NCBI RefSeq assembly: GCF_031202305.1
Contig: NZ_CP101731.1
Location: 3,598,501-3,662,500, forward strand
DNA: 64,000 bases
Direction: 5' to 3'
Origin: Pelagibacterium sp. 26DY04
GTDB taxonomy: Bacteria; Pseudomonadota; Alphaproteobacteria; Rhizobiales; Devosiaceae
In this document: in pieces, positions 1-64,000 of the stretch
Numbering within the stretch: position 1 is the first letter of the stretch
How the letters are laid out: each line of letters opens with the position of its first letter
Notes under the pieces: generated by a model
What the model saw: the letters and a program-made list of their open reading frames with translations, nothing else
The model's database searches: none
What the model was told of the DNA's origin: nothing
Made by a program: the position numbers and the translations under genes

Positions 1-164
1 CGCAGGTCGTATCCCACCACCACCTCTCTGTCCCGTGCCCCCGCGCAGGCGGTCTGGAGAAAGCCGGCGACATAGGCCATGACGATTTCAGGCGTGAACC
101 CTTCGGCGGGCCCCCTGAGCCCAGAGGTTCCGAAGGCGATGGATGCAGGCGCGCTAATGGGCAT
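1..164 (-). CDS. Phosphomannomutase/phosphoglucomutase, N-terminal fragment (runs off window)
   Basis: Only the first 54 codons lie in the window. Reading the minus strand from the ATG at 164 gives a protein that starts MPISAPASIAFGTSGLRGPA. FGTSGLRG is the hallmark N-terminal loop of the alpha-D-phosphohexomutase family, which interconverts hexose 6- and 1-phosphates to supply GDP-mannose or UDP-glucose precursors. A run of G just before the ATG can act as ribosome binding site. It follows the Wzc-like gene by 65 bp on the same strand, so it is probably the next gene of the polysaccharide operon. The catalytic serine loop lies outside the window, so sugar specificity cannot be judged. Confidence 0.85.
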   Translation of the reverse strand, partial: MPISAPASIAFGTSGLRGPAEGFTPEIVMAYVAGFLQTACAGARDREVVVGYDL

Positions 165-229
165 CCCCCGATCTGACGTTTCGCTTAATGATTGTTTTAT
201 GCCGGCGGACCGGTCACGTCCAACGCCCA

Positions 230-2380
230 TTATTCCTCGTAATATCCCTGATAGCTCTTGCCATACCGCGCCTGACCGCCCGCCTGCTGGTTGAGCACGG
301 CAACCACCGGCGCATCAGGGGTCTTGGCCTGCTCGAGCCGGCTTATCGCCGCGCGCACCTCGCTCTGGGCGGTCGCGGACCAGCGCACCACGAACAACAC
401 CGCATCGGCGTATTGGGAGAGATACAGCCCATCGACCACCGGCAGCACAGGCGGCGTATCGAGGATGACCACGTCGAAATTCTTGACGGCCGCCGCGATC
501 AACCGGGTAAAGGCGTTGCCGGTGATCAACTGGTCGGTCGGAATGTCCGAACGCTTCGAGCCCACCACGACGCTGAGCCCCGTGTCCTGGTCACGCAGCA
601 CGATCGAGGCGAGCGTATCGGCTCCCGCCCTTCCGGCCAGATATTCGAACAGCCCCAGTTCTGGCTCGATGCCGAGGTTCTTGTGGATCGCCGGCCGCCG
701 CAGGTCGCAATCGATGAGCAATGTGGACTTGCCCGATTGGGCATAGGCCCGCGCCAACGACAGCGCCAGCGTGGTCTTTCCCTCCTGAGGAACCGAGGAG
801 GACACCATGATGACCTGCCCTCGCTCCTCCTCTGGCTCATTTCCCGCCGCTCCGCTTTGGAGGGGGAAGCGTTTCCGGCGCAAGTGCTGATCCAATCCCG
901 CCCGGGCGCGCCTTACCGATTCCGCATAGTGCGAGAGCGGTGCCGTGATCACCATATCGGCTGCCGCCTCGGTATCGAAAGAAAGCTTTTGCAATGGAAT
1001 TTCGCCCACCACCGGCAAACGCGTTACCAGATGCAACTGGCTTTCGCTGGTGAATCCACCCAGGAAGTTCTCGTAGATCACCGCCAGCCCCACCCCAAAC
1101 CCCAGCCCCGCCAACCCGGACAGCGCCAGGATCAGCCTTGTGTTGGGAAAGCTCGCTTCGCTCGGCGGCAGTGCGGGCGAAACGATACGACTGTCGGCGA
1201 TCTGCAACTCGGCCTGCACCTGCAAATCCGCGCTCTGGGCCAGAAGCGATTGATATTGGTTGCGCGCCAGATCCGCCGATTGCTGGTATTGGTAAAGCCG
1301 GGTCAAAGCCTCGACCGGCAGCTCGCTTGCAAGCACGTCCGAACGGATCTGCTGGCGCAGCCCGACCGCCTGCTGGTCCAGCTCGGCCACCTGCGTGCGC
1401 AAACCCATGAGTTCGGCATCGGCCCTGTCGGCAAGCTGGCTTTCGATGGCGGCCAGTTGCTGGCGCAGGTCGATGGCGACGGGCGACTCCGCCGCCACCT
1501 CAGAAAGGCTGGCGGCCAGCGTCTGTCGCTGTTCTTCCAATTGCGCCACCGCATCGGATTCGAGCTGGGCCATCAGTGCCGGCCAATCGCGCTCAGCCAC
1601 CGCCGCGCCCACGCTCTGGCTCAGCGACTGCAGCGCATCGCGCCTGCCGGTGATCCCCTGCAGGTTGTCGCGCAGCCGGGACACGGGACTGCCCGGATCA
1701 GCGGCGAACTGCTCGATATTGGCGCTGATGAAGCCGTCGAACACCTCCTCTGTGCGCACCATGTTCTCGCGTGACAGATCGAGCCGCGCCCGCAACACCT
1801 CATTGGCCGCCAGAACCCCCTCGATTTTGGCAAGCGTCTGATCGGCGATATAGGCTTCGGCCACCGCATTGGCCAATTGCGCCGCCTTTTGCGGATCTTG
1901 CGAACGGACGTCTACCGAAATCAGGTAGGTGGCCCCGCGCCGCTGTACCGAAACGGCATCCCTGAACCGGTCGAGAACCGAGCGCAGCGCCGCTTCCCCC
2001 TCGGGCAGATCGGTGGCCCCTAGCCGGAGGAAGGCCATGAACTGTTCGCGCAGCCCCAGCCGCACCCCAAATTCTGGATCGGCGAGCAACCCTTCCCGTG
2101 CAATGACGTCCAGCAGCACCGCATCCGAACGCAGGATCTCGACCTCCGAATCCACGCGCGCAGTATCGGTTGCCGCATTGGTCCTCTGGGTTTCCGGATC
2201 GAGCAGCGTGCTGCGCGAGGCATCGACCAGCACCAGAGCCGAGGCCGTGAAGGTCGGGGTCAGCGCCAGGATGGCGAGGCCGGCAAGCCCCAGGCACGCG
2301 GCAAGCGTCACCAGGATCAGCCCGAACCTGCGGCGCAGCAGGTTCAATATGCCGCCAATGTCGATGTCCTGATCGTCCAT
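230..2380 (-). CDS. Wzc/ExoP-like polysaccharide co-polymerase with C-terminal tyrosine autokinase
   Basis: This 716-residue inner-membrane protein controls polymerisation and export of a Wzy-dependent polysaccharide. A Wzz-type N-terminus has a membrane segment at about 20-41, a long periplasmic coiled-coil section (about 160-400) and a second membrane segment at 413-435. The cytoplasmic BY-kinase domain shows Walker A (SSVPQEGKTT, 527-536), Walker A' (LLIDCDLRRP, 554-563) and Walker B (VVILDTPP, 637-644). It ends with tyrosines 706, 710, 713 and 714, the usual autophosphorylation cluster. The frame stays open upstream to 2854, but that part overlaps the phosphatase gene. The ATG at 2380 follows a G-rich Shine-Dalgarno sequence and starts directly with the Wzz domain, so I chose it. 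It lies 20 bp after the phosphatase gene. Confidence 0.93.
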   Translation of the reverse strand: MDDQDIDIGGILNLLRRRFGLILVTLAACLGLAGLAILALTPTFTASALVLVDASRSTLLDPETQRTNAATDTARVDSEVEILRSDAVLLDVIAREGLLADPEFGVRLGLREQFMAFLRLGATDLPEGEAALRSVLDRFRDAVSVQRRGATYLISVDVRSQDPQKAAQLANAVAEAYIADQTLAKIEGVLAANEVLRARLDLSRENMVRTEEVFDGFISANIEQFAADPGSPVSRLRDNLQGITGRRDALQSLSQSVGAAVAERDWPALMAQLESDAVAQLEEQRQTLAASLSEVAAESPVAIDLRQQLAAIESQLADRADAELMGLRTQVAELDQQAVGLRQQIRSDVLASELPVEALTRLYQYQQSADLARNQYQSLLAQSADLQVQAELQIADSRIVSPALPPSEASFPNTRLILALSGLAGLGFGVGLAVIYENFLGGFTSESQLHLVTRLPVVGEIPLQKLSFDTEAAADMVITAPLSHYAESVRRARAGLDQHLRRKRFPLQSGAAGNEPEEERGQVIMVSSSVPQEGKTTLALSLARAYAQSGKSTLLIDCDLRRPAIHKNLGIEPELGLFEYLAGRAGADTLASIVLRDQDTGLSVVVGSKRSDIPTDQLITGNAFTRLIAAAVKNFDVVILDTPPVLPVVDGLYLSQYADAVLFVVRWSATAQSEVRAAISRLEQAKTPDAPVVAVLNQQAGGQARYGKSYQGYYEE

Positions 2381-2400
2381 GATCCCCCCCAGATCTGCCG

Positions 2401-3201
2401 CTAGCCACGCCGGCTCGGCGCCGATTGTTCGATAAGTCTCGGCGCCTGGTCCTGGCTCAGCCGCACCGCCGTCAGCCGCCCGGTCATGAAAGCCCCCGTG
2501 TCGATGGCGATGCGGGCGTCTGAAACCAGAGCCTGTTCCATAATCGTGTGCCCATGCACCACGCATCCCTCCGGCCCCGGCGCCAACGGACCGGGCGGGT
2601 AGCGGAACCATCGCAGATCGGTATCGGACTGTTCGTCCATCCCCAAACCGGGTTCCAGCCCGCCATGAACCAACACATAGCCGGGTACCTGCATGGCAAC
2701 CGGCAGGTTGGCCAGAAAGTTCCGATGCGCCTGCGGCACATGAGCCTCCAGCACCGCCCTGTTGGCCTCCCAATTGCGCGCCCTCGGGTCGAGCCGGAAT
2801 GGGCTCACGCCATAGGACGCCAGCGTCTCGAGCCCGCCATAGCGGCACCACCATTCGAACCCTTCCGGACCTTCGAAGGCGGCAAGCATGGCTTCCTCAT
2901 GATTGCCCGAAAGGCAGAAGCGCCGAAATCCCGCTTTTGGCGGCGCCATCACGTGCTCGATAACCTGCGCCGAGGCCGGCCCGCGATCGACCAGATCTCC
3001 AAGCAGCACCACCCAAAGGTCCTGATCGGCGCCCCCGGCATCCTCGATGATCGCATCTTCAAGCGCCACCAGAAGATCGAGCCGGCCATGCACGTCGCCG
3101 ATAGCATAAAGCGCCCGGGGAAAATCGCTGCTCGACAGCCGGGGCGCGCCGGTTCGGGGCGCTTCACCGGAAGCGAAAAGGCGCGAAAACAACCGCTTCA
3201 T
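2401..3201 (-). CDS. PPP-family metallophosphatase (serine/threonine phosphatase-like)
   Basis: The 266-residue protein carries the full calcineurin-type metallophosphoesterase signature: GDVHGR near residue 37, GDLVDRGP near 68, GNHEE near 99, and later VHGG and VHGHT for the remaining metal ligands. Relatives are bacterial PrpA/PrpE/ApaH-like enzymes that hydrolyse phosphoproteins or dinucleoside polyphosphates using two metal ions. Its ATG overlaps the stop of the ligase gene by 4 bp and its own stop lies 20 bp before the BY-kinase gene, so it is co-transcribed with both. The position suggests it opposes the tyrosine kinase, a role usually filled by a Wzb or PHP phosphatase. That is inference, because its substrate cannot be read from sequence. 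Confidence 0.88.
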   Translation of the reverse strand: MKRLFSRLFASGEAPRTGAPRLSSSDFPRALYAIGDVHGRLDLLVALEDAIIEDAGGADQDLWVVLLGDLVDRGPASAQVIEHVMAPPKAGFRRFCLSGNHEEAMLAAFEGPEGFEWWCRYGGLETLASYGVSPFRLDPRARNWEANRAVLEAHVPQAHRNFLANLPVAMQVPGYVLVHGGLEPGLGMDEQSDTDLRWFRYPPGPLAPGPEGCVVHGHTIMEQALVSDARIAIDTGAFMTGRLTAVRLSQDQAPRLIEQSAPSRRG

Positions 3202-4577
3202 CGGCTGCGCCCACCCTGGCCCGGATTCCCCAGGGCCAGGGCCAGAAATGCCGCGAAAAACAAGGCATTGGCTTGTATTTCAAGTGAGAAATCGACCAGC
3301 GAATGCAGCCCCGCCGTTGCCGTCACCCCAAGCGCCACCAGCGGCAGCAGCCAGTCGCTTTGACGAGCGTGAAAGAGCACGGCACATCTTAATGCGATCA
3401 TTCCCACCACAAGCAGCGGAATGGAACCCGCGATGACCCCATAGTCGGCCCAGAGCGCCAGATAGGTCGAATGCGCCTTGTCCCACACAAGGTCCGGACT
3501 GACAGGAACCCGATGAAACAGCGGAAAGGCCACCTCGAAGCTTCCGCCGCCGAAACCGAGAAATGGGCGGGCGGCGATCATCTCGCCCACCTGCGCGTAA
3601 AGTGCCGCCCGGACATCGAAATCCCGCTCGACACTCCCAAGGCGCTCGGCCCACCCGGATCCAAACAGCACCGCTCCCAACCCCACGACGGCCAACGCCA
3701 AAAGCACCGTCCACACCGGCATGCCCGGATGCGTCCGCCCCATCTTGATCGCGAAACCACAAAGAACGATCAGGCTTCCGGCCAGCCCCGCCGCCACTCC
3801 CATGCGCGATTGGGTGAGATAGAGCGCTGCAACGAGAACCGCCAAACCAGTCAGGGACATCATCACACTGGCCGTCAACCGCGGGCGAGTCCGCGCGATA
3901 GCCTGCCCGGCCAGCCCTGTGCCCACGACCAGCCCGAAGGCGAGAAATGTGGCATAGGCGTTGCGGTTGACGAAGGTGCCGGTCGCCGAACCCGGATAAG
4001 CCCATTTCTCAAAGATCAGCACCGTATCGCCGAACTGGGTCAGCGCCACAAGCCCGTAGACGGCATGCGCCACGATCACCGCGAACAGTGCCCAGGCGAT
4101 TGTCTGCGCCCGACCCCGATTGGCCCCGACCTGCAATACGAGAAAGAAAAACACTCCCAGGGTGACGAACTGGACGAGCCCGAAAAGGCTTGCGCCCGGC
4201 GCGAGCGAGAGCACCGGTGCGGTCACGCCCCCATTGGGTCCGGCAAAATCGGTTTTGATGGGCAGCAGGATCTGAAGCGCCGCAAACCCGCAAAGCGCCA
4301 GCCACGGAACGGCAATTTCCGCCACCGCTCCAACCGGCACACGGAAGCTTTGGCGCCGCACCATGATCGCAATGCCGTAAAGCGCCCCCGCGCCGCCCAC
4401 CGCAACCGCGTTGATGGCCCAGAACACGGGACGGTTGGCGCCCAGCGGAATGGGAAGAACAAGCAGGAAGACGATCAACACAACCGCTGTCACCCGGTAG
4501 AGCCGCCGTCCCTCCCTCCTGTGGCTCACCCCCGAGTCCACGCGGGTCATTTCCAAGCCTGCCAGATTGATCGACAT
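3198..4577 (-). CDS. O-antigen ligase / Wzy-type polymerase family membrane protein
   Basis: This 459-residue protein is almost entirely hydrophobic helices, about 11-12 by eye. In the second half it has the large periplasmic loop of the Wzy_C family, containing GFGGGSFEV and then AHSTYLALWADYG. Members either polymerise lipid-linked repeat units (Wzy) or ligate finished glycan to an acceptor (WaaL). Sequence alone does not separate the two. Next to a Wzc-like protein, the polymerase role is more likely. The start at 4577 directly abuts the stop of the upstream small gene, and the 3' end overlaps the phosphatase ATG by 4 bp. Confidence 0.88.
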   Translation of the reverse strand: MSINLAGLEMTRVDSGVSHRREGRRLYRVTAVVLIVFLLVLPIPLGANRPVFWAINAVAVGGAGALYGIAIMVRRQSFRVPVGAVAEIAVPWLALCGFAALQILLPIKTDFAGPNGGVTAPVLSLAPGASLFGLVQFVTLGVFFFLVLQVGANRGRAQTIAWALFAVIVAHAVYGLVALTQFGDTVLIFEKWAYPGSATGTFVNRNAYATFLAFGLVVGTGLAGQAIARTRPRLTASVMMSLTGLAVLVAALYLTQSRMGVAAGLAGSLIVLCGFAIKMGRTHPGMPVWTVLLALAVVGLGAVLFGSGWAERLGSVERDFDVRAALYAQVGEMIAARPFLGFGGGSFEVAFPLFHRVPVSPDLVWDKAHSTYLALWADYGVIAGSIPLLVVGMIALRCAVLFHARQSDWLLPLVALGVTATAGLHSLVDFSLEIQANALFFAAFLALALGNPGQGGRSR

Positions 4578-5252
4578 CTAGCGCCTCGCCTCCGGCGCTT
4601 GAGAGCGCACCAGAGAGACGAACCGCTCCTGGATATCCTCGGGCAGGGTTTCGACAACCGCCGTCGCCCGTTCGCGAAATCCTGGGTTCGACACGTAGCG
4701 CGCAGCGACTGAACCGATGCCGCGTTCCGATCGCGCCAGAAGCGCCAGATCGTTCAAGTGTCCCGTCTGGCCATAAGCCCCAAGGATCTCATAATGGTCC
4801 TCGGCCAGCGCCACGCGCCGTTCGGCGATCCATTGTTCATTGGCGCCCACCCTTTGCGAACGCCCCAGCGCTGCGCCGGCCTCATCGCTCCGCCCCAGCG
4901 CAAAAAGCGCCATCGCCTCCACAAGATGTCCATAAGAAAGGCTCGGCATGGCGCCGGTCGCCTCCCGCGCCGCCTCCCGGCAATGGCTGGCGATGGCGGC
5001 AATTCTTCCGCTGGGGAAGAGCCGGAAACCCAGCGCGCCCATGGCCTCTTCGCAAATACGCAGCGAGACATTGGCGCCGAACACCGAGGGCGGAACCGGT
5101 GGTGCGTCCTCGGCGAGTCGGGCCAGGATTTGGGCGCTCGGCGCGAACGAAAACCGGAAAGGCGCAAGTTCACGCGCCGCAAGATACACCCCGCCTGCTC
5201 CCAGCAGCAGGGCCACCACGGTCAGCATCATCCCATTGACAACAGAAGACAT
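4578..5252 (-). CDS. Small membrane-anchored protein of the polysaccharide operon, unknown function
   Basis: The first gene of the minus-strand polysaccharide operon encodes 224 residues. There is one hydrophobic segment at about 8-26 (VVALLLGAGGVYLAA) and then a soluble, Ala/Arg-rich helical region. Helix pairs such as EAMALFALGRSDEAGAALGRS resemble a tetratricopeptide-like repeat. I do not recognise a named family. Similar small anchored proteins sit next to O-antigen ligase genes in other polysaccharide operons, so a scaffolding role is plausible. Its stop codon directly abuts the ligase start, so the two are translationally linked. The promoter should lie in the 193-bp divergent region shared with the cysteine peptidase gene. 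Confidence 0.7.
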   Translation of the reverse strand: MSSVVNGMMLTVVALLLGAGGVYLAARELAPFRFSFAPSAQILARLAEDAPPVPPSVFGANVSLRICEEAMGALGFRLFPSGRIAAIASHCREAAREATGAMPSLSYGHLVEAMALFALGRSDEAGAALGRSQRVGANEQWIAERRVALAEDHYEILGAYGQTGHLNDLALLARSERGIGSVAARYVSNPGFRERATAVVETLPEDIQERFVSLVRSQAPEARR

Positions 5253-5285
5253 TTTGCAGCGCCCAAACCACCCACAAGAACCATG

Positions 5286-5304
5286 CCCGGATCACACATC
5301 CGGG
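5286..5304. promoter_or_regulatory. Inverted repeat in the divergent region
   Basis: CCCGGAT and ATCCGGG are perfect 7-bp arms around CACAC. The repeat sits 34 bp upstream of the minus-strand operon start and 142 bp upstream of the peptidase gene. It could be an operator or a 5' hairpin. It is a short motif and could be chance. Confidence 0.3.
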
Positions 5305-5445
5305 GTCAAGCGCCGCCGACATAGCGGGATCGATATGATGTTCCCCCGATGGGCAGCAAATTGTTTCCGATTACCCTGCAAGATGACGGCAAGCCGATTC
5401 ACGCCGGCGCGGCCAGCTATCCGCTCTCAGTTGGAGACACGGACG

Positions 5446-6027
5446 ATGCGTATCCCCTCATTGGCTCTCACCACTGCTCTGGCACTGGCCGCCGCCCTTG
5501 CCAACCTCTCCGCCAACGCCCAGACAATTCACCCTGCCGACCATGCCGGCCCCGTCCCGGCAACGCAGATCGTCACATCCTCGGCCACGCCTGCCCCCCT
5601 CGGTCTGCAAATCTTCTGTCTGCGCGAGCCTACTCATTGCGCCGCTGCGCCCGCCACCGCCCTAGAGATGGATCAAAGGCTGATGAACCTGCTCGCCTCG
5701 GTCAACCGCGAGGTCAATGCCGCCATCCGCCCCCGGATGCGCTCAACCCAGGTCTGGGAGCTCGGTGCCCAAACTGGCGATTGCAAGGATTACGCCATGA
5801 ACAAGCGTGCCGAGCTCATCGCCCGCGGCGTCCCCGCCGGCGCCCTGCGCCTGGCCATCGGGCTCACCGCCCAGGGCGAGGGCCATGCGGTGCTGATCGT
5901 GCGCACCACCGTCGGCGACTATGTCCTCGACAATCTCACGGCCCAGATCCTGCCCTTCAACCAGACCGGCCACACCCTCACCGCCATCTCCTCACCCGAC
6001 CCAAAACGCTGGAACAGAGTGGCTTAG
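5446..6027 (+). CDS. LapG-like transglutaminase-type cysteine peptidase (BTLCP family)
   Basis: The 193-residue periplasmic protein has a clear signal peptide (residues 1-25, cleavage after ANA). The papain/transglutaminase triad is visible: Cys113 in GDCKDYAM, His147 in GEGHAVL and Asp162 in VLDNL. This is the bacterial transglutaminase-like cysteine proteinase family (formerly DUF920). Its characterised member LapG cleaves surface adhesins under c-di-GMP control. The frame is open further upstream, but the ATG at 5446 starts the signal peptide. A degenerate GGDEF-EAL gene follows 95 bp downstream, as expected for a LapG/LapD-like pair. Rhizobiales carry several BTLCP copies, so the target protein is uncertain. 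Confidence 0.87.
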   Translation: MRIPSLALTTALALAAALANLSANAQTIHPADHAGPVPATQIVTSSATPAPLGLQIFCLREPTHCAAAPATALEMDQRLMNLLASVNREVNAAIRPRMRSTQVWELGAQTGDCKDYAMNKRAELIARGVPAGALRLAIGLTAQGEGHAVLIVRTTVGDYVLDNLTAQILPFNQTGHTLTAISSPDPKRWNRVA

Positions 6028-6095
6028 AGCCCCAAAACATTTGCATCAGATTCACTGTGCTTATTGAGGAGTGTTGCAAACTGGGCGCTTGGATG

Positions 6096-6122
6096 ATCAC
6101 CCTAGGCTGAATTGAGGGTGAT
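6096..6122 (+). promoter_or_regulatory. Hairpin that sequesters the ribosome binding site of the GGDEF-EAL gene
   Basis: ATCACCCT and AGGGTGAT form a perfect 8-bp stem with an 11-nt loop. The right arm contains the Shine-Dalgarno sequence (GAGGGTGAT) and ends on the base before the ATG at 6123. In the mRNA the stem would hide the ribosome binding site, so translation could be controlled by temperature, a small RNA, a protein or read-through from the upstream gene. Confidence 0.55.
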
Positions 6123-7640
6123 ATGACCGGTCCAAAGGCATCCCGATCAGCGGCTCGCAACACGCCACCGCGACGCGTCCCCTGGACGGCGGGCGTGGCT
6201 GTCGCTGTGGCGGCGATGGCTGGTGCCATACTGGCCGGCCAAGGGCCGCTCGCCATTGCTGCCCTTGCCCTGACCGGCGGAGTTCTTACGGCAATCGTCA
6301 TCGCTCGCCTCGGTGCAGCCCAGGGTGGCGCGCATGCCGAGAAGATCGATGACGAGCGGACGCCGGCTCCCCGGTTCCGCGAACTCTCCTCGTCCACGAC
6401 CGATCTCGAACGTGCGCTCGACCGTGAGCTTGCCGTCGCGCCTGCTTCCGAAGTGTCGGTGCTTTCGATCGCCATCGATGGGCTCGGCGATATCGAACGC
6501 GACCTCGGCAGCCATGTGGTCCAAGCCGTCAGCACAGAAGTGGTGGCCCGCCTCAGAACCCTGATCAGAGCCGACGATCCCCTCTTTGTCGGCGATGGCG
6601 CAATTACCTTCGTGATGCGCAATCGGCCCAGCCATGCCGACGACGTGGCGGTTGCACGGCGGCTGATCACGGCCTTTACCGCGCTGGTTCCCATCGCCGC
6701 CGAGCATGTCAAGGTTTCGCTCAGCATCGGAATTGCGGACCACCGTTCCGGAAGCGGGGATGCCGGCACGCTCCTGCGCCGCGCCGAGATCGCGCGCTAC
6801 GAGGCCCAAAGGCTCGGCGGGGAGTGCCACGTGACTTATTCCGAGCAATTGGACGACCGGCTCGGCATCCGCGCCCGCCTCGCCATCGAGCTTGGCGGCG
6901 CCATTGCACAGGGCAACCAGCTCAGCCTTGTCTATCAGCCGATCTTTGGAAGCAATGGCACGGAAATCATCGGCGCCGAAGCCTTGCTGCGCTGGAACCA
7001 TCCCGTTCACGGTCGGCTCGACACCCGCCTTTTGATCGAAGTGGCCGAAGCCGAGGATTTGATGCAAACCCTCGGCCAATGGATACTCGATGTGGTGATC
7101 ACAAGGCTGAGCCAATCCAGTATCGGCTGGCTCTCGGTCAACATTTCGCGCCATCAGCTCCATGCCGCCGGATTTGTCGACGATCTCAGGGCGCGGCTCG
7201 AACGCGCCGGCATATCGCCTCACCGGCTGCAATTCGAAATCTCGCGACAAGCCGTCGAGGATCCCGAGATCGCCGCCACGCTGTCCGCGCTCCGCGCCCT
7301 CGGCATCGAACTGACTTTCGACGCCGATTTCGAAACGCCAGAGCAATTGCTCGACTACGATTGGACAGCCCTGGCCCAGTCTCCCCTCGATTGCATCAAG
7401 CTTCCCGCCCTTGCCATGGGCTCGGGGGAGGATCTGACCACCCAGGCCCGGCTGTGGGGCGCGGCAAGCCAGGTGCGCACCATGGGACTGGTGCTGGCCG
7501 CCAAGAACGTCGAAACCCCGTTCCAGCATGACGTCTTTACCAAGTTCGGCACCGCGCGGTTTCAGGGGCACTATTACGCACCGCCCATGACCGCTCTCAG
7601 CATCGACACCCTGCTCCCCCCCTCGCAGATCGCCATCTGA
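6123..7640 (+). CDS. Membrane protein with degenerate GGDEF and degenerate EAL domains
   Basis: This 505-residue protein has two N-terminal membrane helices (about 21-38 and 43-61) with almost no periplasmic segment between them. A GGDEF-like domain follows, in which the GGDEF signature is replaced by VGDGAITFV, so cyclase activity is unlikely. The EAL domain keeps EALLRW (Glu286), VNIS and a C-terminal FQGHYYAP. However, the DDFG metal motif has become ADFE and AEGVE has become AKNVE, so phosphodiesterase activity is doubtful. Such doubly degenerate proteins often act as c-di-GMP receptors, like LapD. Unlike LapD, this one lacks the periplasmic output domain and a HAMP helix. It lies just downstream of the LapG-like peptidase. 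Confidence 0.88.
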   Translation: MTGPKASRSAARNTPPRRVPWTAGVAVAVAAMAGAILAGQGPLAIAALALTGGVLTAIVIARLGAAQGGAHAEKIDDERTPAPRFRELSSSTTDLERALDRELAVAPASEVSVLSIAIDGLGDIERDLGSHVVQAVSTEVVARLRTLIRADDPLFVGDGAITFVMRNRPSHADDVAVARRLITAFTALVPIAAEHVKVSLSIGIADHRSGSGDAGTLLRRAEIARYEAQRLGGECHVTYSEQLDDRLGIRARLAIELGGAIAQGNQLSLVYQPIFGSNGTEIIGAEALLRWNHPVHGRLDTRLLIEVAEAEDLMQTLGQWILDVVITRLSQSSIGWLSVNISRHQLHAAGFVDDLRARLERAGISPHRLQFEISRQAVEDPEIAATLSALRALGIELTFDADFETPEQLLDYDWTALAQSPLDCIKLPALAMGSGEDLTTQARLWGAASQVRTMGLVLAAKNVETPFQHDVFTKFGTARFQGHYYAPPMTALSIDTLLPPSQIAI

Positions 7641-7696
7641 AGCCAGGGCGTTTCCAGCAAAAGGGCTCGGTCGGGGATGGATACGGTTTTGCGGTT

Positions 7697-8833
7697 CTAG
7701 ACCACCATCTTGCTCCGTTCGAGTTCGCCAAGGCTGCGTTCCGCCCCATCGGTGGGCAGCGATTGCGCGGCGACCCAGCCCACCAGTTCCTCCATGCCGC
7801 TGTCGAAATCGCGCCGGGGACGAAAGCCAAAGGTTTTCGCGATCTTGCCGATATCGGCATAGCAATGCCGGATATCGCCGACCCGGTACTTGCCGAGGAC
7901 ATGGGGGGCGATGTTCTTGCGAAGGAGCCGCGCCAGCGTATGTGCGATGGTATTGACCGAAACGGCGGTCCCGCTCCCCACATTGAAGGCATCCCACACA
8001 TCCGATTGCGAGGTCATCACGGTGGCGAACGCCTCGGCCACGTCCCTCACATGCACGAAATCGCGCATCTGTTTGCCGTCTTCGAAAACCAGCGGCGCGC
8101 GGTCGTTGAGAAGGCGAGAGGCAAAAATCGCCGCGACACCCGTATAGGGATTGGACAGCGCCTGCCTGGGGCCATAGGCGTTGAACAGCCGCAGCGCGAC
8201 CGTTGGGATGCCGATCGCGCGGCCCACCGAGAGGAACATCTCCTCATGGTCTCGCTTGTTGACGGCATAGATCGAAGCGGGCTGGAGCGGCTTTGTTTCC
8301 CGTGTCGCGATCGGGGTCAATGTTTCCCCGTTCTGCTGCACTTCCCATTCGCCGCGCTGCAGCCGCTCCAGCGGCCGCATTTCGGCGATCGCCGGCTTGC
8401 CACCGCACGTTAGATACTCGCCCTCGCCATAGATCGACATGGAGGACGCCACAGCCATCCGCTGGACGCCGTGCCCGCCCTTGGCCAGCACCTCGAGCAC
8501 ATTGGCGGCCGCCAGCGTGTTGTTGCGGGTATAGTCGACGATATTGGTCATGGACTGGCCAACCCCCACCGAGGCGGCCAGATGCACGAGATGGGTCACG
8601 CCCGTAAGCGCCGCCGCAAAGGCGCGCTGATCGAGCACATCGCCCTTGATGCGGCGCGCCCTGGGGTTGAGATAGCGTGGCCAGCCCTCGCCGTCCTTTT
8701 CGATCTCGCCATGAACCTGGGGCAAAAGGCAGTCAAAGACTGTGACGGCAAATCCGCGTTCGATCATCACATCGGCAAGGTGCGAGCCGATGAACCCTGC
8801 CCCGCCTGTAATCAGCACATGTTGGTTACGCAT
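7697..8833 (-). CDS. NAD-dependent nucleotide-sugar epimerase/dehydratase (extended SDR)
   Basis: The 378-residue extended short-chain dehydrogenase has the NAD-binding GGAGFIGSHL motif near residue 9 and an active-site YAVNK (YxxxK), with an ASSMSIYGEGEY block before it. It shows a substrate-side RLFNAYGPRQ and a C-terminal HVRDVAEAF. The SSMSIYGEG form resembles dTDP-L-rhamnose/6-deoxy-talose type 4-epimerases rather than GalE, but the exact sugar cannot be assigned. The frame is open to 9193, which lies inside the GT2 gene. The ATG at 8833 begins at the Rossmann fold and overlaps the GT2 stop by 8 bp. It is the last gene of the UDP-xylose operon. Confidence 0.85.
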   Translation of the reverse strand: MRNQHVLITGGAGFIGSHLADVMIERGFAVTVFDCLLPQVHGEIEKDGEGWPRYLNPRARRIKGDVLDQRAFAAALTGVTHLVHLAASVGVGQSMTNIVDYTRNNTLAAANVLEVLAKGGHGVQRMAVASSMSIYGEGEYLTCGGKPAIAEMRPLERLQRGEWEVQQNGETLTPIATRETKPLQPASIYAVNKRDHEEMFLSVGRAIGIPTVALRLFNAYGPRQALSNPYTGVAAIFASRLLNDRAPLVFEDGKQMRDFVHVRDVAEAFATVMTSQSDVWDAFNVGSGTAVSVNTIAHTLARLLRKNIAPHVLGKYRVGDIRHCYADIGKIAKTFGFRPRRDFDSGMEELVGWVAAQSLPTDGAERSLGELERSKMVV

Positions 8834-10337
8834 TGGAATAGACCTTGGGTTGAAGCGATGGAGAGTGTTCTGCCCTTGGCAGCGCCGGAATGGCTTCAGG
8901 AACCGCAACGGGCTGGGAAACGCCGCGAGGGATAAGCACCGCGCGGATAAGGGAATGATTGGCATCGGTCTTTTCGGTCCTCTCCCAGACCAGCCCCTGG
9001 TCGAGCAGGAACATGCGCAGTCCGATAAATAGCGGCACCAGCCAGACGAACCACCAGGCCAGAACGAAGAGCGGATTGACCCGAAAAAGATACAGCGCCC
9101 GCTCGCGCCGGCTCTTGAGCACGAGTTTCGACCGCACCCAGGTGCGGGCGTAAACTCCGCCCAGAAGCCCCAGAAACAGCACGCCATTGACAAGTCCGAG
9201 CAGCAGCATCCAGTGCGGCAGCGCCAGATGGCCGGAGAAATATTGCCACGTCACATAGACAGCCAGCGGCCAGCCCACCGAATTGAGCCATAGCGACAGG
9301 CAGGGCACGAAATTGAGCCGGGCCAGAAACCGCTGCCGCGGGCTCATCCCCATCTCGACAAGCGGTTGCGCTAGGCTCTGGAAAAAGCCCGCGACCCAGC
9401 GCTTGCGTTGCGTGATCCCGTGGGCAAAAGTCGAAGGCACTTCTTCGATCAGCGGGTTCTCGATAACGCCAAGGCGCCTGCCATGGGCCCAGAACCGCAT
9501 GCCCACTTCCGGATCCTCGATGGTGATCCAAGGATTGAACCCGCCCAGTTCGGTGAGGTCAGAGGCCTTGAAAAACAGCCCCTTGCCGAGCACCCAATAG
9601 GGGTGAGCGCCATTAGCCGACAGATGGGGATAGATATGCCCGTCCCAGGCCATATGGTCGAAGGCGTGCCAGCTTGCGGCAAGACTGGCGTTGAGATTGC
9701 CGGCGATATTTTGCGCCTGCAGCACGTCGTAGCGCCCGATCCCCGCCGCCGCAGCGCGGAAATGGTCAGCAGGCGGGCAGCTATCGGCGTCGATATAGTT
9801 GACGAGAAAATCGTCCAGATGATCGAGCTGCTTGGCCATCGTGTAGAAGGCATAGACGAGCTGGCGAGTTTTCTTGGGCGGCAGCGCCCTGGTCCCGGCC
9901 CGCGCGCCCCGATGCCACCAATAGGCGTGAGGCGACCTGTTCCAGCCGTCCCAGACAACCTGCCAACTCGGATGCGAGGTCGGAGGAACTTCGAGCAGTT
10001 CGAGAAACGGGAATTCCCCTTTAAGCCTTTCAAGGCTTGCGACGGTCGCCAGATCGTCGGCGTTGGGGATGGCCACCACCTTGAACCGGCTCTTGGGATA
10101 GTCGATGCGTTCGAGCGTCAGAAACGTCGTGCGCATCGTGGATTCGAGTTCGCGCAGGACCGGGTAGAAAAGGACGATATAGGGCAGCCTGTGGTCGGGC
10201 TTGCCATAGCCCTCACGCACGTCGACGAAATTCACGGGCCGCGTGAAAAGGTAGAGCATCACCAGCATCGAGCCGAAATAGGCGATCTGGACGCTCGCAA
10301 AGAACAGGGCGAAAAAATCGAATTCAAAACCGGTCAT
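8826..10337 (-). CDS. Membrane glycosyltransferase family 2 (cellulose-synthase-like fold)
   Basis: This 503-residue inner-membrane GT2 has one N-terminal helix (about 8-32), a cytoplasmic GT-A domain and several C-terminal helices (about 340-450). Visible GT2 motifs are IPNADD near 91, DAD at 183-185, ED at 274-275 (TIEDPEVGMR) and QRKRW at 310-314, equivalent to the D,D,D,QxxRW set of processive synthases. The gene lies between UDP-xylose synthase (89 bp upstream) and an epimerase (8-bp overlap). A UDP-xylose-using polymerase or a transferase of a derived sugar is therefore a reasonable inference. No PilZ domain is visible. Processivity and donor are not proven. Confidence 0.88.
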   Translation of the reverse strand: MTGFEFDFFALFFASVQIAYFGSMLVMLYLFTRPVNFVDVREGYGKPDHRLPYIVLFYPVLRELESTMRTTFLTLERIDYPKSRFKVVAIPNADDLATVASLERLKGEFPFLELLEVPPTSHPSWQVVWDGWNRSPHAYWWHRGARAGTRALPPKKTRQLVYAFYTMAKQLDHLDDFLVNYIDADSCPPADHFRAAAAGIGRYDVLQAQNIAGNLNASLAASWHAFDHMAWDGHIYPHLSANGAHPYWVLGKGLFFKASDLTELGGFNPWITIEDPEVGMRFWAHGRRLGVIENPLIEEVPSTFAHGITQRKRWVAGFFQSLAQPLVEMGMSPRQRFLARLNFVPCLSLWLNSVGWPLAVYVTWQYFSGHLALPHWMLLLGLVNGVLFLGLLGGVYARTWVRSKLVLKSRRERALYLFRVNPLFVLAWWFVWLVPLFIGLRMFLLDQGLVWERTEKTDANHSLIRAVLIPRGVSQPVAVPEAIPALPRAEHSPSLQPKVYSNA

Positions 10338-10426
10338 GAAATCCTCCCGTTAGGCGGCGACGGGGCAAAGCCTCGCCGCTCCGCCCAAGCGGGTTCGTGT
10401 TCTTACAAGCAGACGGAAGCGTTCGA

Positions 10427-11476
<1,050 letters not shown>

Positions 11477-11487
11477 GATGAGCTCCC

Positions 11488-12087
11488 CTATCGCAGCGCT
11501 TGCGCGAGTTCGTTGACGACATGTTCGGGCAGTACAGCCAGGCCCGCTTGCGCGGCCCCGGCCGCCGGTTGGCTCGGCCAGCCCTCGAGAGGCGGCGCGG
11601 CGACCACCGCGTGGCCCTGTTCGTAGACCGGCAACAACCCGGCCTGGAACGCGACGTCGACGTTCTGCCCATGCGCGATGGCGGTCAGCTCGCCGCCGGT
11701 CCGCATAGCTCCATTGACCGCGACCGATCGGATGAACAGGTTGCGGTCGTGCCCATGCCCCTCATCGACATACCGGTCATTGGTGAGCGAGATCGAGATG
11801 TCGGCGAACGGATCGAAGCGGTTCTCGGGGATGGTGAATTCGAAATTTTCAAGGTAGCCGAGCGGCTCGGCGCTCAGATACAGTCGTCCCTCGGTCTTGG
11901 TATCGAGCGGGCGGGCCAGCCTGCCGCTGGCGATCACGATGCCGCCCATGCGCACTTCGAAAACCGGCGCCCCATCGAAGGCTTCGCCGGCGAGCGAGAT
12001 GGCAAGGGTACTGTTTTCCGCCTTGGCGGCTGCGGCCGCGCCAAGCGCGACGATCAGCGCTGTGGAAAATATCGCCAGTTTGTTCAT
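11488..12087 (-). CDS. Secreted protein with xylan-binding (CBM36/CBM60-like) module
   Basis: This 199-residue exported protein has a signal peptide at 1-23 (cleavage near AKA-EN). Residues about 25-130 form a beta-rich module: [12 protein letters not shown], a central strand block, then [25 protein letters not shown]. That layout matches the Ca-dependent xylan-binding CBM36/60 family, where the TND and DRN acidic residues bind Ca2+ that contacts the sugar. The C-terminal 60 residues are Ala/Pro-rich and unassigned. A GAGGAGA ribosome binding site precedes the ATG at 12087; the open frame upstream has no signal peptide. As first gene of the UDP-xylose operon, it probably binds the product glycan. 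Confidence 0.75.
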
Positions 12088-12204
12088 TTCCAGTCTCCTC
12101 GACGTCGGCTCCTGGAGGATGCCATGTGTGAAGTTGCTGGAAATGTTGGCGAATTCGCCGTCTAAGACACAATCGTCAATCGGAGCTAACCCCATTGATC
12201 TAAT

Positions 12205-12228
12205 TGTCAGGCCATATGGCCTCTGACA
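12205..12228. promoter_or_regulatory. Nested palindrome between the CBM and xylanase genes, candidate operator
   Basis: Outer arms TGTCAG and CTGACA enclose the centre GCCATATGGCCT. The core AGGCCATATGGCCT (12209-12222) is itself a perfect 14-bp palindrome. It lies 36 bp before the xylanase ATG in a 176-bp divergent region, where a dimeric regulator could control both the xylanase and the UDP-xylose operon. Confidence 0.5.
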
Positions 12229-12263
12229 CCGTCGCGCTCGCATGAATCTTGGTGATTTGAATT

Positions 12264-13439
12264 ATGCGACACCGCCACTTTCGCTATAGCCGGCGCCGCT
12301 TCCTGTCTTCGGCGGCCGCGGTTGCGGTACTGCCGGCGTTTTTCGTTTCCGGCTGCGGCATGGCCGACCAGGCACATCAATCCGGGCAAACCGGCACGAA
12401 TGCGCTTGCGTTCCAGGAGCCATCGGCTTCGACCCCGCTCAGCGTCGAAGCGGCACGGGGTCGATTGCGGTTCGGAACTGCGGTGCATGACAACGTAATC
12501 CGTCCCGGCTCCCAAAGCCGCTCGATCATCGCCGCGCAATGCTCCTCGGTGACCCCCGAATGGTCGCTCAAGTGGAATTCGCTGGCTCCCCGGCCCCATA
12601 CCTACAACTTTGCCGGCGCCGATGCGTGCTCGAGCTTTGCCGCATCCCAAGGTCTCGCCATGCGCGGACACACCCTGCTCTGGCATCTGGGCACCCCCGC
12701 CTGGGCCGAAAGGCTGATCGCCGACACAAGGGAATGGGAGCATGTCGATAACCATATCGCGCGCGTGGTCTCCCGATACCGCTCGCGCGTCCGCGAATGG
12801 GACGTGATCAACGAGCCGATCTCCGGCCGGGGCGACGGAGATCTCAGGGCCAATCAGTTCCTTGCCGCCTTCGGCCCGGACTACCTCGATTGGGCCTTTC
12901 ATTCGGCCGCCCGATACGCGGACGGGGCCGATCTGTTCCTCAACGAATACGGGCTCGAATACGCCAACCCCGAGGATTCGCGCAAACGCCTCGCCCTGCT
13001 GCGGGCGGTCGAAGGCCTGCGCAATCGCGGCGCCCCGATCACCGGGGTGGGGCTGCAGGCCCATCTCGACCTGCGCAAGGGCAATATCTACCAGAACGGG
13101 GTCTACGGCCTGGTGCGCGACCTCACCGATATGGGCCTCAAGGTCGCGGTCACCGAGCTCGACGTGCGCGAGAGCGATACCCGCATGTCGCTCAATCGGC
13201 GCGACTCTCTGGTTGCCGACACCGTGCACCGCTATCTTGAAACCGTGCTGCAATTTCCGTCGGTGGAGTCGGTCTCCACCTGGGGGTTGAGCGACGCCCA
13301 TTCCTGGCTGCTCTACCATGATGGCGGCCACCCCGATAATCGCGGCCTGCCCTATGATCGGCAGTGGCGTCCCAAACCCATGCGCGCAACGATCGCTTCG
13401 CTTTTGGGCCAATACCGGCCCGACATCGTCAGCCCGTAA
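12264..13439 (+). CDS. GH10 endo-beta-1,4-xylanase, Tat-type lipoprotein
   Basis: The 391-residue GH10 enzyme cleaves beta-1,4-xylan with retention. The acid/base is Glu184 in WDVINEP and the nucleophile is Glu298 in VAVTELDV. HTLLWH (136-141), GVGLQAHL and WGLSDAHSW complete the GH10 active site. The N-terminus has a twin-arginine motif (SRRRFLS, 9-15) followed by a lipobox FVSGC with Cys31, so the enzyme is probably exported folded and then lipid-anchored. It is divergent from the xylan-binding protein/UDP-xylose operon and its 3' end overlaps the convergent SARP-type gene by 11 bp. The setting suggests it trims or releases a self-made glycan rather than degrading plant xylan. That is inference. 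Confidence 0.93.
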   Translation: MRHRHFRYSRRRFLSSAAAVAVLPAFFVSGCGMADQAHQSGQTGTNALAFQEPSASTPLSVEAARGRLRFGTAVHDNVIRPGSQSRSIIAAQCSSVTPEWSLKWNSLAPRPHTYNFAGADACSSFAASQGLAMRGHTLLWHLGTPAWAERLIADTREWEHVDNHIARVVSRYRSRVREWDVINEPISGRGDGDLRANQFLAAFGPDYLDWAFHSAARYADGADLFLNEYGLEYANPEDSRKRLALLRAVEGLRNRGAPITGVGLQAHLDLRKGNIYQNGVYGLVRDLTDMGLKVAVTELDVRESDTRMSLNRRDSLVADTVHRYLETVLQFPSVESVSTWGLSDAHSWLLYHDGGHPDNRGLPYDRQWRPKPMRATIASLLGQYRPDIVSP

Positions 13440-14199
13440 GCGCGCTCACCAGATTGGCATAGAGCTTGCGGGTTTCCGACGAGATCGACACTCCAAGCTC
13501 GCGCTTCATCTCGGCCTCGCACTTTTGGTAGATCTGTTCCAAACGGGCCAGATTGTTGTGGTCTGCGGCATCGAGCATCAGCAACCGATACGCCTCTTCA
13601 TTGCACGGATCGACAGTGAGGATTTTCTGGGCCAGCGCGAGCTGCCCGCTTCTGTTGCTGGGGGAGGTCCCGTTGCGCGTCAGCTCCTCGGCCAGCCGAT
13701 CGATATGCCGGCTGCGCAACATGGCGCGCTGTTCGGCCAGCCAGTCCTCGAAGTCCGGGCCGGTATTTTTGAGGTCCGCGAGCAATTCCCCGGGATATTC
13801 ACCCATGGGGTTCCCGCTCGAAAGCGTACGCAGATAGTCCCACAGATCCCAGGACACATTGGCGGTTTTGTTGAGATAGACAGTATTGAAATTGGATTGG
13901 ATGAGGGAAAAGCCAAGGCTGGCCTGCAACTCGCGGATGCGCGCGATCGAACGGCGCAGATTGGCCGCGGCGCGCTCGGCATCTCCATCCTCGGACCACA
14001 GGATCGAACGCAAGCGCTGGCGCGAAACCGATTCCTGGCGACCAGACAAAAGCAGGAAGGCGGCGATTTTGTAGAATGATGAAGGAACGCCCGAGATAAG
14101 CTGCCCATCGACAAGGATGGCACATGTTCCCAGCATCCCTATGTGGATGCTTTTGTTCTTGACGACCGGCATGTGTTGGTTATCCCCAAACCCATGCAA
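13429..14199 (-). CDS. SARP-type transcriptional regulator with bacterial transcriptional activator domain
   Basis: The 256-residue protein has an OmpR-like winged helix at about 15-105 (KIAAFLLLSGRQESVSRQRL, then the AAANLRRSIARIR recognition region). A BTAD-like helical repeat domain follows at about 110-250 (PGELLADL, FEDWLAEQRAML, CNEEAYRLLMLDAA). SARP-type activators are typical of actinobacterial antibiotic clusters, but short forms occur in Rhizobiales polysaccharide loci. The ATG at 14199 lacks a clear ribosome binding site. An ATG at 14172 preceded by GGGGA is an alternative. It faces the GH10 gene and lies downstream of the LuxR-type gene, so it may control the xylose-polymer genes. 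Confidence 0.75.
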   Translation of the reverse strand: MHGFGDNQHMPVVKNKSIHIGMLGTCAILVDGQLISGVPSSFYKIAAFLLLSGRQESVSRQRLRSILWSEDGDAERAAANLRRSIARIRELQASLGFSLIQSNFNTVYLNKTANVSWDLWDYLRTLSSGNPMGEYPGELLADLKNTGPDFEDWLAEQRAMLRSRHIDRLAEELTRNGTSPSNRSGQLALAQKILTVDPCNEEAYRLLMLDAADHNNLARLEQIYQKCEAEMKRELGVSISSETRKLYANLVSALTG

Positions 14200-14322
14200 T
14201 AATAACAGAAAAACTGATTTTTTCTATAAAGAAATAATCGTTAAAAGAGTTGCCACCCAATGAAGACAGAATTTTTCTGCCACGCGCCTTGAGCTCCGCA
14301 ATACTTTAAACAACAGGCCTGG

Positions 14323-14811
14323 TCAGGCGACAGCGGTGTTGCGCGTCTGGAGAAAATCATGGATCAGCCGATTGGTGACGACCAGCTTTTCGATTGCTTC
14401 CGATAACTTCTGGAATTCCTGGCTATCGATCGGCTCGGCTTTTCCGTAACGAACGCTCGACCCGAAATCGGCAATCCGCAGCAATTCGGTCCTGTCGATG
14501 TCCCCGCTCTCGTTGAACGAGAAGATGGAGTGGCTGTATTTGTTGCGCAGCTTGGAGATGGCTTTCATGGCCGCCGCCATGGCGAGGATCTCGTCGCGGT
14601 CCGCCGGGTTGACCCCACCCAGCTTGGCCAGCCTTTCGATCAGGTCGAGCCGCGCGCGCGTCGTATTGAGGGTGAGGTAGGTGACGATCGCCACTTCCTT
14701 TTCGACGCGCATCAGATAGGCCATCACGTCGATCAGCAGGCTTTCGGTGTTGCTCCAGGTGTAGGTCAGCTTGCCGATCAGGAGCAAAAGCGCTTGCGTC
14801 TGACCTCCCAT
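14323..14811 (-). CDS. Helical protein of unknown function with HEPN-like RNxxxH motif
   Basis: The 162-residue protein is predicted mostly helical, with no signal peptide or membrane segment. I do not recognise a family with certainty. Around residue 95 it has LRNKYSH, matching the Rx4-6H motif of HEPN domains, with the surrounding pattern (N-terminal helix pair, then the RNxxxH helix) also consistent. HEPN proteins are often RNases or nucleotide-binding helpers, but many single-domain homologues are just helical folds. The start lies 12 bp after the LuxR-type gene on the same strand, so the two are co-transcribed. A link to control of the polysaccharide locus is positional only. Confidence 0.6.
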   Translation of the reverse strand: MGGQTQALLLLIGKLTYTWSNTESLLIDVMAYLMRVEKEVAIVTYLTLNTTRARLDLIERLAKLGGVNPADRDEILAMAAAMKAISKLRNKYSHSIFSFNESGDIDRTELLRIADFGSSVRYGKAEPIDSQEFQKLSEAIEKLVVTNRLIHDFLQTRNTAVA

Positions 14812-14823
14812 CGCGACCTCCGC

Positions 14824-15597
14824 CTATCGGCCGGTGACGGCAAGGTTGGGCGACCCTGTCCGATAGGGCAGACCATGGAAGGCCGCGGCCGCCTGGGTGC
14901 GATTGGTCACGTTGAGCTTGCTCATCAGATTGTGCACATGCACCTTCACCGTATGTTCGGAAAGGCTCATGCGATCCGCAATCAGCTTGTTCTGCAGCCC
15001 TTGGGCGACCAGGGAAAGAATCTGCCGCTCGCGCGCCGTCAGTTCCGCGAGCTGGTTGACGTTGACCTCCTCGACCGAGGGGACGGGCGGTTTTGCCGCG
15101 GCAACCCGCCCGAGCGGCAGGCTCGCCTGCGTCCCGTGCCCCTGAGGCCGAGGAAAGAACTGCCCCCCGCTCAGCAGCAGCGAGATCGCCGCCATCAGCA
15201 CTTGCAGCCGCAGATTGAGCGGCAGGCACCCCTGCAGTTGCGGTGCATCGCCATAGGCGCCGAGATTTTGTCCGTCCTCGGGCTTTTCAACCAGTACGGC
15301 AACCGCCGCGTCGGGCAGAATCCGGTGCAAATAGGTAAGGTCGCGCCAGCTTTCGGCGCAATCGCGTTCGTAGATGAGCACCAGATCGGCAGGCGCTTCC
15401 CTGCCTTCGATCTCAGCCATGTCTTCGACGATATCCACCTGAGCGTTGGCCAGATGATTGTCGATCAGCCGGCCGAGGCTCTCAAAAAGCGCGTTCCGCT
15501 GGGCGATGATGATAATGCGCCAGCTCACCGCTCCCACCGATGTCTCCACCCGCCTCTCATAGGAGGCTTCCAGACGTTGCATCTCTTCTTCCCCCAC
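14824..15597 (-). CDS. LuxR-family transcriptional regulator
   Basis: The 257-residue regulator has a C-terminal LuxR/NarL helix-turn-helix at about 185-245: LTARERQILSLVAQGLQNK, then SEHTVKVHVHNLMSKL. The N-terminal part is receiver-like in shape (IIIIAQRNALFESLGRLI, DLVLIYERD, AVAVLVEK). However, it lacks a clear phosphoacceptor aspartate in the expected place, so it is probably an atypical receiver or ligand domain. It is transcribed away from the type I secretion operon, sharing a 623-bp intergenic region with it. It also heads the string of genes leading to the SARP regulator. Confidence 0.85.
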   Translation of the reverse strand: MGEEEMQRLEASYERRVETSVGAVSWRIIIIAQRNALFESLGRLIDNHLANAQVDIVEDMAEIEGREAPADLVLIYERDCAESWRDLTYLHRILPDAAVAVLVEKPEDGQNLGAYGDAPQLQGCLPLNLRLQVLMAAISLLLSGGQFFPRPQGHGTQASLPLGRVAAAKPPVPSVEEVNVNQLAELTARERQILSLVAQGLQNKLIADRMSLSEHTVKVHVHNLMSKLNVTNRTQAAAAFHGLPYRTGSPNLAVTGR

Positions 15598-16220
15598 ACC
15601 AAAATTAACCTGTGTAAATCTCTTTTGACCATCTGGTCGAAAGTTAAGAATGTGTTACCAGCCAAGGCGTGACTCGACCGTGACTCTGTTCGTTTTCGGC
15701 CGCGCGGGTACATAAGTATCTATTCTTAAAAACCTTTTCGGATGGCCTTGCTGTCGGGAACGGCAAATTAACGCGTCGGCGAAGTGGCCTTCAAATTTAA
15801 AGATGGCCATTTTCACGAATGCGTGAACAAGATTTTGCCGCGCCGGCGCCATTTTCTCGCTCCTTGGATTTAGCGTAGCCGTCCAAAAGGGGGCCGTCTT
15901 CTAGGCCCTTTGATCGCAACGCCCATAACAATTTATGAGAGGGCTGCCCGAGATCGCGGATCCGGAGCGCTCGCCCCATACCAATTGCCTAGGACTCTAA
16001 TCCGTTTAGGTAGCCGCATCTAAGTCAGGCCGCGCTCTGCCTGCGCCTTGGTTTTAGCTCCAATTGTCGTCTTATCTGTACGCGGTTCCGTGGGCATCCT
16101 CGCCGTGTTCGCCGCTCTCGCAATGGCAGTGGCAACGCCAACCGCGACCTACGGGACTTAACCTCGTAAGAAATGTCAGAGGTTCTCCCGCCGGCGCATA
16201 ACCAACTGAGGAGAACACCG
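15598..16220. other. 623-bp non-coding divergent region
   Basis: No credible gene is visible; short frames here have no ribosome binding sites or recognisable proteins. The left end (15600-15780) is AT-richer than its surroundings and probably holds the LuxR-gene promoter. An imperfect inverted repeat, TTTGACCA/TGGTCGAAA (15624-15642), lies 27 bp before that gene. On the right, AACCTC and GAGGTT (16160-16184) could fold into a leader hairpin in front of the acidic-protein gene. The length suggests long 5' untranslated leaders or a small RNA, but I cannot identify one. Confidence 0.5.
15624..15642. promoter_or_regulatory. Imperfect inverted repeat upstream of the LuxR-type gene
   Basis: TTTGACCA and TGGTCGAAA are separated by TC, with one mismatch. 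The repeat sits 27-45 bp upstream of the LuxR-type start, the usual place for an autoregulatory LuxR operator. Function is inferred from position only. Confidence 0.3.
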
Positions 16221-17255
16221 ATGCCTTACGGCGCTGACGAAAACAACGGCATCCAGGATGCCTCCAACTCGGGCACCATGCTCGAAGGCAGCGAATTCAA
16301 CCAGACCGGCAATTTCGGCAACGACCAATCCGCCGACGGCTCTGACAATTCGTTCAACCTCGATAAGTCCGTCGATGTCGATGCTTCGGCTGACGGTTCG
16401 GACAACTCCAAGAACTGGTCGAACCAACAGTCCTTCGCCCTCGACAAGTCGATCGATGCCACCTTTGAAGACAACGACGACAATTCGGACACCAACTCCC
16501 ACAACTACAGCAATGATGAATCGACCGATGTCGACGTTGCTGTGGAGGATGCGTTCAACGACAAGTCCACTACCACCCAAACCCAAGACAACGATACCGA
16601 CGTCGATGTCGCTGTGGAGGATGCGTTCAATAACAAGTCAACCAATGACTCGAACAACGACAATTCGGACAGGTCTGACCACAACTCCCACAACGACAAC
16701 TCCGAGTCTATCGATGTCAGCCTTCAGGATGCCCTGAACGACAAGTCGATCGACGACTCGTACAACTCGGTCAGCAACGAAACCACGACCGATGTGGACG
16801 TAGCCATCACCGACGCCTTCAAGTCGCACAGCGAAAGCTATGACAACGCTTTCAACGACTCGAGCGAGAGCTTCGGTGAGATCTCGGTCAACTTCGAGAA
16901 CGTCTTCAACGGCGCTTTCGGTGCGGGTGCTGGTGACGGCTTTGCGGTCAACCAGGTCGCCGATATTGTCGACAATGACGCTCTGCAGGATGTGACGCAG
17001 AACAATGGCGGCAATTTCAACATGCAGGCCGGGGGCAATGGCGCGAACCAGTGGGATGCGGTGATCGATCCGTTCTCCGGTGGCGCCGACGGCGACGGGA
17101 CCACGGTTGCCGATGCCGGCATCCAGCTCCAGGGCACCGCGTTCAACCTCGACATCGTTCTCGGTTCCAACCTGCAGCAGAACGCCGTCGATATCTCGAT
17201 CGTTGGCGGTTCGACCGACAACGACACGATCACGACCAGCGGCGACAGCTTCTGA
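16221..17255 (+). CDS. Acidic repeat protein, probable type I secretion substrate
   Basis: The 344-residue protein is extremely rich in Asp, Asn and Ser, almost without Lys, Arg or Cys, and has no signal peptide. The middle carries repeats built on TDVDVAVEDAFN(D/N)KS (twice nearly exactly, then SIDVSLQDALNDKS and TDVDVAITDAF). The C-terminal 100 residues are Gly/Asn-rich, beta-prone and lack positive charges, like a type I secretion signal region. A TGAGGAGA ribosome binding site sets the start at 16221. It is the first gene before a second repeat protein, an ABC exporter and an HlyD adaptor. Classic GGxGxD RTX repeats are absent. Function is unknown; a matrix or surface protein is plausible. 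Confidence 0.8.
   Translation: MPYGADENNGIQDASNSGTMLEGSEFNQTGNFGNDQSADGSDNSFNLDKSVDVDASADGSDNSKNWSNQQSFALDKSIDATFEDNDDNSDTNSHNYSNDESTDVDVAVEDAFNDKSTTTQTQDNDTDVDVAVEDAFNNKSTNDSNNDNSDRSDHNSHNDNSESIDVSLQDALNDKSIDDSYNSVSNETTTDVDVAITDAFKSHSESYDNAFNDSSESFGEISVNFENVFNGAFGAGAGDGFAVNQVADIVDNDALQDVTQNNGGNFNMQAGGNGANQWDAVIDPFSGGADGDGTTVADAGIQLQGTAFNLDIVLGSNLQQNAVDISIVGGSTDNDTITTSGDSF
16524..16827 (+). repeat. Internal coding repeats of the acidic protein
   Basis: Two 44-bp units (16524-16567 and 16596-16639) are nearly identical and lie 72 bp apart; both encode TDVDVAVEDAFN(D/N)KS. Two diverged copies follow at about 16710-16747 and 16791-16827. The near-identity of the first pair suggests recent duplication and possible length variation. 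Confidence 0.8.
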
Positions 17256-17272
17256 TCGCGACAACGTTCCGG

Positions 17273-17296
17273 CCCCGCGCAGACCGCTGCGCGGGG
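17273..17296 (+). terminator. GC-rich stem-loop between the two secreted-protein genes
   Basis: CCCCGCGCAG and CTGCGCGGGG form a perfect 10-bp stem with an ACCG loop, 18 bp after the acidic-protein stop. There is no T-tract, so it may attenuate transcription or block 3' exonucleases, leaving more of the first transcript than of the exporter genes downstream. Confidence 0.6.
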
Positions 17297-17336
17297 TCAC
17301 CGGCGTTGATGCGGCCGAAACGGGGAGGGAGCGACG

Positions 17337-19283
17337 GTGTTTTCCAATGGCGACTACCTGACCGAAACCATCGCCCACTTCATTGGCCATTTCGATATGG
17401 CCGTTGAAGCGGCCCGCCTGCGCCAGGCCTACGACCCCTTCAAGGCGCCTTCGAACGAAGGCGATCCTGCTCCTGCCCCCACGGCTGCCGCGCTTCCCTT
17501 CACGCCTCCCGAGCTGGTCTTCGGCTATGATCCCAGCGTGGGCTGGCGCGCGCCCTCCGATGAGGGGATGATGTCGGCCGCAAAGCCCTTCTTTCGCTTC
17601 GAGCCTCCCACTCTGGAGTTCACGCCGGACACACTGGGCACGGCGCAATCCCATACGACCCTCGGGTTCTCGGGCGCCAGCGATATGGGTCCGCTGCTCG
17701 GCCCCCCGCCGCCCTCGATGATCGCCGTCGTCCAACAGCACCAGTTTCTCTTCGACAACGACGTCGTTGTGATCGGCACCCCTGATTTTGCCATCCCCGC
17801 GCCGACCGACACCGCATCCGAGCTGGCCGTGCTCAAGGCCCAGGCTGCCCAAGCCGGCGGTCCGCTCGCCAACAATCCCATCGGCTTTTCCGAAGCGGCG
17901 GTCGCCCCTTGGGTCCAAGCAACGCTCGATACGATCGCCACGGTCGAAAACCCCACGGCGGCCGGAGAAAACCTCTCGGGCGTCTGGGTCGATGGCCAGG
18001 TGTACGAGGAGGCGCCCGACCTCGACGATCACCTTCCGGCTACCTGGAAAGACCAGGAAGAGCCCGAACCCTCGTCAATGCCGATCCGGATCGATGCGTC
18101 CGAAACGCCAACCACCATGGAAGCCGACGCCGGCCACAACCTCGCGATCAACCAGGCCACCATCGTCAATGCCGGCCTCACCGGCACCGTGATCGCCGTT
18201 TCGGGCAATTCCTACGAACTGGACGTCATCGTCCAGACCAATGTGCTCGCCGACGTCGACGCCATTGCCGCCGATTTCCCCCTCGCTGCCGCCAACGATC
18301 TGGCCAATGTCACCACCAACATCGCCACCTTCGTCACCGAAACCCGCGACGCCGGTGGGGAGAAGGCTGAGCTCAACCCCGATCTCGTCCCGCTCAATTG
18401 GCAGGTGAGCGTAGTCGAAGGTGACATGATCTTTTTCGAATGGATCCAGCAATACACCCTGCAATCGGACAATGATTGCCTAGTGATGACCGCGACCGGC
18501 ACCACCACCACGGTGAGCACCGGCGCCAATGCAAGCTTTAACGGCGTTTCGCTGTCCGATCTGGGCGCGATGTACGATCTGATCCTGATCGGCGGCAATC
18601 TCTACGACGTCAACTACATCACCCAGACCAACATCCTCTACGACAACGACACGATCTCGAGCCACGGAGCGACCGGGGGCAACACCGGCTCGGTGGCAAC
18701 GGGCGGCAACCTGCTCTGGAACCAGGCCTCGATCCACAATGTAGGACCGGCAAACTGGACCCAGGGCCTTCCCGATCATTACCTCACCGCCTTCGAGGGT
18801 TTCGGGAACGGGGACTATTCGATGCCCGCCGGATTTGCCCATGACGGGATGTATGCGGGCGATCAGGTGCTCAACGTCCTCTACATCTCGGGCAACATCT
18901 ACGACGTCAACTACGTCAGCCAGACCAACATCTTGACTGACGGCGACCAGGTGATCCTCTACACGGATCAAGCCGGCAAGACAGGCGATTGGCAGATCAC
19001 CACGGGCGGTAACGTGCTGGTCAACGCCGCCGGCATCGTTGACAGCGATTCCAATGGCTCGACCTGCTATGTCGGCGGGGAATCCTATTCGGAAGCAATG
19101 CTGATCCAGTCCGGCATCGTCGATGGCCAGCCGCTGGCACCCTCCTCCCCCGACACGCTCGCCAACGAAGTCATCGCCTTTCTCGATGAAGACGAGGGAG
19201 CGGACGATGCTCTCGACTCCCAGCCCATCGGCAATGTTTCGCCCGGCCCGACTTACGACGTCATGGACCACGTTCTCGCCTGA
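17337..19283 (+). CDS. Large secreted repeat protein, unknown function, probable type I substrate
   Basis: The 648-residue acidic protein has no signal peptide or cysteine-rich part. The start is a GTG at 17337 behind a strong GGGAGGGA ribosome binding site. Residues 1-260 are Pro/Ala-rich with no known domain. From about 265 on there are repeated beta units ending in variants of GNxYDVNYxxQTNILxDxD (near 290, 425 and 525) and blocks starting ATGGN or TTGGN. The second and third copies are close at DNA level too (18595 and 18892 regions). TAAG occurs at residues 207-210, the tetrapeptide cut by LapG in LapA, although four residues can match by chance. The exporter genes follow directly. Confidence 0.78.
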   Translation: MFSNGDYLTETIAHFIGHFDMAVEAARLRQAYDPFKAPSNEGDPAPAPTAAALPFTPPELVFGYDPSVGWRAPSDEGMMSAAKPFFRFEPPTLEFTPDTLGTAQSHTTLGFSGASDMGPLLGPPPPSMIAVVQQHQFLFDNDVVVIGTPDFAIPAPTDTASELAVLKAQAAQAGGPLANNPIGFSEAAVAPWVQATLDTIATVENPTAAGENLSGVWVDGQVYEEAPDLDDHLPATWKDQEEPEPSSMPIRIDASETPTTMEADAGHNLAINQATIVNAGLTGTVIAVSGNSYELDVIVQTNVLADVDAIAADFPLAAANDLANVTTNIATFVTETRDAGGEKAELNPDLVPLNWQVSVVEGDMIFFEWIQQYTLQSDNDCLVMTATGTTTTVSTGANASFNGVSLSDLGAMYDLILIGGNLYDVNYITQTNILYDNDTISSHGATGGNTGSVATGGNLLWNQASIHNVGPANWTQGLPDHYLTAFEGFGNGDYSMPAGFAHDGMYAGDQVLNVLYISGNIYDVNYVSQTNILTDGDQVILYTDQAGKTGDWQITTGGNVLVNAAGIVDSDSNGSTCYVGGESYSEAMLIQSGIVDGQPLAPSSPDTLANEVIAFLDEDEGADDALDSQPIGNVSPGPTYDVMDHVLA

Positions 19284-19304
19284 GTACCTGAAAGGCCTCC
19301 TGCA

Positions 19305-21614
19305 ATGTCTGCAGTTCTGGACACCAAGCCCACCTCGCTCGAGACGCGGCACCATTCTCGTAACGAGGCGGCAATCGAGGAGGCCATGGCCAACATCGAT
19401 GCAACGCTTGCCGAACTCGAAGCCATGGTCCAGCCCCCTACGGAGTCACGTTTTCAGCCTCGGGTGGTGCCCGAGCCCGCCGTAAGCCGCCAGCCCGAGC
19501 AAAGACCCGCCCCCGTGCGCCCTTCCGCCCGCACGGCGGCCGAACCCGCACCCAGGCCCATACCGGCTCCCCCGGCGCAACCCAGCCGCTCGCCCGAACC
19601 ACCCTTGACCCAAGCCGCTCCCGCACCCAGGCCCGCTCCGCCCGTCCAGCCCGCTCCCCAATCCCAGATCAAGGCCGAGGCCCAGCCGCAGCCGCAGAGC
19701 AAGCCGCCTCTTGAGGCGCGCAATGACAGCCGCGCCGATCCTGCCTTCCCCCGCTCCGACCGCACACCGGAAATGGCGCCAGTCCTCGATGGGGAAGCTC
19801 TCACCAGGCCCCTCAGTCCCAAAGGCGGTGGCGGCGGAGGCAATGGCGCCAACAACGGGGGCGGCGGAGGAGGCGGGCGCGGTTTCCACAAGCCGGCCGA
19901 GCTGCCCGATTTCGCCAAGAGCTTTCAGAACGGCATCAACGCCGTCCGGCGAAACCTCGCCATGGTGATGATCTTTACGGTCGCGACCAATATCCTGGTC
20001 CTGGCGATCCCCATCTACCTGTTCCAGATTTCCGACCGCGTGCTCACATCCCGTTCGGTCGATACGCTGGTGATGCTCACCATCGCCGTGATCGGCGCGG
20101 TGGTCCTGCAGGCCGTATTGGACGCCATACGCCGGTTCATCCTCATGCGCACCGCCGTCGAACTCGAGGTTCAGCTCGGCGCCCCGGTGCTGAGTGCCGC
20201 CGCCCGCTCCTCACTCAATGGATCGAGCAAGGATTACCACATCCTGGGCGACCTGCAGAAACTGCGCTCCTTCATCACGTCGGGCACGCTGATCTCCATC
20301 CTCGATGCGCCCCTCGCCCCGCTGTTCATTCTCGCGGTGTTTCTGGTGCACCCGCATCTGGGGTTCATCGTCATCGGCTCCTGCCTGGCGCTGCTCGTCT
20401 TTGCCACCATCAACCAGCGCATGACCGCGCGGCATTTTTCCGATGCCAACGGCTTTCTGAGCCGCGCCACGCTCCACCTCGATTCCATGTCCCGCAACGC
20501 CCAGATCATCAACGCCCTCGCCATGATCCCCGAGGCCGTGCGCATCTGGGGCCGTGACACGGCCTATTCGCTCAAATCCCAGGTCCGCGCGCAGGACCGC
20601 AACGTCATCATCGCCTCGATCTCGAAATCGTTCCGGATGCTCACCCAAGTAGCCATGCTCGGCTGGGGCGCCTATCTTGCCCTCTCGGGCGAGATCACGG
20701 GCGGCATGGTGATCGCCGCCTCGATCATCGCCGCCCGTGCCTTGACCCCCATCGAGGGAGCGATCGAAGGCTGGCACCACTTCACCCAGTTCCGCACCTC
20801 TTTCAAGAAGATCCGCGGCCTGCTCCAGACATCCCCCCTCAACACCCCGCGCCTGCGGCTGCCCCAGCCCCAGGGGCGCCTCGATGTCGAGCGCATCCTG
20901 TTCGTCCCCCCGCCGACAAAGAAGGTCATCCTCAACGGCATCTCCTTTACCCTCCAGCCCGGAGAATCGCTCGCCATCATCGGCAATTCAGGTTCGGGCA
21001 AGACCACGCTGGGCAAGATGCTGGTGGGCTCGATCCTGCCCACCTCCGGCAATGTCCGGCTCGACCTCATGGATCTGCGCAATTGGGACATGCGCCAGTT
21101 CGGCGAAAGCATCGGCTATCTGCCCCAGGACGTGCAGCTCTTTCCCGGCACCATCAAGGCCAACATCGCCCGCATGCGCGACGATGCCAGCGACAGGGCG
21201 ATCTATGACGCCGCCGTGCTGGCCGACGTCCATGAAATGATCGCCACGCTCCCCCAGGGCTATGAAACCGTGGTCGCCGCCGACGGCGCGCCGCTCTCGG
21301 GCGGCCAGAAGCAGCGCATCGCGCTCGCCCGGGCCTTTTTCGGCGCCCCGCGCCTGGTGGTTCTGGACGAGCCCAACTCCAATCTCGATTCCCCCGGCGA
21401 AGCGGCGCTGGCCAAGGCCCTCATCCACGCCAAAAAGCAAGGCATCACCGTGGTCACCATCACCCAGCGCACCGCGCTCCTCAACTATGTCGACAAGATC
21501 ATGGTGCTCAACAACGGTTCGGTCGCCATGCTGGGCGAGCGCGCCAAGGTTCTCGCCGCGCTGACCCAGGGCCCGGCCGGCCCGCAGATTTCGAGCCGGG
21601 AGGACGACCAATGA
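19305..21614 (+). CDS. Type I secretion ABC transporter (PrtD-like) with long Pro/Gly-rich N-terminal extension
   Basis: The 769-residue exporter fuses a membrane domain (about 215-490, six helices) to an ATPase domain: Walker A GNSGSGKT (560-567), Q-loop at YLPQD, signature LSGGQ (664-668) and Walker B LVVLDEP (684-690). Residues 1-200 form an unusual extension: a short helical part, a Pro/Ala/Gln-rich stretch, then Gly runs (174-191). At the H-loop, the expected histidine after the last beta strand is Gln721 (TITQRTAL; codon CAG at 21465-21467). That is unusual and may slow ATP hydrolysis. It overlaps the adaptor gene by 4 bp. The likely cargo is the two proteins encoded upstream. Confidence 0.93.
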   Translation: MSAVLDTKPTSLETRHHSRNEAAIEEAMANIDATLAELEAMVQPPTESRFQPRVVPEPAVSRQPEQRPAPVRPSARTAAEPAPRPIPAPPAQPSRSPEPPLTQAAPAPRPAPPVQPAPQSQIKAEAQPQPQSKPPLEARNDSRADPAFPRSDRTPEMAPVLDGEALTRPLSPKGGGGGGNGANNGGGGGGGRGFHKPAELPDFAKSFQNGINAVRRNLAMVMIFTVATNILVLAIPIYLFQISDRVLTSRSVDTLVMLTIAVIGAVVLQAVLDAIRRFILMRTAVELEVQLGAPVLSAAARSSLNGSSKDYHILGDLQKLRSFITSGTLISILDAPLAPLFILAVFLVHPHLGFIVIGSCLALLVFATINQRMTARHFSDANGFLSRATLHLDSMSRNAQIINALAMIPEAVRIWGRDTAYSLKSQVRAQDRNVIIASISKSFRMLTQVAMLGWGAYLALSGEITGGMVIAASIIAARALTPIEGAIEGWHHFTQFRTSFKKIRGLLQTSPLNTPRLRLPQPQGRLDVERILFVPPPTKKVILNGISFTLQPGESLAIIGNSGSGKTTLGKMLVGSILPTSGNVRLDLMDLRNWDMRQFGESIGYLPQDVQLFPGTIKANIARMRDDASDRAIYDAAVLADVHEMIATLPQGYETVVAADGAPLSGGQKQRIALARAFFGAPRLVVLDEPNSNLDSPGEAALAKALIHAKKQGITVVTITQRTALLNYVDKIMVLNNGSVAMLGERAKVLAALTQGPAGPQISSREDDQ

Positions 21615-22945
21615 CGCTGGTTTCCCATTCCCCCACCACCGAATGGTATTCCGAGGTTCCCCGCTCGATCCGGTCCCAGGCGGTCTTCGGGCTCGTCCTC
21701 ATCGCCGTCACCTTCGGCGGCTTCGGCGTATGGGCCGGCATGGCCCCGCTCGCATCAGCCGTCATCGCCCCCGGCACGTTCGTGGCGACCGGCAGCAACA
21801 AGATCGTCCAGCACCTTGAGGGCGGCATCATCAGCCAGTTGCTGGTGACAGAAGGCGATCGGGTCACCGCCGGCCAGGAACTCGTGCGGCTCGATGGCAC
21901 CACGGCGCTGGCCACCGCGCGCGGCCTCGAATTGCGCGTTCTCCGCCTTGAAGCCACCGAGGCGCGCCTGCGCGCCCAGGTCAACGGCCAGACCTCCTAT
22001 CAGGCGCCGGATTCGATTATCGAGAACCTTAACGATCCCGAAGTGCGCTCAATCCACGACGACCAGCAGGAAAGCTTCCAGGCGGCGCTCCTGACCCTGC
22101 AGAACCGCATCGACGTGCTCAGCGAAAACGTCCGCTCGCTGCAATACCAGTCAAGCGGCATCACCGCCCAGCTCACCTCCCTGCGCCGCCAGCGCGAATT
22201 GCTGGCCGACGACTTCGAGGTGCAGCAGACCCTCTATGATCGCCGCCTCACCACCTTGTCCTCGCTAAATTCCCTGCAGCGCGCCCTTGCCGATGCCGAT
22301 GGCGACATCGCCCGGCTCGAGGCCGAGGCGCAGATGGGCCAGGCCCAGATCGATCAGCACAACCGCGAGATCGAGCAGTTGCGCACCGAAGATCGCCAAC
22401 TGGCCCTCAGCGAATTGCAGGACGTATCCTCGGAGCTGGAAACCCTGCGCGAACAGATGCGCGACGCCGAAAACATTCTCTCGCGCACCGTGATCACTTC
22501 CCCGGTCGACGGCATCGTGGTGCGCATGCACTACCACACCTCCGGCGGCGTCATCGAAAGCGGCCGCCCCATCCTCGAAATCCTGCCTTCCGATGTTCCT
22601 CTCATCATCGAGGCGCAGATCCCGCGCATGCAGATCGATGAGATCGAGTTGGGCCAGCCGGCCAATATCAGGCTCTCGGCGCTCAACCAGCGCACGACGC
22701 CCATGCTGGAAGGGGAAGTGATCTACGTTTCCGCCGACTCGGTCACCGAAACCGCCCAGGGCAATCAGGAAATCTACATCGCGCGCGTGACCATCCCCGC
22801 CGAACAGCTCGATCGCGTGCACGGTTTCACGCCGACCCCTGGTATGCCGGCTGAAATCCTGATCGAAACCGACGAGCGCACCTTCTTTGAATACCTCGCG
22901 CGCCCCATCGTCGACAGCATGGCTCGCGCCTTCCGCGAGCAATAG
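21611..22945 (+). CDS. HlyD/PrtE-family type I secretion periplasmic adaptor
   Basis: The 444-residue membrane-fusion protein has one N-terminal membrane helix (about 22-46), a biotinyl-lipoyl half-motif (IVQHLEGGIISQLLV, near 65-80) and long coiled coils (about 95-290). The second lipoyl half (TVITSPVDGIVVRM) and the C-terminal HlyD beta-barrel (GFTPTPGMPAEILI) follow. It bridges the ABC exporter to an outer-membrane TolC-like channel, which is not encoded in the window. The ATG overlaps the transporter stop (ATGA), so the two subunits are translationally coupled. Confidence 0.93.
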   Translation: MTLVSHSPTTEWYSEVPRSIRSQAVFGLVLIAVTFGGFGVWAGMAPLASAVIAPGTFVATGSNKIVQHLEGGIISQLLVTEGDRVTAGQELVRLDGTTALATARGLELRVLRLEATEARLRAQVNGQTSYQAPDSIIENLNDPEVRSIHDDQQESFQAALLTLQNRIDVLSENVRSLQYQSSGITAQLTSLRRQRELLADDFEVQQTLYDRRLTTLSSLNSLQRALADADGDIARLEAEAQMGQAQIDQHNREIEQLRTEDRQLALSELQDVSSELETLREQMRDAENILSRTVITSPVDGIVVRMHYHTSGGVIESGRPILEILPSDVPLIIEAQIPRMQIDEIELGQPANIRLSALNQRTTPMLEGEVIYVSADSVTETAQGNQEIYIARVTIPAEQLDRVHGFTPTPGMPAEILIETDERTFFEYLARPIVDSMARAFREQ

Positions 22946-22987
22946 CGAACGGGGCGGAGTTCGGCAAAACCGATGCACAACCCTCAC

Positions 22988-23022
22988 CTGTCATTCCGGG
23001 GCTTGTCCCCCGAATCCAGCAG
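22988..23022. repeat. Intergenic palindromic repeat (REP-like)
   Basis: The segment CTGTCATTCCGGGGCTTG and what follows form an imperfect palindrome (ATTCCGGGG/CCCCCGAAT). Sequences of this kind occur as dispersed intergenic repeats in many alphaproteobacterial genomes. It lies between the convergent adaptor and GT8 genes, where it could also act as a bidirectional terminator. Confidence 0.5.
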
Positions 23023-23057
23023 CAGCCTGGCCGATTGACCGCAGAGGGAACCGCCCG

Positions 23058-23948
23058 CTAGCTCGCCCGCAAAAACGGCAGGTAGCGCGCCAGCCGTCCC
23101 CGCACCCGATGCCGGAAGTAGCGGTAGTAGAGCTCGTTGGTCATCACGTGCCGATAGAGCCGGAAAAACGCAACGCGCGCGAAAAGCTTCCAAGGCTTGG
23201 CGTGCCCCGTATAGTGGAACAGATGCGCCCCCATGCGCTCATGTTCGGGCTTGGGGGAAGTGACGTTCCAGCCGGCATCGAGCGGTTGCCAGTTGTTGCG
23301 GAAAATCAGGTTGAGAACGTTCTGGCTGAAGCTCAATTTGGCGGCGGTGCCGTCGTTGATCAGCGTTTCGAGCTTTTCGGCAACCCCGAAATCGCGCCAG
23401 CGCTTCATGTCGATCACCAGCAATCCCGCATTGAAATAGGGATCGGCCGGATCGAGCACGCCGCCACGCCCGCGCAAATCGTGATGGGCGGCAAGCAGCT
23501 TGCCCCAGGCGTCTTCCACGGCGGCAAAGGCCTTGTCGCCAAGATCGGCTTCCCAGATCCGCTCGATGGGTGAAACCACCATCATGTCGCAATCGAGATA
23601 GATCAGCCGCTCGATCTCGGCGGGAAGGAAACGGTCCATCACGAACCGCGCATAGGGAATGTCGCCCAACCGCTTGTTTTTCGGTACGCGCCCCAAAAGG
23701 TCGAGGAAATGCTCGGTCTTGCTCAGATCGTAAAAGCGCAGCGCCGAGCCGAACTCGCTTTCGATCTTGAGAAGATCGGCCCGATGCTCTTCGGTCATCG
23801 GCTGATGGCAGAGGTGGAAAACCAGATCGCGCTTGCGCTGGGTGGAAACGCAGATCGAGCGCATCGTCGCATAGGCGGGCGCCCAGAAATCGTCGTCGAA
23901 GGTGAGCGCGATGTGAATCGGGCCGTCGCCCAGAGTGTGCATGACCAA
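23058..23948 (-). CDS. Glycosyltransferase family 8 protein (copy 1)
   Basis: The 296-residue GT-A transferase has the DxD metal motif as Asp119-Cys-Asp121 in IYLDCDMMVV and the GT8 block DPADPYFNAGLLVIDM. Its C-terminal GWNV and HYTGHAKPW segments carry the HxxGxxKPW-like sugar/metal site. GT8 enzymes are retaining galactosyl/glucosyltransferases acting on LPS or capsule. It is a clear paralogue of the genes at 23965 and 28700. The ATG at 23948 has AAAGGA six bases upstream; a second ATG lies two codons later. It is last in a three-gene minus-strand string after copy 2. Confidence 0.88.
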   Translation of the reverse strand: MVMHTLGDGPIHIALTFDDDFWAPAYATMRSICVSTQRKRDLVFHLCHQPMTEEHRADLLKIESEFGSALRFYDLSKTEHFLDLLGRVPKNKRLGDIPYARFVMDRFLPAEIERLIYLDCDMMVVSPIERIWEADLGDKAFAAVEDAWGKLLAAHHDLRGRGGVLDPADPYFNAGLLVIDMKRWRDFGVAEKLETLINDGTAAKLSFSQNVLNLIFRNNWQPLDAGWNVTSPKPEHERMGAHLFHYTGHAKPWKLFARVAFFRLYRHVMTNELYYRYFRHRVRGRLARYLPFLRAS

Positions 23949-23964
23949 GGGTCCTTTGGCAGGT

Positions 23965-24912
23965 CTACGCGGCGGGCGGAGTGGCCGGACGCGGCGCGGA
24001 CGAACCCCGCACGCGGCGGCTCGCCCCGATAAAGGGCAGGTATTTGCCGACCGTCTTTTTCATGCGATAGCGCCAGAATTTATAGAACAGCGCATTGGTC
24101 ATCATGTGCCGGTAGATTCGCGCATAGCCCACCCCGCGCAGATGCGCCGTCAGCGTCCAGGGCCTCGTGTCGCCCGTGTAATGGAGATTGTAGGGGTTGA
24201 GCGAGACATGGGCGCGGTGCGGATCGATGACGTTCCAGAGCGTATCGAGCGGCTGCCACTTGTCCTTCAAAATGAGGTTGATGACATTCTGGCTGTAGCT
24301 CAGCCGGTCGACCGAGCCGTCGGCGATCAGCGCCTGGAGCTTGCCGAAGACGTCCAGCTCGCGCCAGCGCTCGAGATCGAGCACCAGAAGGCCCGCATTG
24401 AAATAAGGATCGGCCGGATCGAGCAGGTCGCTCTTTTCGGCGATGTCGCGCCCGCTGCCGATCAGCTTGCCCCAGGGCTCGGGCACCGCCGCTGCCGGCT
24501 TGCCGCCCAGATCGGCTTCCCACAGCCCTTCGATGGGCGCCATCATCATCATATCGCAGTCGAGATAGATGATGCGCCTGACGTCGGCGGGCAGGAAGCT
24601 TTCGAGCACGAAGCGCGCATAGACGATGTCGGTCAACCGCTTGTGATAGGGGACCCTGCCCATGAGCTCGCGGAATTTCGGCGTCTGGGTAAGGTCGTAA
24701 AACCGCAGGCTGGCGCCGAATTCGACCTCGATTTCCATAAGGTCGGCGCGGTGCTCGGGCGAGAGCGGACGATGGCAGAGATGGAAAACCAGATCGCGGC
24801 GACGGTGGGTCGCAAGGCATATCGAGCGCATGGTGGCATAAGCCGGTGCCCAGAATCCGTCGTCAAAGGTGAGCGCGACATGGATCGGATCGGCGCCCTT
24901 ATGGGATGACAT
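23965..24912 (-). CDS. Glycosyltransferase family 8 protein (copy 2)
   Basis: This paralogue of the neighbouring GT8 protein has 315 residues from the start at 24912. I chose that start because it aligns with the N-termini of the other two copies (short lead, then PIHVALTFDDGFWAPAY); a start at 24954 is also open. The DxD is in IYLDCDMMMM. DPADPYFNAGLLVLDL and the C-terminal HYTGDTRPW, a variant of HxxGxxKPW, are present. The tail ends in an Ala/Pro/Arg-rich stretch missing from the other copies. It lies 16 bp upstream of copy 1 and 81 bp downstream of the ligase/polymerase gene. Confidence 0.86.
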   Translation of the reverse strand: MSSHKGADPIHVALTFDDGFWAPAYATMRSICLATHRRRDLVFHLCHRPLSPEHRADLMEIEVEFGASLRFYDLTQTPKFRELMGRVPYHKRLTDIVYARFVLESFLPADVRRIIYLDCDMMMMAPIEGLWEADLGGKPAAAVPEPWGKLIGSGRDIAEKSDLLDPADPYFNAGLLVLDLERWRELDVFGKLQALIADGSVDRLSYSQNVINLILKDKWQPLDTLWNVIDPHRAHVSLNPYNLHYTGDTRPWTLTAHLRGVGYARIYRHMMTNALFYKFWRYRMKKTVGKYLPFIGASRRVRGSSAPRPATPPAA

Positions 24913-24993
24913 GGATGATTGCCCTGGCTGAACCGTTTCTCGATTCAGCCTCATCTAGTCGCGCCAGATGACAGTTATGTAACAACGCCCAAT

Positions 24994-26223
24994 CTAAGCG
25001 CGCGGCCGGTCCTTGCAGAAGCCCAGCAGCACCGCCGTGAACACCGCCCCAAAGCATAACAACAGTTCGGCGGCGAAGGCCGATCCGAAAATGCCGTAGA
25101 TCGCATAGCAGGCGCTGAGCACAAAGCCGCCATAGAGGCGCGCGTGATGCTGGCTGTCGCGTTCGGATCTCCAGGTCGCGACGATGGGAACCAGCAGATA
25201 GATGAAATAGGAGGCGAGCCCGAATATGCCGGCCAGCGCGGCGAAATTGATGTAGTCGTTATGAAGGTGCGACCAGCGGGCCACATGTTCGGCGATGCTG
25301 GGGTCCATCATATAGGGCCGCGCCGCCTGCACGTGATGCCGCCAGCCGTGCCCGAAGACCGGTGCATCGAAAAACGCCAGGATCCCGCCGCGATAGAGTT
25401 CGAGCCTGATAGCGACGGAGCGGTCGATGGCCTGGCCTTCGGTCAGGAACAGATAGATCGATTCGATCGCCTGGAAGGCGCGGGTATCGGCGCCCAGCGC
25501 GATCACCCCCGCCACCCCGACACTGCCGGCGAGCACCGCGGCGCCGGCCAGGATCAGCCGCCCTCGATTGGACAGCTTGACGCCAACGAAGATCGCAAAC
25601 AAGACACACAGCGCCATGATGATCAGGATCGCCGCCCGCGTGCCGGCCAGAATGACGGCATAAGTGGCAACCAGCGGGCCGACAAAGAAGATGAAGCGCC
25701 GCCAGCCCTTGATCGCCCAAAAGCCCATGAGCGAGAGAAAGCCCAGCATCACCGAGGCCATGGCGAAGGGATTGGTGGTGTTGAATAGGCCGACCACCCG
25801 CCGGATTCCCAGGATGTGCACGTCATAGACCGCCGTGCCCAGGGCGATGATCGCCCCGACCAGCGCCAACGTCGCAACGATCAGCGTGTTGTTGGGCCTG
25901 GCCGAGCGGTCCAGCAAGCCAATGGTGGGAATGAACAGCAGATAGGGCAGGAAATTGCCCACATTCTCGAAATGCTCCCAGCCGCCTGCAGCAAAGATGA
26001 AGGCGACGAGCATGAAGAGAAAGGCGCAAAGATAGGCGTAGGATTCCCAGCGGTTCATCGCATGGCGCGCATCGGCATCCATGAACAGGAACGGCCAGGC
26101 GATGACGAGAACGATAAGATAGATATAAGGAGAAGCGTTGCCGATGAGATTTGCCAGAACCAACAGCGAGATCAGGACGATCCAGGTGGCGATTGTCGGG
26201 GCGGTGCCCAGTCTTTGTAGCAT
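24994..26223 (-). CDS. O-antigen ligase / Wzy-type polymerase (second copy)
   Basis: The 409-residue integral membrane protein has about 10-12 helices. The periplasmic Wzy_C loop contains FGHGWRHHVQA and then WSHLHNDYINFAALAG; the LHNDY motif is typical of WaaL/Wzy ligases and polymerases. The open frame reaches 26364, but the ATG at 26223 follows TGGAGA and begins the first helix, so I chose it. It starts the minus-strand string of this second glycan cluster and is divergent from the ParB-like small genes. Whether it polymerises or ligates is not decided by sequence. It is only weakly similar by eye to the copy at 3198. Confidence 0.85.
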   Translation of the reverse strand: MLQRLGTAPTIATWIVLISLLVLANLIGNASPYIYLIVLVIAWPFLFMDADARHAMNRWESYAYLCAFLFMLVAFIFAAGGWEHFENVGNFLPYLLFIPTIGLLDRSARPNNTLIVATLALVGAIIALGTAVYDVHILGIRRVVGLFNTTNPFAMASVMLGFLSLMGFWAIKGWRRFIFFVGPLVATYAVILAGTRAAILIIMALCVLFAIFVGVKLSNRGRLILAGAAVLAGSVGVAGVIALGADTRAFQAIESIYLFLTEGQAIDRSVAIRLELYRGGILAFFDAPVFGHGWRHHVQAARPYMMDPSIAEHVARWSHLHNDYINFAALAGIFGLASYFIYLLVPIVATWRSERDSQHHARLYGGFVLSACYAIYGIFGSAFAAELLLCFGAVFTAVLLGFCKDRPRA

Positions 26224-26349
26224 GCTGTCTCCAGATCGATGCGGAAAGCATCGCGAATTTTCCGACCAGCGCGTATTAGGACAACCCGGTCGCGAGCGCC
26301 AAGACCAATACATCGGCACAATCGGAGTGTCGCCACAGAAATGAGACAA

Positions 26350-26883
26350 ATGTCCGACGCACAAGAAGTCTTTGACGGCTTATCGACGAACATGCGGCTG
26401 CACCGGGATCGCATCCCGGAGGGCGCGGCGCGCTACAGCCTGGAGACGATCGATGACCGGCAAGCACTCGACGCCCTTTTCACCTGCTATCGCGGCACGC
26501 CCACCCAGGTGGAATGTTCGATGAAGAACCCCTTCGCCTTCCCGATGCGGATCAGTGAGGTGCGCCAACGGCTCGGTGAATTCGAGCCCGCCAATCGCGC
26601 CGCATTCGAGCGCTATGTCGCAGCGTTCAACGCGGTCGGGGACGAGCCGATTGAAATGGTGATCCCCGCCTATGCGCTTGGCAAAGAGGGCTTCCTGCTG
26701 CTCGACGGCAATCACCGCGCCACCGCCGCCGCCATTGCCGGCCGCCCCTTCCGTTTGACGCTCGCCACCCTCAATGGCCCGGTCGACCGGCGCATTCTCA
26801 AGGACCTCAAATTCTGGGATGGCGGTCTCAAGCGGTTCGGCCGGCGGCTCCGCCGCACCCTCGGTGCCGGAGCGGCCTCATGA
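26350..26883 (+). CDS. ParB/sulfiredoxin-fold-like small protein (copy A)
   Basis: The 177-residue soluble protein has a C-terminal block PIEMVIPAYALGKEG followed by LLLDGNHRATAAAIAG. DGNHR resembles the ParB/Srx-fold nucleotide-binding signature. The remainder (SMKNPFAFPMRISEVRQRL) has no family I recognise. The next gene encodes a diverged paralogue with the same order of motifs. The start is uncertain: ATGs at 26341 and 26350 are both possible and neither has a strong ribosome binding site. Its role in a glycosyltransferase cluster is unknown. A nucleotide-dependent modification or sensing role is only a guess. Confidence 0.65.
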   Translation: MSDAQEVFDGLSTNMRLHRDRIPEGAARYSLETIDDRQALDALFTCYRGTPTQVECSMKNPFAFPMRISEVRQRLGEFEPANRAAFERYVAAFNAVGDEPIEMVIPAYALGKEGFLLLDGNHRATAAAIAGRPFRLTLATLNGPVDRRILKDLKFWDGGLKRFGRRLRRTLGAGAAS

Positions 26884-27386
26884 GTACGTCTGAGGTTTCC
26901 GCCCTTTCGCCGCACGCCTTCCGCGAGCGCTTCCCCGAGATCACCGTCGGCTTCAACTGGCCGCGCTTCGAGGCCGAGAGCTGGCCCGTCACCCGTCTCA
27001 CGCTCACCGATCCCACGGCGCTCAGCCGCTACCACACCTTCTTCCGCTACAGCCTGGGCCGCATAAACGGCCATTTCCTCCATTGGCTGGCCATGCGGCA
27101 GATGCGCGTGGACGAAGTGCTCGCCAAACTCGCTCGCGTCCCCGAGCCGCACCGGTCCAGCATCATCCATTTCGCCGATCTCTACCGGAGTGGCCCAGCG
27201 CCCATCCGGCTCGAAATCCCCTCCTTTGCCCTGCCCGATGGCGGACAATACATCATGGATTTCAACCACCGCGTCTGCGGCCTCGCCCTTTCGGGCATGG
27301 CGCTCGAACTCGATGTTTTCTCGATCGTCGGACCAGTCAGCAAGGACGTCCTCAAGGATGCGACCCACTGCCGTCCCCGCCCCTGA
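26880..27386 (+). CDS. ParB/sulfiredoxin-fold-like small protein (copy B)
   Basis: The 168-residue protein overlaps copy A by 4 bp (ATGA). It shares the pattern PIxxxIPxxAL, then MDFNHRVCGLALSG, then GPVSKDVLKD with copy A (MVIPAYAL, LDGNHR, GPVDRRILKD). DGNHR has changed to DFNHR, but the Asp, Asn, His and Arg are kept. Length and layout are otherwise similar while overall identity is low, so this is an old duplication. No catalytic role can be assigned. The 3' end lies 63 bp before the GT92-like gene, so both small genes are transcribed with the transferases. Confidence 0.68.
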   Translation: MSTSEVSALSPHAFRERFPEITVGFNWPRFEAESWPVTRLTLTDPTALSRYHTFFRYSLGRINGHFLHWLAMRQMRVDEVLAKLARVPEPHRSSIIHFADLYRSGPAPIRLEIPSFALPDGGQYIMDFNHRVCGLALSGMALELDVFSIVGPVSKDVLKDATHCRPRP

Positions 27387-27449
27387 CGCCTTGCGCCTCC
27401 CTGCCAGTCTGATATGGCCGCGACCATGACGCTTTCGAAAGGCCGCTCG

Positions 27450-28604
27450 ATGCAGCAAACCGATCCGGTGTTCCCCGCCTCCTCATCGGCCTTCCTCCCC
27501 GAAAGCTCGCCCCTGCGCCGCCTGCCGCTCAAGCCCAGGCGCAAACGGCCGGCGGAGTTTCTGAAGCGCTACGAATCCCGGGCGCTGGTCTATGATTGTT
27601 TTTGGGATATGTCGGGGCAAGGGGTGATCCTTGTCTGTCCCCCCGCCCTCAATCTCGATCCGCTCTTTCGCGACGCGCGCTTTACGGCGAACGGAACGCC
27701 CCTTAACGGGGCGTTTTTCCCCTCGCGCTCGACCATGCTGATCGCCTTGGACGGCGTTCCCGACACCGCGCGGGAAATCGACCTTGCCTTCGCCGGCCTG
27801 AACTTCAGCCTCCCCATCCAGCCCAACCAGGCCGAGCGCTTCGACGGCCGGAACGTCCTCGTCACCATGAACAAGGACAATGACCTGGACTGGATCACCG
27901 CCTGGGCAAAATGGCATGTCCGCCTGCACGGTGCCGATGCGTGCCTGTTCTTCGATAACGGCTCGACCCGCTACACCCCGGCCGAGATCGCCGGCGCCCT
28001 CTCGGTGGACGGCATGGCAGAGATCGCCATCCTCTCCTGGCCGCACAAATATGGCCGCAAGGACCCCGCCATCCTCGACCGCCCGCACTATCCGCACTTC
28101 CTGCAGGTTTCGAGCCTCAACGTCGCCCTGCGCCGCTTCGCCGGCCGCGCCGGAGGGCTTCTCAACTGCGATATCGACGAACTGGTCGGCACGCTCGAAG
28201 GCAGAACCATTTTCGATTTCGCCCGCCAAAGCCCCGACGGGCTGGTGACCCTCAAGGGGCGCTGGATCGAGCCGGTCGTGACCGACACCGCCCCAGGGGA
28301 CATCCCGCATCTCGCCTATCGCCAGACCAGCCGCCTCCCCTTCCTGTCGCATTGCGCCAACAAATGGGCGCTCGACCCCAGCCGCGACTGGATCGCCGAT
28401 CTGGGTGCCAAACCCAGCGTCCACCGCATCTATGACGTGCCCAGATCGCTGCTGCGCGCCGCGCCGGAGGCCCCGTTCTGGCACTTCAAGGCCATCAACA
28501 CCGGCTGGAAGGAATCGCGCGACAGCGACCGCCCCCCGGCCCTTTCCCTGAGGCGCCTAGAAGCCCTCGATGCTGATGCCCGCCGCTATGCCGGCGCGCT
28601 CTAG
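27450..28604 (+). CDS. GT92-like glycosyltransferase
   Basis: The 384-residue protein resembles the GT92/DUF23 group: LVTMNKDNDLDWITAWAKWH, then LFFDNGSTRY, and a metal motif NCDIDELV near 245. Later blocks include GRWIEPV and a histidine-rich C-terminal part (HFKAINTGWK). These enzymes are GT-A transferases making beta-linked glycans on surface polysaccharides. Upstream ATGs at 27414 and 27426 lack ribosome binding sites; the ATG at 27450 follows AAAGG and was chosen. The gene contains an intrinsic-terminator-like hairpin at 27695-27718. A same-strand GT8 gene follows after 95 bp. Confidence 0.75.
   Translation: MQQTDPVFPASSSAFLPESSPLRRLPLKPRRKRPAEFLKRYESRALVYDCFWDMSGQGVILVCPPALNLDPLFRDARFTANGTPLNGAFFPSRSTMLIALDGVPDTAREIDLAFAGLNFSLPIQPNQAERFDGRNVLVTMNKDNDLDWITAWAKWHVRLHGADACLFFDNGSTRYTPAEIAGALSVDGMAEIAILSWPHKYGRKDPAILDRPHYPHFLQVSSLNVALRRFAGRAGGLLNCDIDELVGTLEGRTIFDFARQSPDGLVTLKGRWIEPVVTDTAPGDIPHLAYRQTSRLPFLSHCANKWALDPSRDWIADLGAKPSVHRIYDVPRSLLRAAPEAPFWHFKAINTGWKESRDSDRPPALSLRRLEALDADARRYAGAL
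27695..27718 (+). terminator. Intrinsic-terminator-like hairpin inside the GT92-like gene
   Basis: AACGCCCC and GGGGCGTT form a perfect 8-bp stem with a TTAAC loop, ending in a run of five T. It sits about 80 codons into the frame. It could attenuate transcription of the downstream transferases, although coding constraint may also produce it. Confidence 0.45.
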
Positions 28605-28699
28605 CCTTCGCCTTACTCTGTCATAAATTTGTTGCATAACGCTCTTGCCCGGTGCACTCACGGGGCCTTGCCAAAAGAGCTACCGGACGATTTTTTGTA

Positions 28700-29581
28700 A
28701 TGAGCGAGCTTGAAAGCGGACCGATCCACATCGCGCTGACCTTCGACGCCAATTTCTGGGCCCCGGCCTTTGGCACCATGCGCTCGATCTGTTTGCACAC
28801 CCGCCGCCGCGGCGATCTGGTCTTTCATCTCTGCCACCGCCCCCTGCCCCAAGATCAAATCGATGATCTGCGTGAACTCGAAACCGAGTTCGGCGCCACG
28901 CTCAAATTCTACGACATTACCCGGTCGGTATCCTTCAACGAGAAGATCTCCCACCTTCCCTATGACAAGCGCCTGACCAACATCGTCTATGCGCGCCTGT
29001 TGTTCGACGAGCTGCTGCCGCCCGACGTCGAGCGTCTCATCTATCTCGACAGCGACATGATGGTCCTCGCCCCCATCGAAAAGCTCTGGACCACCGATCT
29101 GGGCGGCAAGACGCTCGGCGCGGTACCCGAGCGCTGGGGCGCCTTCATCGCCACCGGCCGCGACTTCCGCAACAATCGCGACCTCTTCGATCCCGCCGAC
29201 CCCTATTTCAACGCCGGCCTGCTCTTGATCGACATGGAAAAATGGCGCGCCGCCAAGGTCGCCGACCGGATCGTGGAATTCACCGAACAGGGGATCATGG
29301 GCCGGATCTATTACGACCAGGATTTTCTCAACATCCTGTTCCGCGACGATTATCACCCTCTCGATGCCAAATGGAACGTCATCGGCCCCGATTTCGCCCA
29401 TGAGGGGCTGGAGGTCTACAATCTCCACTATGTCGGTCGCGCCAAGCCCTGGAACCTCATCTCCAGGGTTGCCTTTTTCCGCATGTACCGTCACGTGATG
29501 ACCAACCGAATCTTTTATAAGTTCTTCCGTCATCGCCTGCGCCGCCGTGCCGGCCGGTTCCTGCCCTTCCTTAGGACCTAA
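28700..29581 (+). CDS. Glycosyltransferase family 8 protein (copy 3)
   Basis: This third GT8 paralogue, 293 residues from the ATG at 28700, aligns with the other copies from its first residues (GPIHIALTFDANFW). Its metal motif is DSD at 117-119 (IYLDSDMMVL), and DPADPYFNAGLLLIDM, KWNVIGP and HYVGRAKPW are present. An open frame starts at 28652, but there is no homology upstream of 28700. It is on the opposite strand from copies 1 and 2, 4 kb away. Its stop is followed two bases later by the next transferase gene. Confidence 0.87.
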   Translation: MSELESGPIHIALTFDANFWAPAFGTMRSICLHTRRRGDLVFHLCHRPLPQDQIDDLRELETEFGATLKFYDITRSVSFNEKISHLPYDKRLTNIVYARLLFDELLPPDVERLIYLDSDMMVLAPIEKLWTTDLGGKTLGAVPERWGAFIATGRDFRNNRDLFDPADPYFNAGLLLIDMEKWRAAKVADRIVEFTEQGIMGRIYYDQDFLNILFRDDYHPLDAKWNVIGPDFAHEGLEVYNLHYVGRAKPWNLISRVAFFRMYRHVMTNRIFYKFFRHRLRRRAGRFLPFLRT

Positions 29582-29583
29582 GC

Positions 29584-30399
29584 GTGCCCGATCTTCCCAC
29601 CATCTGCTCGTTCTGGCACGGCCCGCTCACCTATCTCGCCCGCCTGTGCCTTGCCTCCTTTGTTGAAAAAGGCCACCGGGTCACCCTCTTTTCCTACGAG
29701 ACGCTGACCGATGTGCCGCCGGGGGTCGAACTGGCCGACGCCGCCGGCATCCTGCCGCGCGAAAGAATGTTCTTTTACAAGGGCACCCGCACCCCGGCGG
29801 TCTTCTCGGACCTTTTCCGGCTCGAGCTGATGGCGCAGGAGCGTGGCATCTGGGTCGATGGCGATGTCTATTGCATCAAGCCCTATGCCGGCCTCTCCGA
29901 TTACGTCTTCGGCTATGAGAACCACCCTTCGCTGCGCAACGGGTTCAAGGCCCAAGTCAATCAGGCCGTCTTTGCCTGCCCCGCCGGCAGCGACCTGCTC
30001 GCCGCCCTGCAAAAGGTCTTCACCAGCGGCGAGATTCCACCCGGCCTCGCCCCCTGGCGGCATTTCGAAGTGGTGATCCGCCGCGCCCTGGGGGAAGAAT
30101 TGCCGGTCCACCACATGCAGTTCGGTGCCACCGGACCGGTGCCCCTTAACCACTATATCCAGGCCATGGGCCTTGCCCCTTTCGTGCAGCCCAAGGAGGT
30201 CTTCTACCCCATCGATTATGGCGGCGCCGATCAGCTCCTCAAAGCCGGCAGCCGCATCGAGGATTTCATCGCCCCCGAAACCTTGAGCGTCCATATCTGG
30301 AACAGCGCCCTCACCTCCCGGGCCTTGGGAACCCTTCGCGCCCCCGAGCCCGGCAGCTTCATCGCATCCGAACTCGCTCGCCTCAATCTTGCGGCGTAA
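29584..30399 (+). CDS. DXD-motif glycosyltransferase (GT32-like)
   Basis: The 271-residue protein starts at a GTG with AGGA seven bases upstream. It shows the sugar-binding DXD region of GT32-type transferases: FSDLFRLELMAQERGIWVDG followed by DVYCIKP, preceded by FWHGPLTYLARLCLASF. Such enzymes transfer hexoses to polysaccharide or lipid acceptors. The C-terminal part contains HIWNSALTSRA, a histidine-containing acceptor-side region. It is the last gene of the plus-strand string ParB-like A, ParB-like B, GT92-like, GT8, GT32-like. A convergent 152-bp gap with no recognisable gene follows. Confidence 0.8.
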   Translation: MPDLPTICSFWHGPLTYLARLCLASFVEKGHRVTLFSYETLTDVPPGVELADAAGILPRERMFFYKGTRTPAVFSDLFRLELMAQERGIWVDGDVYCIKPYAGLSDYVFGYENHPSLRNGFKAQVNQAVFACPAGSDLLAALQKVFTSGEIPPGLAPWRHFEVVIRRALGEELPVHHMQFGATGPVPLNHYIQAMGLAPFVQPKEVFYPIDYGGADQLLKAGSRIEDFIAPETLSVHIWNSALTSRALGTLRAPEPGSFIASELARLNLAA

Positions 30400-30551
30400 C
30401 CAAAGCGTCAGCACCTTCAGTTTTCCATCGCAATCGGTGCGTAAGAGGTAACCGAGAAACGCTTGCACCAATGCAATGCGTTGCGTAAACGATCGCGGAA
30501 CCAAGCGGAGGAAACAACCAAGCGCATGGGGAGCGGCCGCTCGCCGCAGGC

Positions 30552-31523
30552 CTAGAGCGTCAAAACGATCTTGCCGACATGCCCGCTCGCTTCCATGCGG
30601 CGGTGGGCGTCGGCGGCCCTTTCCAGCGGGAAGCGTGAATCGATCACCGGCCGGAAGGCGCCCGACGCCAAAAGCGGCCAGACATGCTCCCGCACCGCCG
30701 CGATCAGCCGCGCCTTTTCGGCCACCGGCCGGCTCCTCAAGGTCGAGCCGGTCACCGTCAGCCCGTTCATCATCACCCGGGCGATATCGAGTTGCCCCAT
30801 CCGCCCGCCGGAAAAGGCGATGAACACCAGCCGCCCGCCGCGGGCCAGTGAGCCGATATTGTCGCCCAGATATGGTCCGCCGATAATGTCGAGGATCACA
30901 TCGACATCCCCCGCCTCGGCCCTGATGACTTCGGCGAAGCTCTCGGTCCTGTAATTGATCGCCCGATCGGCGCCCAGATCGCGGCAGCGCTCCGCCTTCT
31001 TGTCGCTGCCGCAGGTGGCAAAGACCGTTGCGCCCATCAGTTTGGCAAGCTGGATCGCCGTGGTGCCGATGCCGCTGGCGCCGCCATGGACCAGCAGCTT
31101 TTCGCCCGCCCGCATCCGGCCGGCCTCGAATACATTAGCCCAGACCGTCGCAACAGTCTCGATAAGCCCGGCCCCTTCGATCGTATCGACATTTTGCGGC
31201 AGGTGCAGCACCTGGGCCGCCGGTGCGGTGCAGAACTCGGCATAGCCTCCGCCAACCAGCAGCGCACAGACTCTGTCTCCCTGGGAAAAGCCCTCGACCC
31301 CTTCGCCGATCGCAGAAATGGTCCCGGCAACCTCGAGCCCGGGAAGATCGGACGCCCCCTCGGGTGGCGGATAGACCCCGCGCCGCTGCGCCAGATCCGC
31401 GCCATTGACCCCGGCCGCCGCCACCCGGATCTGCACCTCGCCCGGTCCCGGCCGAGGCACCGGCCGCTCGGCGAGCCGCAGGACCTCAGGACCACCCTTG
31501 CCGTCGATCTCTATCGCCCGCAT
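30552..31523 (-). CDS. NADPH:quinone oxidoreductase, zeta-crystallin type (MDR family)
   Basis: The 323-residue medium-chain reductase lacks zinc-binding cysteines and has the QOR pattern: GVNGADLAQRRGVYPPPEG, the NADPH motif VHGGASGIGTTAIQLAK, then GRLVFIAF. These enzymes reduce quinones or alkenals with NADPH. Codon 1 could also be the GTG at 31544; the ATG at 31523 begins the conserved MRAIEIDGKGGPE. It is the most downstream gene of the long minus-strand oxidase operon, 64 bp after the DAO gene, and may use its products, but it is also a common stand-alone gene. Confidence 0.87.
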   Translation of the reverse strand: MRAIEIDGKGGPEVLRLAERPVPRPGPGEVQIRVAAAGVNGADLAQRRGVYPPPEGASDLPGLEVAGTISAIGEGVEGFSQGDRVCALLVGGGYAEFCTAPAAQVLHLPQNVDTIEGAGLIETVATVWANVFEAGRMRAGEKLLVHGGASGIGTTAIQLAKLMGATVFATCGSDKKAERCRDLGADRAINYRTESFAEVIRAEAGDVDVILDIIGGPYLGDNIGSLARGGRLVFIAFSGGRMGQLDIARVMMNGLTVTGSTLRSRPVAEKARLIAAVREHVWPLLASGAFRPVIDSRFPLERAADAHRRMEASGHVGKIVLTL

Positions 31524-31587
31524 CGCTTGCACCCGCTTGAACACCGGGAGACCATGACCCGGCGCCGGACCTCAGCGCAAGCGCCGA

Positions 31588-32721
31588 TCACACTTGTTCG
31601 GCATCGTCCGCAAACCGCCCCAACGGCGCCGCTTGCATATAGAAGCGGTCCGGCCGCATGCCCGAAAGTTCGGACACCGTCTCGCCCTTGAGCAGTTCGG
31701 TTGCCGCAAGCCGGCCCCAGATCGGTCCCCAGCCCACTCCACCATGGGAAACGGCAAGATAGAACCCCGGCAGCCAGGGCAACGCGCCCAGCACCGGCCC
31801 GCCATGGGGAATGGCGCGGATTCCGATGCGCACATCCTCGATCGCACCCTCCCGCAGCGCCGGGACATGGCATGCGATATCGGCAACCATCGCTGCCGGG
31901 TCGCTGCCATTGCCGCCATGGATCGCCGTCAGCCCCTCTCCGCGCCAATGGATGGCGACCTTGCCGCCCGGGTCGGGCCGCATCAGCCAGTCGGGACCAT
32001 TGATGACCTGCTCGGGCAACGCCCCCGAAGCGCCGCGCGCGTAGATCATCACTCCAGGGACGAGATCGAGCGGCACCGCCAGACCGGCTAGGGCCGAGAC
32101 ATGGGACGCCCAGCTTCCCGCCGCGTTGACCACGGCATCGGCCTCGATCGCGCTGCCATCGTCGAGCACGACGCCCTTCACCACGTCACCCTTGATCGTG
32201 ATCGCGGCAACCGAGCGCCCCGTGAGCACCCTGCCCTTGCGTCCCCGTAGCGCCTCGACCAATCGCTCGATCATCGCCGGCGCGTCGACCCACCCCGAAC
32301 GGGGTTCGTAAACGAAGGCATCATCGTCAGGTCCAGGGGAAAGCCCGGGCGTCATCTGGGCCAGCTCATGCCGGTCTATGATCCTGAGATCGATGCCGCG
32401 CTCGAGGCAAGCCGCCACCGAGCGGCGGAAATCGGGAGCCGCCGCGCCATAGGTGATCGTGCCGCTCCAATCGAGCCACTCCCCGCCGATCTCCGCATGG
32501 AGCGCCTCGAAGGTCTCGTTGATCGTGAGCCGCAACTTGGCGCGCCCGGCATCTTCGTTCCAGCTCACCTGCGGAAAGGACGAAAGCCAGGAAAACGATG
32601 CCCCGCTGGTGCCCGAACCGGGTGCCCGCGCTTCGATCAGGGTCACGTCTGCGCCCTCGACGCCGAGCCGATAGGCGATATTGGCGCCGATCGTTCCGCC
32701 GCCGATGACGACGATCTTCAC
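31588..32721 (-). CDS. FAD-dependent amino acid/amine oxidase, DAO family (copy 2)
   Basis: The 377-residue flavoprotein has an N-terminal FAD dinucleotide-binding motif (IGGGTIGANIAYRL) with the Glu of VTLIEARAPGSG for ribose binding. A late GGVGWGPIWGRLAATELL block closes the DAO fold. Enzymes of this family oxidise secondary amines or D-amino acids to imines with O2 or a carrier. It overlaps the FMN-enzyme gene by 4 bp. Together with RidA in the operon, imine products seem likely. The substrate is not determined by sequence. Confidence 0.85.
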   Translation of the reverse strand: MKIVVIGGGTIGANIAYRLGVEGADVTLIEARAPGSGTSGASFSWLSSFPQVSWNEDAGRAKLRLTINETFEALHAEIGGEWLDWSGTITYGAAAPDFRRSVAACLERGIDLRIIDRHELAQMTPGLSPGPDDDAFVYEPRSGWVDAPAMIERLVEALRGRKGRVLTGRSVAAITIKGDVVKGVVLDDGSAIEADAVVNAAGSWASHVSALAGLAVPLDLVPGVMIYARGASGALPEQVINGPDWLMRPDPGGKVAIHWRGEGLTAIHGGNGSDPAAMVADIACHVPALREGAIEDVRIGIRAIPHGGPVLGALPWLPGFYLAVSHGGVGWGPIWGRLAATELLKGETVSELSGMRPDRFYMQAAPLGRFADDAEQV

Positions 32722-33823
32722 GGCATCGTCCTGAACACTTCGGGCGAAAGATCGGAAACGACGCTGCAGCCCAGATGGCCGAGCGTTGTCCAGAACTCGT
32801 CACGCAACAGGTCGAGGACGCGCTTGACGCCCGCCTCCCCGTCGGCGGCCAGCCCCAGCGCCGCGATCCTGCCCAGGGCCACTGCATTGGCGCCCAGGGC
32901 GATGGCCGTCGCGATGTCGCTGCCGCGGCGGATACCCGAATCGAAGATGATCGGCACATCCGGCCCCGCTTCCGCGCGAACTTCGGCCAGCGTCGTGATC
33001 GCCGCCGGCGTACGGTCGATGGTGCGCCCGCCATAGTTGGAAACATAAAGCCCCTGCGCCCCGGCCTTGAGGGCCGCGCGCGCATCGGCCCGCCCGCCGA
33101 TACCCTTGACGATGCAGGGCAGCGGCGCCTGGGCGATCACGCTCGCGGCCTTGTCCCATCCCCAGCGCGGCTCGGTGAAATCGAGCAGTTCGGTGAGCAT
33201 GGCGATATCGGATTTGCCCGGCCCGAAATTGGAGGGCTTTTCCCCCGCCGGCAGCGAGAACCGGTCTTCCATCATGCGCTCGCGCCATTGCCGGATGGGC
33301 GAGAAGGTCACGCAGATATATTCGTATCCGGCGTCCTTGGCCCGGTGCATCATATCGATGACCGCGCTCTCCTCGCCGCAAAACGTCATCTGGAAAACGA
33401 CGGCGGCAGGGCTTGCCTCCCGCACATCTTCCAGCGAATGCCCGGCCGCCACCGGCACCATCTGGCGGATGCCCGCCGCATGCGCGGCCCGGCCCACCGC
33501 CAGCATCCCCTCGGGATGGAACAATGTCTCGCCCCCGCCGAACGGCGCGGTAAAGGCGGGAAAGCTCAGCTCGTATCCCAGAACATTCGTGCGCGTATCG
33601 GGATTGGCGACGCCGGTAAAAAGCGGCGCGTCGAAAAGATAGCGGTCGAATGCCGCGACGTTCTCCCGCGCCGTGATCTCGTCACCCGTCCCGCACTGGA
33701 GATAGTTCCAGTTGGTTTCCGACAGCTTGGCCCGGGCCGCGGCCTTGATGCCGCGCAGGGATGCGAATTTTTCACCCGTGGCATAGCGGTCGTCCCGGCG
33801 GACGTCCTGGGGAATTTGCGTAG

Positions 33824-33827
<4 letters not shown>
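32718..33827 (-). CDS. FMN-dependent alpha-hydroxyacid oxidase homologue with altered active site
   Basis: The 369-residue protein has the TIM-barrel FMN fold of lactate/glycolate oxidases: FPAFTAPFGG, VKGIGGRADARAAL with Lys241, and IIFDSGIRRGSD with Arg300. However, the catalytic histidine motif SNHGGRQLD reads SNYGGRTID (Tyr265), the FQxY tyrosine is threonine (FQMTF), and the TVDTP aspartate region reads VTFSP. The flavin-binding part is kept while the proton-abstracting His is lost, so classic hydroxyacid oxidation is doubtful. It may act on another substrate or transfer oxygen. It lies between the ABC ATPase and DAO genes with 4-bp overlaps on both sides. Confidence 0.83.
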
Positions 33828-34689
<862 letters not shown>

Positions 34690-34693
<4 letters not shown>

Positions 34694-35511
34694 TGGATCC
34701 TCACAGTCTCAAGCGGTCCATCCCCGCCCCTGTCGGGAAGCGCTGCGAGCAACTCCCGGGTATAGGCATCCCTGGGCGTTTCAAAGAGGCTCAAGACATC
34801 GGCCTCCTCGCGCTTCTTGCCCTGGTACTGGACGATCACCCTGTCGGCGGTTTCCGCCACCACGCCCATGTCGTGGGTGATGAGGATCAGTCCCATGCCG
34901 CTCTCTTCCTGGAGCTTGAGCATCAGGTCGAGGATCTGCTTTTGGATCGTCACATCGAGCGCCGTTGTGGGCTCGTCGGCGATCAGCAGCTTGGGATTGC
35001 AGGCAATGGCCATGGCGATCATCACGCGCTGGCATTGCCCTCCCGACATTTGATGCGGATAGGCCGAAAGCTTGCCCTTGGGATCGGGCAGCCCGACGGC
35101 TTCGAGCAGTTCGATCGTGCGCGCCCGGCGCTCGGCCCGTCCAAGGCTCTGGTGCTTTTTGAGCACCTCCCCAATCTGCAATCCCACCGTAAAGGAGGGA
35201 TTGAGCGAAGCGATGGGTTCTTGAAAGATCATGGCGACGTCGCGGCCGATGATGCGGCGTCTGGCCCGGTCGTCGAGCCCCATCATGTCGATGCCGTCAA
35301 ATCGCATCGCCTTGGCCGACACCTTGGCCGTATCGGGCAAAAGTCCCATTACGGCCAGCATGGCGACCGATTTGCCCGAGCCGCTTTCCCCAACGATGGC
35401 GAGCACTTCACCCCCATCCACATGCATGTCGATCCCATCGACGGCATGGAGCGGCCCGCGCGCGGTTTCGAAGGTAACCGTCAGATCCTCGATTTCGAGC
35501 AATCGCGCCAT
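34690..35511 (-). CDS. Oligopeptide-type ABC transporter ATPase (OppD/DppD-like)
   Basis: The 273-residue ATPase has Walker [10 protein letters not shown], signature MSGGQCQR, Walker [13 protein letters not shown] and the OppD-type cysteine-free C-terminal extension. The frame is open to 35625, but the ATG at 35511 follows GAGGAG and starts at the ABC domain ([15 protein letters not shown]), so it is the likely start. It pairs with the OppF-like ATPase and follows the DppC-like permease gene after 2 bp. Confidence 0.9.
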
Positions 35512-35513
35512 GC

Positions 35514-36431
35514 TCAACTCCTCTTCAGCCGCGGATCGAGAGCGTCGCGCAGCCCGTCGCCGCAAAGATTGATGGCCAACACGGTGACGAGGATGGCAAG
35601 GCCGGGGAATGTCACGACCCACCATGCGCGCAGGATGAATTCGCGCGCCTCAGCCAGCATGGTTCCCCATTCCGGCGTGGGCGGTTGCGCCCCCAGCCCG
35701 AGAAAGCCCAGCGCCGCCGCATCGAGAATTGCCGTCGAGAACGAGAGCGTCGCCTGCACGGTGAGCGGGGCAAGGCAATTGGGCAGGATGGTGCGGAACA
35801 TCAGCCGCAGCGCCGAAGCCCCGCCCACCCGGGCCGCCGTCACGTATTCCCGGCCCTTCTCGGCCATCACGCTGGCCCGCGCCAGCCGCGCGAAATGGGG
35901 CTGGAGCACCAGCGCGATGGCGATCATCGCATTGGTCAGCCCCGGCCCCAGGATCGCGACGAGCACAAGAGCGAGAAGCAGCGAGGGAAAGGCGAGGATG
36001 ACGTCCATCACCCGCATGACCACCGTATCGATCCAGCCGCCGAAATAGCCTGAAACCAGCCCCAGCACCGTACCCACCACGACGGCGATGGTGACGACCA
36101 CCAGGCCGATGGTGAGCGAATACTGCGATCCCATGATGAGACGCGAGAGGATGTCGCGGCCCACCGCGTCGGTTCCGAGCGGAAACTGCGCCATCCCGCC
36201 TTCGAGCCACATGGGCGGCACCAGGATCGCGTCGCGATACTGCCATGTCGGATCGTGCGGCACGATGAACGGAGCAAACAGAGCAACCATCGCCAGAACG
36301 ATCAATATGCACAGCCCCGCGATCGCCCCGCGGTTGCGGCTGAAATCGCGCCAGAAATCGGCAAGCGAGCCGCGGAACGTGCCGGCGCGGGCATCGAGCT
36401 CTGGCGCAGTGGGGGAAACCGGGTCAGCCAT
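35514..36431 (-). CDS. ABC transporter permease (DppC/OppC-like)
   Basis: The 305-residue inner-membrane protein has six helices and the EAA-type cytoplasmic loop (ALVLQPHFARLARASVMAEK, then REYVTAARVGGAS) that contacts the ATPases. It begins MADPVSPTAPE at 36431. A longer frame lies inside the preceding permease gene. It overlaps the stop of the DppB-like gene by 8 bp, so the two permeases are translated together. Confidence 0.88.
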   Translation of the reverse strand: MADPVSPTAPELDARAGTFRGSLADFWRDFSRNRGAIAGLCILIVLAMVALFAPFIVPHDPTWQYRDAILVPPMWLEGGMAQFPLGTDAVGRDILSRLIMGSQYSLTIGLVVVTIAVVVGTVLGLVSGYFGGWIDTVVMRVMDVILAFPSLLLALVLVAILGPGLTNAMIAIALVLQPHFARLARASVMAEKGREYVTAARVGGASALRLMFRTILPNCLAPLTVQATLSFSTAILDAAALGFLGLGAQPPTPEWGTMLAEAREFILRAWWVVTFPGLAILVTVLAINLCGDGLRDALDPRLKRS

Positions 36432-37431
36432 GGCGTATCCGTGGGTTGATGACGGCATAGAGCACGTCGACGACAAGATTCACGACCATAACCACCACCG
36501 CGATGATCAGCAGGCCCCCCTGCACCACCGGGTAGTCGCGCCGCGAAATGGAATCGACGATCCATTTGCCGATCCCCGGCCAGGAAAAGATCGTCTCGGT
36601 CAAAATGGCGCCGGCAAACAGCGCCCCCACCTGCAGCCCGATGACGGTGACCACCGGGATCAGCGCATTGCGCAGCGCATGCCGGCCGATCACCAGATTG
36701 GGCCCCAGGCCCTTGGCCCGCGCTGTGCGGACATAGTCCTCGCCCAGCACTTCGAGCATGGCCGAGCGTGCCTGACGGGCGATCACGGCCATGGGAATGG
36801 TGGCCAGAACGATTGAGGGGAGGATCAGGTGCTGGACCGCCGACTGGAAAGCCCCCTCCTGCCCCGACAAGAGGCTGTCGATCAGCATGAACCCGGTCGG
36901 TGCCGGGAAATAGTACATGAGCGAAATCCGCCCTGAAACCGGCGTCCAGCCCAGCATCCCCGAAAAGAGGATGATCATCAGAAGGCCCCACCAGAAGATC
37001 GGCATGGAATAGCCCACAAGGGCGGCGGACATGGAGATCTGGTCGAACCAGCTCCCGCGCTTGACGGCGGCCAGCACCCCGAGCGGCAGCCCGATCAGGC
37101 AGGCCAGCAGCATGGCGCAAAGACCCAGCTCAACCGTCGCGGGGAAAAAGGTAGCAAAATCTGCAAGCACCGGCCGGCGCGTCACCAGCGAGGTGCCGAA
37201 ATCCCCCTGTAGCAGACCGCCGAGATAGGAAAGATACTGCTCCCAGAGCGGCCGGTCGAACCCGTATTGAGCCATCAGTTCGGCATAGCGCTCGGGCGTC
37301 AGCCCCCGCTCGCCGGCCATCAGCAGCAGCGGGTCACCGGGCAGAAGCCGCACGAAGCCGAAGGCCACGATGGTGATCCCGACAAAGGTCGGGATGAGAA
37401 CCGCAAGCTTTCCCAGTATATAGCGGATCAC
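36424..37431 (-). CDS. ABC transporter permease (DppB/OppB-like)
   Basis: The 335-residue protein has six helices, the DppB-type N-terminal MIRYILGKLAVLIPTF and the EAA-like loop ARQARSAMLEVLGEDYVRTA. The C-terminal VDVLYAVINPRIRHG is the usual ending of this family. It forms the membrane channel with the DppC-like partner. It lies 64 bp after the RidA-family gene. Confidence 0.89.
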   Translation of the reverse strand: MIRYILGKLAVLIPTFVGITIVAFGFVRLLPGDPLLLMAGERGLTPERYAELMAQYGFDRPLWEQYLSYLGGLLQGDFGTSLVTRRPVLADFATFFPATVELGLCAMLLACLIGLPLGVLAAVKRGSWFDQISMSAALVGYSMPIFWWGLLMIILFSGMLGWTPVSGRISLMYYFPAPTGFMLIDSLLSGQEGAFQSAVQHLILPSIVLATIPMAVIARQARSAMLEVLGEDYVRTARAKGLGPNLVIGRHALRNALIPVVTVIGLQVGALFAGAILTETIFSWPGIGKWIVDSISRRDYPVVQGGLLIIAVVVMVVNLVVDVLYAVINPRIRHG

Positions 37432-37495
37432 GTAAGGGAACTCCCTGATGGGCGGCTGGCCGCCACGCTCGCGGCGGCCAACCGTTCAAAATGGC

Positions 37496-37846
37496 TTAGT
37501 CGATGGCGGCGGTGATAACCACCTCGATCAGCCGGCGCGGATCGCCAAGGTCGGCGCCCCCGATCGTGGCGCGCGAAGGCAGATGGTCTTCGCCAATCCA
37601 GTCGACCCACACCCCGTTCATGGCTTCCTTGCCCGACATGTCGGACAGGTAGATGCGCGCATGCAGAATCTTGGTCTTGTCCGTGCCGCACTCGGCCAAG
37701 AGCCCGTCGAGCTTTTCGCACACCTGCCGGGTCTGCCCGGCCATGTCGAGGTCGAGATCGGTTGCCGCATGGCCGCCGGCGTAAAGCACGCCATTGTGCT
37801 CGACCGCACCGTGCATGATGCGGTGTTTCCTGTGTCGTTTGATCAT
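37496..37846 (-). CDS. RidA-family enamine/imine deaminase
   Basis: The 116-residue protein has the RidA pattern: N-terminal GAVEHNGVLYAGGHAA, the acid loop LSDMSGKEAMN and PSRATIGGADLGDP with the catalytic arginine of the PxR motif, ending in IEVVITA. RidA hydrolyses reactive enamines/imines formed by PLP or flavin enzymes. AAAGGA precedes the ATG. Its place directly after a DAO oxidase gene (17 bp) suggests it removes the imine products of that enzyme. Confidence 0.9.
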   Translation of the reverse strand: MIKRHRKHRIMHGAVEHNGVLYAGGHAATDLDLDMAGQTRQVCEKLDGLLAECGTDKTKILHARIYLSDMSGKEAMNGVWVDWIGEDHLPSRATIGGADLGDPRRLIEVVITAAID

Positions 37847-37863
37847 CCTGTTCCTTTATATCG

Positions 37864-38976
37864 TCAGGTTGGGTTTTGGGATGGATGGTAGGGCGCAAGG
37901 GAGATTTCCGGCTCGTCCCCCACCGCCAGGCGTGCGAGCTGCCGGCCCGCGAACGGTCCGATGGTCAACCCCGCGGCGCCAAGCCCATTGCCCACGATCA
38001 GCCCTTCGATCCCGGGCATGCGCCCCAGGATCGGGGTGATGGTGGATGCCGCCGGCCGGAAGCCGATACGGGTTTCGATCAGCGTCGCATCGGCAAGCCC
38101 GGGCGCGAAATGCAGGCCCGCTCCAAGCACCTCGTGCTGGCCCGCCGCCGTCACCCGATAATCGAACCCACTCCCGTCCTCGCGCGTCGCCCCGATCACA
38201 ACGCGGCTGTCGTCGAAGGCGAGCAAATAGTGGCTTGCCATAGGCAACAGCACCGGCCAGCGCGAAGTGTCGGTCCCCGGCAGGCCCAGATGGATGATCT
38301 GGCCCTTTTGCGGCACGACGGGATGGTTCAGCCCGAGGGGAGCGAGAATGCGCGATGCCCAGGCGCCGGCGGTAACGATCACCTCGTCGGCCCCGATCAC
38401 GCTGCCCTGCCCGTCGCGAACCACGGGTCGGCCGCCTTGGAGCTCGAGCGTTGCAAGATCGCTCAAAAGCGTCGCCCCGCTCACGACAGCCGCCCGTACC
38501 ATGGCGGCGGCCAGGAGCCGCGCATCGACGCGCGCCCCGCCGGGCACGTACAGCGCCTTCAAATCATCGCGCAGCGGCGGGAACAGCGCCCGCGCCTGCT
38601 CTGGCGTCAATTCCTCGAACCCGCCGGATTCCGGCGCCTCGGCCGTCCGCTGGGCGAGCCGCTCGGCCGCCGCCGCGTATTCGGCCTCGTCATCGGCAAC
38701 CACCAGGGCGCCGACCTTGCGATAGCCCACCTGGTCCTCGCCGCGTGTCGCAAGCCCCTCGACCAGTTCGGCATAATACCGGGCACCGGCCGCATACATG
38801 GCGTACCAGTCGCCATCGGCGGCCTTGGTCGCCCAGGGGCAGACGATCCCGGCTCCCGCCAGCGTCGCCTTGCCCTCATGGGTCTGGTCGATAATGGTGA
38901 CCTCATGCCCGGAAAGGGCAAGATGATAGGCAGTACTGGCGCCGAGAATCCCGGCGCCAATGATTACGATCTTCAT
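37864..38976 (-). CDS. FAD-dependent amino acid/amine oxidase, DAO family (copy 1)
   Basis: The 370-residue flavoprotein has the N-terminal FAD motif IGAGILGASTAYHLALSG, a conserved GIVCPWATK flavin loop and the C-terminal GNGLGAAGLTIGPFAGRQL that closes the DAO fold. It resembles DadA/glycine-oxidase-type enzymes that oxidise D-amino acids or amines. The substrate is unknown. Its start overlaps the solute-binding-protein stop by 4 bp, and a RidA gene follows. The protein is only distantly like the second DAO copy, so the two probably act on different intermediates. Confidence 0.86.
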   Translation of the reverse strand: MKIVIIGAGILGASTAYHLALSGHEVTIIDQTHEGKATLAGAGIVCPWATKAADGDWYAMYAAGARYYAELVEGLATRGEDQVGYRKVGALVVADDEAEYAAAAERLAQRTAEAPESGGFEELTPEQARALFPPLRDDLKALYVPGGARVDARLLAAAMVRAAVVSGATLLSDLATLELQGGRPVVRDGQGSVIGADEVIVTAGAWASRILAPLGLNHPVVPQKGQIIHLGLPGTDTSRWPVLLPMASHYLLAFDDSRVVIGATREDGSGFDYRVTAAGQHEVLGAGLHFAPGLADATLIETRIGFRPAASTITPILGRMPGIEGLIVGNGLGAAGLTIGPFAGRQLARLAVGDEPEISLAPYHPSQNPT

Positions 38977-40577
38977 TCTACAGTCACACCCGAAAGCCGC
39001 GAGGTGCCGAAGATGGCCGGCACATAACCCTTGACCGAGGTGTTGACGGCGGTGATCTGGTCGGCGCCGCCGAGCACCACGACCGGCACCTGGTCATGAA
39101 CGATCTGCTGGGCCTCGAGATAAAGCCCGGTCCGCTCGTCCTGATCGGTGATCGATCCCGCCTCGGTCATGACGGTGTTGAAATCGTCATCGCACCAGCG
39201 TCCGATATTGGAGGGCGCGGGCACGCCTTCTTCGTCGCAGCTCAGATAGTTGTTCGGGATCTGGCTCGGATCGGGGAAGTCGTAGATGCCCCCGAACATG
39301 CCCACTTCCGCTTCGCCATTGCGGGCGCGCTCGATATATTCGGCCCATTCATAGGTGACGATCTCGGCCTGGACCCCGATTTCCGCCCAGTCGGCCTGGA
39401 TGATTTCCGCGGCGCGGCGGCCATTGGGCATATAGGGACGGGCGACCGGAACGGCCCAGAGCTGGGTGGTAAAGCCATCGGCAAATCCGGCTTCTTCGAG
39501 CAGGGCCCGCGCCGCCTCGGGATCGTAGTCCCAGGGGGCGATATCTTCCGCATGGCCCCAAAGCGCCGGGGGCACAACGGCACCGGTCACATGGCCCATG
39601 CCGCTATAGACAACCTCGACAAGATTCTCCATGTCGATGGCCTGCGCCAGGGCCTGCCGGACGCGCTGATCCTGGAATTTTTCGTCCTCGAAATTGAAGT
39701 GCAGCATGCCGGTCGAAGCGACGGGCGTGCGCACCGCCTCGAGATTGCCCGACTGCTCGATCGTTTCGCGATCGGCGAGATTGGGATAGAGCCCGATCAG
39801 GCATTCTCCGGCCAGGGCGCGTTGCAGGCGAACCGTGGCATCGCTCGAAATCGCCATCACCACCGCGTCCACCATGGGCGTGCGGTTGTCGTCACCGATC
39901 TGGGCACCCCAGGTCTCGGCGAACGGCAACAGCCGGACGATGGCATCGGCCTGATAGGCCTGGAGCTGGAAAGGTCCGGTGCCGATGGGCTGGAGATCGA
40001 GCTGCTCGGGCGTTCCCGCCGCCATCATCGCATCGGCATATTCGGCCGAGGTGATGGCCAGCGAACCGTGCGCCATGGTGCCGATGAAGGCCGCCAGCGG
40101 CTCTTTGAGCGTGAAGGAAACCGTATAGTCGTCGACCTTTTCGACGCTCTCGAGAATATCGGCCAGCTTGGCATTGAAAGTGACATAATTGCCCCCGCTC
40201 ACCTCGTAATAGGGGTGCTCGGGGTTCATCATGCGCTCGAATGTGAAGATCACGTCGTCGGCGTTCATCGGCCGGGTGGGCGTGAACAGCGCATTGGACT
40301 GCCAGGCGACATCCTGGCGCAGGGTGAAGGTATAGGTCAGCCCGTCCTCGGACACTTCCCAGCTTTCGGCAAGGGCCGGTTCGATGTTGGAGCCGCCGCG
40401 CTCGACCGAGACGAGACCGTCATAGATCTGGCCAAGCGCATAGATGGTCGTGCCGTTGCTCGAGAGCTCGGGGTTGAAGATTTCGGGTGAGCCTTCGAGG
40501 CAGACGGTGAGTACCTGGGCTTGCGCGGGCAGAGCCGCAAATGCTGCCAGTGCTCCCAAAAGCAGAGCCTTGTTCAT
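38973..40577 (-). CDS. Family-5 solute-binding protein of an oligopeptide-type ABC transporter
   Basis: The 534-residue periplasmic protein has a signal peptide at 1-20 (cleavage after AQA). The mature start VLTVCLEGSPEIFNPELSSN is typical of DppA/OppA-type binding proteins. It gives the transporter its specificity. The family binds peptides, opines, nickel or glycans, so the ligand is uncertain. It is first in the ten-gene operon, with its promoter in the 145-bp region shared with the LysR gene. Confidence 0.92.
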   Translation of the reverse strand: MNKALLLGALAAFAALPAQAQVLTVCLEGSPEIFNPELSSNGTTIYALGQIYDGLVSVERGGSNIEPALAESWEVSEDGLTYTFTLRQDVAWQSNALFTPTRPMNADDVIFTFERMMNPEHPYYEVSGGNYVTFNAKLADILESVEKVDDYTVSFTLKEPLAAFIGTMAHGSLAITSAEYADAMMAAGTPEQLDLQPIGTGPFQLQAYQADAIVRLLPFAETWGAQIGDDNRTPMVDAVVMAISSDATVRLQRALAGECLIGLYPNLADRETIEQSGNLEAVRTPVASTGMLHFNFEDEKFQDQRVRQALAQAIDMENLVEVVYSGMGHVTGAVVPPALWGHAEDIAPWDYDPEAARALLEEAGFADGFTTQLWAVPVARPYMPNGRRAAEIIQADWAEIGVQAEIVTYEWAEYIERARNGEAEVGMFGGIYDFPDPSQIPNNYLSCDEEGVPAPSNIGRWCDDDFNTVMTEAGSITDQDERTGLYLEAQQIVHDQVPVVVLGGADQITAVNTSVKGYVPAIFGTSRLSGVTVE

Positions 40578-40677
40578 GATGATCCCTCCAGATCAGAAAT
40601 TTCGTCACTCAGGCATGTGCGACCCGGCCATTGCAAAGGCTCCATGACATGATTGTCAAATTGCTTTTTCTCCCCTC

Positions 40678-40698
40678 ATTATTCCATATAGGCATAAT
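40678..40698. promoter_or_regulatory. Candidate LysR-type operator in the divergent region
   Basis: ATTATTCC and GGCATAAT, separated by ATATA, form a 21-bp imperfect palindrome with one mismatch. AT-rich interrupted dyads of this T-N11-A type are LysR targets. It lies 25 bp before the LysR start, between it and the transport operon. Confidence 0.45.
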
Positions 40699-40722
40699 GG
40701 ACATGCAAAGAGGGCCCTCTCG

Positions 40723-41634
40723 GTGAACATTCGTCAGCTCGAAGCCTTTCATGTCGTTATGGAAACCGGCTCGGTGACCCTTGCCGGGGAGAAGTTGGGC
40801 ATTTCACAATCAGCGGTCAGCAAGCTGCTCAAATCTTTTGCTGAAAGCTGCGGCTTCAAGCTGTTTACGCGCAGCGGCGGACGCATGTTGCCCACCCCCG
40901 ACGCCAAGCTTCTGGCCAATGAGGTCGAGCGGCTGTTTACCGGCACCGACCGCATCCGGCGCCTGGCCCAGGCGGTCAAGGATCGCGAGTGGGGCCAGGT
41001 CACCGTCGCGGCCCCGGCGGCGCTTTCGGCCCGTTTCCTGGCTCGTATCCTGGGGCCGATGATGGGCCGGCAGAGCGACATACACGTCAAGCTCATCAAC
41101 CAGCCGAGCCCGCGCATCGCCGAACTGGTTACCACCCAGCAGATCGATATCGGGCTCAGCGTCCAGCCTTTCGATCACCCGCACGTCACCTCGCAATCGA
41201 TCCTGCGCTTTGCCATGAATTGCGCGCTGCCCGCAGGTCACCGCCTGGCGCGCAACAATGTCGTCAGCGTCGAGGACCTGCGCCATGAACGCTTCATCGG
41301 GCTGGCGCGTGACGATTGTTCCATCATGACCATCGACCGCGCCTTTCAGCTTCAGGGCGTCCAGAAGAACAGCCATGTGGAAGTTCCGATGTCGGAAACC
41401 GCCTGCGACTTCGTCGCGGCCGGGGCGGGCGTTTCCATCGTGCCGCCATTCGTGGGCCTGGGTTACGGTCCCGACCAGATCGTCCGCCGCCCGCTTCTTC
41501 CCGTCACCGCCATGGATGTCTGGCTGTTGATGCCCGCCACGCGGCCGCCCTCGCTTGCCGCGCAAAAGATCGTCGAGGTGATCCGCGACGCCATGCACCC
41601 CTACCACCTGCGCTCCGACCACGCCTGGACATGA
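40723..41634 (+). CDS. LysR-type transcriptional regulator
   Basis: The 303-residue regulator has a winged helix-turn-helix at residues 1-60 (QLEAFHVVMETGSVTLAGEK, GISQSAVSKLLKSF). A periplasmic-binding-like co-inducer domain fills the rest. The start is a GTG preceded by AGAGGG. It is divergent from the ten-gene transport/oxidase operon, the usual layout for its regulator. The inducer is presumably the imported compound or an oxidation product. Confidence 0.9.
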   Translation: MNIRQLEAFHVVMETGSVTLAGEKLGISQSAVSKLLKSFAESCGFKLFTRSGGRMLPTPDAKLLANEVERLFTGTDRIRRLAQAVKDREWGQVTVAAPAALSARFLARILGPMMGRQSDIHVKLINQPSPRIAELVTTQQIDIGLSVQPFDHPHVTSQSILRFAMNCALPAGHRLARNNVVSVEDLRHERFIGLARDDCSIMTIDRAFQLQGVQKNSHVEVPMSETACDFVAAGAGVSIVPPFVGLGYGPDQIVRRPLLPVTAMDVWLLMPATRPPSLAAQKIVEVIRDAMHPYHLRSDHAWT

Positions 41635-41886
41635 CCGCCGCCGATCCGCTGTGAGGGGGCGAAAGCACTTTTGCCGTTCGGAAGCCCGGCGAACGCGGGT
41701 AGGACGTTGGGCGCCTTGCCGCCCATCGGGAAACCAGCCCCCCAAGGTCTGCCGGGGCTGTGGGGCTGACCAATCCGCCCCTTCTGCCATCGACCGCCAT
41801 ACATGCTTGACTGCTGATGCTGGCCACCCTCACCCGCCGCTCCTGCAGGCCGCGCGCCCCAGACCACCCCCACCCGGTCGGTGCTG

Positions 41887-42246
41887 CTAGGAAGGCGAAT
41901 GCGTGAGGATATTGACCAACCGTCCGAAGGGATCGCGGACATAGAAGCGCCTGACGCCCCAAGGCTCCTGCTGCGGGCCATATTCGATGGTCAGCCCTGC
42001 CGCCTCGACCCGCTCCAGCACCGAGTCGAAATCATCGACTTCGATGGAAAGATCGGGGACCGCGGTGCCCGACCCGCCCTGGCTGGCGATGCTGATCTGT
42101 GGCCGCGCCTGAACCTCCGGCGCCGCGAAGGTGAGGATCCATCCCTGATCCATCGCCACCGCGAGCCCCAGTATGTCGGCATAAAACAGCCGAGCCGCTT
42201 GCGGCTGCGGGGCGGCGATGTTGGCGACGATGCGTTTGACGGCCAT
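41887..42246 (-). CDS. VOC-superfamily protein (glyoxalase/bleomycin-resistance type)
   Basis: The 119-residue protein has the beta-alpha-beta3 VOC layout: KRIVANIAAPQPQAARLFYA, ending in GVRRFYVRDPFGRLVNIL with the metal-side Arg/Asp region. GGAGAG precedes the ATG at 42246; the GTG at 42252 is less likely. VOC proteins isomerise, cleave or sequester small molecules. I cannot name the substrate. It is convergent with the LysR gene across 252 bp in which I see no gene. Confidence 0.75.
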   Translation of the reverse strand: MAVKRIVANIAAPQPQAARLFYADILGLAVAMDQGWILTFAAPEVQARPQISIASQGGSGTAVPDLSIEVDDFDSVLERVEAAGLTIEYGPQQEPWGVRRFYVRDPFGRLVNILTHSPS

Positions 42247-42321
42247 GGGCACTCTCCGCTGGCGCTTTCGACTATGCGATTGGCGGCCCCTCAGACCATT
42301 GCGAAACCCGCCGGCCCATCC

Positions 42322-43320
42322 TCACCCGATCTCGATGGCGCACCAATGCCGGTAAGGCTTTTCCGGCGTTGCGACCGGCGAGGGGAAATGGGGGTGGTTG
42401 ATCGCATCGGGAAAATTCTGGTCTTCGAGACAAAGCCCGGCAAACGGGGGGTATGAGGCTCCGTCGAGACCCGGCACCGTCACATCGAGCTTCCATCCAT
42501 TGTAGATTTGCAGCCCCGGCTGGTCGGTGAAGAGCTTGAGCGTAAGCGAACCGTCCGGCGCCTCCACTGTTGCCACCGGCTTGTCGATATTCCGGCGGGT
42601 ATCGAGGACGAAGTTGAAATCGATCTTCTGTCCTTCGCCCCCGGCACTGCGCAACGTGCGCGGCACGCGGAAATCGAGATCGGTATCATGGACCGGAAGG
42701 ATCGTCCCGGTCGGGATCTGCCCGTCCCCCAATTGGGTATAGGCACCCGCCGAAACAGCCAGCCGGTGGTCGAGCACCTCGCCTTTGCCCAGGAGGTTGA
42801 AATAATTGTGCTGGACGATATTGACCGGAGTGGGCCTGTCGGTGTCGGCGGCAAAATCGATCTCCAGCCGGTTCCCCGACAGCCGGTAGGTCACTGACAT
42901 CTCCAGCGTGCCGGGATAGCCCATATCCCCGTCCGGGCTGGTGAGCGTGAGCTTGACCCTGTCGCCGGTCTCTTCAGCGATGCGCCAGACTTTTTTGGCG
43001 ATCCCGCCCGGTCCGCCATGGAGATGGTTGGCACCCTCATTGGCGGGCAGGCTGTAGGTCTTGCCATCGAGATTGAACTTCGCGCCCCCGATGCGGTTGG
43101 CAACCCGCCCGGCAATGGCACCGAAATAGGGGCTGTGGTCGGAATAAAGTGAAAAATCGTCGAACCCGAGCACCACGGGCCGCAGCGTTTCGCCCACCGG
43201 CACCCGCCAGTCGCGGATCAGCGCGCCATAGGTGAGGATCGAAACCGAAACCCCGCTCGCGGAGGTGAGCACCACCTCATGAACGTCTTCCCCCGCGATC
43301 GATCCCACGATTCGTGCCAT
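42322..43320 (-). CDS. galM: Aldose 1-epimerase (galactose mutarotase)
   Basis: The 332-residue mutarotase interconverts alpha and beta anomers of aldoses. It has the family blocks GAIAGRVANRIGGAKF, NEGANHLHGGPGG with a catalytic His and QHNYFNLLGKG. The C-terminal AGLCLEDQNFPDAINHPHFP carries the catalytic Glu. GGGGAGAG sits before the ATG at 43320. It follows the dnaE2 gene on the same strand after 92 bp, but no functional link is evident. It may serve general sugar metabolism. Confidence 0.92.
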   Translation of the reverse strand: MARIVGSIAGEDVHEVVLTSASGVSVSILTYGALIRDWRVPVGETLRPVVLGFDDFSLYSDHSPYFGAIAGRVANRIGGAKFNLDGKTYSLPANEGANHLHGGPGGIAKKVWRIAEETGDRVKLTLTSPDGDMGYPGTLEMSVTYRLSGNRLEIDFAADTDRPTPVNIVQHNYFNLLGKGEVLDHRLAVSAGAYTQLGDGQIPTGTILPVHDTDLDFRVPRTLRSAGGEGQKIDFNFVLDTRRNIDKPVATVEAPDGSLTLKLFTDQPGLQIYNGWKLDVTVPGLDGASYPPFAGLCLEDQNFPDAINHPHFPSPVATPEKPYRHWCAIEIG

Positions 43321-43412
43321 TGCCACTCTCCCCTGCTGGCATGCATTCTCTTAGCCCGACGGGGACAAGTTTTCCATACGCCGCACGACCCTGCGTGCCT
43401 ATGTCGGCCCGC

Positions 43413-46400
43413 TCAGTGGAAATCGCGCGATTTGGGCACCATCCGCGCATTGCGCGGATGACCATGCAGTCTTTGCGGCACACCTCCCTCGCCCCCCTGG
43501 GACATGGCCAGCCCATCGAGCAGATCCGAGCGATCATAAATTGCGCTGGCCATAACATGGATCACCCCCTCCTTGCTCTTTTGCACCTCCCCCTCGATCA
43601 CGGCCAGGCGAGAAGCCATGATTTCCCGGCGATACTTCTCGAACCGGCTCGCCCACATCAGCCCGTTGGCAATGCCGGTTTCGTCCTCGATCGTCAGGAA
43701 AATGGCATTGCCCTTGCCGGGCCGCTGGCGGATCAGAACGACCCCGGCCACCAGCACCTTTCGCCCGTCCGGCACGTCCTCGAGCCCCTTGCAGGTGACC
43801 ACGCCATCGGCGGAAAATTTCTCCCGCAGGAAGCTCATGGGATGGGCTTTGAGCGAGAGCCTTATTGTCTGATAGTCGGCGATCACCTGCTCGGAAAGCG
43901 GCATGGCCGGCAGACCCATTTCGGGCTCATCCCCCAGTTCGCGCCCTTCGGCCGCTGCGAACAGCGGTAGAGGATCATCCTGGGGTAAACGCCTGACATT
44001 CCAAGCCGATTCGCGCCGGTCGAGCCCCATCGATCCCATGGCGTCCGCATCGGCTAAAAGCGTCAGCGCCCGGTTGGGCAGACCGGAGCGCTGCCAGAGA
44101 TCATCGACCGATTCGTACCCCCCTTTCCGCCGTTCGATGAGCTTTGCGCTCCACTCCTTTTTGAACCCGTCCATCTGCCTAAAACCGATCCTGAGCGCCC
44201 ACTTATCCCCACTTCCTTTTTCCAGTGTATTGTCATGGAAGCTGAAATTGACGTCGACCGGCAGCACCTCGACCCCATGCTCACGCGCATCGCGCACGAT
44301 CTGGGCCGGTGCATAAAAGCCCATCGGCTGGGAGTTCAAAAGCGCGCAGGCAAAAACGTCGGGGTAGTATTTCTTGATCCAGGCCGAAACATAGACCAGC
44401 TTGGCAAAGCTCGCCGCATGGCTTTCGGGAAAGCCGTAATCGCCGAACCCCTTGATCTGGTTGAAACAGCGCTGGGCGAATTCGGGCTTGTAGCCGCGCG
44501 CGATCATGCGGGTGACCATCATCTTTTCGAATTGGCCTATGGTGCCGTTATGGCGGAAGGTGGCCATGGCCTTGCGCAAGCCGTTGGCCTCGTCCTCGGT
44601 AAATTCCGCCGCCACCATCGCCAGTTGCATGGCCTGTTCCTGAAACAGCGGCACGCCCTTGGTCCGTTCCAGAACATTGCGCAATTCGTCTTTGTCGTGG
44701 GGCGGACCGGGTTCGGGATACTCGATATCTTCCTCCCCGCTCCGCCGCCGAAGATAGGGATGGACCATGTCGCCCTGGATCGGTCCGGGCCTGACGATCG
44801 CGACCTGGATTACGAGGTCATAGAACTTTCGCGGTTTGAGCCTTGGCAGCATGTTGATCTGCGCCCGGCTCTCCACTTGGAAGACCCCGATGGAATCGCC
44901 CTCACACAGCATGTCGAAAACCCCGGCCACTTCCGGATCGTCTGGATTGTCCGATTTGATATCGGCCAGCTCCAGTTTTCGCTTGTAATGGGTTTCGATC
45001 AGATCGAATGCCTTGCGAATGCAGGTCAGCATGCCCAGCCCGAGCACGTCGACCTTGAGCATCCCCACTCTGTCGATATCGTCCTTGTCCCATTCGATGA
45101 ATGTACGGTCATCCATGGCCGCATTGGCGACGGGAACATATTCATCGAGCCGGTTCTGAGTGAGGACAAATCCACCGACGTGCTGGGAGAGACGACGCGG
45201 AAAACCCAGGAGCCGCGTGGCGAGTTTCACCGCCCGCAGGATGTTGGGATTGGATGGGTCGAGCCCGGCTTGAGCGATATGCTTATCGGGCAGTTTCTCG
45301 TCGCTCCAGCTTCCCCAGACGGTCGAGGCGATGCGGGAGGTGATGTCCTCGGTCAGTCCAAGCGCCTTGCCCACCTCGCGAATGGCCGAACGCGGACGGT
45401 AGCTGATCACCGTCGCGGCGATTCCAGCCCGGTGCCGGCCATAGGTCTCGTAGATGTGCTGGATGATCTCCTCGCGCCTCTCATGCTCGAAATCGACGTC
45501 GATATCGGGCGGCTCGCCACGGTTTTTCGACAGGAACCGGGCGAACAGCAATTGATGCTCGGCCGGGTCCACCGCCGTGATGCCCAAGGCATAGCACACC
45601 GCCGAATTGGCCGCCGATCCGCGCCCCTGACAGAGGATTTTCTTGTCCTGCGCCACCCGCACGATGTCGTATATAGTCAGGAAATAGGTCGCGTAATTGA
45701 GTTCCCCGATCAGCGCGAGTTCGCTTTGGATCTGGGCTCTCACCTTTTGGGGAATGCCTTCGGGATAGCGCCACTCCGCCCGACTCCATGTCAGGTTTTC
45801 CAGATGCTCTTGCGCCGTTTTGTCAGGCGGCACCGGCTCCTGGGGGTATTCATATTTCAGTTGATCGAGGGAAAAATCGATCATCTGGAGGAACCGTTCG
45901 GTCTCGGCGACAGCATTGGGAAAAGCGGCAAAGAGGCGTTGCATCTCTTCCGGCAGCTTGAGATGCCGCTCGGCATTGGCTTGCAGCACCGTGCCGGCTT
46001 TGTCGATCGTCACCTTCTCGCGGATACAGGTGAGAATATCCTGCACATCCCGTTGACCGGCCACATGGTAGAGCACGTCATTGGTGGCAAGAAGCGGCAC
46101 CCGATGTGCAGATGCAATAGCGCTTAGACGGGCCAGGCGACGCGCGTCATGGGTTTTGTATCCACATGCCGCTCCCAGCCACACATCGCACGCCGCCCTC
46201 CCAAGACGCTCGAGAACCCCACGCACGTCATCAGGATTTTCAGGCGGCAGCACGATAAGACTGAGCCCGGCGCACCAGTGCAAAAGATCCTCGAGCCTTA
46301 AGATGCAATCGCCCTTTTCGGCCTTGCGATTTCCGAGCGTCAGAAGGCGGCACAGCCGCCCCCAAGCCTCCCGGTCCTGAGGATAGGCGACGATATCGGG

Positions 46401-46748
46401 CGTCCCGTCGACAAAAACCAGCCGCGCTCCGACCGCGAGCTTAAAGCGCTTTGCCCGCTCCTGCAGCTCGGCAAGGGTGAACGGAAAATCGATATCGGGA
46501 TGGCGTTCCACAAGCACATATTCTCCCGGTCCCGAGCCTTCACGCATCTTGTCGACAAGCCGGATGCCCTTGCGCAAATCCGCAAGCGCCGCATAGGCGC
46601 GCACCACCCCCGCCACCGAGTTGCGGTCGGCAATACCCATGCCGCCATGGCCCAGCAGGAGGGCTGTGAGCACGAGATCCTGCGGATGGGAGGCGCCGCG
46701 CAGAAAGGAGAAATTGCTGGCGGTCACCAGTTCAGCATAAAAGCTCAT
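43413..46748 (-). CDS. dnaE2: Error-prone DNA polymerase III alpha subunit DnaE2 (ImuC)
   Basis: The 1111-residue C-family polymerase starts with a PHP domain (ELVTASNFSFLRGASHPQ) and has the catalytic aspartates in PPDIDVDFEHERREEI and a C-terminal OB fold (GVVLIRQRPGKGNAIFL). DnaE2 bypasses lesions and causes SOS-induced mutations together with ImuA and ImuB in the many bacteria lacking umuDC. The ATG overlaps the imuB stop by 4 bp. The length is normal and there is no frameshift. It lacks the full beta-clamp tail of replicative DnaE, as expected. Confidence 0.96.
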   Translation of the reverse strand: MSFYAELVTASNFSFLRGASHPQDLVLTALLLGHGGMGIADRNSVAGVVRAYAALADLRKGIRLVDKMREGSGPGEYVLVERHPDIDFPFTLAELQERAKRFKLAVGARLVFVDGTPDIVAYPQDREAWGRLCRLLTLGNRKAEKGDCILRLEDLLHWCAGLSLIVLPPENPDDVRGVLERLGRAACDVWLGAACGYKTHDARRLARLSAIASAHRVPLLATNDVLYHVAGQRDVQDILTCIREKVTIDKAGTVLQANAERHLKLPEEMQRLFAAFPNAVAETERFLQMIDFSLDQLKYEYPQEPVPPDKTAQEHLENLTWSRAEWRYPEGIPQKVRAQIQSELALIGELNYATYFLTIYDIVRVAQDKKILCQGRGSAANSAVCYALGITAVDPAEHQLLFARFLSKNRGEPPDIDVDFEHERREEIIQHIYETYGRHRAGIAATVISYRPRSAIREVGKALGLTEDITSRIASTVWGSWSDEKLPDKHIAQAGLDPSNPNILRAVKLATRLLGFPRRLSQHVGGFVLTQNRLDEYVPVANAAMDDRTFIEWDKDDIDRVGMLKVDVLGLGMLTCIRKAFDLIETHYKRKLELADIKSDNPDDPEVAGVFDMLCEGDSIGVFQVESRAQINMLPRLKPRKFYDLVIQVAIVRPGPIQGDMVHPYLRRRSGEEDIEYPEPGPPHDKDELRNVLERTKGVPLFQEQAMQLAMVAAEFTEDEANGLRKAMATFRHNGTIGQFEKMMVTRMIARGYKPEFAQRCFNQIKGFGDYGFPESHAASFAKLVYVSAWIKKYYPDVFACALLNSQPMGFYAPAQIVRDAREHGVEVLPVDVNFSFHDNTLEKGSGDKWALRIGFRQMDGFKKEWSAKLIERRKGGYESVDDLWQRSGLPNRALTLLADADAMGSMGLDRRESAWNVRRLPQDDPLPLFAAAEGRELGDEPEMGLPAMPLSEQVIADYQTIRLSLKAHPMSFLREKFSADGVVTCKGLEDVPDGRKVLVAGVVLIRQRPGKGNAIFLTIEDETGIANGLMWASRFEKYRREIMASRLAVIEGEVQKSKEGVIHVMASAIYDRSDLLDGLAMSQGGEGGVPQRLHGHPRNARMVPKSRDFH

Positions 46749-48301
46749 GGAAATATCCCGTGCAGGTACCAGCGCACCGGATCGGACCCGGCTCCATAAA
46801 ACCCATGACGGTACACCCAGAAACGGCGTCCCTTTGCGTCCTCGATGCGGAAATAATCGCGATCTCGTTCATCGGCATCGTGCCACCATTCAGGCGATAT
46901 GCGCTCCGGGCCTTCCGCCCTAAGGATGTCGAACCAGGCTTTCCGCCACCGGAACCTGCGGGGCGGGCCATGGGGAACCTCGGCGATAACCTCGATATTG
47001 GGCGGGAGATGGAACAGAAACAGCGGACGAGAAGGCATCCCGAACGACTGCCCGGGACGCCAAACGCCGGCAGGTCTTTCATCAGAAATGGCCGCAACTT
47101 CACACACTGCCTGTTCAGGCAAGTGGCTGTTGCGGGGAACGAAACGGGTCACCGATCCCGCTCCGAATCTTGCGCTGAGCCTATCGGTCAAATCCCTCAC
47201 TTCGACCTCGGCCATTGCCCTGCCATCCAGCCCGCTCTGGGCTGCCGGCATGTCATCACCCGCAAGAGCGGCAAGTCTGATCAGGTCGAAACCAAACCCC
47301 GGGTCGAGAGGATCCGTCAGGGCTTCGAGACGCATATCAAAAAGCCGCCTGAGCGATTTGGCATCCTTAAGGGGCTGGCCCGATAGCAATTCGATACGCG
47401 TGACCTTGCCGTCGGCCCGAAAGAACGCAGCTTCGAAACACCTGCCGCCTTGCCCATGGCGGTGAAGTTGTGCGCACAGACGCTCGGAAAGCGTTTCGAG
47501 GACCAGGGAAATGTCGTCCCTCAATCCGATTGGGTCGGCAAAGCGTTGTTCCGCCACGAAATCAGGCAAGGGCCGGCGCGGCGTAATCGGCAGATCAACT
47601 TCACCCAGGATTTGGGCAAGAGCCGTCGTCATTGCCTCACCGAACCGCGCCGCCAGCGGCTGTCTTGGCCGGGCCGCAAGATCGGCAATCCTTTTGAGGC
47701 CGGCACGATGCAAGGCAAGAGAAATCTTGCTCTCACATTCAAGCGCTTCGATCCGCAGGGTCGCAGTCCATTGTGCCTCTGCGTCGGGCGGGGCGATGCC
47801 ACCTCCACCAAAGCGTGCCAGGGCCCGAGCGGCCCGAGATGTGCCGGCTATAGCGATGCGGGCGGAAAAGCCCTGCATGCGCAAACGCCCCTCCATGTCG
47901 GCGATAAGGCCTGGCTCCCCGCCGAACAAATGCGCCACTCCGGTAATATCGCAGACAATTCCATCGGGCGGCTCGATGGCGACAAAGGGGCTGTAGCGGT
48001 CACACCAGTCGGCGATTGCCTCAACGAGCTTGGCATCGGCCTCCTCATCATGCTCGACGACGTCGACGCGCGCCACCCTTGCCCGGGCATCCGCGAGCTT
48101 AAGACCAGGAACCAAGCCCTTGGCGCGGGCCGGAGCATCAGCGCCCACCAGGGTGGAAACATTTCCCTTTCGTGCGACCACCACCAGCGGATCAGCCGGC
48201 TTTTGCCCATTGGCTCGGAACTGACGGTGCAACCGGTCGGTCGAAATGAGGGGCAGCCACAGGGCGAGATAGCGCTTTTTGCGTAAACCGATGCTCTTCA
48301 T
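46745..48301 (-). CDS. imuB: ImuB, Y-family DNA polymerase-like mutasome subunit
   Basis: The 518-residue protein has the Y-family fold (YLALWLPLISTDRLHRQ at the start, GVAHLFGGEPGLIADMEGRL). It lacks the full set of catalytic acidic residues of UmuC/DinB, as known for ImuB, which bridges DnaE2 to the sliding clamp. The ATG at 48301 follows TGGAG. The reading frame is open further upstream to 48328, but with no ribosome binding site. It overlaps imuA by 110 bp and dnaE2 by 4 bp. Confidence 0.93.
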   Translation of the reverse strand: MKSIGLRKKRYLALWLPLISTDRLHRQFRANGQKPADPLVVVARKGNVSTLVGADAPARAKGLVPGLKLADARARVARVDVVEHDEEADAKLVEAIADWCDRYSPFVAIEPPDGIVCDITGVAHLFGGEPGLIADMEGRLRMQGFSARIAIAGTSRAARALARFGGGGIAPPDAEAQWTATLRIEALECESKISLALHRAGLKRIADLAARPRQPLAARFGEAMTTALAQILGEVDLPITPRRPLPDFVAEQRFADPIGLRDDISLVLETLSERLCAQLHRHGQGGRCFEAAFFRADGKVTRIELLSGQPLKDAKSLRRLFDMRLEALTDPLDPGFGFDLIRLAALAGDDMPAAQSGLDGRAMAEVEVRDLTDRLSARFGAGSVTRFVPRNSHLPEQAVCEVAAISDERPAGVWRPGQSFGMPSRPLFLFHLPPNIEVIAEVPHGPPRRFRWRKAWFDILRAEGPERISPEWWHDADERDRDYFRIEDAKGRRFWVYRHGFYGAGSDPVRWYLHGIFP

Positions 48302-48977
48302 TGCTCCATTCCAAAGTCCACTGCCCACCTGCCAGACCTTTTCGCTGTCGCAACAGATGAGCCGAAAATGTCGTTCGACCCGGCAGGCCTAAAGGATCGG
48401 AGGATAGCGCGGCCTCTACCTGCCAACGCGTTGCCGCAGCGCTTGGCTCAGCTTCGGCCAGGGCCCGGAGGAGGATCCCCGTGACACCGCTCTCTTGGGC
48501 AGCAAGCGCAAGTTTACGGCTTGCAGTGAGGTTAAAATGCTTCGATTCCCCCCAGGCTTCGATGATTACCGCTCCAAGTCCGGTGCAGCGCATTCCTTCG
48601 AGCCCCGCGCGCAAACCGTCGGCGATGGCACTTACATGGACGACGATCATCTGGTTTGCGTTCAGTCCCATCTCTGCAAGGCCCGGCGCATAAAGCGCTC
48701 CGGTTTCGATCTCGCTGCGCTTGTGGCGGATCCAAAGCAGCGGGGCTTGCGGGGAGGCGCGCAGGGTAAGCCCTGCGGCAAACCCGGCCGCCGCGGCGAT
48801 GTCGGCGGCATGGGTGGGAAAGATCTCGTGCACCGCGCCTCGCGCCAGACCGCCCCCCAAGGCGGCATCGACCGGGCCGGCGTCCAAGGTGAAGACGCCG
48901 TGCCGCCCGGTCTCGCTAGAGGGATCGAGCCTCACGAGAGCCTGCCGCAGCGCACCCAGTTGACGTGCTCTGTCCAT
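48192..48977 (-). CDS. imuA: ImuA, RecA-like SOS mutasome accessory protein
   Basis: The 261-residue protein has the ImuA/SulA-like pattern: a RecA-like N-terminal domain with LDAGPVDAALGGGLARGAVHE, then WIRHKR and the tail of ImuA. It participates with ImuB and DnaE2 in induced mutagenesis. It is the first gene of the operon. A LexA box lies 10 bp upstream of the ATG, between this gene and the divergent MBL exonuclease gene. The long 110-bp overlap with imuB is unusual. Confidence 0.88.
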   Translation of the reverse strand: MDRARQLGALRQALVRLDPSSETGRHGVFTLDAGPVDAALGGGLARGAVHEIFPTHAADIAAAAGFAAGLTLRASPQAPLLWIRHKRSEIETGALYAPGLAEMGLNANQMIVVHVSAIADGLRAGLEGMRCTGLGAVIIEAWGESKHFNLTASRKLALAAQESGVTGILLRALAEAEPSAAATRWQVEAALSSDPLGLPGRTTFSAHLLRQRKGLAGGQWTLEWSNEEHRFTQKALSRPVAAPHFDRPVAPSVPSQWAKAG

Positions 48978-48986
48978 GGCTCATAT

Positions 48987-49001
48987 GTTCCTATTTTGTT
49001 C
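48987..49001. promoter_or_regulatory. Alphaproteobacterial LexA box
   Basis: GTTC-CTATTTT-GTTC is an exact match to the GTTC-N7-GTTC SOS operator of alphaproteobacteria. It lies 10 bp upstream of imuA. It also lies 56 bp before the divergent MBL exonuclease start, so that gene pair may be SOS-controlled too. Confidence 0.85.
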
Positions 49002-49056
49002 TATTTGGACTCAGATCGAGCCAAGAGTCAATCGGACTCGTGGCGCTGAACCGAAG

Positions 49057-50085
49057 ATGAGAGCACAGCGTTTAAAGCCCATGCCTCCAGCCAGCCAGAT
49101 CCTCGACCGCAATCTTCATATCCGGCGCATCGACACCTATGTCGATCCGGTCGCGCCGCGCGAACGCGCCATCATCACCCATGGCCATGCCGATCACGCA
49201 AGGCCGGGACACGGCAAGGTGCTGGCCACCGCCGACACCATCGCCATCATGCAGGCACGGTACGGGGACGATTGCGCCGGCGCGTTCCAGGCCGTCGACT
49301 ATGGCGAGCCGATACGAATCGAGGACGTAACGGTCACGCTCTATCCGGCCGGCCACATCCTGGGCTCTGCCCAGCTGCTGATCGAAATCGGCGGGCAGCG
49401 CGTGGTGGTGACCGGAGACTACAAACGCCTGCCCGACAAGACGGCGCAGGCGTTCGAGCTTGTCCCCTGCGATCTCTTGGTGACCGAAGCAACCTTCGCC
49501 CTGCCGGTGTTCCAGCACCCCCATCCCGCTGACGAGATCACCCGGCTATTGGCCTCCATGCGCGACCATCCCGAGCGGGCGCATCTGATCGGGGCCTACG
49601 CGCTGGGTAAGGCCCAGCGGGTGATTTCGCTGCTGCGTGAAGCCGGGTATGACAGGCCGATCTATCTGCACGGGGCCATGCTGCGGCTTTGCGCGCTCTA
49701 CCAGGAACGCGGAATCGCGCTGGGGGATTTGCGGCACGCGACCGAAGCGAGCAAGGCTGACCTCGCCGGCGCCGTGGTGATCGCCCCGCCCTCGGCACTC
49801 AAGGACCGCTGGAGCCGGCGGCTGCCCGATCCGGTCCTCGCCATGGCTTCGGGCTGGATGAGCGTGAAACAACGGGCCCGCCAGCGCGGGGTGGAGCTGC
49901 CGCTGGTGATTTCCGACCATGTCGATTGGCCCGAACTGCTTGAAACCATCGCCGATACCGGGGCGCAGACGGTGTGGGTGACTCATGGACGCGAGGACGC
50001 GCTGGTCTACCAATGCCGCAAGAATGGTCTGGTTGCCGAGCCACTCAACATCCAGGGCTATGAGGATGAGGGGGAGGAGGAATGA
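49057..50085 (+). CDS. Ligase-associated metallo-beta-lactamase-fold DNA exonuclease
   Basis: The 342-residue protein has the MBL metal motif THGHADHARPGH (HxHxDH) and GHILGSAQL, VTGDYKR and SDHVDWPEL of the beta-CASP-like DNA exonuclease group. In many bacteria this gene sits next to an ATP-dependent DNA ligase and is thought to process DNA ends. It overlaps the ligase ATG by 4 bp. ATGs at 49057 and 49081 are both possible starts; the frame open from 48976 crosses the LexA box and is not used. Confidence 0.88.
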   Translation: MRAQRLKPMPPASQILDRNLHIRRIDTYVDPVAPRERAIITHGHADHARPGHGKVLATADTIAIMQARYGDDCAGAFQAVDYGEPIRIEDVTVTLYPAGHILGSAQLLIEIGGQRVVVTGDYKRLPDKTAQAFELVPCDLLVTEATFALPVFQHPHPADEITRLLASMRDHPERAHLIGAYALGKAQRVISLLREAGYDRPIYLHGAMLRLCALYQERGIALGDLRHATEASKADLAGAVVIAPPSALKDRWSRRLPDPVLAMASGWMSVKQRARQRGVELPLVISDHVDWPELLETIADTGAQTVWVTHGREDALVYQCRKNGLVAEPLNIQGYEDEGEEE

Positions 50086-51713
50086 AGGCGTTCGCCAAGC
50101 TCCTCGAAACGCTTGCCCTCACCCCCTCGCGCAATCGCAAGATCGCAGCGCTGACCGAGTATTTCGCCGCAACCCCCGATCCCGATCGCGGCTATGCGCT
50201 GGCGGTTCTGACCGGAGCGCTGAGCTTCGATGCGGTGAAGGCGGGGCGATTGAAAGAGGTGGTGCTGGCCGAGGTCGATCCGCATCTGTTCGCGCTGTCC
50301 TATGATTATGTGGGGGATCTGGGGGAGACGATCGCGCTGATCTGGCCGCATAAAGCAAGTCCAGGAAAAGTGGATACCGGTTTTTCGTCCGGACTTGCGC
50401 CGGAAAAAGGGAGCACGCGCCCGCTGCCACGGTTGTCCGAGTTAGTGGAAATTCTCAACACCACGGCGAAGTCCGAACTGCCCGGCCTGATCGCCGAGCT
50501 TTTGACCAATGCCGAGATCAACGAGCGCTGGGCACTGGTGAAGCTCACCACCGGGGCCCTGCGCATCGGCATTTCGGCGCGGCTGGCCAAGACCGCGCTG
50601 GCCCAGATGAGCGGGACCGAATTGAAGGACATCGAGGAGGTCTGGCACGGACTCAAAATGCCCTATGAGGATTTGTTCGCCTGGCTCGAGGGGCGTGGGG
50701 ACAAACCCGCCGTCGATCATGCGACGCGCTTTCATCCGCTGATGCTGTCCAACCCCATCGATGAAGACAAGGATTTTGCCGCACTCGACCCGAAAGATTT
50801 CGCGGCCGAGTGGAAGTGGGATGGGATCAGGGTGCAACTGATCCTTGGGGAAGGAACCGCATCGCTGTTTTCCCGTACCGGCGACGACATCGCGGCGGCG
50901 TTTCCCGACCTGATCGACAATGCCTTCGGGCATGGAGTGCTCGATGGAGAGTTGCTGGTCGGGCACGAGCTCGAACCCGCGCCTTTCAATGCGCTCCAGC
51001 AGCGGCTCAACCGCAAGACGGCGAGCGAGAAGCTGATGGCCGATTATCCGGCCTTCATGCGGGTCTATGACATGCTGTTCGATGGTAACCGGGATATCCG
51101 CGCCCTGTCCTGGACCGAGCGACGGGAGCGGCTGGAAAAGTTCTTTGCCAGGACGCCGCAGACCCGGCTCGATCTTTCGCCCACCCTCGAATTTTCCGAT
51201 TGGCAGGATTTAGGAGCGACCCGGCGTAAGGGTGCCGATGAGAGCGGGCATGAAGGGGTAATGATCAAGCGCCGCGATGCTCCTTACGTGCCCGGACGTC
51301 CGCTGGGCATCTGGTACAAATGGAAGCGCGATCCTAATTTGGTCGACGCGGTGCTGATGTATGCCCAGCGCGGGCATGGCAAGCGCTCGTCCTTTTATTC
51401 CGATTTCACCTTCGGCGCCTGGCGCGGCAACGAATTGGTGCCGATCGGCAAGGCCTATTTCGGTTTCACCGATGCTGAATTGAAGGAGCTCGACAAATGG
51501 GTGCGCTCGCATACGACGGCAAGCTTCGGGCCGGTCCGCGAGGTGGAGAAATCGCTGGTGTTCGAAGTGGCTTTCGACAGCGCCCAGGCCTCCACCCGGC
51601 ACAAATTGGGAGTGGCTTTGCGCTTTCCGCGCATCAACCGCATCCGCTGGGACAAGCCCGCCGCCGAGGCGGCGCGCCTGTCGGAGGTAGAAGCCCTGAT
51701 CCCGGCGACTTAG
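50082..51713 (+). CDS. ATP-dependent DNA ligase (LigC/cisplatin-type, with inserted palindrome)
   Basis: The 543-residue ligase has the N-terminal DNA-binding domain, the nucleotidyltransferase core with Lys245 in EWKWDGIRV (AMP-binding motif KxDG), GVMIKRRDAPYVPGR and the OB fold (LVDAVLMYAQRG, KIGKAYFG-like). It seals nicks, with the MBL exonuclease encoded upstream. At residues 92-106 (ASPGKVDTGFSSGLA) the coding sequence is a 44-bp palindromic element, inserted in frame as a loop that separates two conserved parts of the N-terminal domain. Confidence 0.92.
   Translation: MKAFAKLLETLALTPSRNRKIAALTEYFAATPDPDRGYALAVLTGALSFDAVKAGRLKEVVLAEVDPHLFALSYDYVGDLGETIALIWPHKASPGKVDTGFSSGLAPEKGSTRPLPRLSELVEILNTTAKSELPGLIAELLTNAEINERWALVKLTTGALRIGISARLAKTALAQMSGTELKDIEEVWHGLKMPYEDLFAWLEGRGDKPAVDHATRFHPLMLSNPIDEDKDFAALDPKDFAAEWKWDGIRVQLILGEGTASLFSRTGDDIAAAFPDLIDNAFGHGVLDGELLVGHELEPAPFNALQQRLNRKTASEKLMADYPAFMRVYDMLFDGNRDIRALSWTERRERLEKFFARTPQTRLDLSPTLEFSDWQDLGATRRKGADESGHEGVMIKRRDAPYVPGRPLGIWYKWKRDPNLVDAVLMYAQRGHGKRSSFYSDFTFGAWRGNELVPIGKAYFGFTDAELKELDKWVRSHTTASFGPVREVEKSLVFEVAFDSAQASTRHKLGVALRFPRINRIRWDKPAAEAARLSEVEALIPAT
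50355..50398. repeat. Palindromic element inserted in the ligase gene
   Basis: GCAAGTCC and GGACTTGC form the ends of a 44-bp imperfect palindrome whose centre is GAAAAGTGGATACCGG followed by TTTTTC. This is the AAAAGTGG/ACCGGTTTT type of palindromic repeat common in Rhizobiales. Here it sits in frame without a stop. A related palindrome follows the gene at 51717. Confidence 0.7.
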
Positions 51714-51716
51714 GGC

Positions 51717-51753
51717 CTTTCCCGCAAAAGTGGCCACCACTTTTGCGGGAAAG
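51717..51753. repeat. Long perfect palindrome between convergent genes
   Basis: CTTTCCCGCAAAAGTGG and its exact 17-bp reverse complement flank a CCA loop. The element lies 3 bp after the ligase stop and 6 bp before the RND pump stop. It may serve as a bidirectional terminator for the convergent pair. It is the same AAAAGTGG family as the element inside the ligase. Confidence 0.75.
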
Positions 51754-51759
51754 ACGGTG

Positions 51760-54700
51760 TCAAGCCGAGTGCTGCGGCGCCTCGTGCTCCTCATGTCCGT
51801 GGACATCGTCGGGCGCCTTGGGCAGGAAGCGGCGTACGAAGCGTCCGAACGAGTCCACATAGGTGAGCATCACCGGCACGACGAGCAGGGTGAGAAGCGT
51901 CGAGCTGATCAGCCCGCCGATCACCGCGTGCGCCATGGGAGCGTTCTGCTCGCTGCCCGGATGCAGCGCCAGGGCGAGCGGCAACATGCCGAAGATCATG
52001 GCCAGAGTGGTCATGATGATCGGCCGGAACCGCGTGCCACCGGCAACGATCAACGCCTCCCTGATGGGCAGCCCCTCGCGCATGCGCTGGTTGGCGTTAT
52101 CCACCAGAAGGATGGCGTTCTTGACAACCAGGCCCATGAGCATGATGAAGCCGATCATCGAGTACATGTTGAGCGTCGATCCGCCCACCATCAGGCCAAG
52201 CAGAACGCCGATCAGCGACAGGGGCAGGGCCATCATGATGGCGACCGGCTGCAGGAAGCTGCCGAACTGGCTGGCCAGCACCAGATAGATGAAGACGATG
52301 GCCATGATCAGCGCCGAAGCCATGCTCGAGGTGGTATCGGCCAGCATTTCGGCATCGCCGCCCTGATTGATGACCACGCCCGCCGGCAGGTCGAGTTCGG
52401 CGATGGCCGCATCCACATCGGCGATCACCTCGCCAAGAATGCGATCCGACACATTGGCCGAAACCGTCACCTGACGCTGCTGGGCCTCGCGCTCGATCTC
52501 GTTGGGACCGAACGTCTCGTCGATATCGGCGACTTGGCCGAGCGCGACCGAGACCGGCACCGAACCGGTGGATTGCTGGGCGACCGGCAGGTCGAGCAGC
52601 CGGCTGGTGTCCGAACGCTCTTCCTCGGGAAGCCGCACGATGACATCGATGCGATCACCGGCCGGATTGGTCCATTCGCTCGCCGTCTGACCGGCGATCA
52701 TCACGTTCATGGCGGTGCCGACCTGCTGGGCGGTGATGCCCAGATCGCTCGCCGCCTGACGGTTCATGATGATGTCGAGCATGGGCTGGGCCTGCTGCAC
52801 CGAGAGCCCCACATCGATGGTGCCGGGCACCGCCTCGATGGCCTCGGCCACCATTTCGGCCGCCTGGTTGAGCGTATCGACCGAGCCGCCGCGCAGATTG
52901 ATGGCGATGGGGCTGCCGCCCATACCCAGACCGCCGCCGGTGGCAAGGGTGATATCGGCTCCCGGAATGACGGCCACGGCCTCGCGGATCACCTCCAGGG
53001 TTTCGCTGTCACTCAGCACGCGCTCGGCCGGCTCGACCAGATTGATCGCGATGGTCGCCTGGTTTTCGCCCGAGGCCTGACCGGAATTGACATTGGTATA
53101 AGTGCTCTCCACCCCCTCGATACCGCGGGCGATGGTTTCAACCTGCCGCGCCTTGAGCGCCGTATAATCCTGGGACGAACCGACAGGGGTTTCCACAGTG
53201 ACGTTGACGAGGCTCGCGTCATTGGAGGGAATGAATTCGAAACCAACCATGGGCACGAGGAAAAAGCTCGAGACAAAAATCCCGGCCGCCGCCAGCATGG
53301 TGAGGATCCGGTGGCGCAAGCTCCAGCCCAGAACTCCCTTGTAGCGTTCGCCGACCCATTCGAAGCCTTCTTCGAACTTTCCGATCAACCGGCTGAACCA
53401 GCCGCGTTTGACGTTGGGATCGGTGGCCGGATCGTACCAGACGCTCGACATCATCGGGTCGAGGGTGAAGGCAACGAACAGCGAGATCAGCACCGCCACC
53501 GAAACGGTAACGCCGAACTGGAGGAAGAACTGCCCCACAATGCCTTCCATGAAGGCGAGCGGCAGGAACACCGCACAGATCGAGAGCGTGGTGGCCAGAA
53601 CGGCCAGCCCGATCTCGTTGGTGCCGTCGAGCGCGGCACGCAGGTGTCCCTTGCCCATTTGCAGGTGGCGCGTGATGTTCTCGCGCACGACGATCGCGTC
53701 ATCGATCAGGATACCGATCGAGAGCGTGAGCGCCAGCATGGTCATCACGTTGAGCGTAAAGCCCAGCACGGAAATCACCGCGAGCGTTCCCAGGATGGCG
53801 ATAGGCAGGGTCAGTGCTGTAATGACGGTGGATCGCCACGAATTAAGGAACAGGAACACGATCACCACGGCAAGCAGCGCACCTTCCATGAGCGTTGCTT
53901 CAAGCGTGTGGTAGTCCGATTCGATCTGCTCGGCGGTATCTTGCAAAATATCGACACTGGCCCCCTGCAGCGAGGGATCGGCGTTGAGGTCGGCGACGAT
54001 GGCGCGGATCTGCCCGGCGATTTCGACGGTGTTGCCGCCATCGACCTTCGAGACGTTGATCGCCAGCGCCGGCTCGCCATTGCGCAGAGCGATGCCGCTC
54101 GCTTCGGACTGGCCGGGCACGATGGTGGCCACGTCCCCCAGCGTTACCGTTTCCGCACCCTGGGAAGAGACGACGACGCCCAGGAAATCATCGAAGCTTT
54201 CCAGTTCGGTATTGAGCTGAATGGTCTGGACCAACGCGCCATCCACCACCGAACCGGCCGGCATGGTCATGTTGTCGCTCTGGAAGGCGGCAACGACCTC
54301 GGAGACCCCGATATTGTAGGCATTGAGCCGATCGAGATCGATCAGCACGTCGACCTGCTCGTCGGTGGAGCCGACCACCGTGGCGCTGCCCACGCCGTCG
54401 ATATTGGTGAGCGCGGGCGAAACCACGTCTTCGGCCAGACGGGTGAGGTCGGTCATGGCCAGCCCCGCCCCGCTGAGCGCCAGTGAGATGATGGGCTGGG
54501 CATTGGGGTCGAACCGCAGCACCTGCGGGGTATCGGCCCCATCGGGCAGCGAGACCGCCGCGATACGGTCGCGCACTTCCTGAGCGGCCTGGATGCTCTG
54601 GGTCTCGAGCGTGAACTGGATGATGACCGTCGAATGGCCGGAGGTCGAGGTCGACGAGATCGTCTCGATACCGGCAAGGGTCGCCACGGCATCTTCGATC

Positions 54701-54897
54701 GGCTCGGTGATCTCGGTCTCCACCGCCTCGGGCGCCGCCCCGGTATAGGGGGTGAGCACGGCGACGACCGGGAAGTTCACTTCCGGGGTCGATTCAATGG
54801 GAAGATTGCTGAAGGCATTGAGGCCGAACACCATGATGGCGACCATGATCATGGTCGCGAAAACCGGATGGCCTACGCTGATCCGCGTCAAAAACAT
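51760..54897 (-). CDS. RND-type multidrug efflux transporter (HAE1 family)
   Basis: The 1045-residue inner-membrane pump has 12 helices and two large periplasmic loops, with ARTPFAT-like motifs of AcrB relatives: ESTPEVNFPVVAVLTPYTG, EITEPIEDAVATL, and GILIDDAIVVRENI in helix 4, where the Asp pair carries protons. It exports drugs, solvents or detergents with the adaptor encoded just upstream (54901) and a TolC-like channel that is absent from this window. Its 3' end is convergent with the DNA ligase gene. Substrates cannot be predicted from sequence. Confidence 0.94.
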   Translation of the reverse strand: MFLTRISVGHPVFATMIMVAIMVFGLNAFSNLPIESTPEVNFPVVAVLTPYTGAAPEAVETEITEPIEDAVATLAGIETISSTSTSGHSTVIIQFTLETQSIQAAQEVRDRIAAVSLPDGADTPQVLRFDPNAQPIISLALSGAGLAMTDLTRLAEDVVSPALTNIDGVGSATVVGSTDEQVDVLIDLDRLNAYNIGVSEVVAAFQSDNMTMPAGSVVDGALVQTIQLNTELESFDDFLGVVVSSQGAETVTLGDVATIVPGQSEASGIALRNGEPALAINVSKVDGGNTVEIAGQIRAIVADLNADPSLQGASVDILQDTAEQIESDYHTLEATLMEGALLAVVIVFLFLNSWRSTVITALTLPIAILGTLAVISVLGFTLNVMTMLALTLSIGILIDDAIVVRENITRHLQMGKGHLRAALDGTNEIGLAVLATTLSICAVFLPLAFMEGIVGQFFLQFGVTVSVAVLISLFVAFTLDPMMSSVWYDPATDPNVKRGWFSRLIGKFEEGFEWVGERYKGVLGWSLRHRILTMLAAAGIFVSSFFLVPMVGFEFIPSNDASLVNVTVETPVGSSQDYTALKARQVETIARGIEGVESTYTNVNSGQASGENQATIAINLVEPAERVLSDSETLEVIREAVAVIPGADITLATGGGLGMGGSPIAINLRGGSVDTLNQAAEMVAEAIEAVPGTIDVGLSVQQAQPMLDIIMNRQAASDLGITAQQVGTAMNVMIAGQTASEWTNPAGDRIDVIVRLPEEERSDTSRLLDLPVAQQSTGSVPVSVALGQVADIDETFGPNEIEREAQQRQVTVSANVSDRILGEVIADVDAAIAELDLPAGVVINQGGDAEMLADTTSSMASALIMAIVFIYLVLASQFGSFLQPVAIMMALPLSLIGVLLGLMVGGSTLNMYSMIGFIMLMGLVVKNAILLVDNANQRMREGLPIREALIVAGGTRFRPIIMTTLAMIFGMLPLALALHPGSEQNAPMAHAVIGGLISSTLLTLLVVPVMLTYVDSFGRFVRRFLPKAPDDVHGHEEHEAPQHSA

Positions 54898-54900
54898 GGC

Positions 54901-56085
54901 TTAGCCCTCGATCGCTACCGGCTGGCCGGCTTCCAGTCCGCTGAGCGGCATGGCAACCACGGTGTCGCCATCCTCGATGCCGCTGGCGATCTCGACGCGG
55001 TCGAGACGGCTCCAGACCTGGGTAACCTCCACATCCTTGCGCACCAGCTCGCCCTCTTCGACAGCAAGGACGTAGCGGGCGTCTTCTTCGCCCAGCAGCG
55101 CCCGCTGGGGCACCGACAGCGCATCGGGAGACGAGGCGGTGACGATCTGGCCGGTCACGAACATTCCGCCGCGCAGGCTGGCTTCGGGATTTTCAAGCGT
55201 GAGATAGACGGTGATCGAGCGCGTGCCTTCGACCGCGACCGGGCTGATGCGATCGACCCTGGCCTGAAACTCCATATTGCTCAGCCCTTGGACCGAAAGC
55301 GTCGCCGTCTGGCCGATGCCCACCTGGGCGGCGCCCGACAGCGGCACCAGCGCATCGACGGTGATGCGGCTCAGATCGACGATCGAAAACAGCACCGAGC
55401 CGCTCGAAACGACCTGGCCGGGCTCCACCATGCGCGCCGACACGGTTCCCGAGAAGGGCGCGCGAATGGTCGCCCGTTCGATATTGGTCTGCACCTGCTC
55501 GACCTGGGACTGGAGCGAACCCAGCGTTGCCCGCAACTGATCGACCTCGGCGATCGCCGCATCCAGGGTGCTTTGCGGCGTGATGCCGCGCTCGGCGCTC
55601 GAACGCGTGCGCTCGAGCGTCTGCTCGGCCGCCTCGAGCTGAACTTCCGTCGAATCGCGTGTGGCCTGCTGCTGGCGCAACTGCAGTTCCAGATCGCGGA
55701 TGTCGATCTGGGCCAGGATCTGCCCGGCCTGCACCGATTGCCCGGCCTGCACGTTGACCGCCGTCGCGATGCCCGAAACCTGCGCTGAAATGTCTGCCGA
55801 TTGCGCCGGCTGGATGGTGCCGGTGAAATTGAGAGACGCGGTGAGGTCGCTGCGCTCGACGGTATAAACTTCGCTGGGATGGAGCTGCATCGTGCGCGGC
55901 TCGGAAGCGACCGGTTCGGCTTCCGCCGCGGCCTCTTCGGGCACGGCCGCAGGCGAAAGATCCCATGCTCCCGTGAACACGGCGCCAGCGCCGACGGCAG
56001 CCACAGCCAAAAGCGCCAGGATGATCCAGCGCCACCGACCTTTTTTCGATCGTTCGTGATTATTGTTTTCTATCTGGTCGGTCAT
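54901..56085 (-). CDS. RND efflux periplasmic adaptor (membrane fusion protein)
   Basis: The 394-residue adaptor has one N-terminal membrane helix (about 17-38). A lipoyl hairpin has VSGIATAVNVQAGQSVQAG, and later FSGTVSARMVEPGQVVSSG completes it, with alpha-helical hairpin coiled coils (about 120-200) and a beta-barrel between. It links the RND pump to the outer-membrane channel. It is first in the operon; its upstream divergent region carries the CAACATTGCG palindrome and the response-regulator gene. Confidence 0.92.
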   Translation of the reverse strand: MTDQIENNNHERSKKGRWRWIILALLAVAAVGAGAVFTGAWDLSPAAVPEEAAAEAEPVASEPRTMQLHPSEVYTVERSDLTASLNFTGTIQPAQSADISAQVSGIATAVNVQAGQSVQAGQILAQIDIRDLELQLRQQQATRDSTEVQLEAAEQTLERTRSSAERGITPQSTLDAAIAEVDQLRATLGSLQSQVEQVQTNIERATIRAPFSGTVSARMVEPGQVVSSGSVLFSIVDLSRITVDALVPLSGAAQVGIGQTATLSVQGLSNMEFQARVDRISPVAVEGTRSITVYLTLENPEASLRGGMFVTGQIVTASSPDALSVPQRALLGEEDARYVLAVEEGELVRKDVEVTQVWSRLDRVEIASGIEDGDTVVAMPLSGLEAGQPVAIEG

Positions 56086-56134
56086 TGTCGATCTTTATCG
56101 GGATAATCGGTAAGGGCGCCTGTTTGGTGGTATT

Positions 56135-56169
56135 GGATTGCAGCAACATTGCGATGACGCGCAATGTTG
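56135..56169. promoter_or_regulatory. Palindrome CAACATTGCG/CGCAATGTTG upstream of the RND operon
   Basis: Perfect 10-bp arms (56144-56153 and 56160-56169) flank ATGACG. GGATTGC lies two bases to the left. The 19-bp GGATTGC-NN-CAACATTGCG occurs again at 58636, before the small secreted-protein gene, in the same orientation. It is the candidate site of the adjacent OmpR-type regulator. Confidence 0.65.
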
Positions 56170-56210
56170 GCGCAACCTGTCGGGCTTTATTGACAGGCAA
56201 GGAATGAACA

Positions 56211-56879
56211 ATGCGTATTTTGCTGGTTGAAGACGAAGATGCAATGGCTGCGCTGCTCAATGCGGCGCTGGCAAAGCATCATATCGTTGTCGATCACGCC
56301 GGCAGTCTTGCCATTGCCGAGGAAGCGAGCCTTGCCAATGTCCACGACGCCGTGCTGCTCGATCGTAAACTGCCCGATGGCGATGGATTGTCGCTGATCC
56401 CCCGGCTGCGCCGGATCAACCCTTCCATCCCCATCATCGTCCTCTCCGCCCTGGGTTCGCTCGACAATCGGGTCACCGGCCTCGACAACGGCGCCGACGA
56501 CTACCTTGCCAAACCTTTTTCCGTGGACGAGTTGCTGGCCAGATTGCGCGCCGTTCTGCGCCGGCCTGCCCAGGTCAAGCACGAGGCGCTGACGATCGGC
56601 GGCGTCGAGTTCGAATCCGAACACCGGCAGGTCAAGATCAACGGCAAGCCGGTCGAGCTGCCGCGGCGGGAGCTCCTGGCCCTTGAGGCCCTGATAAATC
56701 GCGCCGGGCGAACCGTCTCGCGCGATGCGCTCGAACAGGCCGTCTATGGATTCGACGACGACATCGCTTCCAATGCGCTCGATGCCCACATCTCCCGCCT
56801 GCGGCGCAAGCTCGCTCCGGCCGGGGTGCAGATCCACGGCATACGCGGCATTGGCTATCTGCTAAGAGTGGCGCAATGA
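56211..56879 (+). CDS. OmpR-family response regulator
   Basis: The 222-residue regulator has a receiver domain (1-115) with the acid pair in LLVEDEDAM, phosphoacceptor Asp in LLDRKLPDGDG and Lys in LAKPFS. The C-terminal winged helix (about 128-220) contains HRQVKINGKPVELPRRE and SNALDAHISRLRRKL. AAGGA precedes the start. It overlaps the sensor gene by 4 bp and is divergent from the RND operon, which it probably controls through the palindrome between them. Confidence 0.92.
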   Translation: MRILLVEDEDAMAALLNAALAKHHIVVDHAGSLAIAEEASLANVHDAVLLDRKLPDGDGLSLIPRLRRINPSIPIIVLSALGSLDNRVTGLDNGADDYLAKPFSVDELLARLRAVLRRPAQVKHEALTIGGVEFESEHRQVKINGKPVELPRRELLALEALINRAGRTVSRDALEQAVYGFDDDIASNALDAHISRLRRKLAPAGVQIHGIRGIGYLLRVAQ

Positions 56880-58228
56880 CCCGCCGGCGCTGGAATTCGC
56901 TCACGGTTCGGCTAACGCGCAAACTCGTGCTCTGGCAGGTCGTAACGCTTGTCATCTTCGCATTGATCGCTTCGATTCCCGCTTCCCGTTTCGAGTTCGG
57001 TGTCGGGCTCGATGACCGGGTCGTCAAGGTCATCGCCGATGCGGTTCGGCTGGAAGACGGCAGCCTCGCGATGGCATCCACCAAGGACCTCGAGGCGGTC
57101 CGCCGCACGCATCCCGATTTCTGGTTCCATGTGGCAAGCAACACCTATGCAGGCATAAGCGGGGGCCCCATCCCGCCCGATTTCGCGCCGGCCATCGATA
57201 ACGTCATCTACGTTTCCTATGCAGATTTCGGCAGCTACGATCAGCCAAACATCAACCCCGCGATCATCCGGCAGGCCAATACCGAGGCCGGCCCCGTTCA
57301 TATCGCCACGGGCGGGGGACCGCGCTTTGAGGGCGTATCGCTCGGGCTGCTCCTGGCAAACCGCTATTTCGTCGGCTTTTCGGCTGCCCTGAGCCTTATG
57401 TTGATGATCGCGATTCCCATAACGCTGCAGCGCGAATTGCGGGGGCTCAGCCGCGCCGCCGACGAAGCGGGGAGGATCGACGTGGACCAGCGCGGCGTCC
57501 GGCTTTCCCAGCGGGAAATCCCTGAGGAAATGCTGCCGCTGGTACGCGCGATCAACGCCGCCCTGGCACGCCTCGACGAGGGGATCGAGCGGCGCCAGCG
57601 CTTCATGGCCGACGCGGCCCACGAGTTGCGCACGCCCATCGCCATCCTGCAGATGCGGATCGACCTGTTGCCGCGGGGCGCAGAGCGCGAGCAATTGCTC
57701 CTCGACGTGGCACGGCTCTCCAATCTCGCCGATCAATTGCTCGATCTCCAGCGTATCGATATGGGGCAATCCAATTTCGACACCTTCGATCTCGTCAAAC
57801 TTGCCGAAAGCGCCACCGCAGATATGGCTCCGCTGGTTATCGCCGCCGATGACGAGATCTCGTTCGAGAGCGATGCGGAACACGTTCTTGTGCGCGGTGA
57901 CCGGGTAGCGCTCAGCCGGGCGGTCACCAATCTCATCCAGAACGCGATAACCCATGCCGGCGCCGCCGCCCGAATCATTGTCAGTGTCGGCCCCTCGGGC
58001 ACCGTGACGGTCAGTGACAACGGGCCTGGCATTTCCCCCGAGCAGCGCACCCGGATCTTCGACCCGTTCTATCGCGTCAAGCCCAGCACCAGGGGGGCCG
58101 GCCTTGGCCTCAACCTTGTCCAGGAGATCGTTCTGCGCCATCGCGGCACGATCAAGGCGACCGATTCCAAATTGGGCGGTGCCGCCTTTACCATCGCCCT
58201 CCCGCTTGACGAGCCAACCGAAACCTGA
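56876..58228 (+). CDS. Sensor histidine kinase
   Basis: The 450-residue kinase has a membrane helix at about 18-34, a periplasmic part to about 160 and a second helix near 165-185. The HAMP-like segment, the HisKA box MADAAHELRTPIAILQMRI and the ATP-binding domain (NLIQNAITHAG, DNGPGI, GAGLGLNLVQE) follow. It should phosphorylate the regulator encoded just upstream. The sensed signal is unknown, but the periplasmic part suggests envelope conditions or drugs. Confidence 0.93.
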   Translation: MTRRRWNSLTVRLTRKLVLWQVVTLVIFALIASIPASRFEFGVGLDDRVVKVIADAVRLEDGSLAMASTKDLEAVRRTHPDFWFHVASNTYAGISGGPIPPDFAPAIDNVIYVSYADFGSYDQPNINPAIIRQANTEAGPVHIATGGGPRFEGVSLGLLLANRYFVGFSAALSLMLMIAIPITLQRELRGLSRAADEAGRIDVDQRGVRLSQREIPEEMLPLVRAINAALARLDEGIERRQRFMADAAHELRTPIAILQMRIDLLPRGAEREQLLLDVARLSNLADQLLDLQRIDMGQSNFDTFDLVKLAESATADMAPLVIAADDEISFESDAEHVLVRGDRVALSRAVTNLIQNAITHAGAAARIIVSVGPSGTVTVSDNGPGISPEQRTRIFDPFYRVKPSTRGAGLGLNLVQEIVLRHRGTIKATDSKLGGAAFTIALPLDEPTET

Positions 58229-58248
58229 CCGAAGCCAGGGGCAAAGGA

Positions 58249-58276
58249 AAAGGCCAGGTCCTGGGACCTGGCCTTT
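58249..58276 (+). terminator. Stem-loop after the sensor kinase gene
   Basis: AAAGGCCAGGTCC and GGACCTGGCCTTT form a perfect 13-bp stem with a TG loop, 20 bp after the kinase stop. The right arm ends TTT, followed by CTC. It is a strong candidate terminator for the two-component operon and, facing the other way, for the small gene at 58319. Confidence 0.8.
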
Positions 58277-58318
58277 CTCGATGCTTGGATTGAGGCCTAT
58301 ATCGATTCGGCCCGGAGA

Positions 58319-58573
58319 TCAGACGAGACCTGCGCGCTGGCAATCGCTGAGCTGGAGCGAATTGAGATCGATGCCCGAAGCGGCGGCCTGTGCACGGCTC
58401 GGCCTGTGCTCATAGGCATCCATCGGGCTCTTTGACGCAAGTTCTTCACAATAGTCTGCCACATAGGGCAAACCAGCTTCGGTCACATGAACGCCACCGA
58501 CGGTCGTCTGGGCGAAGGCGGCGGCGGGAAATGCACCGAGGGCGAGGGCAATAGCAAGAATTGTCTTTTGCAT
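58319..58573 (-). CDS. Small secreted protein with two cysteines, unknown function
   Basis: The 84-residue product of a minus-strand frame has a signal peptide at 1-22 (QKTILAIALALGAFPAAAFA) and a mature part of about 62 residues with two cysteines (ADYCEEL, LSDCQRAG) that could form a disulfide. GGAGA five bases before the ATG at 58573 marks the start; another ATG at 58585 has no ribosome binding site. The 19-bp motif shared with the RND operon lies about 63 bp upstream, so it is likely in the same regulon. No family is recognised. Confidence 0.7.
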   Translation of the reverse strand: MQKTILAIALALGAFPAAAFAQTTVGGVHVTEAGLPYVADYCEELASKSPMDAYEHRPSRAQAAASGIDLNSLQLSDCQRAGLV

Positions 58574-58635
58574 TATGGTCTCCATAGTTTCGTGCCGCTT
58601 CGTTTTCGACGCGGCTCGCTGATCCTATGGAGGCT

Positions 58636-58654
58636 GGATTGCCCCAACATTGCG
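58636..58654. promoter_or_regulatory. Second copy of the RND-operon regulatory motif
   Basis: GGATTGC-CC-CAACATTGCG matches the site at 56135 in 17 of 19 positions and lies in the same orientation, at a similar distance from the start of a minus-strand gene. Only the left arm is conserved; there is no CGCAATGTTG partner. Confidence 0.55.
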
Positions 58655-58698
58655 CGCTTCGGCGATCGCCTTCCAACCAGCCGGCGCCCTGCTAAATT

Positions 58699-59643
58699 CT
58701 AGATATCGGGAGCGGAAGCCTCGAAGGTTTCCACGACGACCGAACGATCTCCGCCGGCGGTTGGAGCCCCCATCAGCGTAACGACAGCACCATCATGAAC
58801 GACGGCGCCGAAACCATGGCGGGCCGTGGGAAGCGGCGGCAAGACTTGCCAGCTATCGGCGGCGGGATCATACGCCTCGGCGGCATCGAAGGTGATTTCC
58901 CGCGTTTCGCCGCCAAAGACATAAACCCGGCCATCAAGAACCGTGGCGGCGACACCGCTGCGCGCCGTGGGCATCGGCGCTCCGTCCCGCCAACGATCGG
59001 TCGCCGGATCGTAGATCTCCACCGTGTCGAGATTGAATGCGGGATCGCCATCGACCCGGCCGCCGATCGTCACCAACTGACCGTCCACCGCGACAACCCC
59101 CAGATGATCGCGCGGCGTGGGTATGGGGGCGGCCTGTTCCCAGCTATCGGAGGCCGGATTGTAGATTTCATGCGCATCGACATTGGCCGCGCCCGATACC
59201 GAGCCGGCGACCACATGGATACGGCCGTCGATGACGGCAGCCCCACCCGCGGCGCGCGGCGCGGGCATGGGTTCGGCTTCGCTCCATTGCAGCGTTTGCG
59301 TATCGAGCACCCACACCGCGTCGCTGGCCTGCCACCCATCCACATAGCCCCCGAACACATAGACACGCCCGTCGAGCGCGGCGGCCATGGGATGGTGAAC
59401 CGGATAGGGAAATTGCGGCCCCACCGTCCAGCCCTGAGCCTCAAGGTCGTAGATGAGCACTTCGCGTGCGCCGTTATAATCGCCGATGAGGTAGGCGGTT
59501 TCGCCATCCTGCACCACCGCCATCTCCGAGCGGGGTTGAGGCCCGTCCGGCCCTGTCGCCCATTGTCCAGTGATCTCATGGGCAACCGCTCCGGTGGCAA
59601 GCAGCGCCGCCGCCACGATCCGCATCAGGCCCAATCTGACCAT
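58699..59643 (-). CDS. Secreted kelch-repeat beta-propeller protein
   Basis: The 314-residue protein has a signal peptide at about 1-21 (MRIVAAALLATGAVA) and five or six kelch blades with GRVYVFGG, GRIHVVAG, GQLVTIGG and GRVYVFGG motifs and Trp in the DSW/DRW turns. Bacterial kelch propellers bind sugars or sialic acids, or act as galactose-oxidase-like or mutarotase-type proteins. No catalytic residues can be placed here. GGAGGAGG precedes the ATG. It follows the IclR-type gene after 16 bp. Confidence 0.85.
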   Translation of the reverse strand: MVRLGLMRIVAAALLATGAVAHEITGQWATGPDGPQPRSEMAVVQDGETAYLIGDYNGAREVLIYDLEAQGWTVGPQFPYPVHHPMAAALDGRVYVFGGYVDGWQASDAVWVLDTQTLQWSEAEPMPAPRAAGGAAVIDGRIHVVAGSVSGAANVDAHEIYNPASDSWEQAAPIPTPRDHLGVVAVDGQLVTIGGRVDGDPAFNLDTVEIYDPATDRWRDGAPMPTARSGVAATVLDGRVYVFGGETREITFDAAEAYDPAADSWQVLPPLPTARHGFGAVVHDGAVVTLMGAPTAGGDRSVVVETFEASAPDI

Positions 59644-59659
59644 TTCCTCCTCCGATCGT

Positions 59660-60436
59660 TCAGCCGCCCAGCGCCTCGGCGAGACGCGGAGCGACGGCCA
59701 TCAGGCGCGGAGCAAGATCGGCAACACCCTCCTCGGGGCCGATTACGCGCCTGAGGACCATCAGGCTCAGCGCGCCGTAAAGTTTGGTCCGGCCTTTGAC
59801 GGGCACGCCGATCGCCCAGATATCGCCGCCAAACGTGGCGGTAATATACTCCTCGTCGCCCAGCGCGTAGCCTTTTTCGCGAATGTCGGCAATCAGCGCC
59901 TCGACGCATCCTGGCTTGGCGATGATGCGGTTCCAGCCCAGCGGATTGAGCCGGAATTGCGAGAGCAGAGCCTCCCGCTCGGCATCGTCCATAAAAGCGA
60001 GGTAGGCGCGTCCCAGGGACGTCGTGAGCATGGGCGGGCGGTGGCTGGGATGGCGCGAGACCATCATGCCGCGCCAATCCTGCGTCGTATCGGCGATGAT
60101 CATGGCATCTCGGTCGAAAATGGCGAACGAAGCCGGCCATTTGAGAATTTCCCGGCTGTCGGCCATGACGGGACTGACCAGCCTTCCGGTCTCGCGCACG
60201 GCCGAATAGCCGGAAGCCAATGTGATGGTGAGCCCGGTTGGTCGCCAGAACGGCCCGGTCCCCGAGCGGGTGACATACCCCTCATGTTCGAGCGTTTCGA
60301 GCATGCGCACGATGGTGGCCTTATCGAGCCCTGACCGTGCATGGATACTGCCGACGGTGGATTCGTTTTCCTCGTTGACGAGGCGCAAAATCGTCAGGCC
60401 GCGCGAAAGCGCCGCTACCTGCTTGAACGAACTCAT
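59660..60436 (-). CDS. IclR-family transcriptional regulator
   Basis: The 258-residue regulator has an N-terminal winged helix (about 10-70: GLTILRLVNEENESTVGSIH, GLDKATIVRMLETLEHEGYV) and a GAF-like C-terminal effector domain. IclR proteins respond to small carbon compounds. It is co-transcribed with the kelch gene. It is also divergent from the cytochrome/PQQ operon, with the 378-bp region between them, so it may control one or both. Confidence 0.88.
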   Translation of the reverse strand: MSSFKQVAALSRGLTILRLVNEENESTVGSIHARSGLDKATIVRMLETLEHEGYVTRSGTGPFWRPTGLTITLASGYSAVRETGRLVSPVMADSREILKWPASFAIFDRDAMIIADTTQDWRGMMVSRHPSHRPPMLTTSLGRAYLAFMDDAEREALLSQFRLNPLGWNRIIAKPGCVEALIADIREKGYALGDEEYITATFGGDIWAIGVPVKGRTKLYGALSLMVLRRVIGPEEGVADLAPRLMAVAPRLAEALGG

Positions 60437-60814
60437 TCTCCCCCCTGGAGCAGCGTCATCATGTCACACCTGCTCAGCGCAGTATAATCAAGCCATTAGA
60501 CTTTCGTCCAATAGGGTATCCCATCTCTGTCACAACTTCGTCAAACTCCCGGAAACCTGCGGGAGAACGGCTATCGCGCTCGGTCTTAGCGGCCCAATAG
60601 CAGGCGACACTCCCCCACCGGTCGATCTTGACTCCCCTCTTGCAGTCGTCTCATTTTCGTGAAATGGCATTTCACCGCGCGACACCTTGTCACTTGTCGA
60701 TGTGTCGCAAGTGAGGATTTCGCCTCGCGAGGAGGCAGTGCCGCCAGACAAAAAATCCGTCGGCGGTGAGGAGGATTGTCGTTTCTAGCCCCATGAAATC
60801 GAAGGAATACGAGT
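60437..60814. other. 378-bp non-coding divergent region with inverted repeats
   Basis: No gene is visible. TCACTTG and CAAGTGA (60690-60714) form a 7-bp perfect repeat around an 11-bp spacer, and CCTCGCGAGG (60723-60732) is a perfect palindrome, both about 80-125 bp before the cytochrome gene. The region is long enough for promoters of both operons and a leader. The PQQ operon may need regulation by an IclR or metal-responsive protein. Confidence 0.55.
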
Positions 60815-61363
60815 ATGTTTAACTCCGTTGGTCTGGGCCGCGTGGGCCGGACCGTGCTTGTCGCCGCAGGCATTGCCGCGCTTGCGGGCACCTCGGTCGC
60901 GTTCGACAATATGACGCCCGAGCAGCGCGCCGCGCTTGAAACCGCCCAGGCCGAAGCAACCCCCGCCGCCGAGGCCGGCACGGAAACGACCGCCGATGCG
61001 GGCGGCGAACGCACCATCTTCGATGGGGTCTATACCGAAGCCCAGGCCGATCGCGGCATGGAGTTCTTCAACTCGGACTGCTCGGGTTGCCATGGCAATA
61101 CCGCGCGCGGCGGCCCCGGCTCGCCCGGCCTCGTCGCCTATACCCTCGACAGCAAATACGCCGACCAGCCGCTGTTCAACTATTGGGATTTCATGCGCAA
61201 CAACATGCCTCCGGGCAACGCGGGCTGGTTCACCGATCAGGAATACGCCGACATCACCGCCTACCTGCTCGAGTTGCATGGCGCGCCGGCCGGTGACACC
61301 GAACTCGAAGGCACCCAAGAGGCGCTTTCGACAATCATGATCGTTCCCACGCCGGAAAGCTGA
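60815..61363 (+). CDS. Periplasmic c-type cytochrome of the PQQ-dehydrogenase operon
   Basis: The 182-residue cytochrome has a signal-like N-terminus (about 1-29) and one heme site, CSGCH at 89-93, with axial Met131 in [10 protein letters not shown]. The Ala/Glu-rich linker between (about 30-65) is unusual. It should accept electrons from the quinoprotein encoded next, as XoxG or cytochrome cL do. A GAAGGA ribosome binding site lies 9 bp upstream. The overall layout of cytochrome, dehydrogenase and binding protein matches xoxF-type loci. Confidence 0.88.
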
Positions 61364-61380
61364 TCATGCAAAAGGGGCTT

Positions 61381-61402
61381 GAAAGCCGGTACGCCGGCTT
61401 TC
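61381..61402 (+). terminator. Intercistronic hairpin before the PQQ dehydrogenase
   Basis: GAAAGCCGG and CCGGCTTTC are perfect 9-bp arms around a TACG loop. It lies between the cytochrome stop and the preferred TTG start of the dehydrogenase. It may stabilise the cytochrome mRNA or tune expression of the two genes, and supports the later start. Confidence 0.6.
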
Positions 61403-61449
61403 CGAAAACGCAAGGCAACTTGCATAATTTAGGGAAAGGGAGTGAGGCA

Positions 61450-63207
61450 TTGACTTCTCATCTTTTGAAAATGGTTCTGGTCGGGACCACAGCCTTGGGG
61501 CTGCTGGCCACCCCGACCATGGCGCAGTCCTCGATCGAGGATCTCGCCCCGGTGACCGACGACATGCTGGCCAATCCGGATGACGGTGACTGGCTGGCCT
61601 ATGGCCGCGCCGTCGACAACTACCGGTTCAGCCCACTCGATCAGATCAATGCCGACAATGTCGGCAGTCTGCAGATGGTATGGTCCCGTGGCCTCGAAGC
61701 AGGTCCGATGCAGGCTTCGCCCATCGTCTATGACGGCATCATGTTCATCGCCAATCCCGGCGACACCATCCAGGCTCTCGACGCGGTGACCGGCGATCTC
61801 ATCTGGCAGTACCGCCGCCGTCTGCCCGACACCAACACCCTGCACTCGCTGGGCGACCGCAAGCGCGGCATCTCCATCTATGGCGACCACCTCTACTTCA
61901 TGAGCTGGGACAACTATCTGGTTGCCCTCGACATGAAGACCGGCCAGCTCGCCTGGGAAGTCGACCGCGGCCAGGGCACCGACCTTGTCTCCAACACCTC
62001 GGGCCCGATCGTTGCCAATGGCGTCATCATCGCCGGCTCGACCTGCCAGTACTCGGCCTTCGGCTGCTTTATCTCTGGTCACGATGCGGAAACCGGTGAA
62101 GAGCTTTGGCGCAACACCTTCATTCCCCAGCCGGGCGAAGAAGGTGACGACACCTGGGGCAACGACTACGAATCGCGCTGGATGACCGGCGTCTGGGGCC
62201 AGGTCACCTACGATCCCGAACTCGACCTGGTCTTCTACGGCTCGAGCGGCACGGGCCCCGCTTCCGAAGTGCAGCGCGGCACTCCCGGCGGCACGCTCTA
62301 TGGCACCAACACCCGTTTCGCGGTTCGTCCCGAAACCGGTGAAATCGTCTGGCGCCACCAGACCCTGCCCCGCGACAACTGGGACCAGGAATGCACGTTC
62401 GAAATGATCGTGGCCGAAACCGACGTCAATCCGTCCGAGGAAATGGACGGTTTCCTCGCCATGGGTGAGGACGCCTCGGGTGAAGCTCGCCGCGTTTTGA
62501 CGGGCGTGCCCTGCAAGACCGGCACCATGTGGCAGTTCGATGCCGAGACCGGCGAATTCCTCTGGGCCCGCGACACCGTCCACCAGACCATGATCGAAAG
62601 CATCGACGAGACCGGCCTGGTCACCGTCAATGAAGACGTGATCCTGGACGAGATCGGGGTTCCGGTCGAGCACTGCCCGGCCTATCTCGGTGGCCGCGAT
62701 TGGCCGCCTTCGGCGTTCAACCCCAACACCGGCATCTACTACATCCCGCTCAGCAATGTGTGCCAGATCTCGACGCCGCGTGACAACGAACCGACAGCGC
62801 TCGACGTCTACAACACCGACTCCCAGTACACGCTGCCGCCCGACGAAACCAATGTCGGCCGGATCGACGCCATCGACATTTCGACCGGCGAAACCGTGTG
62901 GAGCTGGGAACAGCCCGCTGCTCAGTACTCGCCCGTCATGGCGACTGCCGGCAATCTGCTGTTCACCGGTGGCGGCGACCGCTACGTCAAGGCGTTCAAC
63001 GCCGAGACCGGTGACATGCTGTGGCGCTCGCGCCTGGCTTCGGACGCTTCGGGCCATGCGGTGACCTATGAAGTCGATGGCCGCCAGTACGTCGCCATCC
63101 CGGCAGGTCCGGCAGGGTTCTCGCGCAATCTGATGATCGCCGAAGGCAATGTCGACCAGGGTGGCACCAGCTCTGCCATCTACGTCTTCGCCCTGCCCGA
63201 AGAATAA
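61450..63207 (+). CDS. PQQ-dependent alcohol dehydrogenase (quinoprotein)
   Basis: The 585-residue periplasmic eight-bladed propeller is assigned from the TTG at 61450, preceded by GGGAGTGAGG. A signal peptide (cleavage after MAQ-type site near 24) then starts correctly; a start at 61366 would place it 28 residues in and inside a hairpin. Repeated DAxTGxxxW Trp-docking motifs ([23 protein letters not shown]) are clear. The adjacent-cysteine pair of MxaF-type enzymes is missing, and the metal-side Glu region reads TCQYSAFGC (198-206), with Gln200 in place of the usual Glu. DNWDQE (309-314) is the catalytic Asp region. Alcohol substrate is unknown; it resembles wide-range enzymes, some of which act on complex secondary alcohols. 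Confidence 0.9.
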
Positions 63208-63226
63208 GGCCGAGCGATAACGAACC

Positions 63227-63257
63227 GGGGCTCCAGCGGATTTTTCGCTGGAGCCCC
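63227..63257 (+). terminator. Stem-loop after the PQQ dehydrogenase gene
   Basis: GGGGCTCCAGCG and CGCTGGAGCCCC form a perfect 12-bp stem with a GATTTTT loop, 20 bp after the stop. No T-tract follows, so partial termination or mRNA 3'-end protection is likely, with read-through to the next gene. Confidence 0.7.
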
Positions 63258-63307
63258 ATCTATGCCGGTCGCCCCCTTTCGGCGGCCAACGGGAGGAGGA
63301 ACCGCCT

Positions 63308-64000
63308 GTGAGCCTTATGAATTTCCGCACCGCGGCCCTCGCCCTGATATCGTGCCTTCTGGCCGGAACGAGCTTTGCGCAATCGGTCGAAGTCGTCCCG
63401 CGCGAACTCTACCAGGAGCGCATGCGCCAGGAAGGCAACAAGCTGGTCTTTTGCGTCAATCCCCAAGGGGTTCTCGCCGAATTCGAGCGCGACCTCGCCC
63501 AAGCGATCGGCCAAAGCCTTCTGGCCGATGTGGAATATTACGAGATCGGCGAGAACGATTGGCCGACCCGTCCGCTGCCCTATGATTACCGCCTGGTTCT
63601 GACCGAGCAGCAGATGTTCATCATGCTGGCGCAGGAATGCGACGGCTTTTTAGGTTTCCTGCTGTCCCCCAGCAATCCGGCCTGGCTAAGCGTGACCCGG
63701 CCCTATCTCAGCGCCCGCACCGTGCTCGCCACGCGCGACGAACCGGCCGCCTTGACCGATCTGCCGCACGGGGAAACCATCGGTGTGCGCATGATGGCGT
63801 CGGGCGACAACCGCCTGATCCAGTATCTTGCGGCCCAGCCCGAAGACCAGAGTTGGAACCGCACGCCGTATCCGGACAACCAATTGCTGCTCGAGCGCCT
63901 CGCCGACGGAACCGTCGCGGCAGCCATGATCTGGGAATACGGCCTGTTCGGCGCAACCGGCGGCGACCCCGCCGCTGCCGGATACTCTTATACCTACGAT
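63308..64000 (+). CDS. MxaJ/XoxJ-like periplasmic binding protein, partial (runs off window)
   Basis: An open frame from the GTG at 63308 to the window end encodes 231 residues. The ribosome binding site GGGAGGAGGA lies seven to ten bases upstream. A signal peptide (FRTAALALISCLLAGTSFAQ, near 6-25) precedes a type-3 periplasmic-binding fold: NKLVFCVNPQG, VEYYEIGENDWPTRPLP, RPYLSARTVLATRDEP and GETIGVRMMASGDNRL. The last two blocks are typical of MxaJ/XoxJ proteins that help mature PQQ methanol dehydrogenases. With the cytochrome and quinoprotein it completes a G-F-J-like order. The C-terminus is beyond the window. Confidence 0.8.
   Translation, partial: MSLMNFRTAALALISCLLAGTSFAQSVEVVPRELYQERMRQEGNKLVFCVNPQGVLAEFERDLAQAIGQSLLADVEYYEIGENDWPTRPLPYDYRLVLTEQQMFIMLAQECDGFLGFLLSPSNPAWLSVTRPYLSARTVLATRDEPAALTDLPHGETIGVRMMASGDNRLIQYLAAQPEDQSWNRTPYPDNQLLLERLADGTVAAAMIWEYGLFGATGGDPAAAGYSYTYD

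Follow-up and report, generated by a model that had tools for sequence, protein, structure and literature searches.

Does the GH10 glycosidase encoded beside a glycosyltransferase operon in Pelagibacterium sp. 26DY04 degrade plant xylan, or does it serve a polysaccharide made by the cell itself? An initial annotation of this DNA had proposed the latter, namely a xylan-like exopolysaccharide synthesized by the operon and trimmed by the neighbouring xylanase. The genes, their products and the corresponding loci in other genomes were analyzed to answer this question.

Organization of the locus

The window, a 64,000-nucleotide stretch of contig NZ_CP101731.1, carries the following features.

7697..8833, minus strand: SDR-family nucleotide-sugar epimerase (EPI), 378 aa; PF01370, 153.9 bits
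8826..10337, minus strand: membrane GT2 glycosyltransferase, candidate polymerase, 503 aa; PF13632, 89.9 bits
10427..11476, minus strand: UDP-glucuronate decarboxylase (UDP-xylose synthase, UXS), 349 aa; matches structures 4gll/2b69 of human UXS1 with 367 bits
11488..12087, minus strand: secreted CBM60-like protein, ~199 aa, signal peptide recognized by eye; PF16841, 29.3 bits (cut-off 28.2)
12264..13439, plus strand: GH10 glycosidase, 391 aa, twin-arginine motif and lipobox (SRRRFL...FVSGC); PF00331, 240 bits
13429..14199, minus strand: BTAD-domain regulator, kept as a neighbour in Devosiaceae; PF03704, 36.9 bits
14323..14811, minus strand: neighbouring 162-aa conserved protein without assigned function; Devosia, Aureimonas and Reyranella have homologues close to the cluster
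14824..15597, minus strand: neighbouring LuxR-family regulator; PF00196, 78.6 bits; homologues adjoin the cluster in Devosiaceae
16173..22945, plus strand: flank with an Asp/Asn-rich protein, a repeat protein and an ABC/HlyD pair for type I secretion; PF00005/PF13437

The first five genes were found where the initial annotation had placed them. The CBM60-like, UXS, GT2 and epimerase genes form a tight operon and the GH10 gene is divergent. The claimed spacings also agreed, with gaps of 11 bp (CBM60-like to UXS) and 89 bp (UXS to GT2) and an 8-bp overlap between GT2 and epimerase. The span annotated at the time ends at position 14199 and includes the BTAD regulator gene (13429-14199). A Pfam search at 0.01 gave no match for the 162-aa protein. 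Devosia, Aureimonas and Reyranella have neighbours similar to the type I secretion and Asp/Asn-rich flank, as does locus L112 of the same genus; the genes of this flank possibly form a matrix protein system.

To the left of the operon, Wzz/BYK, O-antigen-ligase-like and other EPS genes are located at 230-5252 and beyond. Such genes, and the GH10s found in flippase- or Wzy-type clusters of Nostoc and Methylosinus, would suit an operon that is a side branch of a Wzx/Wzy-type EPS locus, its GT2 merely helping to build the repeat unit. We consider this very improbable, as homologues of the window's BYK/Wzz, phosphatase and ligase-like genes were not found by tblastn in 24 named relatives within 10 kb on each side, and the GT2-linked branch described below contains none of the GH10s located near Wzz/BYK-like genes.

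The GT2 glycosyltransferase

The D,D,D,QxxRW-type motifs claimed for the GT2 are present (D95, D183-A-D185, E274-D275 and Q310xxR313W314) and were invariant in an alignment of 24 sequences. Structure prediction, suggested earlier for comparison with processive synthases, yielded a model whose membrane part aligns to BcsA. Assignment to the membrane polysaccharide synthases (BcsA/HAS/CesA class) is thus supported by motifs and modelled fold; a processive, polymer-making activity is predicted. The protein scored 33.2 against the BcsA equivalog TIGR03030, below the cut-off of 699.1, and a Pfam search at 0.01 gave no match to a PilZ domain.

A non-processive GT2 could instead glycosylate a lipid carrier, LPS or the neighbouring secreted Asp/Asn-rich proteins with xylose or arabinose, the GH10 then trimming the glycoconjugate. 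This is improbable in view of the invariant QxxRW motif and the alignment to BcsA. In addition, an endo-acting GH10 requires short chains at minimum, and no type I secretion system was seen in the examined DNA of the Eremiobacterota and Chloroflexota loci.

The GT2 is rare, occurring in 3 of 385 alphaproteobacterial genomes (Pelagibacterium sp. 26DY04 included), and is distributed from Devosiaceae through Eremiobacterota, Chloroflexota and Deltaproteobacteria. An operon of Sinorhizobium meliloti with UXS and epimerase genes was considered as a close relative and set aside, since searching plasmids with the GT2 gave a single strong match, in Rhizobium sp. BG4, besides nine weak matches.

Conservation of the cluster

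Related loci were compared within 6 kb of the GT2, after dropping L041 (a GT2 fragment). Among the resulting 27 loci, the epimerase was present in 26 (identity at least 40%), UXS in 18, UGD (UDP-glucose dehydrogenase) in 15 and a GH10 or GH10-like gene in 19. The genes thus belong together, as had been claimed, in a cluster that is conserved in relatives and recurs in several phyla. Loci keeping the other genes while lacking both GH10 and CBM, which the initial annotation had named as evidence against its proposal, do occur, in the smaller part of the set. L024, L039 and L047 yielded no GH10, and L036 carries a GH8 where the GH10 is expected. BcsS was found in L035. In L037, a TPR protein with a PgaA-barrel match scored 25.9, below the cut-off of 27; no outer-membrane TPR/porin export protein was recognized in the window's cluster.

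Nucleotide sugar supply

UXS was correctly identified: its 367 bits to human UXS1 extend over residues 15-331, and the active-site segments TSEVYGD and YDEGK align with the human enzyme. None of the NCBIfam equivalogs reached its cut-off. UGD is absent from the operon; the single strong match in this genome lies outside the window, ~17 kb from the GT2. In 12 of the 27 related loci UGD sits between UXS and GT2, as in L112 of the same genus, and in 3 more it is upstream of UXS. UGD and UXS would together convert the precursor to UDP-xylose, and the system probably uses UDP-xylose or a sugar derived from it.

The epimerase is the most constant partner of the GT2. Comparison with solved structures and NCBIfam models indicated no substrate; the score against the GalE equivalog TIGR01179 was 133 (cut-off 262.3), and the protein presumably resembles enzymes annotated as dTDP-L-rhamnose 4-epimerase. 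It probably acts on a nucleotide sugar of the pathway, for example converting UDP-xylose to UDP-L-arabinose.

The higher frequency of the epimerase (26/27 loci, against 18/27 for UXS) would also suit a synthase system with a non-pentosan backbone, in which a hexose or uronic-acid glycan is built from the epimerase product, xylose is minor or unrelated and the GH10 branch is retuned. Reyranella massiliensis has GT2, epimerase and GH10, with no UXS detected at 1e-60, and L114 has GT2, epimerase, UGD, CBM60 and GH10, with no UXS within the 20 kb examined. Replacement of GH10 by GH8 in L036 points the same way. On the other hand, UXS adjoins the GT2 in those 18 loci and UGD in 15 of 27. On balance, a non-pentosan backbone appears unlikely, though it is a serious contender.

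The GH10 glycosidase

The protein matches the GH10 profile PF00331 with 240.3 bits (cut-off 22.1). Both catalytic glutamates are present as claimed, E184 (WDVINEP) and E298 (VTELD), and were invariant in an alignment of 75 GH10s. Among 15 aligned GH10s, some with uncertain starts, a regular-expression search for export signals gave RR in 12 and a lipobox in 5. Endo-beta-1,4-xylanase activity is predicted from the family; the Asn of the -2 subsite is Trp in this protein. This Asn was lost in all 23 GT2-linked GH10s, with hydrophobic or aromatic residues in its place, which would fit a non-pentosan substrate, whereas the same 23 proteins keep the catalytic residues and most of those in the -1 subsite (K50 differs in 4). 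A 'TPEW' motif was discarded as a hallmark of the GT2-linked proteins, since its W also occurs in 6 of the 52 other GH10s.

In the GH10 tree, the 23 GT2-linked proteins, including the present one, form one branch (support 100/98) that excludes the 52 others, 12 of which come from Devosiaceae genomes without GT2. Two L038 GH10-like ORFs and L074 were too divergent and were left out of this tree. Another tree that included L038 placed it outside the branch, and the GT2 label then needs 2 changes. The GH10-like proteins of L040, L037 and L046 were in neither tree, nor was L018 (L048 is the same species, and likewise lies outside the 27 loci). L081 was scored as GT2-linked although on a separate 4.6-kb contig, and L083 is linked solely via an epimerase fragment on its own 3.4-kb contig. 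GH10 was present in 20 of 24 GT2 genomes versus 27 of 385 genomes (Fisher test, p 1.8e-17), a value that ignores relatedness and differing sampling, the 20 including genomes with GH10 far from GT2. The GH10 trees support the enzyme as a dedicated partner of the GT2.

A role of the GH10 and the CBM60-like protein in degrading plant xylan, with adjacency to the GT2 operon by chance, is hardly credible. Both families are best known from that role. However, recurrence of the cluster, with GH10-GT2 adjacency in several phyla, and the single GT2-linked GH10 branch point to a dedicated polysaccharide system, and we reject plant-xylan scavenging. A six-frame PF00331 search of the Pelagibacterium sp. 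26DY04 genome yielded no second GH10; absence in such a search is no proof of absence, since a long GH10-like protein of genome G201 was missed by it and scored 36.8 bits in a separate scan.

The CBM60-like protein

The secreted protein had been described as carrying a CBM36/60-like xylan-binding module. Its family and fold bear out the CBM60 part. Against PF16841 it scored 29.3 (cut-off 28.2) and its homologue in L023 36.9; the homologue in L017 fell below the cut-off with 25.4. In a Foldseek search with the AlphaFold model (pLDDT 78.6), the only matches below 0.001 were CBM60 structures 2xhh (E 1.2e-4) and 2xfd (E 2.1e-4). The latter is a cellobiose complex; this and the L017 score weaken the xylan-binding label. 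An ND...DRNL motif was invariant in 7 aligned sequences. CBM60 was present in 6 of the 27 GT2 loci (Devosia and one Hyphomicrobiales MAG) and in 3 further Devosiaceae loci. Weak CBM60-like matches also occur near three GH10s without GT2 link (L109, L110 and L115).

Discussion

Genes for a putative inner-membrane synthase and a predicted periplasmic hydrolase are both present, as in synthase-dependent EPS systems. We favour, with moderate confidence, a synthase-dependent exopolysaccharide system in which the BcsA-like GT2 would build, across the inner membrane, a beta-linked glycan with xylose, the epimerized sugar or both. The exported GH10 may trim or release this glycan in the envelope, like the GH8 BcsZ. 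The proposal that it acts on the cell's own glycan gains from its dedicated co-inheritance with the GT2, from which we infer trimming. The CBM60-like protein may bind the glycan outside the cell.

With the cellulose operon (bcsABZC, BcsS) the locus shares a membrane GT2 with D,D,D,QxxRW motifs and a partner endo-beta-1,4-glycanase; among relatives, BcsS adjoins the cluster in Brevundimonas and GH8 occurs in Ktedonobacteria. It differs in the low BcsA score and missing PilZ match of its GT2, in GH10 replacing GH8, and in the added UXS, UGD and epimerase. Neither BcsB nor BcsC was recognized in the window's cluster. In the PNAG (pga), Pel and Psl systems a secreted polysaccharide is likewise co-produced with a trimming hydrolase, but the hydrolases are of other families and the sugars differ.

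In Sphingomonas sp. LM7, the promonan (prm) EPS cluster likewise combines a GH10 gene, prmN, with GT2 genes; the polymer is reported to consist of Glc, GlcA and Gal, with no xylose, and its synthesis to be Wzx/Wzy-dependent (PMC11340318), unlike the route proposed here. Sampled GH10s near Wzz-like genes fall outside the GT2 branch (prmN itself is not in the tree). For the xylan-like polymer originally proposed, the synthase features and the dedicated GH10 hold up better than the xylan part. The epimerase is commoner than UXS, R. massiliensis and L114 lack a detected UXS, the -2 Asn is lost and promonan offers a xylose-free precedent. For these reasons a xylose polymer is rated as plausible and no higher.

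In plants, UDP-xylose for xylan is also supplied via UGD and UXS; the backbone enzymes belong to GT43/GT47, not GT2 as here. To our knowledge, the enzymes known to polymerize pentoses are all of plant or algal origin and belong to other families. It is a tentative idea, which we would not yet assume, that the cluster makes a widespread new bacterial pentosan, with the GT2 as xylan (or arabinoxylan-like) synthase, a UDP-xylose supply, an epimerase and a dedicated GH10 in several phyla. Possible xylan-like polysaccharides are mentioned for cyanobacterial mat EPS in one study (PMC12555021). Neither the present cluster nor a bacterial xylan synthase was reported among the matches listed from an open-access library, which holds few subscription papers and no preprints.

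If true, prokaryotes would have their own equivalent of plant xylan, built by a cellulose-synthase-like enzyme, and a GH10 xylanase would be a synthesis partner rather than a scavenger; the GT2 would be a compact, testable candidate for pentose polymerization. Some 'endo-1,4-beta-xylanase' genes in non-degraders would then serve the making of the cell's own surface polymer, and genome GH10 counts would exaggerate plant-biomass degradation.

Organization of the cluster

The candidate polysaccharide cluster comprised the following genes.

7697..8833, minus strand, epimerase
8826..10337, minus strand, GT2 (BcsA-like membrane glycosyltransferase, candidate polymerase)
10427..11476, minus strand, UDP-xylose synthase (UXS)
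11488..12087, minus strand, CBM60-like protein
12264..13439, plus strand, GH10

The operon order (CBM60-like protein, UXS, GT2, epimerase) and the spacings reported in the initial annotation were confirmed. GH10 is divergent from the operon and bears a twin-arginine motif and a lipobox. The UXS assignment was firm (367 bits against human UXS1). The window spans 3,598,501-3,662,500 of the host genome (3.89 Mb, one contig); the host belongs to the family of Devosia, in a different genus. The genome holds a second UXS copy elsewhere and a single strong match to UDP-glucose dehydrogenase (UGD), approximately 17 kb from GT2; a whole-genome PF00331 search found no second GH10.

To the left, positions 230-5252 and about 10 kb beyond (L049) form a separate Wzx/Wzy-type exopolysaccharide (EPS) locus with Wzz/BYK, O-antigen-ligase-like and phosphatase genes; visual inspection adds mannose-nucleotide and flippase-like genes. 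Between it and the GT2/GH10 cluster (5300-7640), a BTLCP protease (PF06035) adjoins a GGDEF-EAL protein; in Caulobacter, capsulation is reported to be restricted by HvyA, a homologue of transglutaminases (PMC4241560). A 162-aa protein without Pfam match (14323-14811) has conserved counterparts close to the cluster in Devosia, Aureimonas and Reyranella. At 16173-22945, genes for an Asp/Asn-rich protein, another repeat protein and a type I secretion ABC/HlyD pair adjoin the cluster, followed at 23058-24954 by a tandem pair of GT8 glycosyltransferase genes (58% identical). The Asp/Asn-rich protein, repeat protein and/or ABC/HlyD pair likewise flank the cluster in many related loci (L017, L018, L028-L030, L048, L112), and the secreted protein may be a matrix partner of the polysaccharide.

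Conservation in related loci

The GT2 family is rare, being present, host counted, in 3 of 385 sampled alphaproteobacterial genomes and in 11 of 136 Devosiaceae genomes; within the host's genus, 11 listed genomes lacked it and one (G672) carried it. Scanning of genome contigs yielded 25 GT2 loci, of which 24 were kept; with Rhizobium sp. BG4 and two other genomes this gave 27 loci, window excluded. The set includes several close relatives, five Devosia-type loci looking alike.

Within 6 kb of GT2, the epimerase was found in 26 of the 27 loci, UXS in 18, GH10 in 16, UGD in 15 and CBM60 in 6. A long GH10-like protein occurs in three further loci (L037, L040, L046) and also in L038, already among the 16, bringing GH10 or GH10-like proteins to 19/27. 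Its three complete copies are roughly 700-725 aa long and align at both glutamates; the L037 copy, truncated by the contig end, scored 22.2 against a cut-off of 22.1, yet reached 411 bits with a profile of the other three. These proteins range from Chloroflexota to Alphaproteobacteria and carry CarboxypepD_reg domains in the complete copies; a PD40 propeller protein lies near GT2 in each of the three loci scanned for it (L037, L038, L046). Two GH10 genes flank the operon in both L042 (Rhizobium sp. BG4 plasmid pRPC1) and L023, the latter having one from each half of the GT2-linked GH10 branch.

As to the eight remaining loci, L022 and L034 are cut off by contig ends, L026 may extend onto a fragment of the same genome (L083) holding the epimerase end and a GH10, L025 has a related GH10 on a separate contig (L081), and in L036 a GH8 adjoins the epimerase, no GH10 being counted. 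No GH10 was found near GT2 in L024, L039 and L047.

Of the 27 loci, 12 have UGD between UXS and GT2, the arrangement also seen in G672 (L112), and 3 have it upstream of UXS. In the 22 of 28 GT2 genomes searched, UXS was detected at 1e-60 or better in 19; it was not found at this threshold in two small genomes labelled as MAGs (1.6 and 1.4 Mb) or in Reyranella massiliensis, where the best-scoring relative, 40% identical, lies approximately 14 kb from GT2. In L114 (G566) the cluster is present with no UXS within the 20 kb examined.

A dedicated GH10 branch

Among the 11 Devosiaceae GT2 genomes, 9 carry GH10 1-4 kb from GT2. In G617 (L022) the sequence ends beside the cluster; in G621 (L024) GH10 is truly missing from the locus, since 10 kb on either side lacks it. 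The 125 GT2-less Devosiaceae have a strong GH10 in 13 genomes and only a weak short match in 9 more.

A tree was built from 23 GT2-linked GH10s and 52 others (12 of the 13 strong GH10s from GT2-less Devosiaceae plus 40 more). The GT2-linked proteins formed one branch (support 100/98; 99% of 200 bootstrap trees). Its sister and nearest outsider, from L111 (G659, Devosiaceae), directly adjoins UXS and a Wzz/BYK-like gene. The GT2s of L037, L038, L040 and L046, whose loci encode the long GH10-like protein, grouped as one clade in their own tree (100/100). Synthase lineage and type of glycosidase therefore tend to go together.

The GT2-linked GH10s retain the catalytic residues and the majority of those in the -1 subsite, K50 being present in 19/23. 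In all 23, the Asn that occupies the -2 subsite in well-studied xylanases has given way to W, I, F, L or Y; 22 of the 52 others retain it.

Nature of the polymer

GT2 would polymerize a pentose-containing glycan that GH10 would trim, and the epimerase may produce UDP-L-arabinose. That the polymer contains xylose or a xylose-derived sugar is somewhat favored; a beta-1,4-xylan-like backbone, as first proposed, is possible and rather doubtful. Several observations count against this reading. The epimerase is a steadier partner of GT2 than UXS, and CBM60 is confined to Devosiaceae and a single MAG. In three Devosiaceae loci (L109, L110, L115), weak CBM60-like matches scoring 50-64 bits also occur, 5-7 kb away from GH10s that belong to another branch and have no adjoining GT2.

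GH10 genes are also annotated in Nostoc and Methylosinus EPS clusters. For the promonan EPS cluster, a study of Sphingomonas sp. LM7 reports that deleting the GH10 gene brought no visible change and that the sugars of the polymer are Glc, GlcA and Gal (PMC11340318). Xylan is thus not implied by a GH10 adjoining EPS genes. In alphaproteobacteria and Nostoc, further GH10 "xylanases", placed outside the GT2-linked branch, have Wzz/BYK-like or flippase genes nearby (L082, L084-L086, L053, L054, L064, L075, L096, L099).

Among the matches listed from the open-access literature, no published description of the set of GT2, epimerase, UXS/UGD and dedicated GH10 was found. A synthase with its own hydrolase is a known kind of system. 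As judged from its genes, the locus resembles synthase-dependent systems in pairing an inner-membrane GT2 synthase with an exported hydrolase, and two relatives carry accessory genes of the cellulose type (BcsS, L035) and the PNAG type (TPR with a below-threshold PgaA-barrel match, L037). The locus very probably represents a dedicated polysaccharide system.
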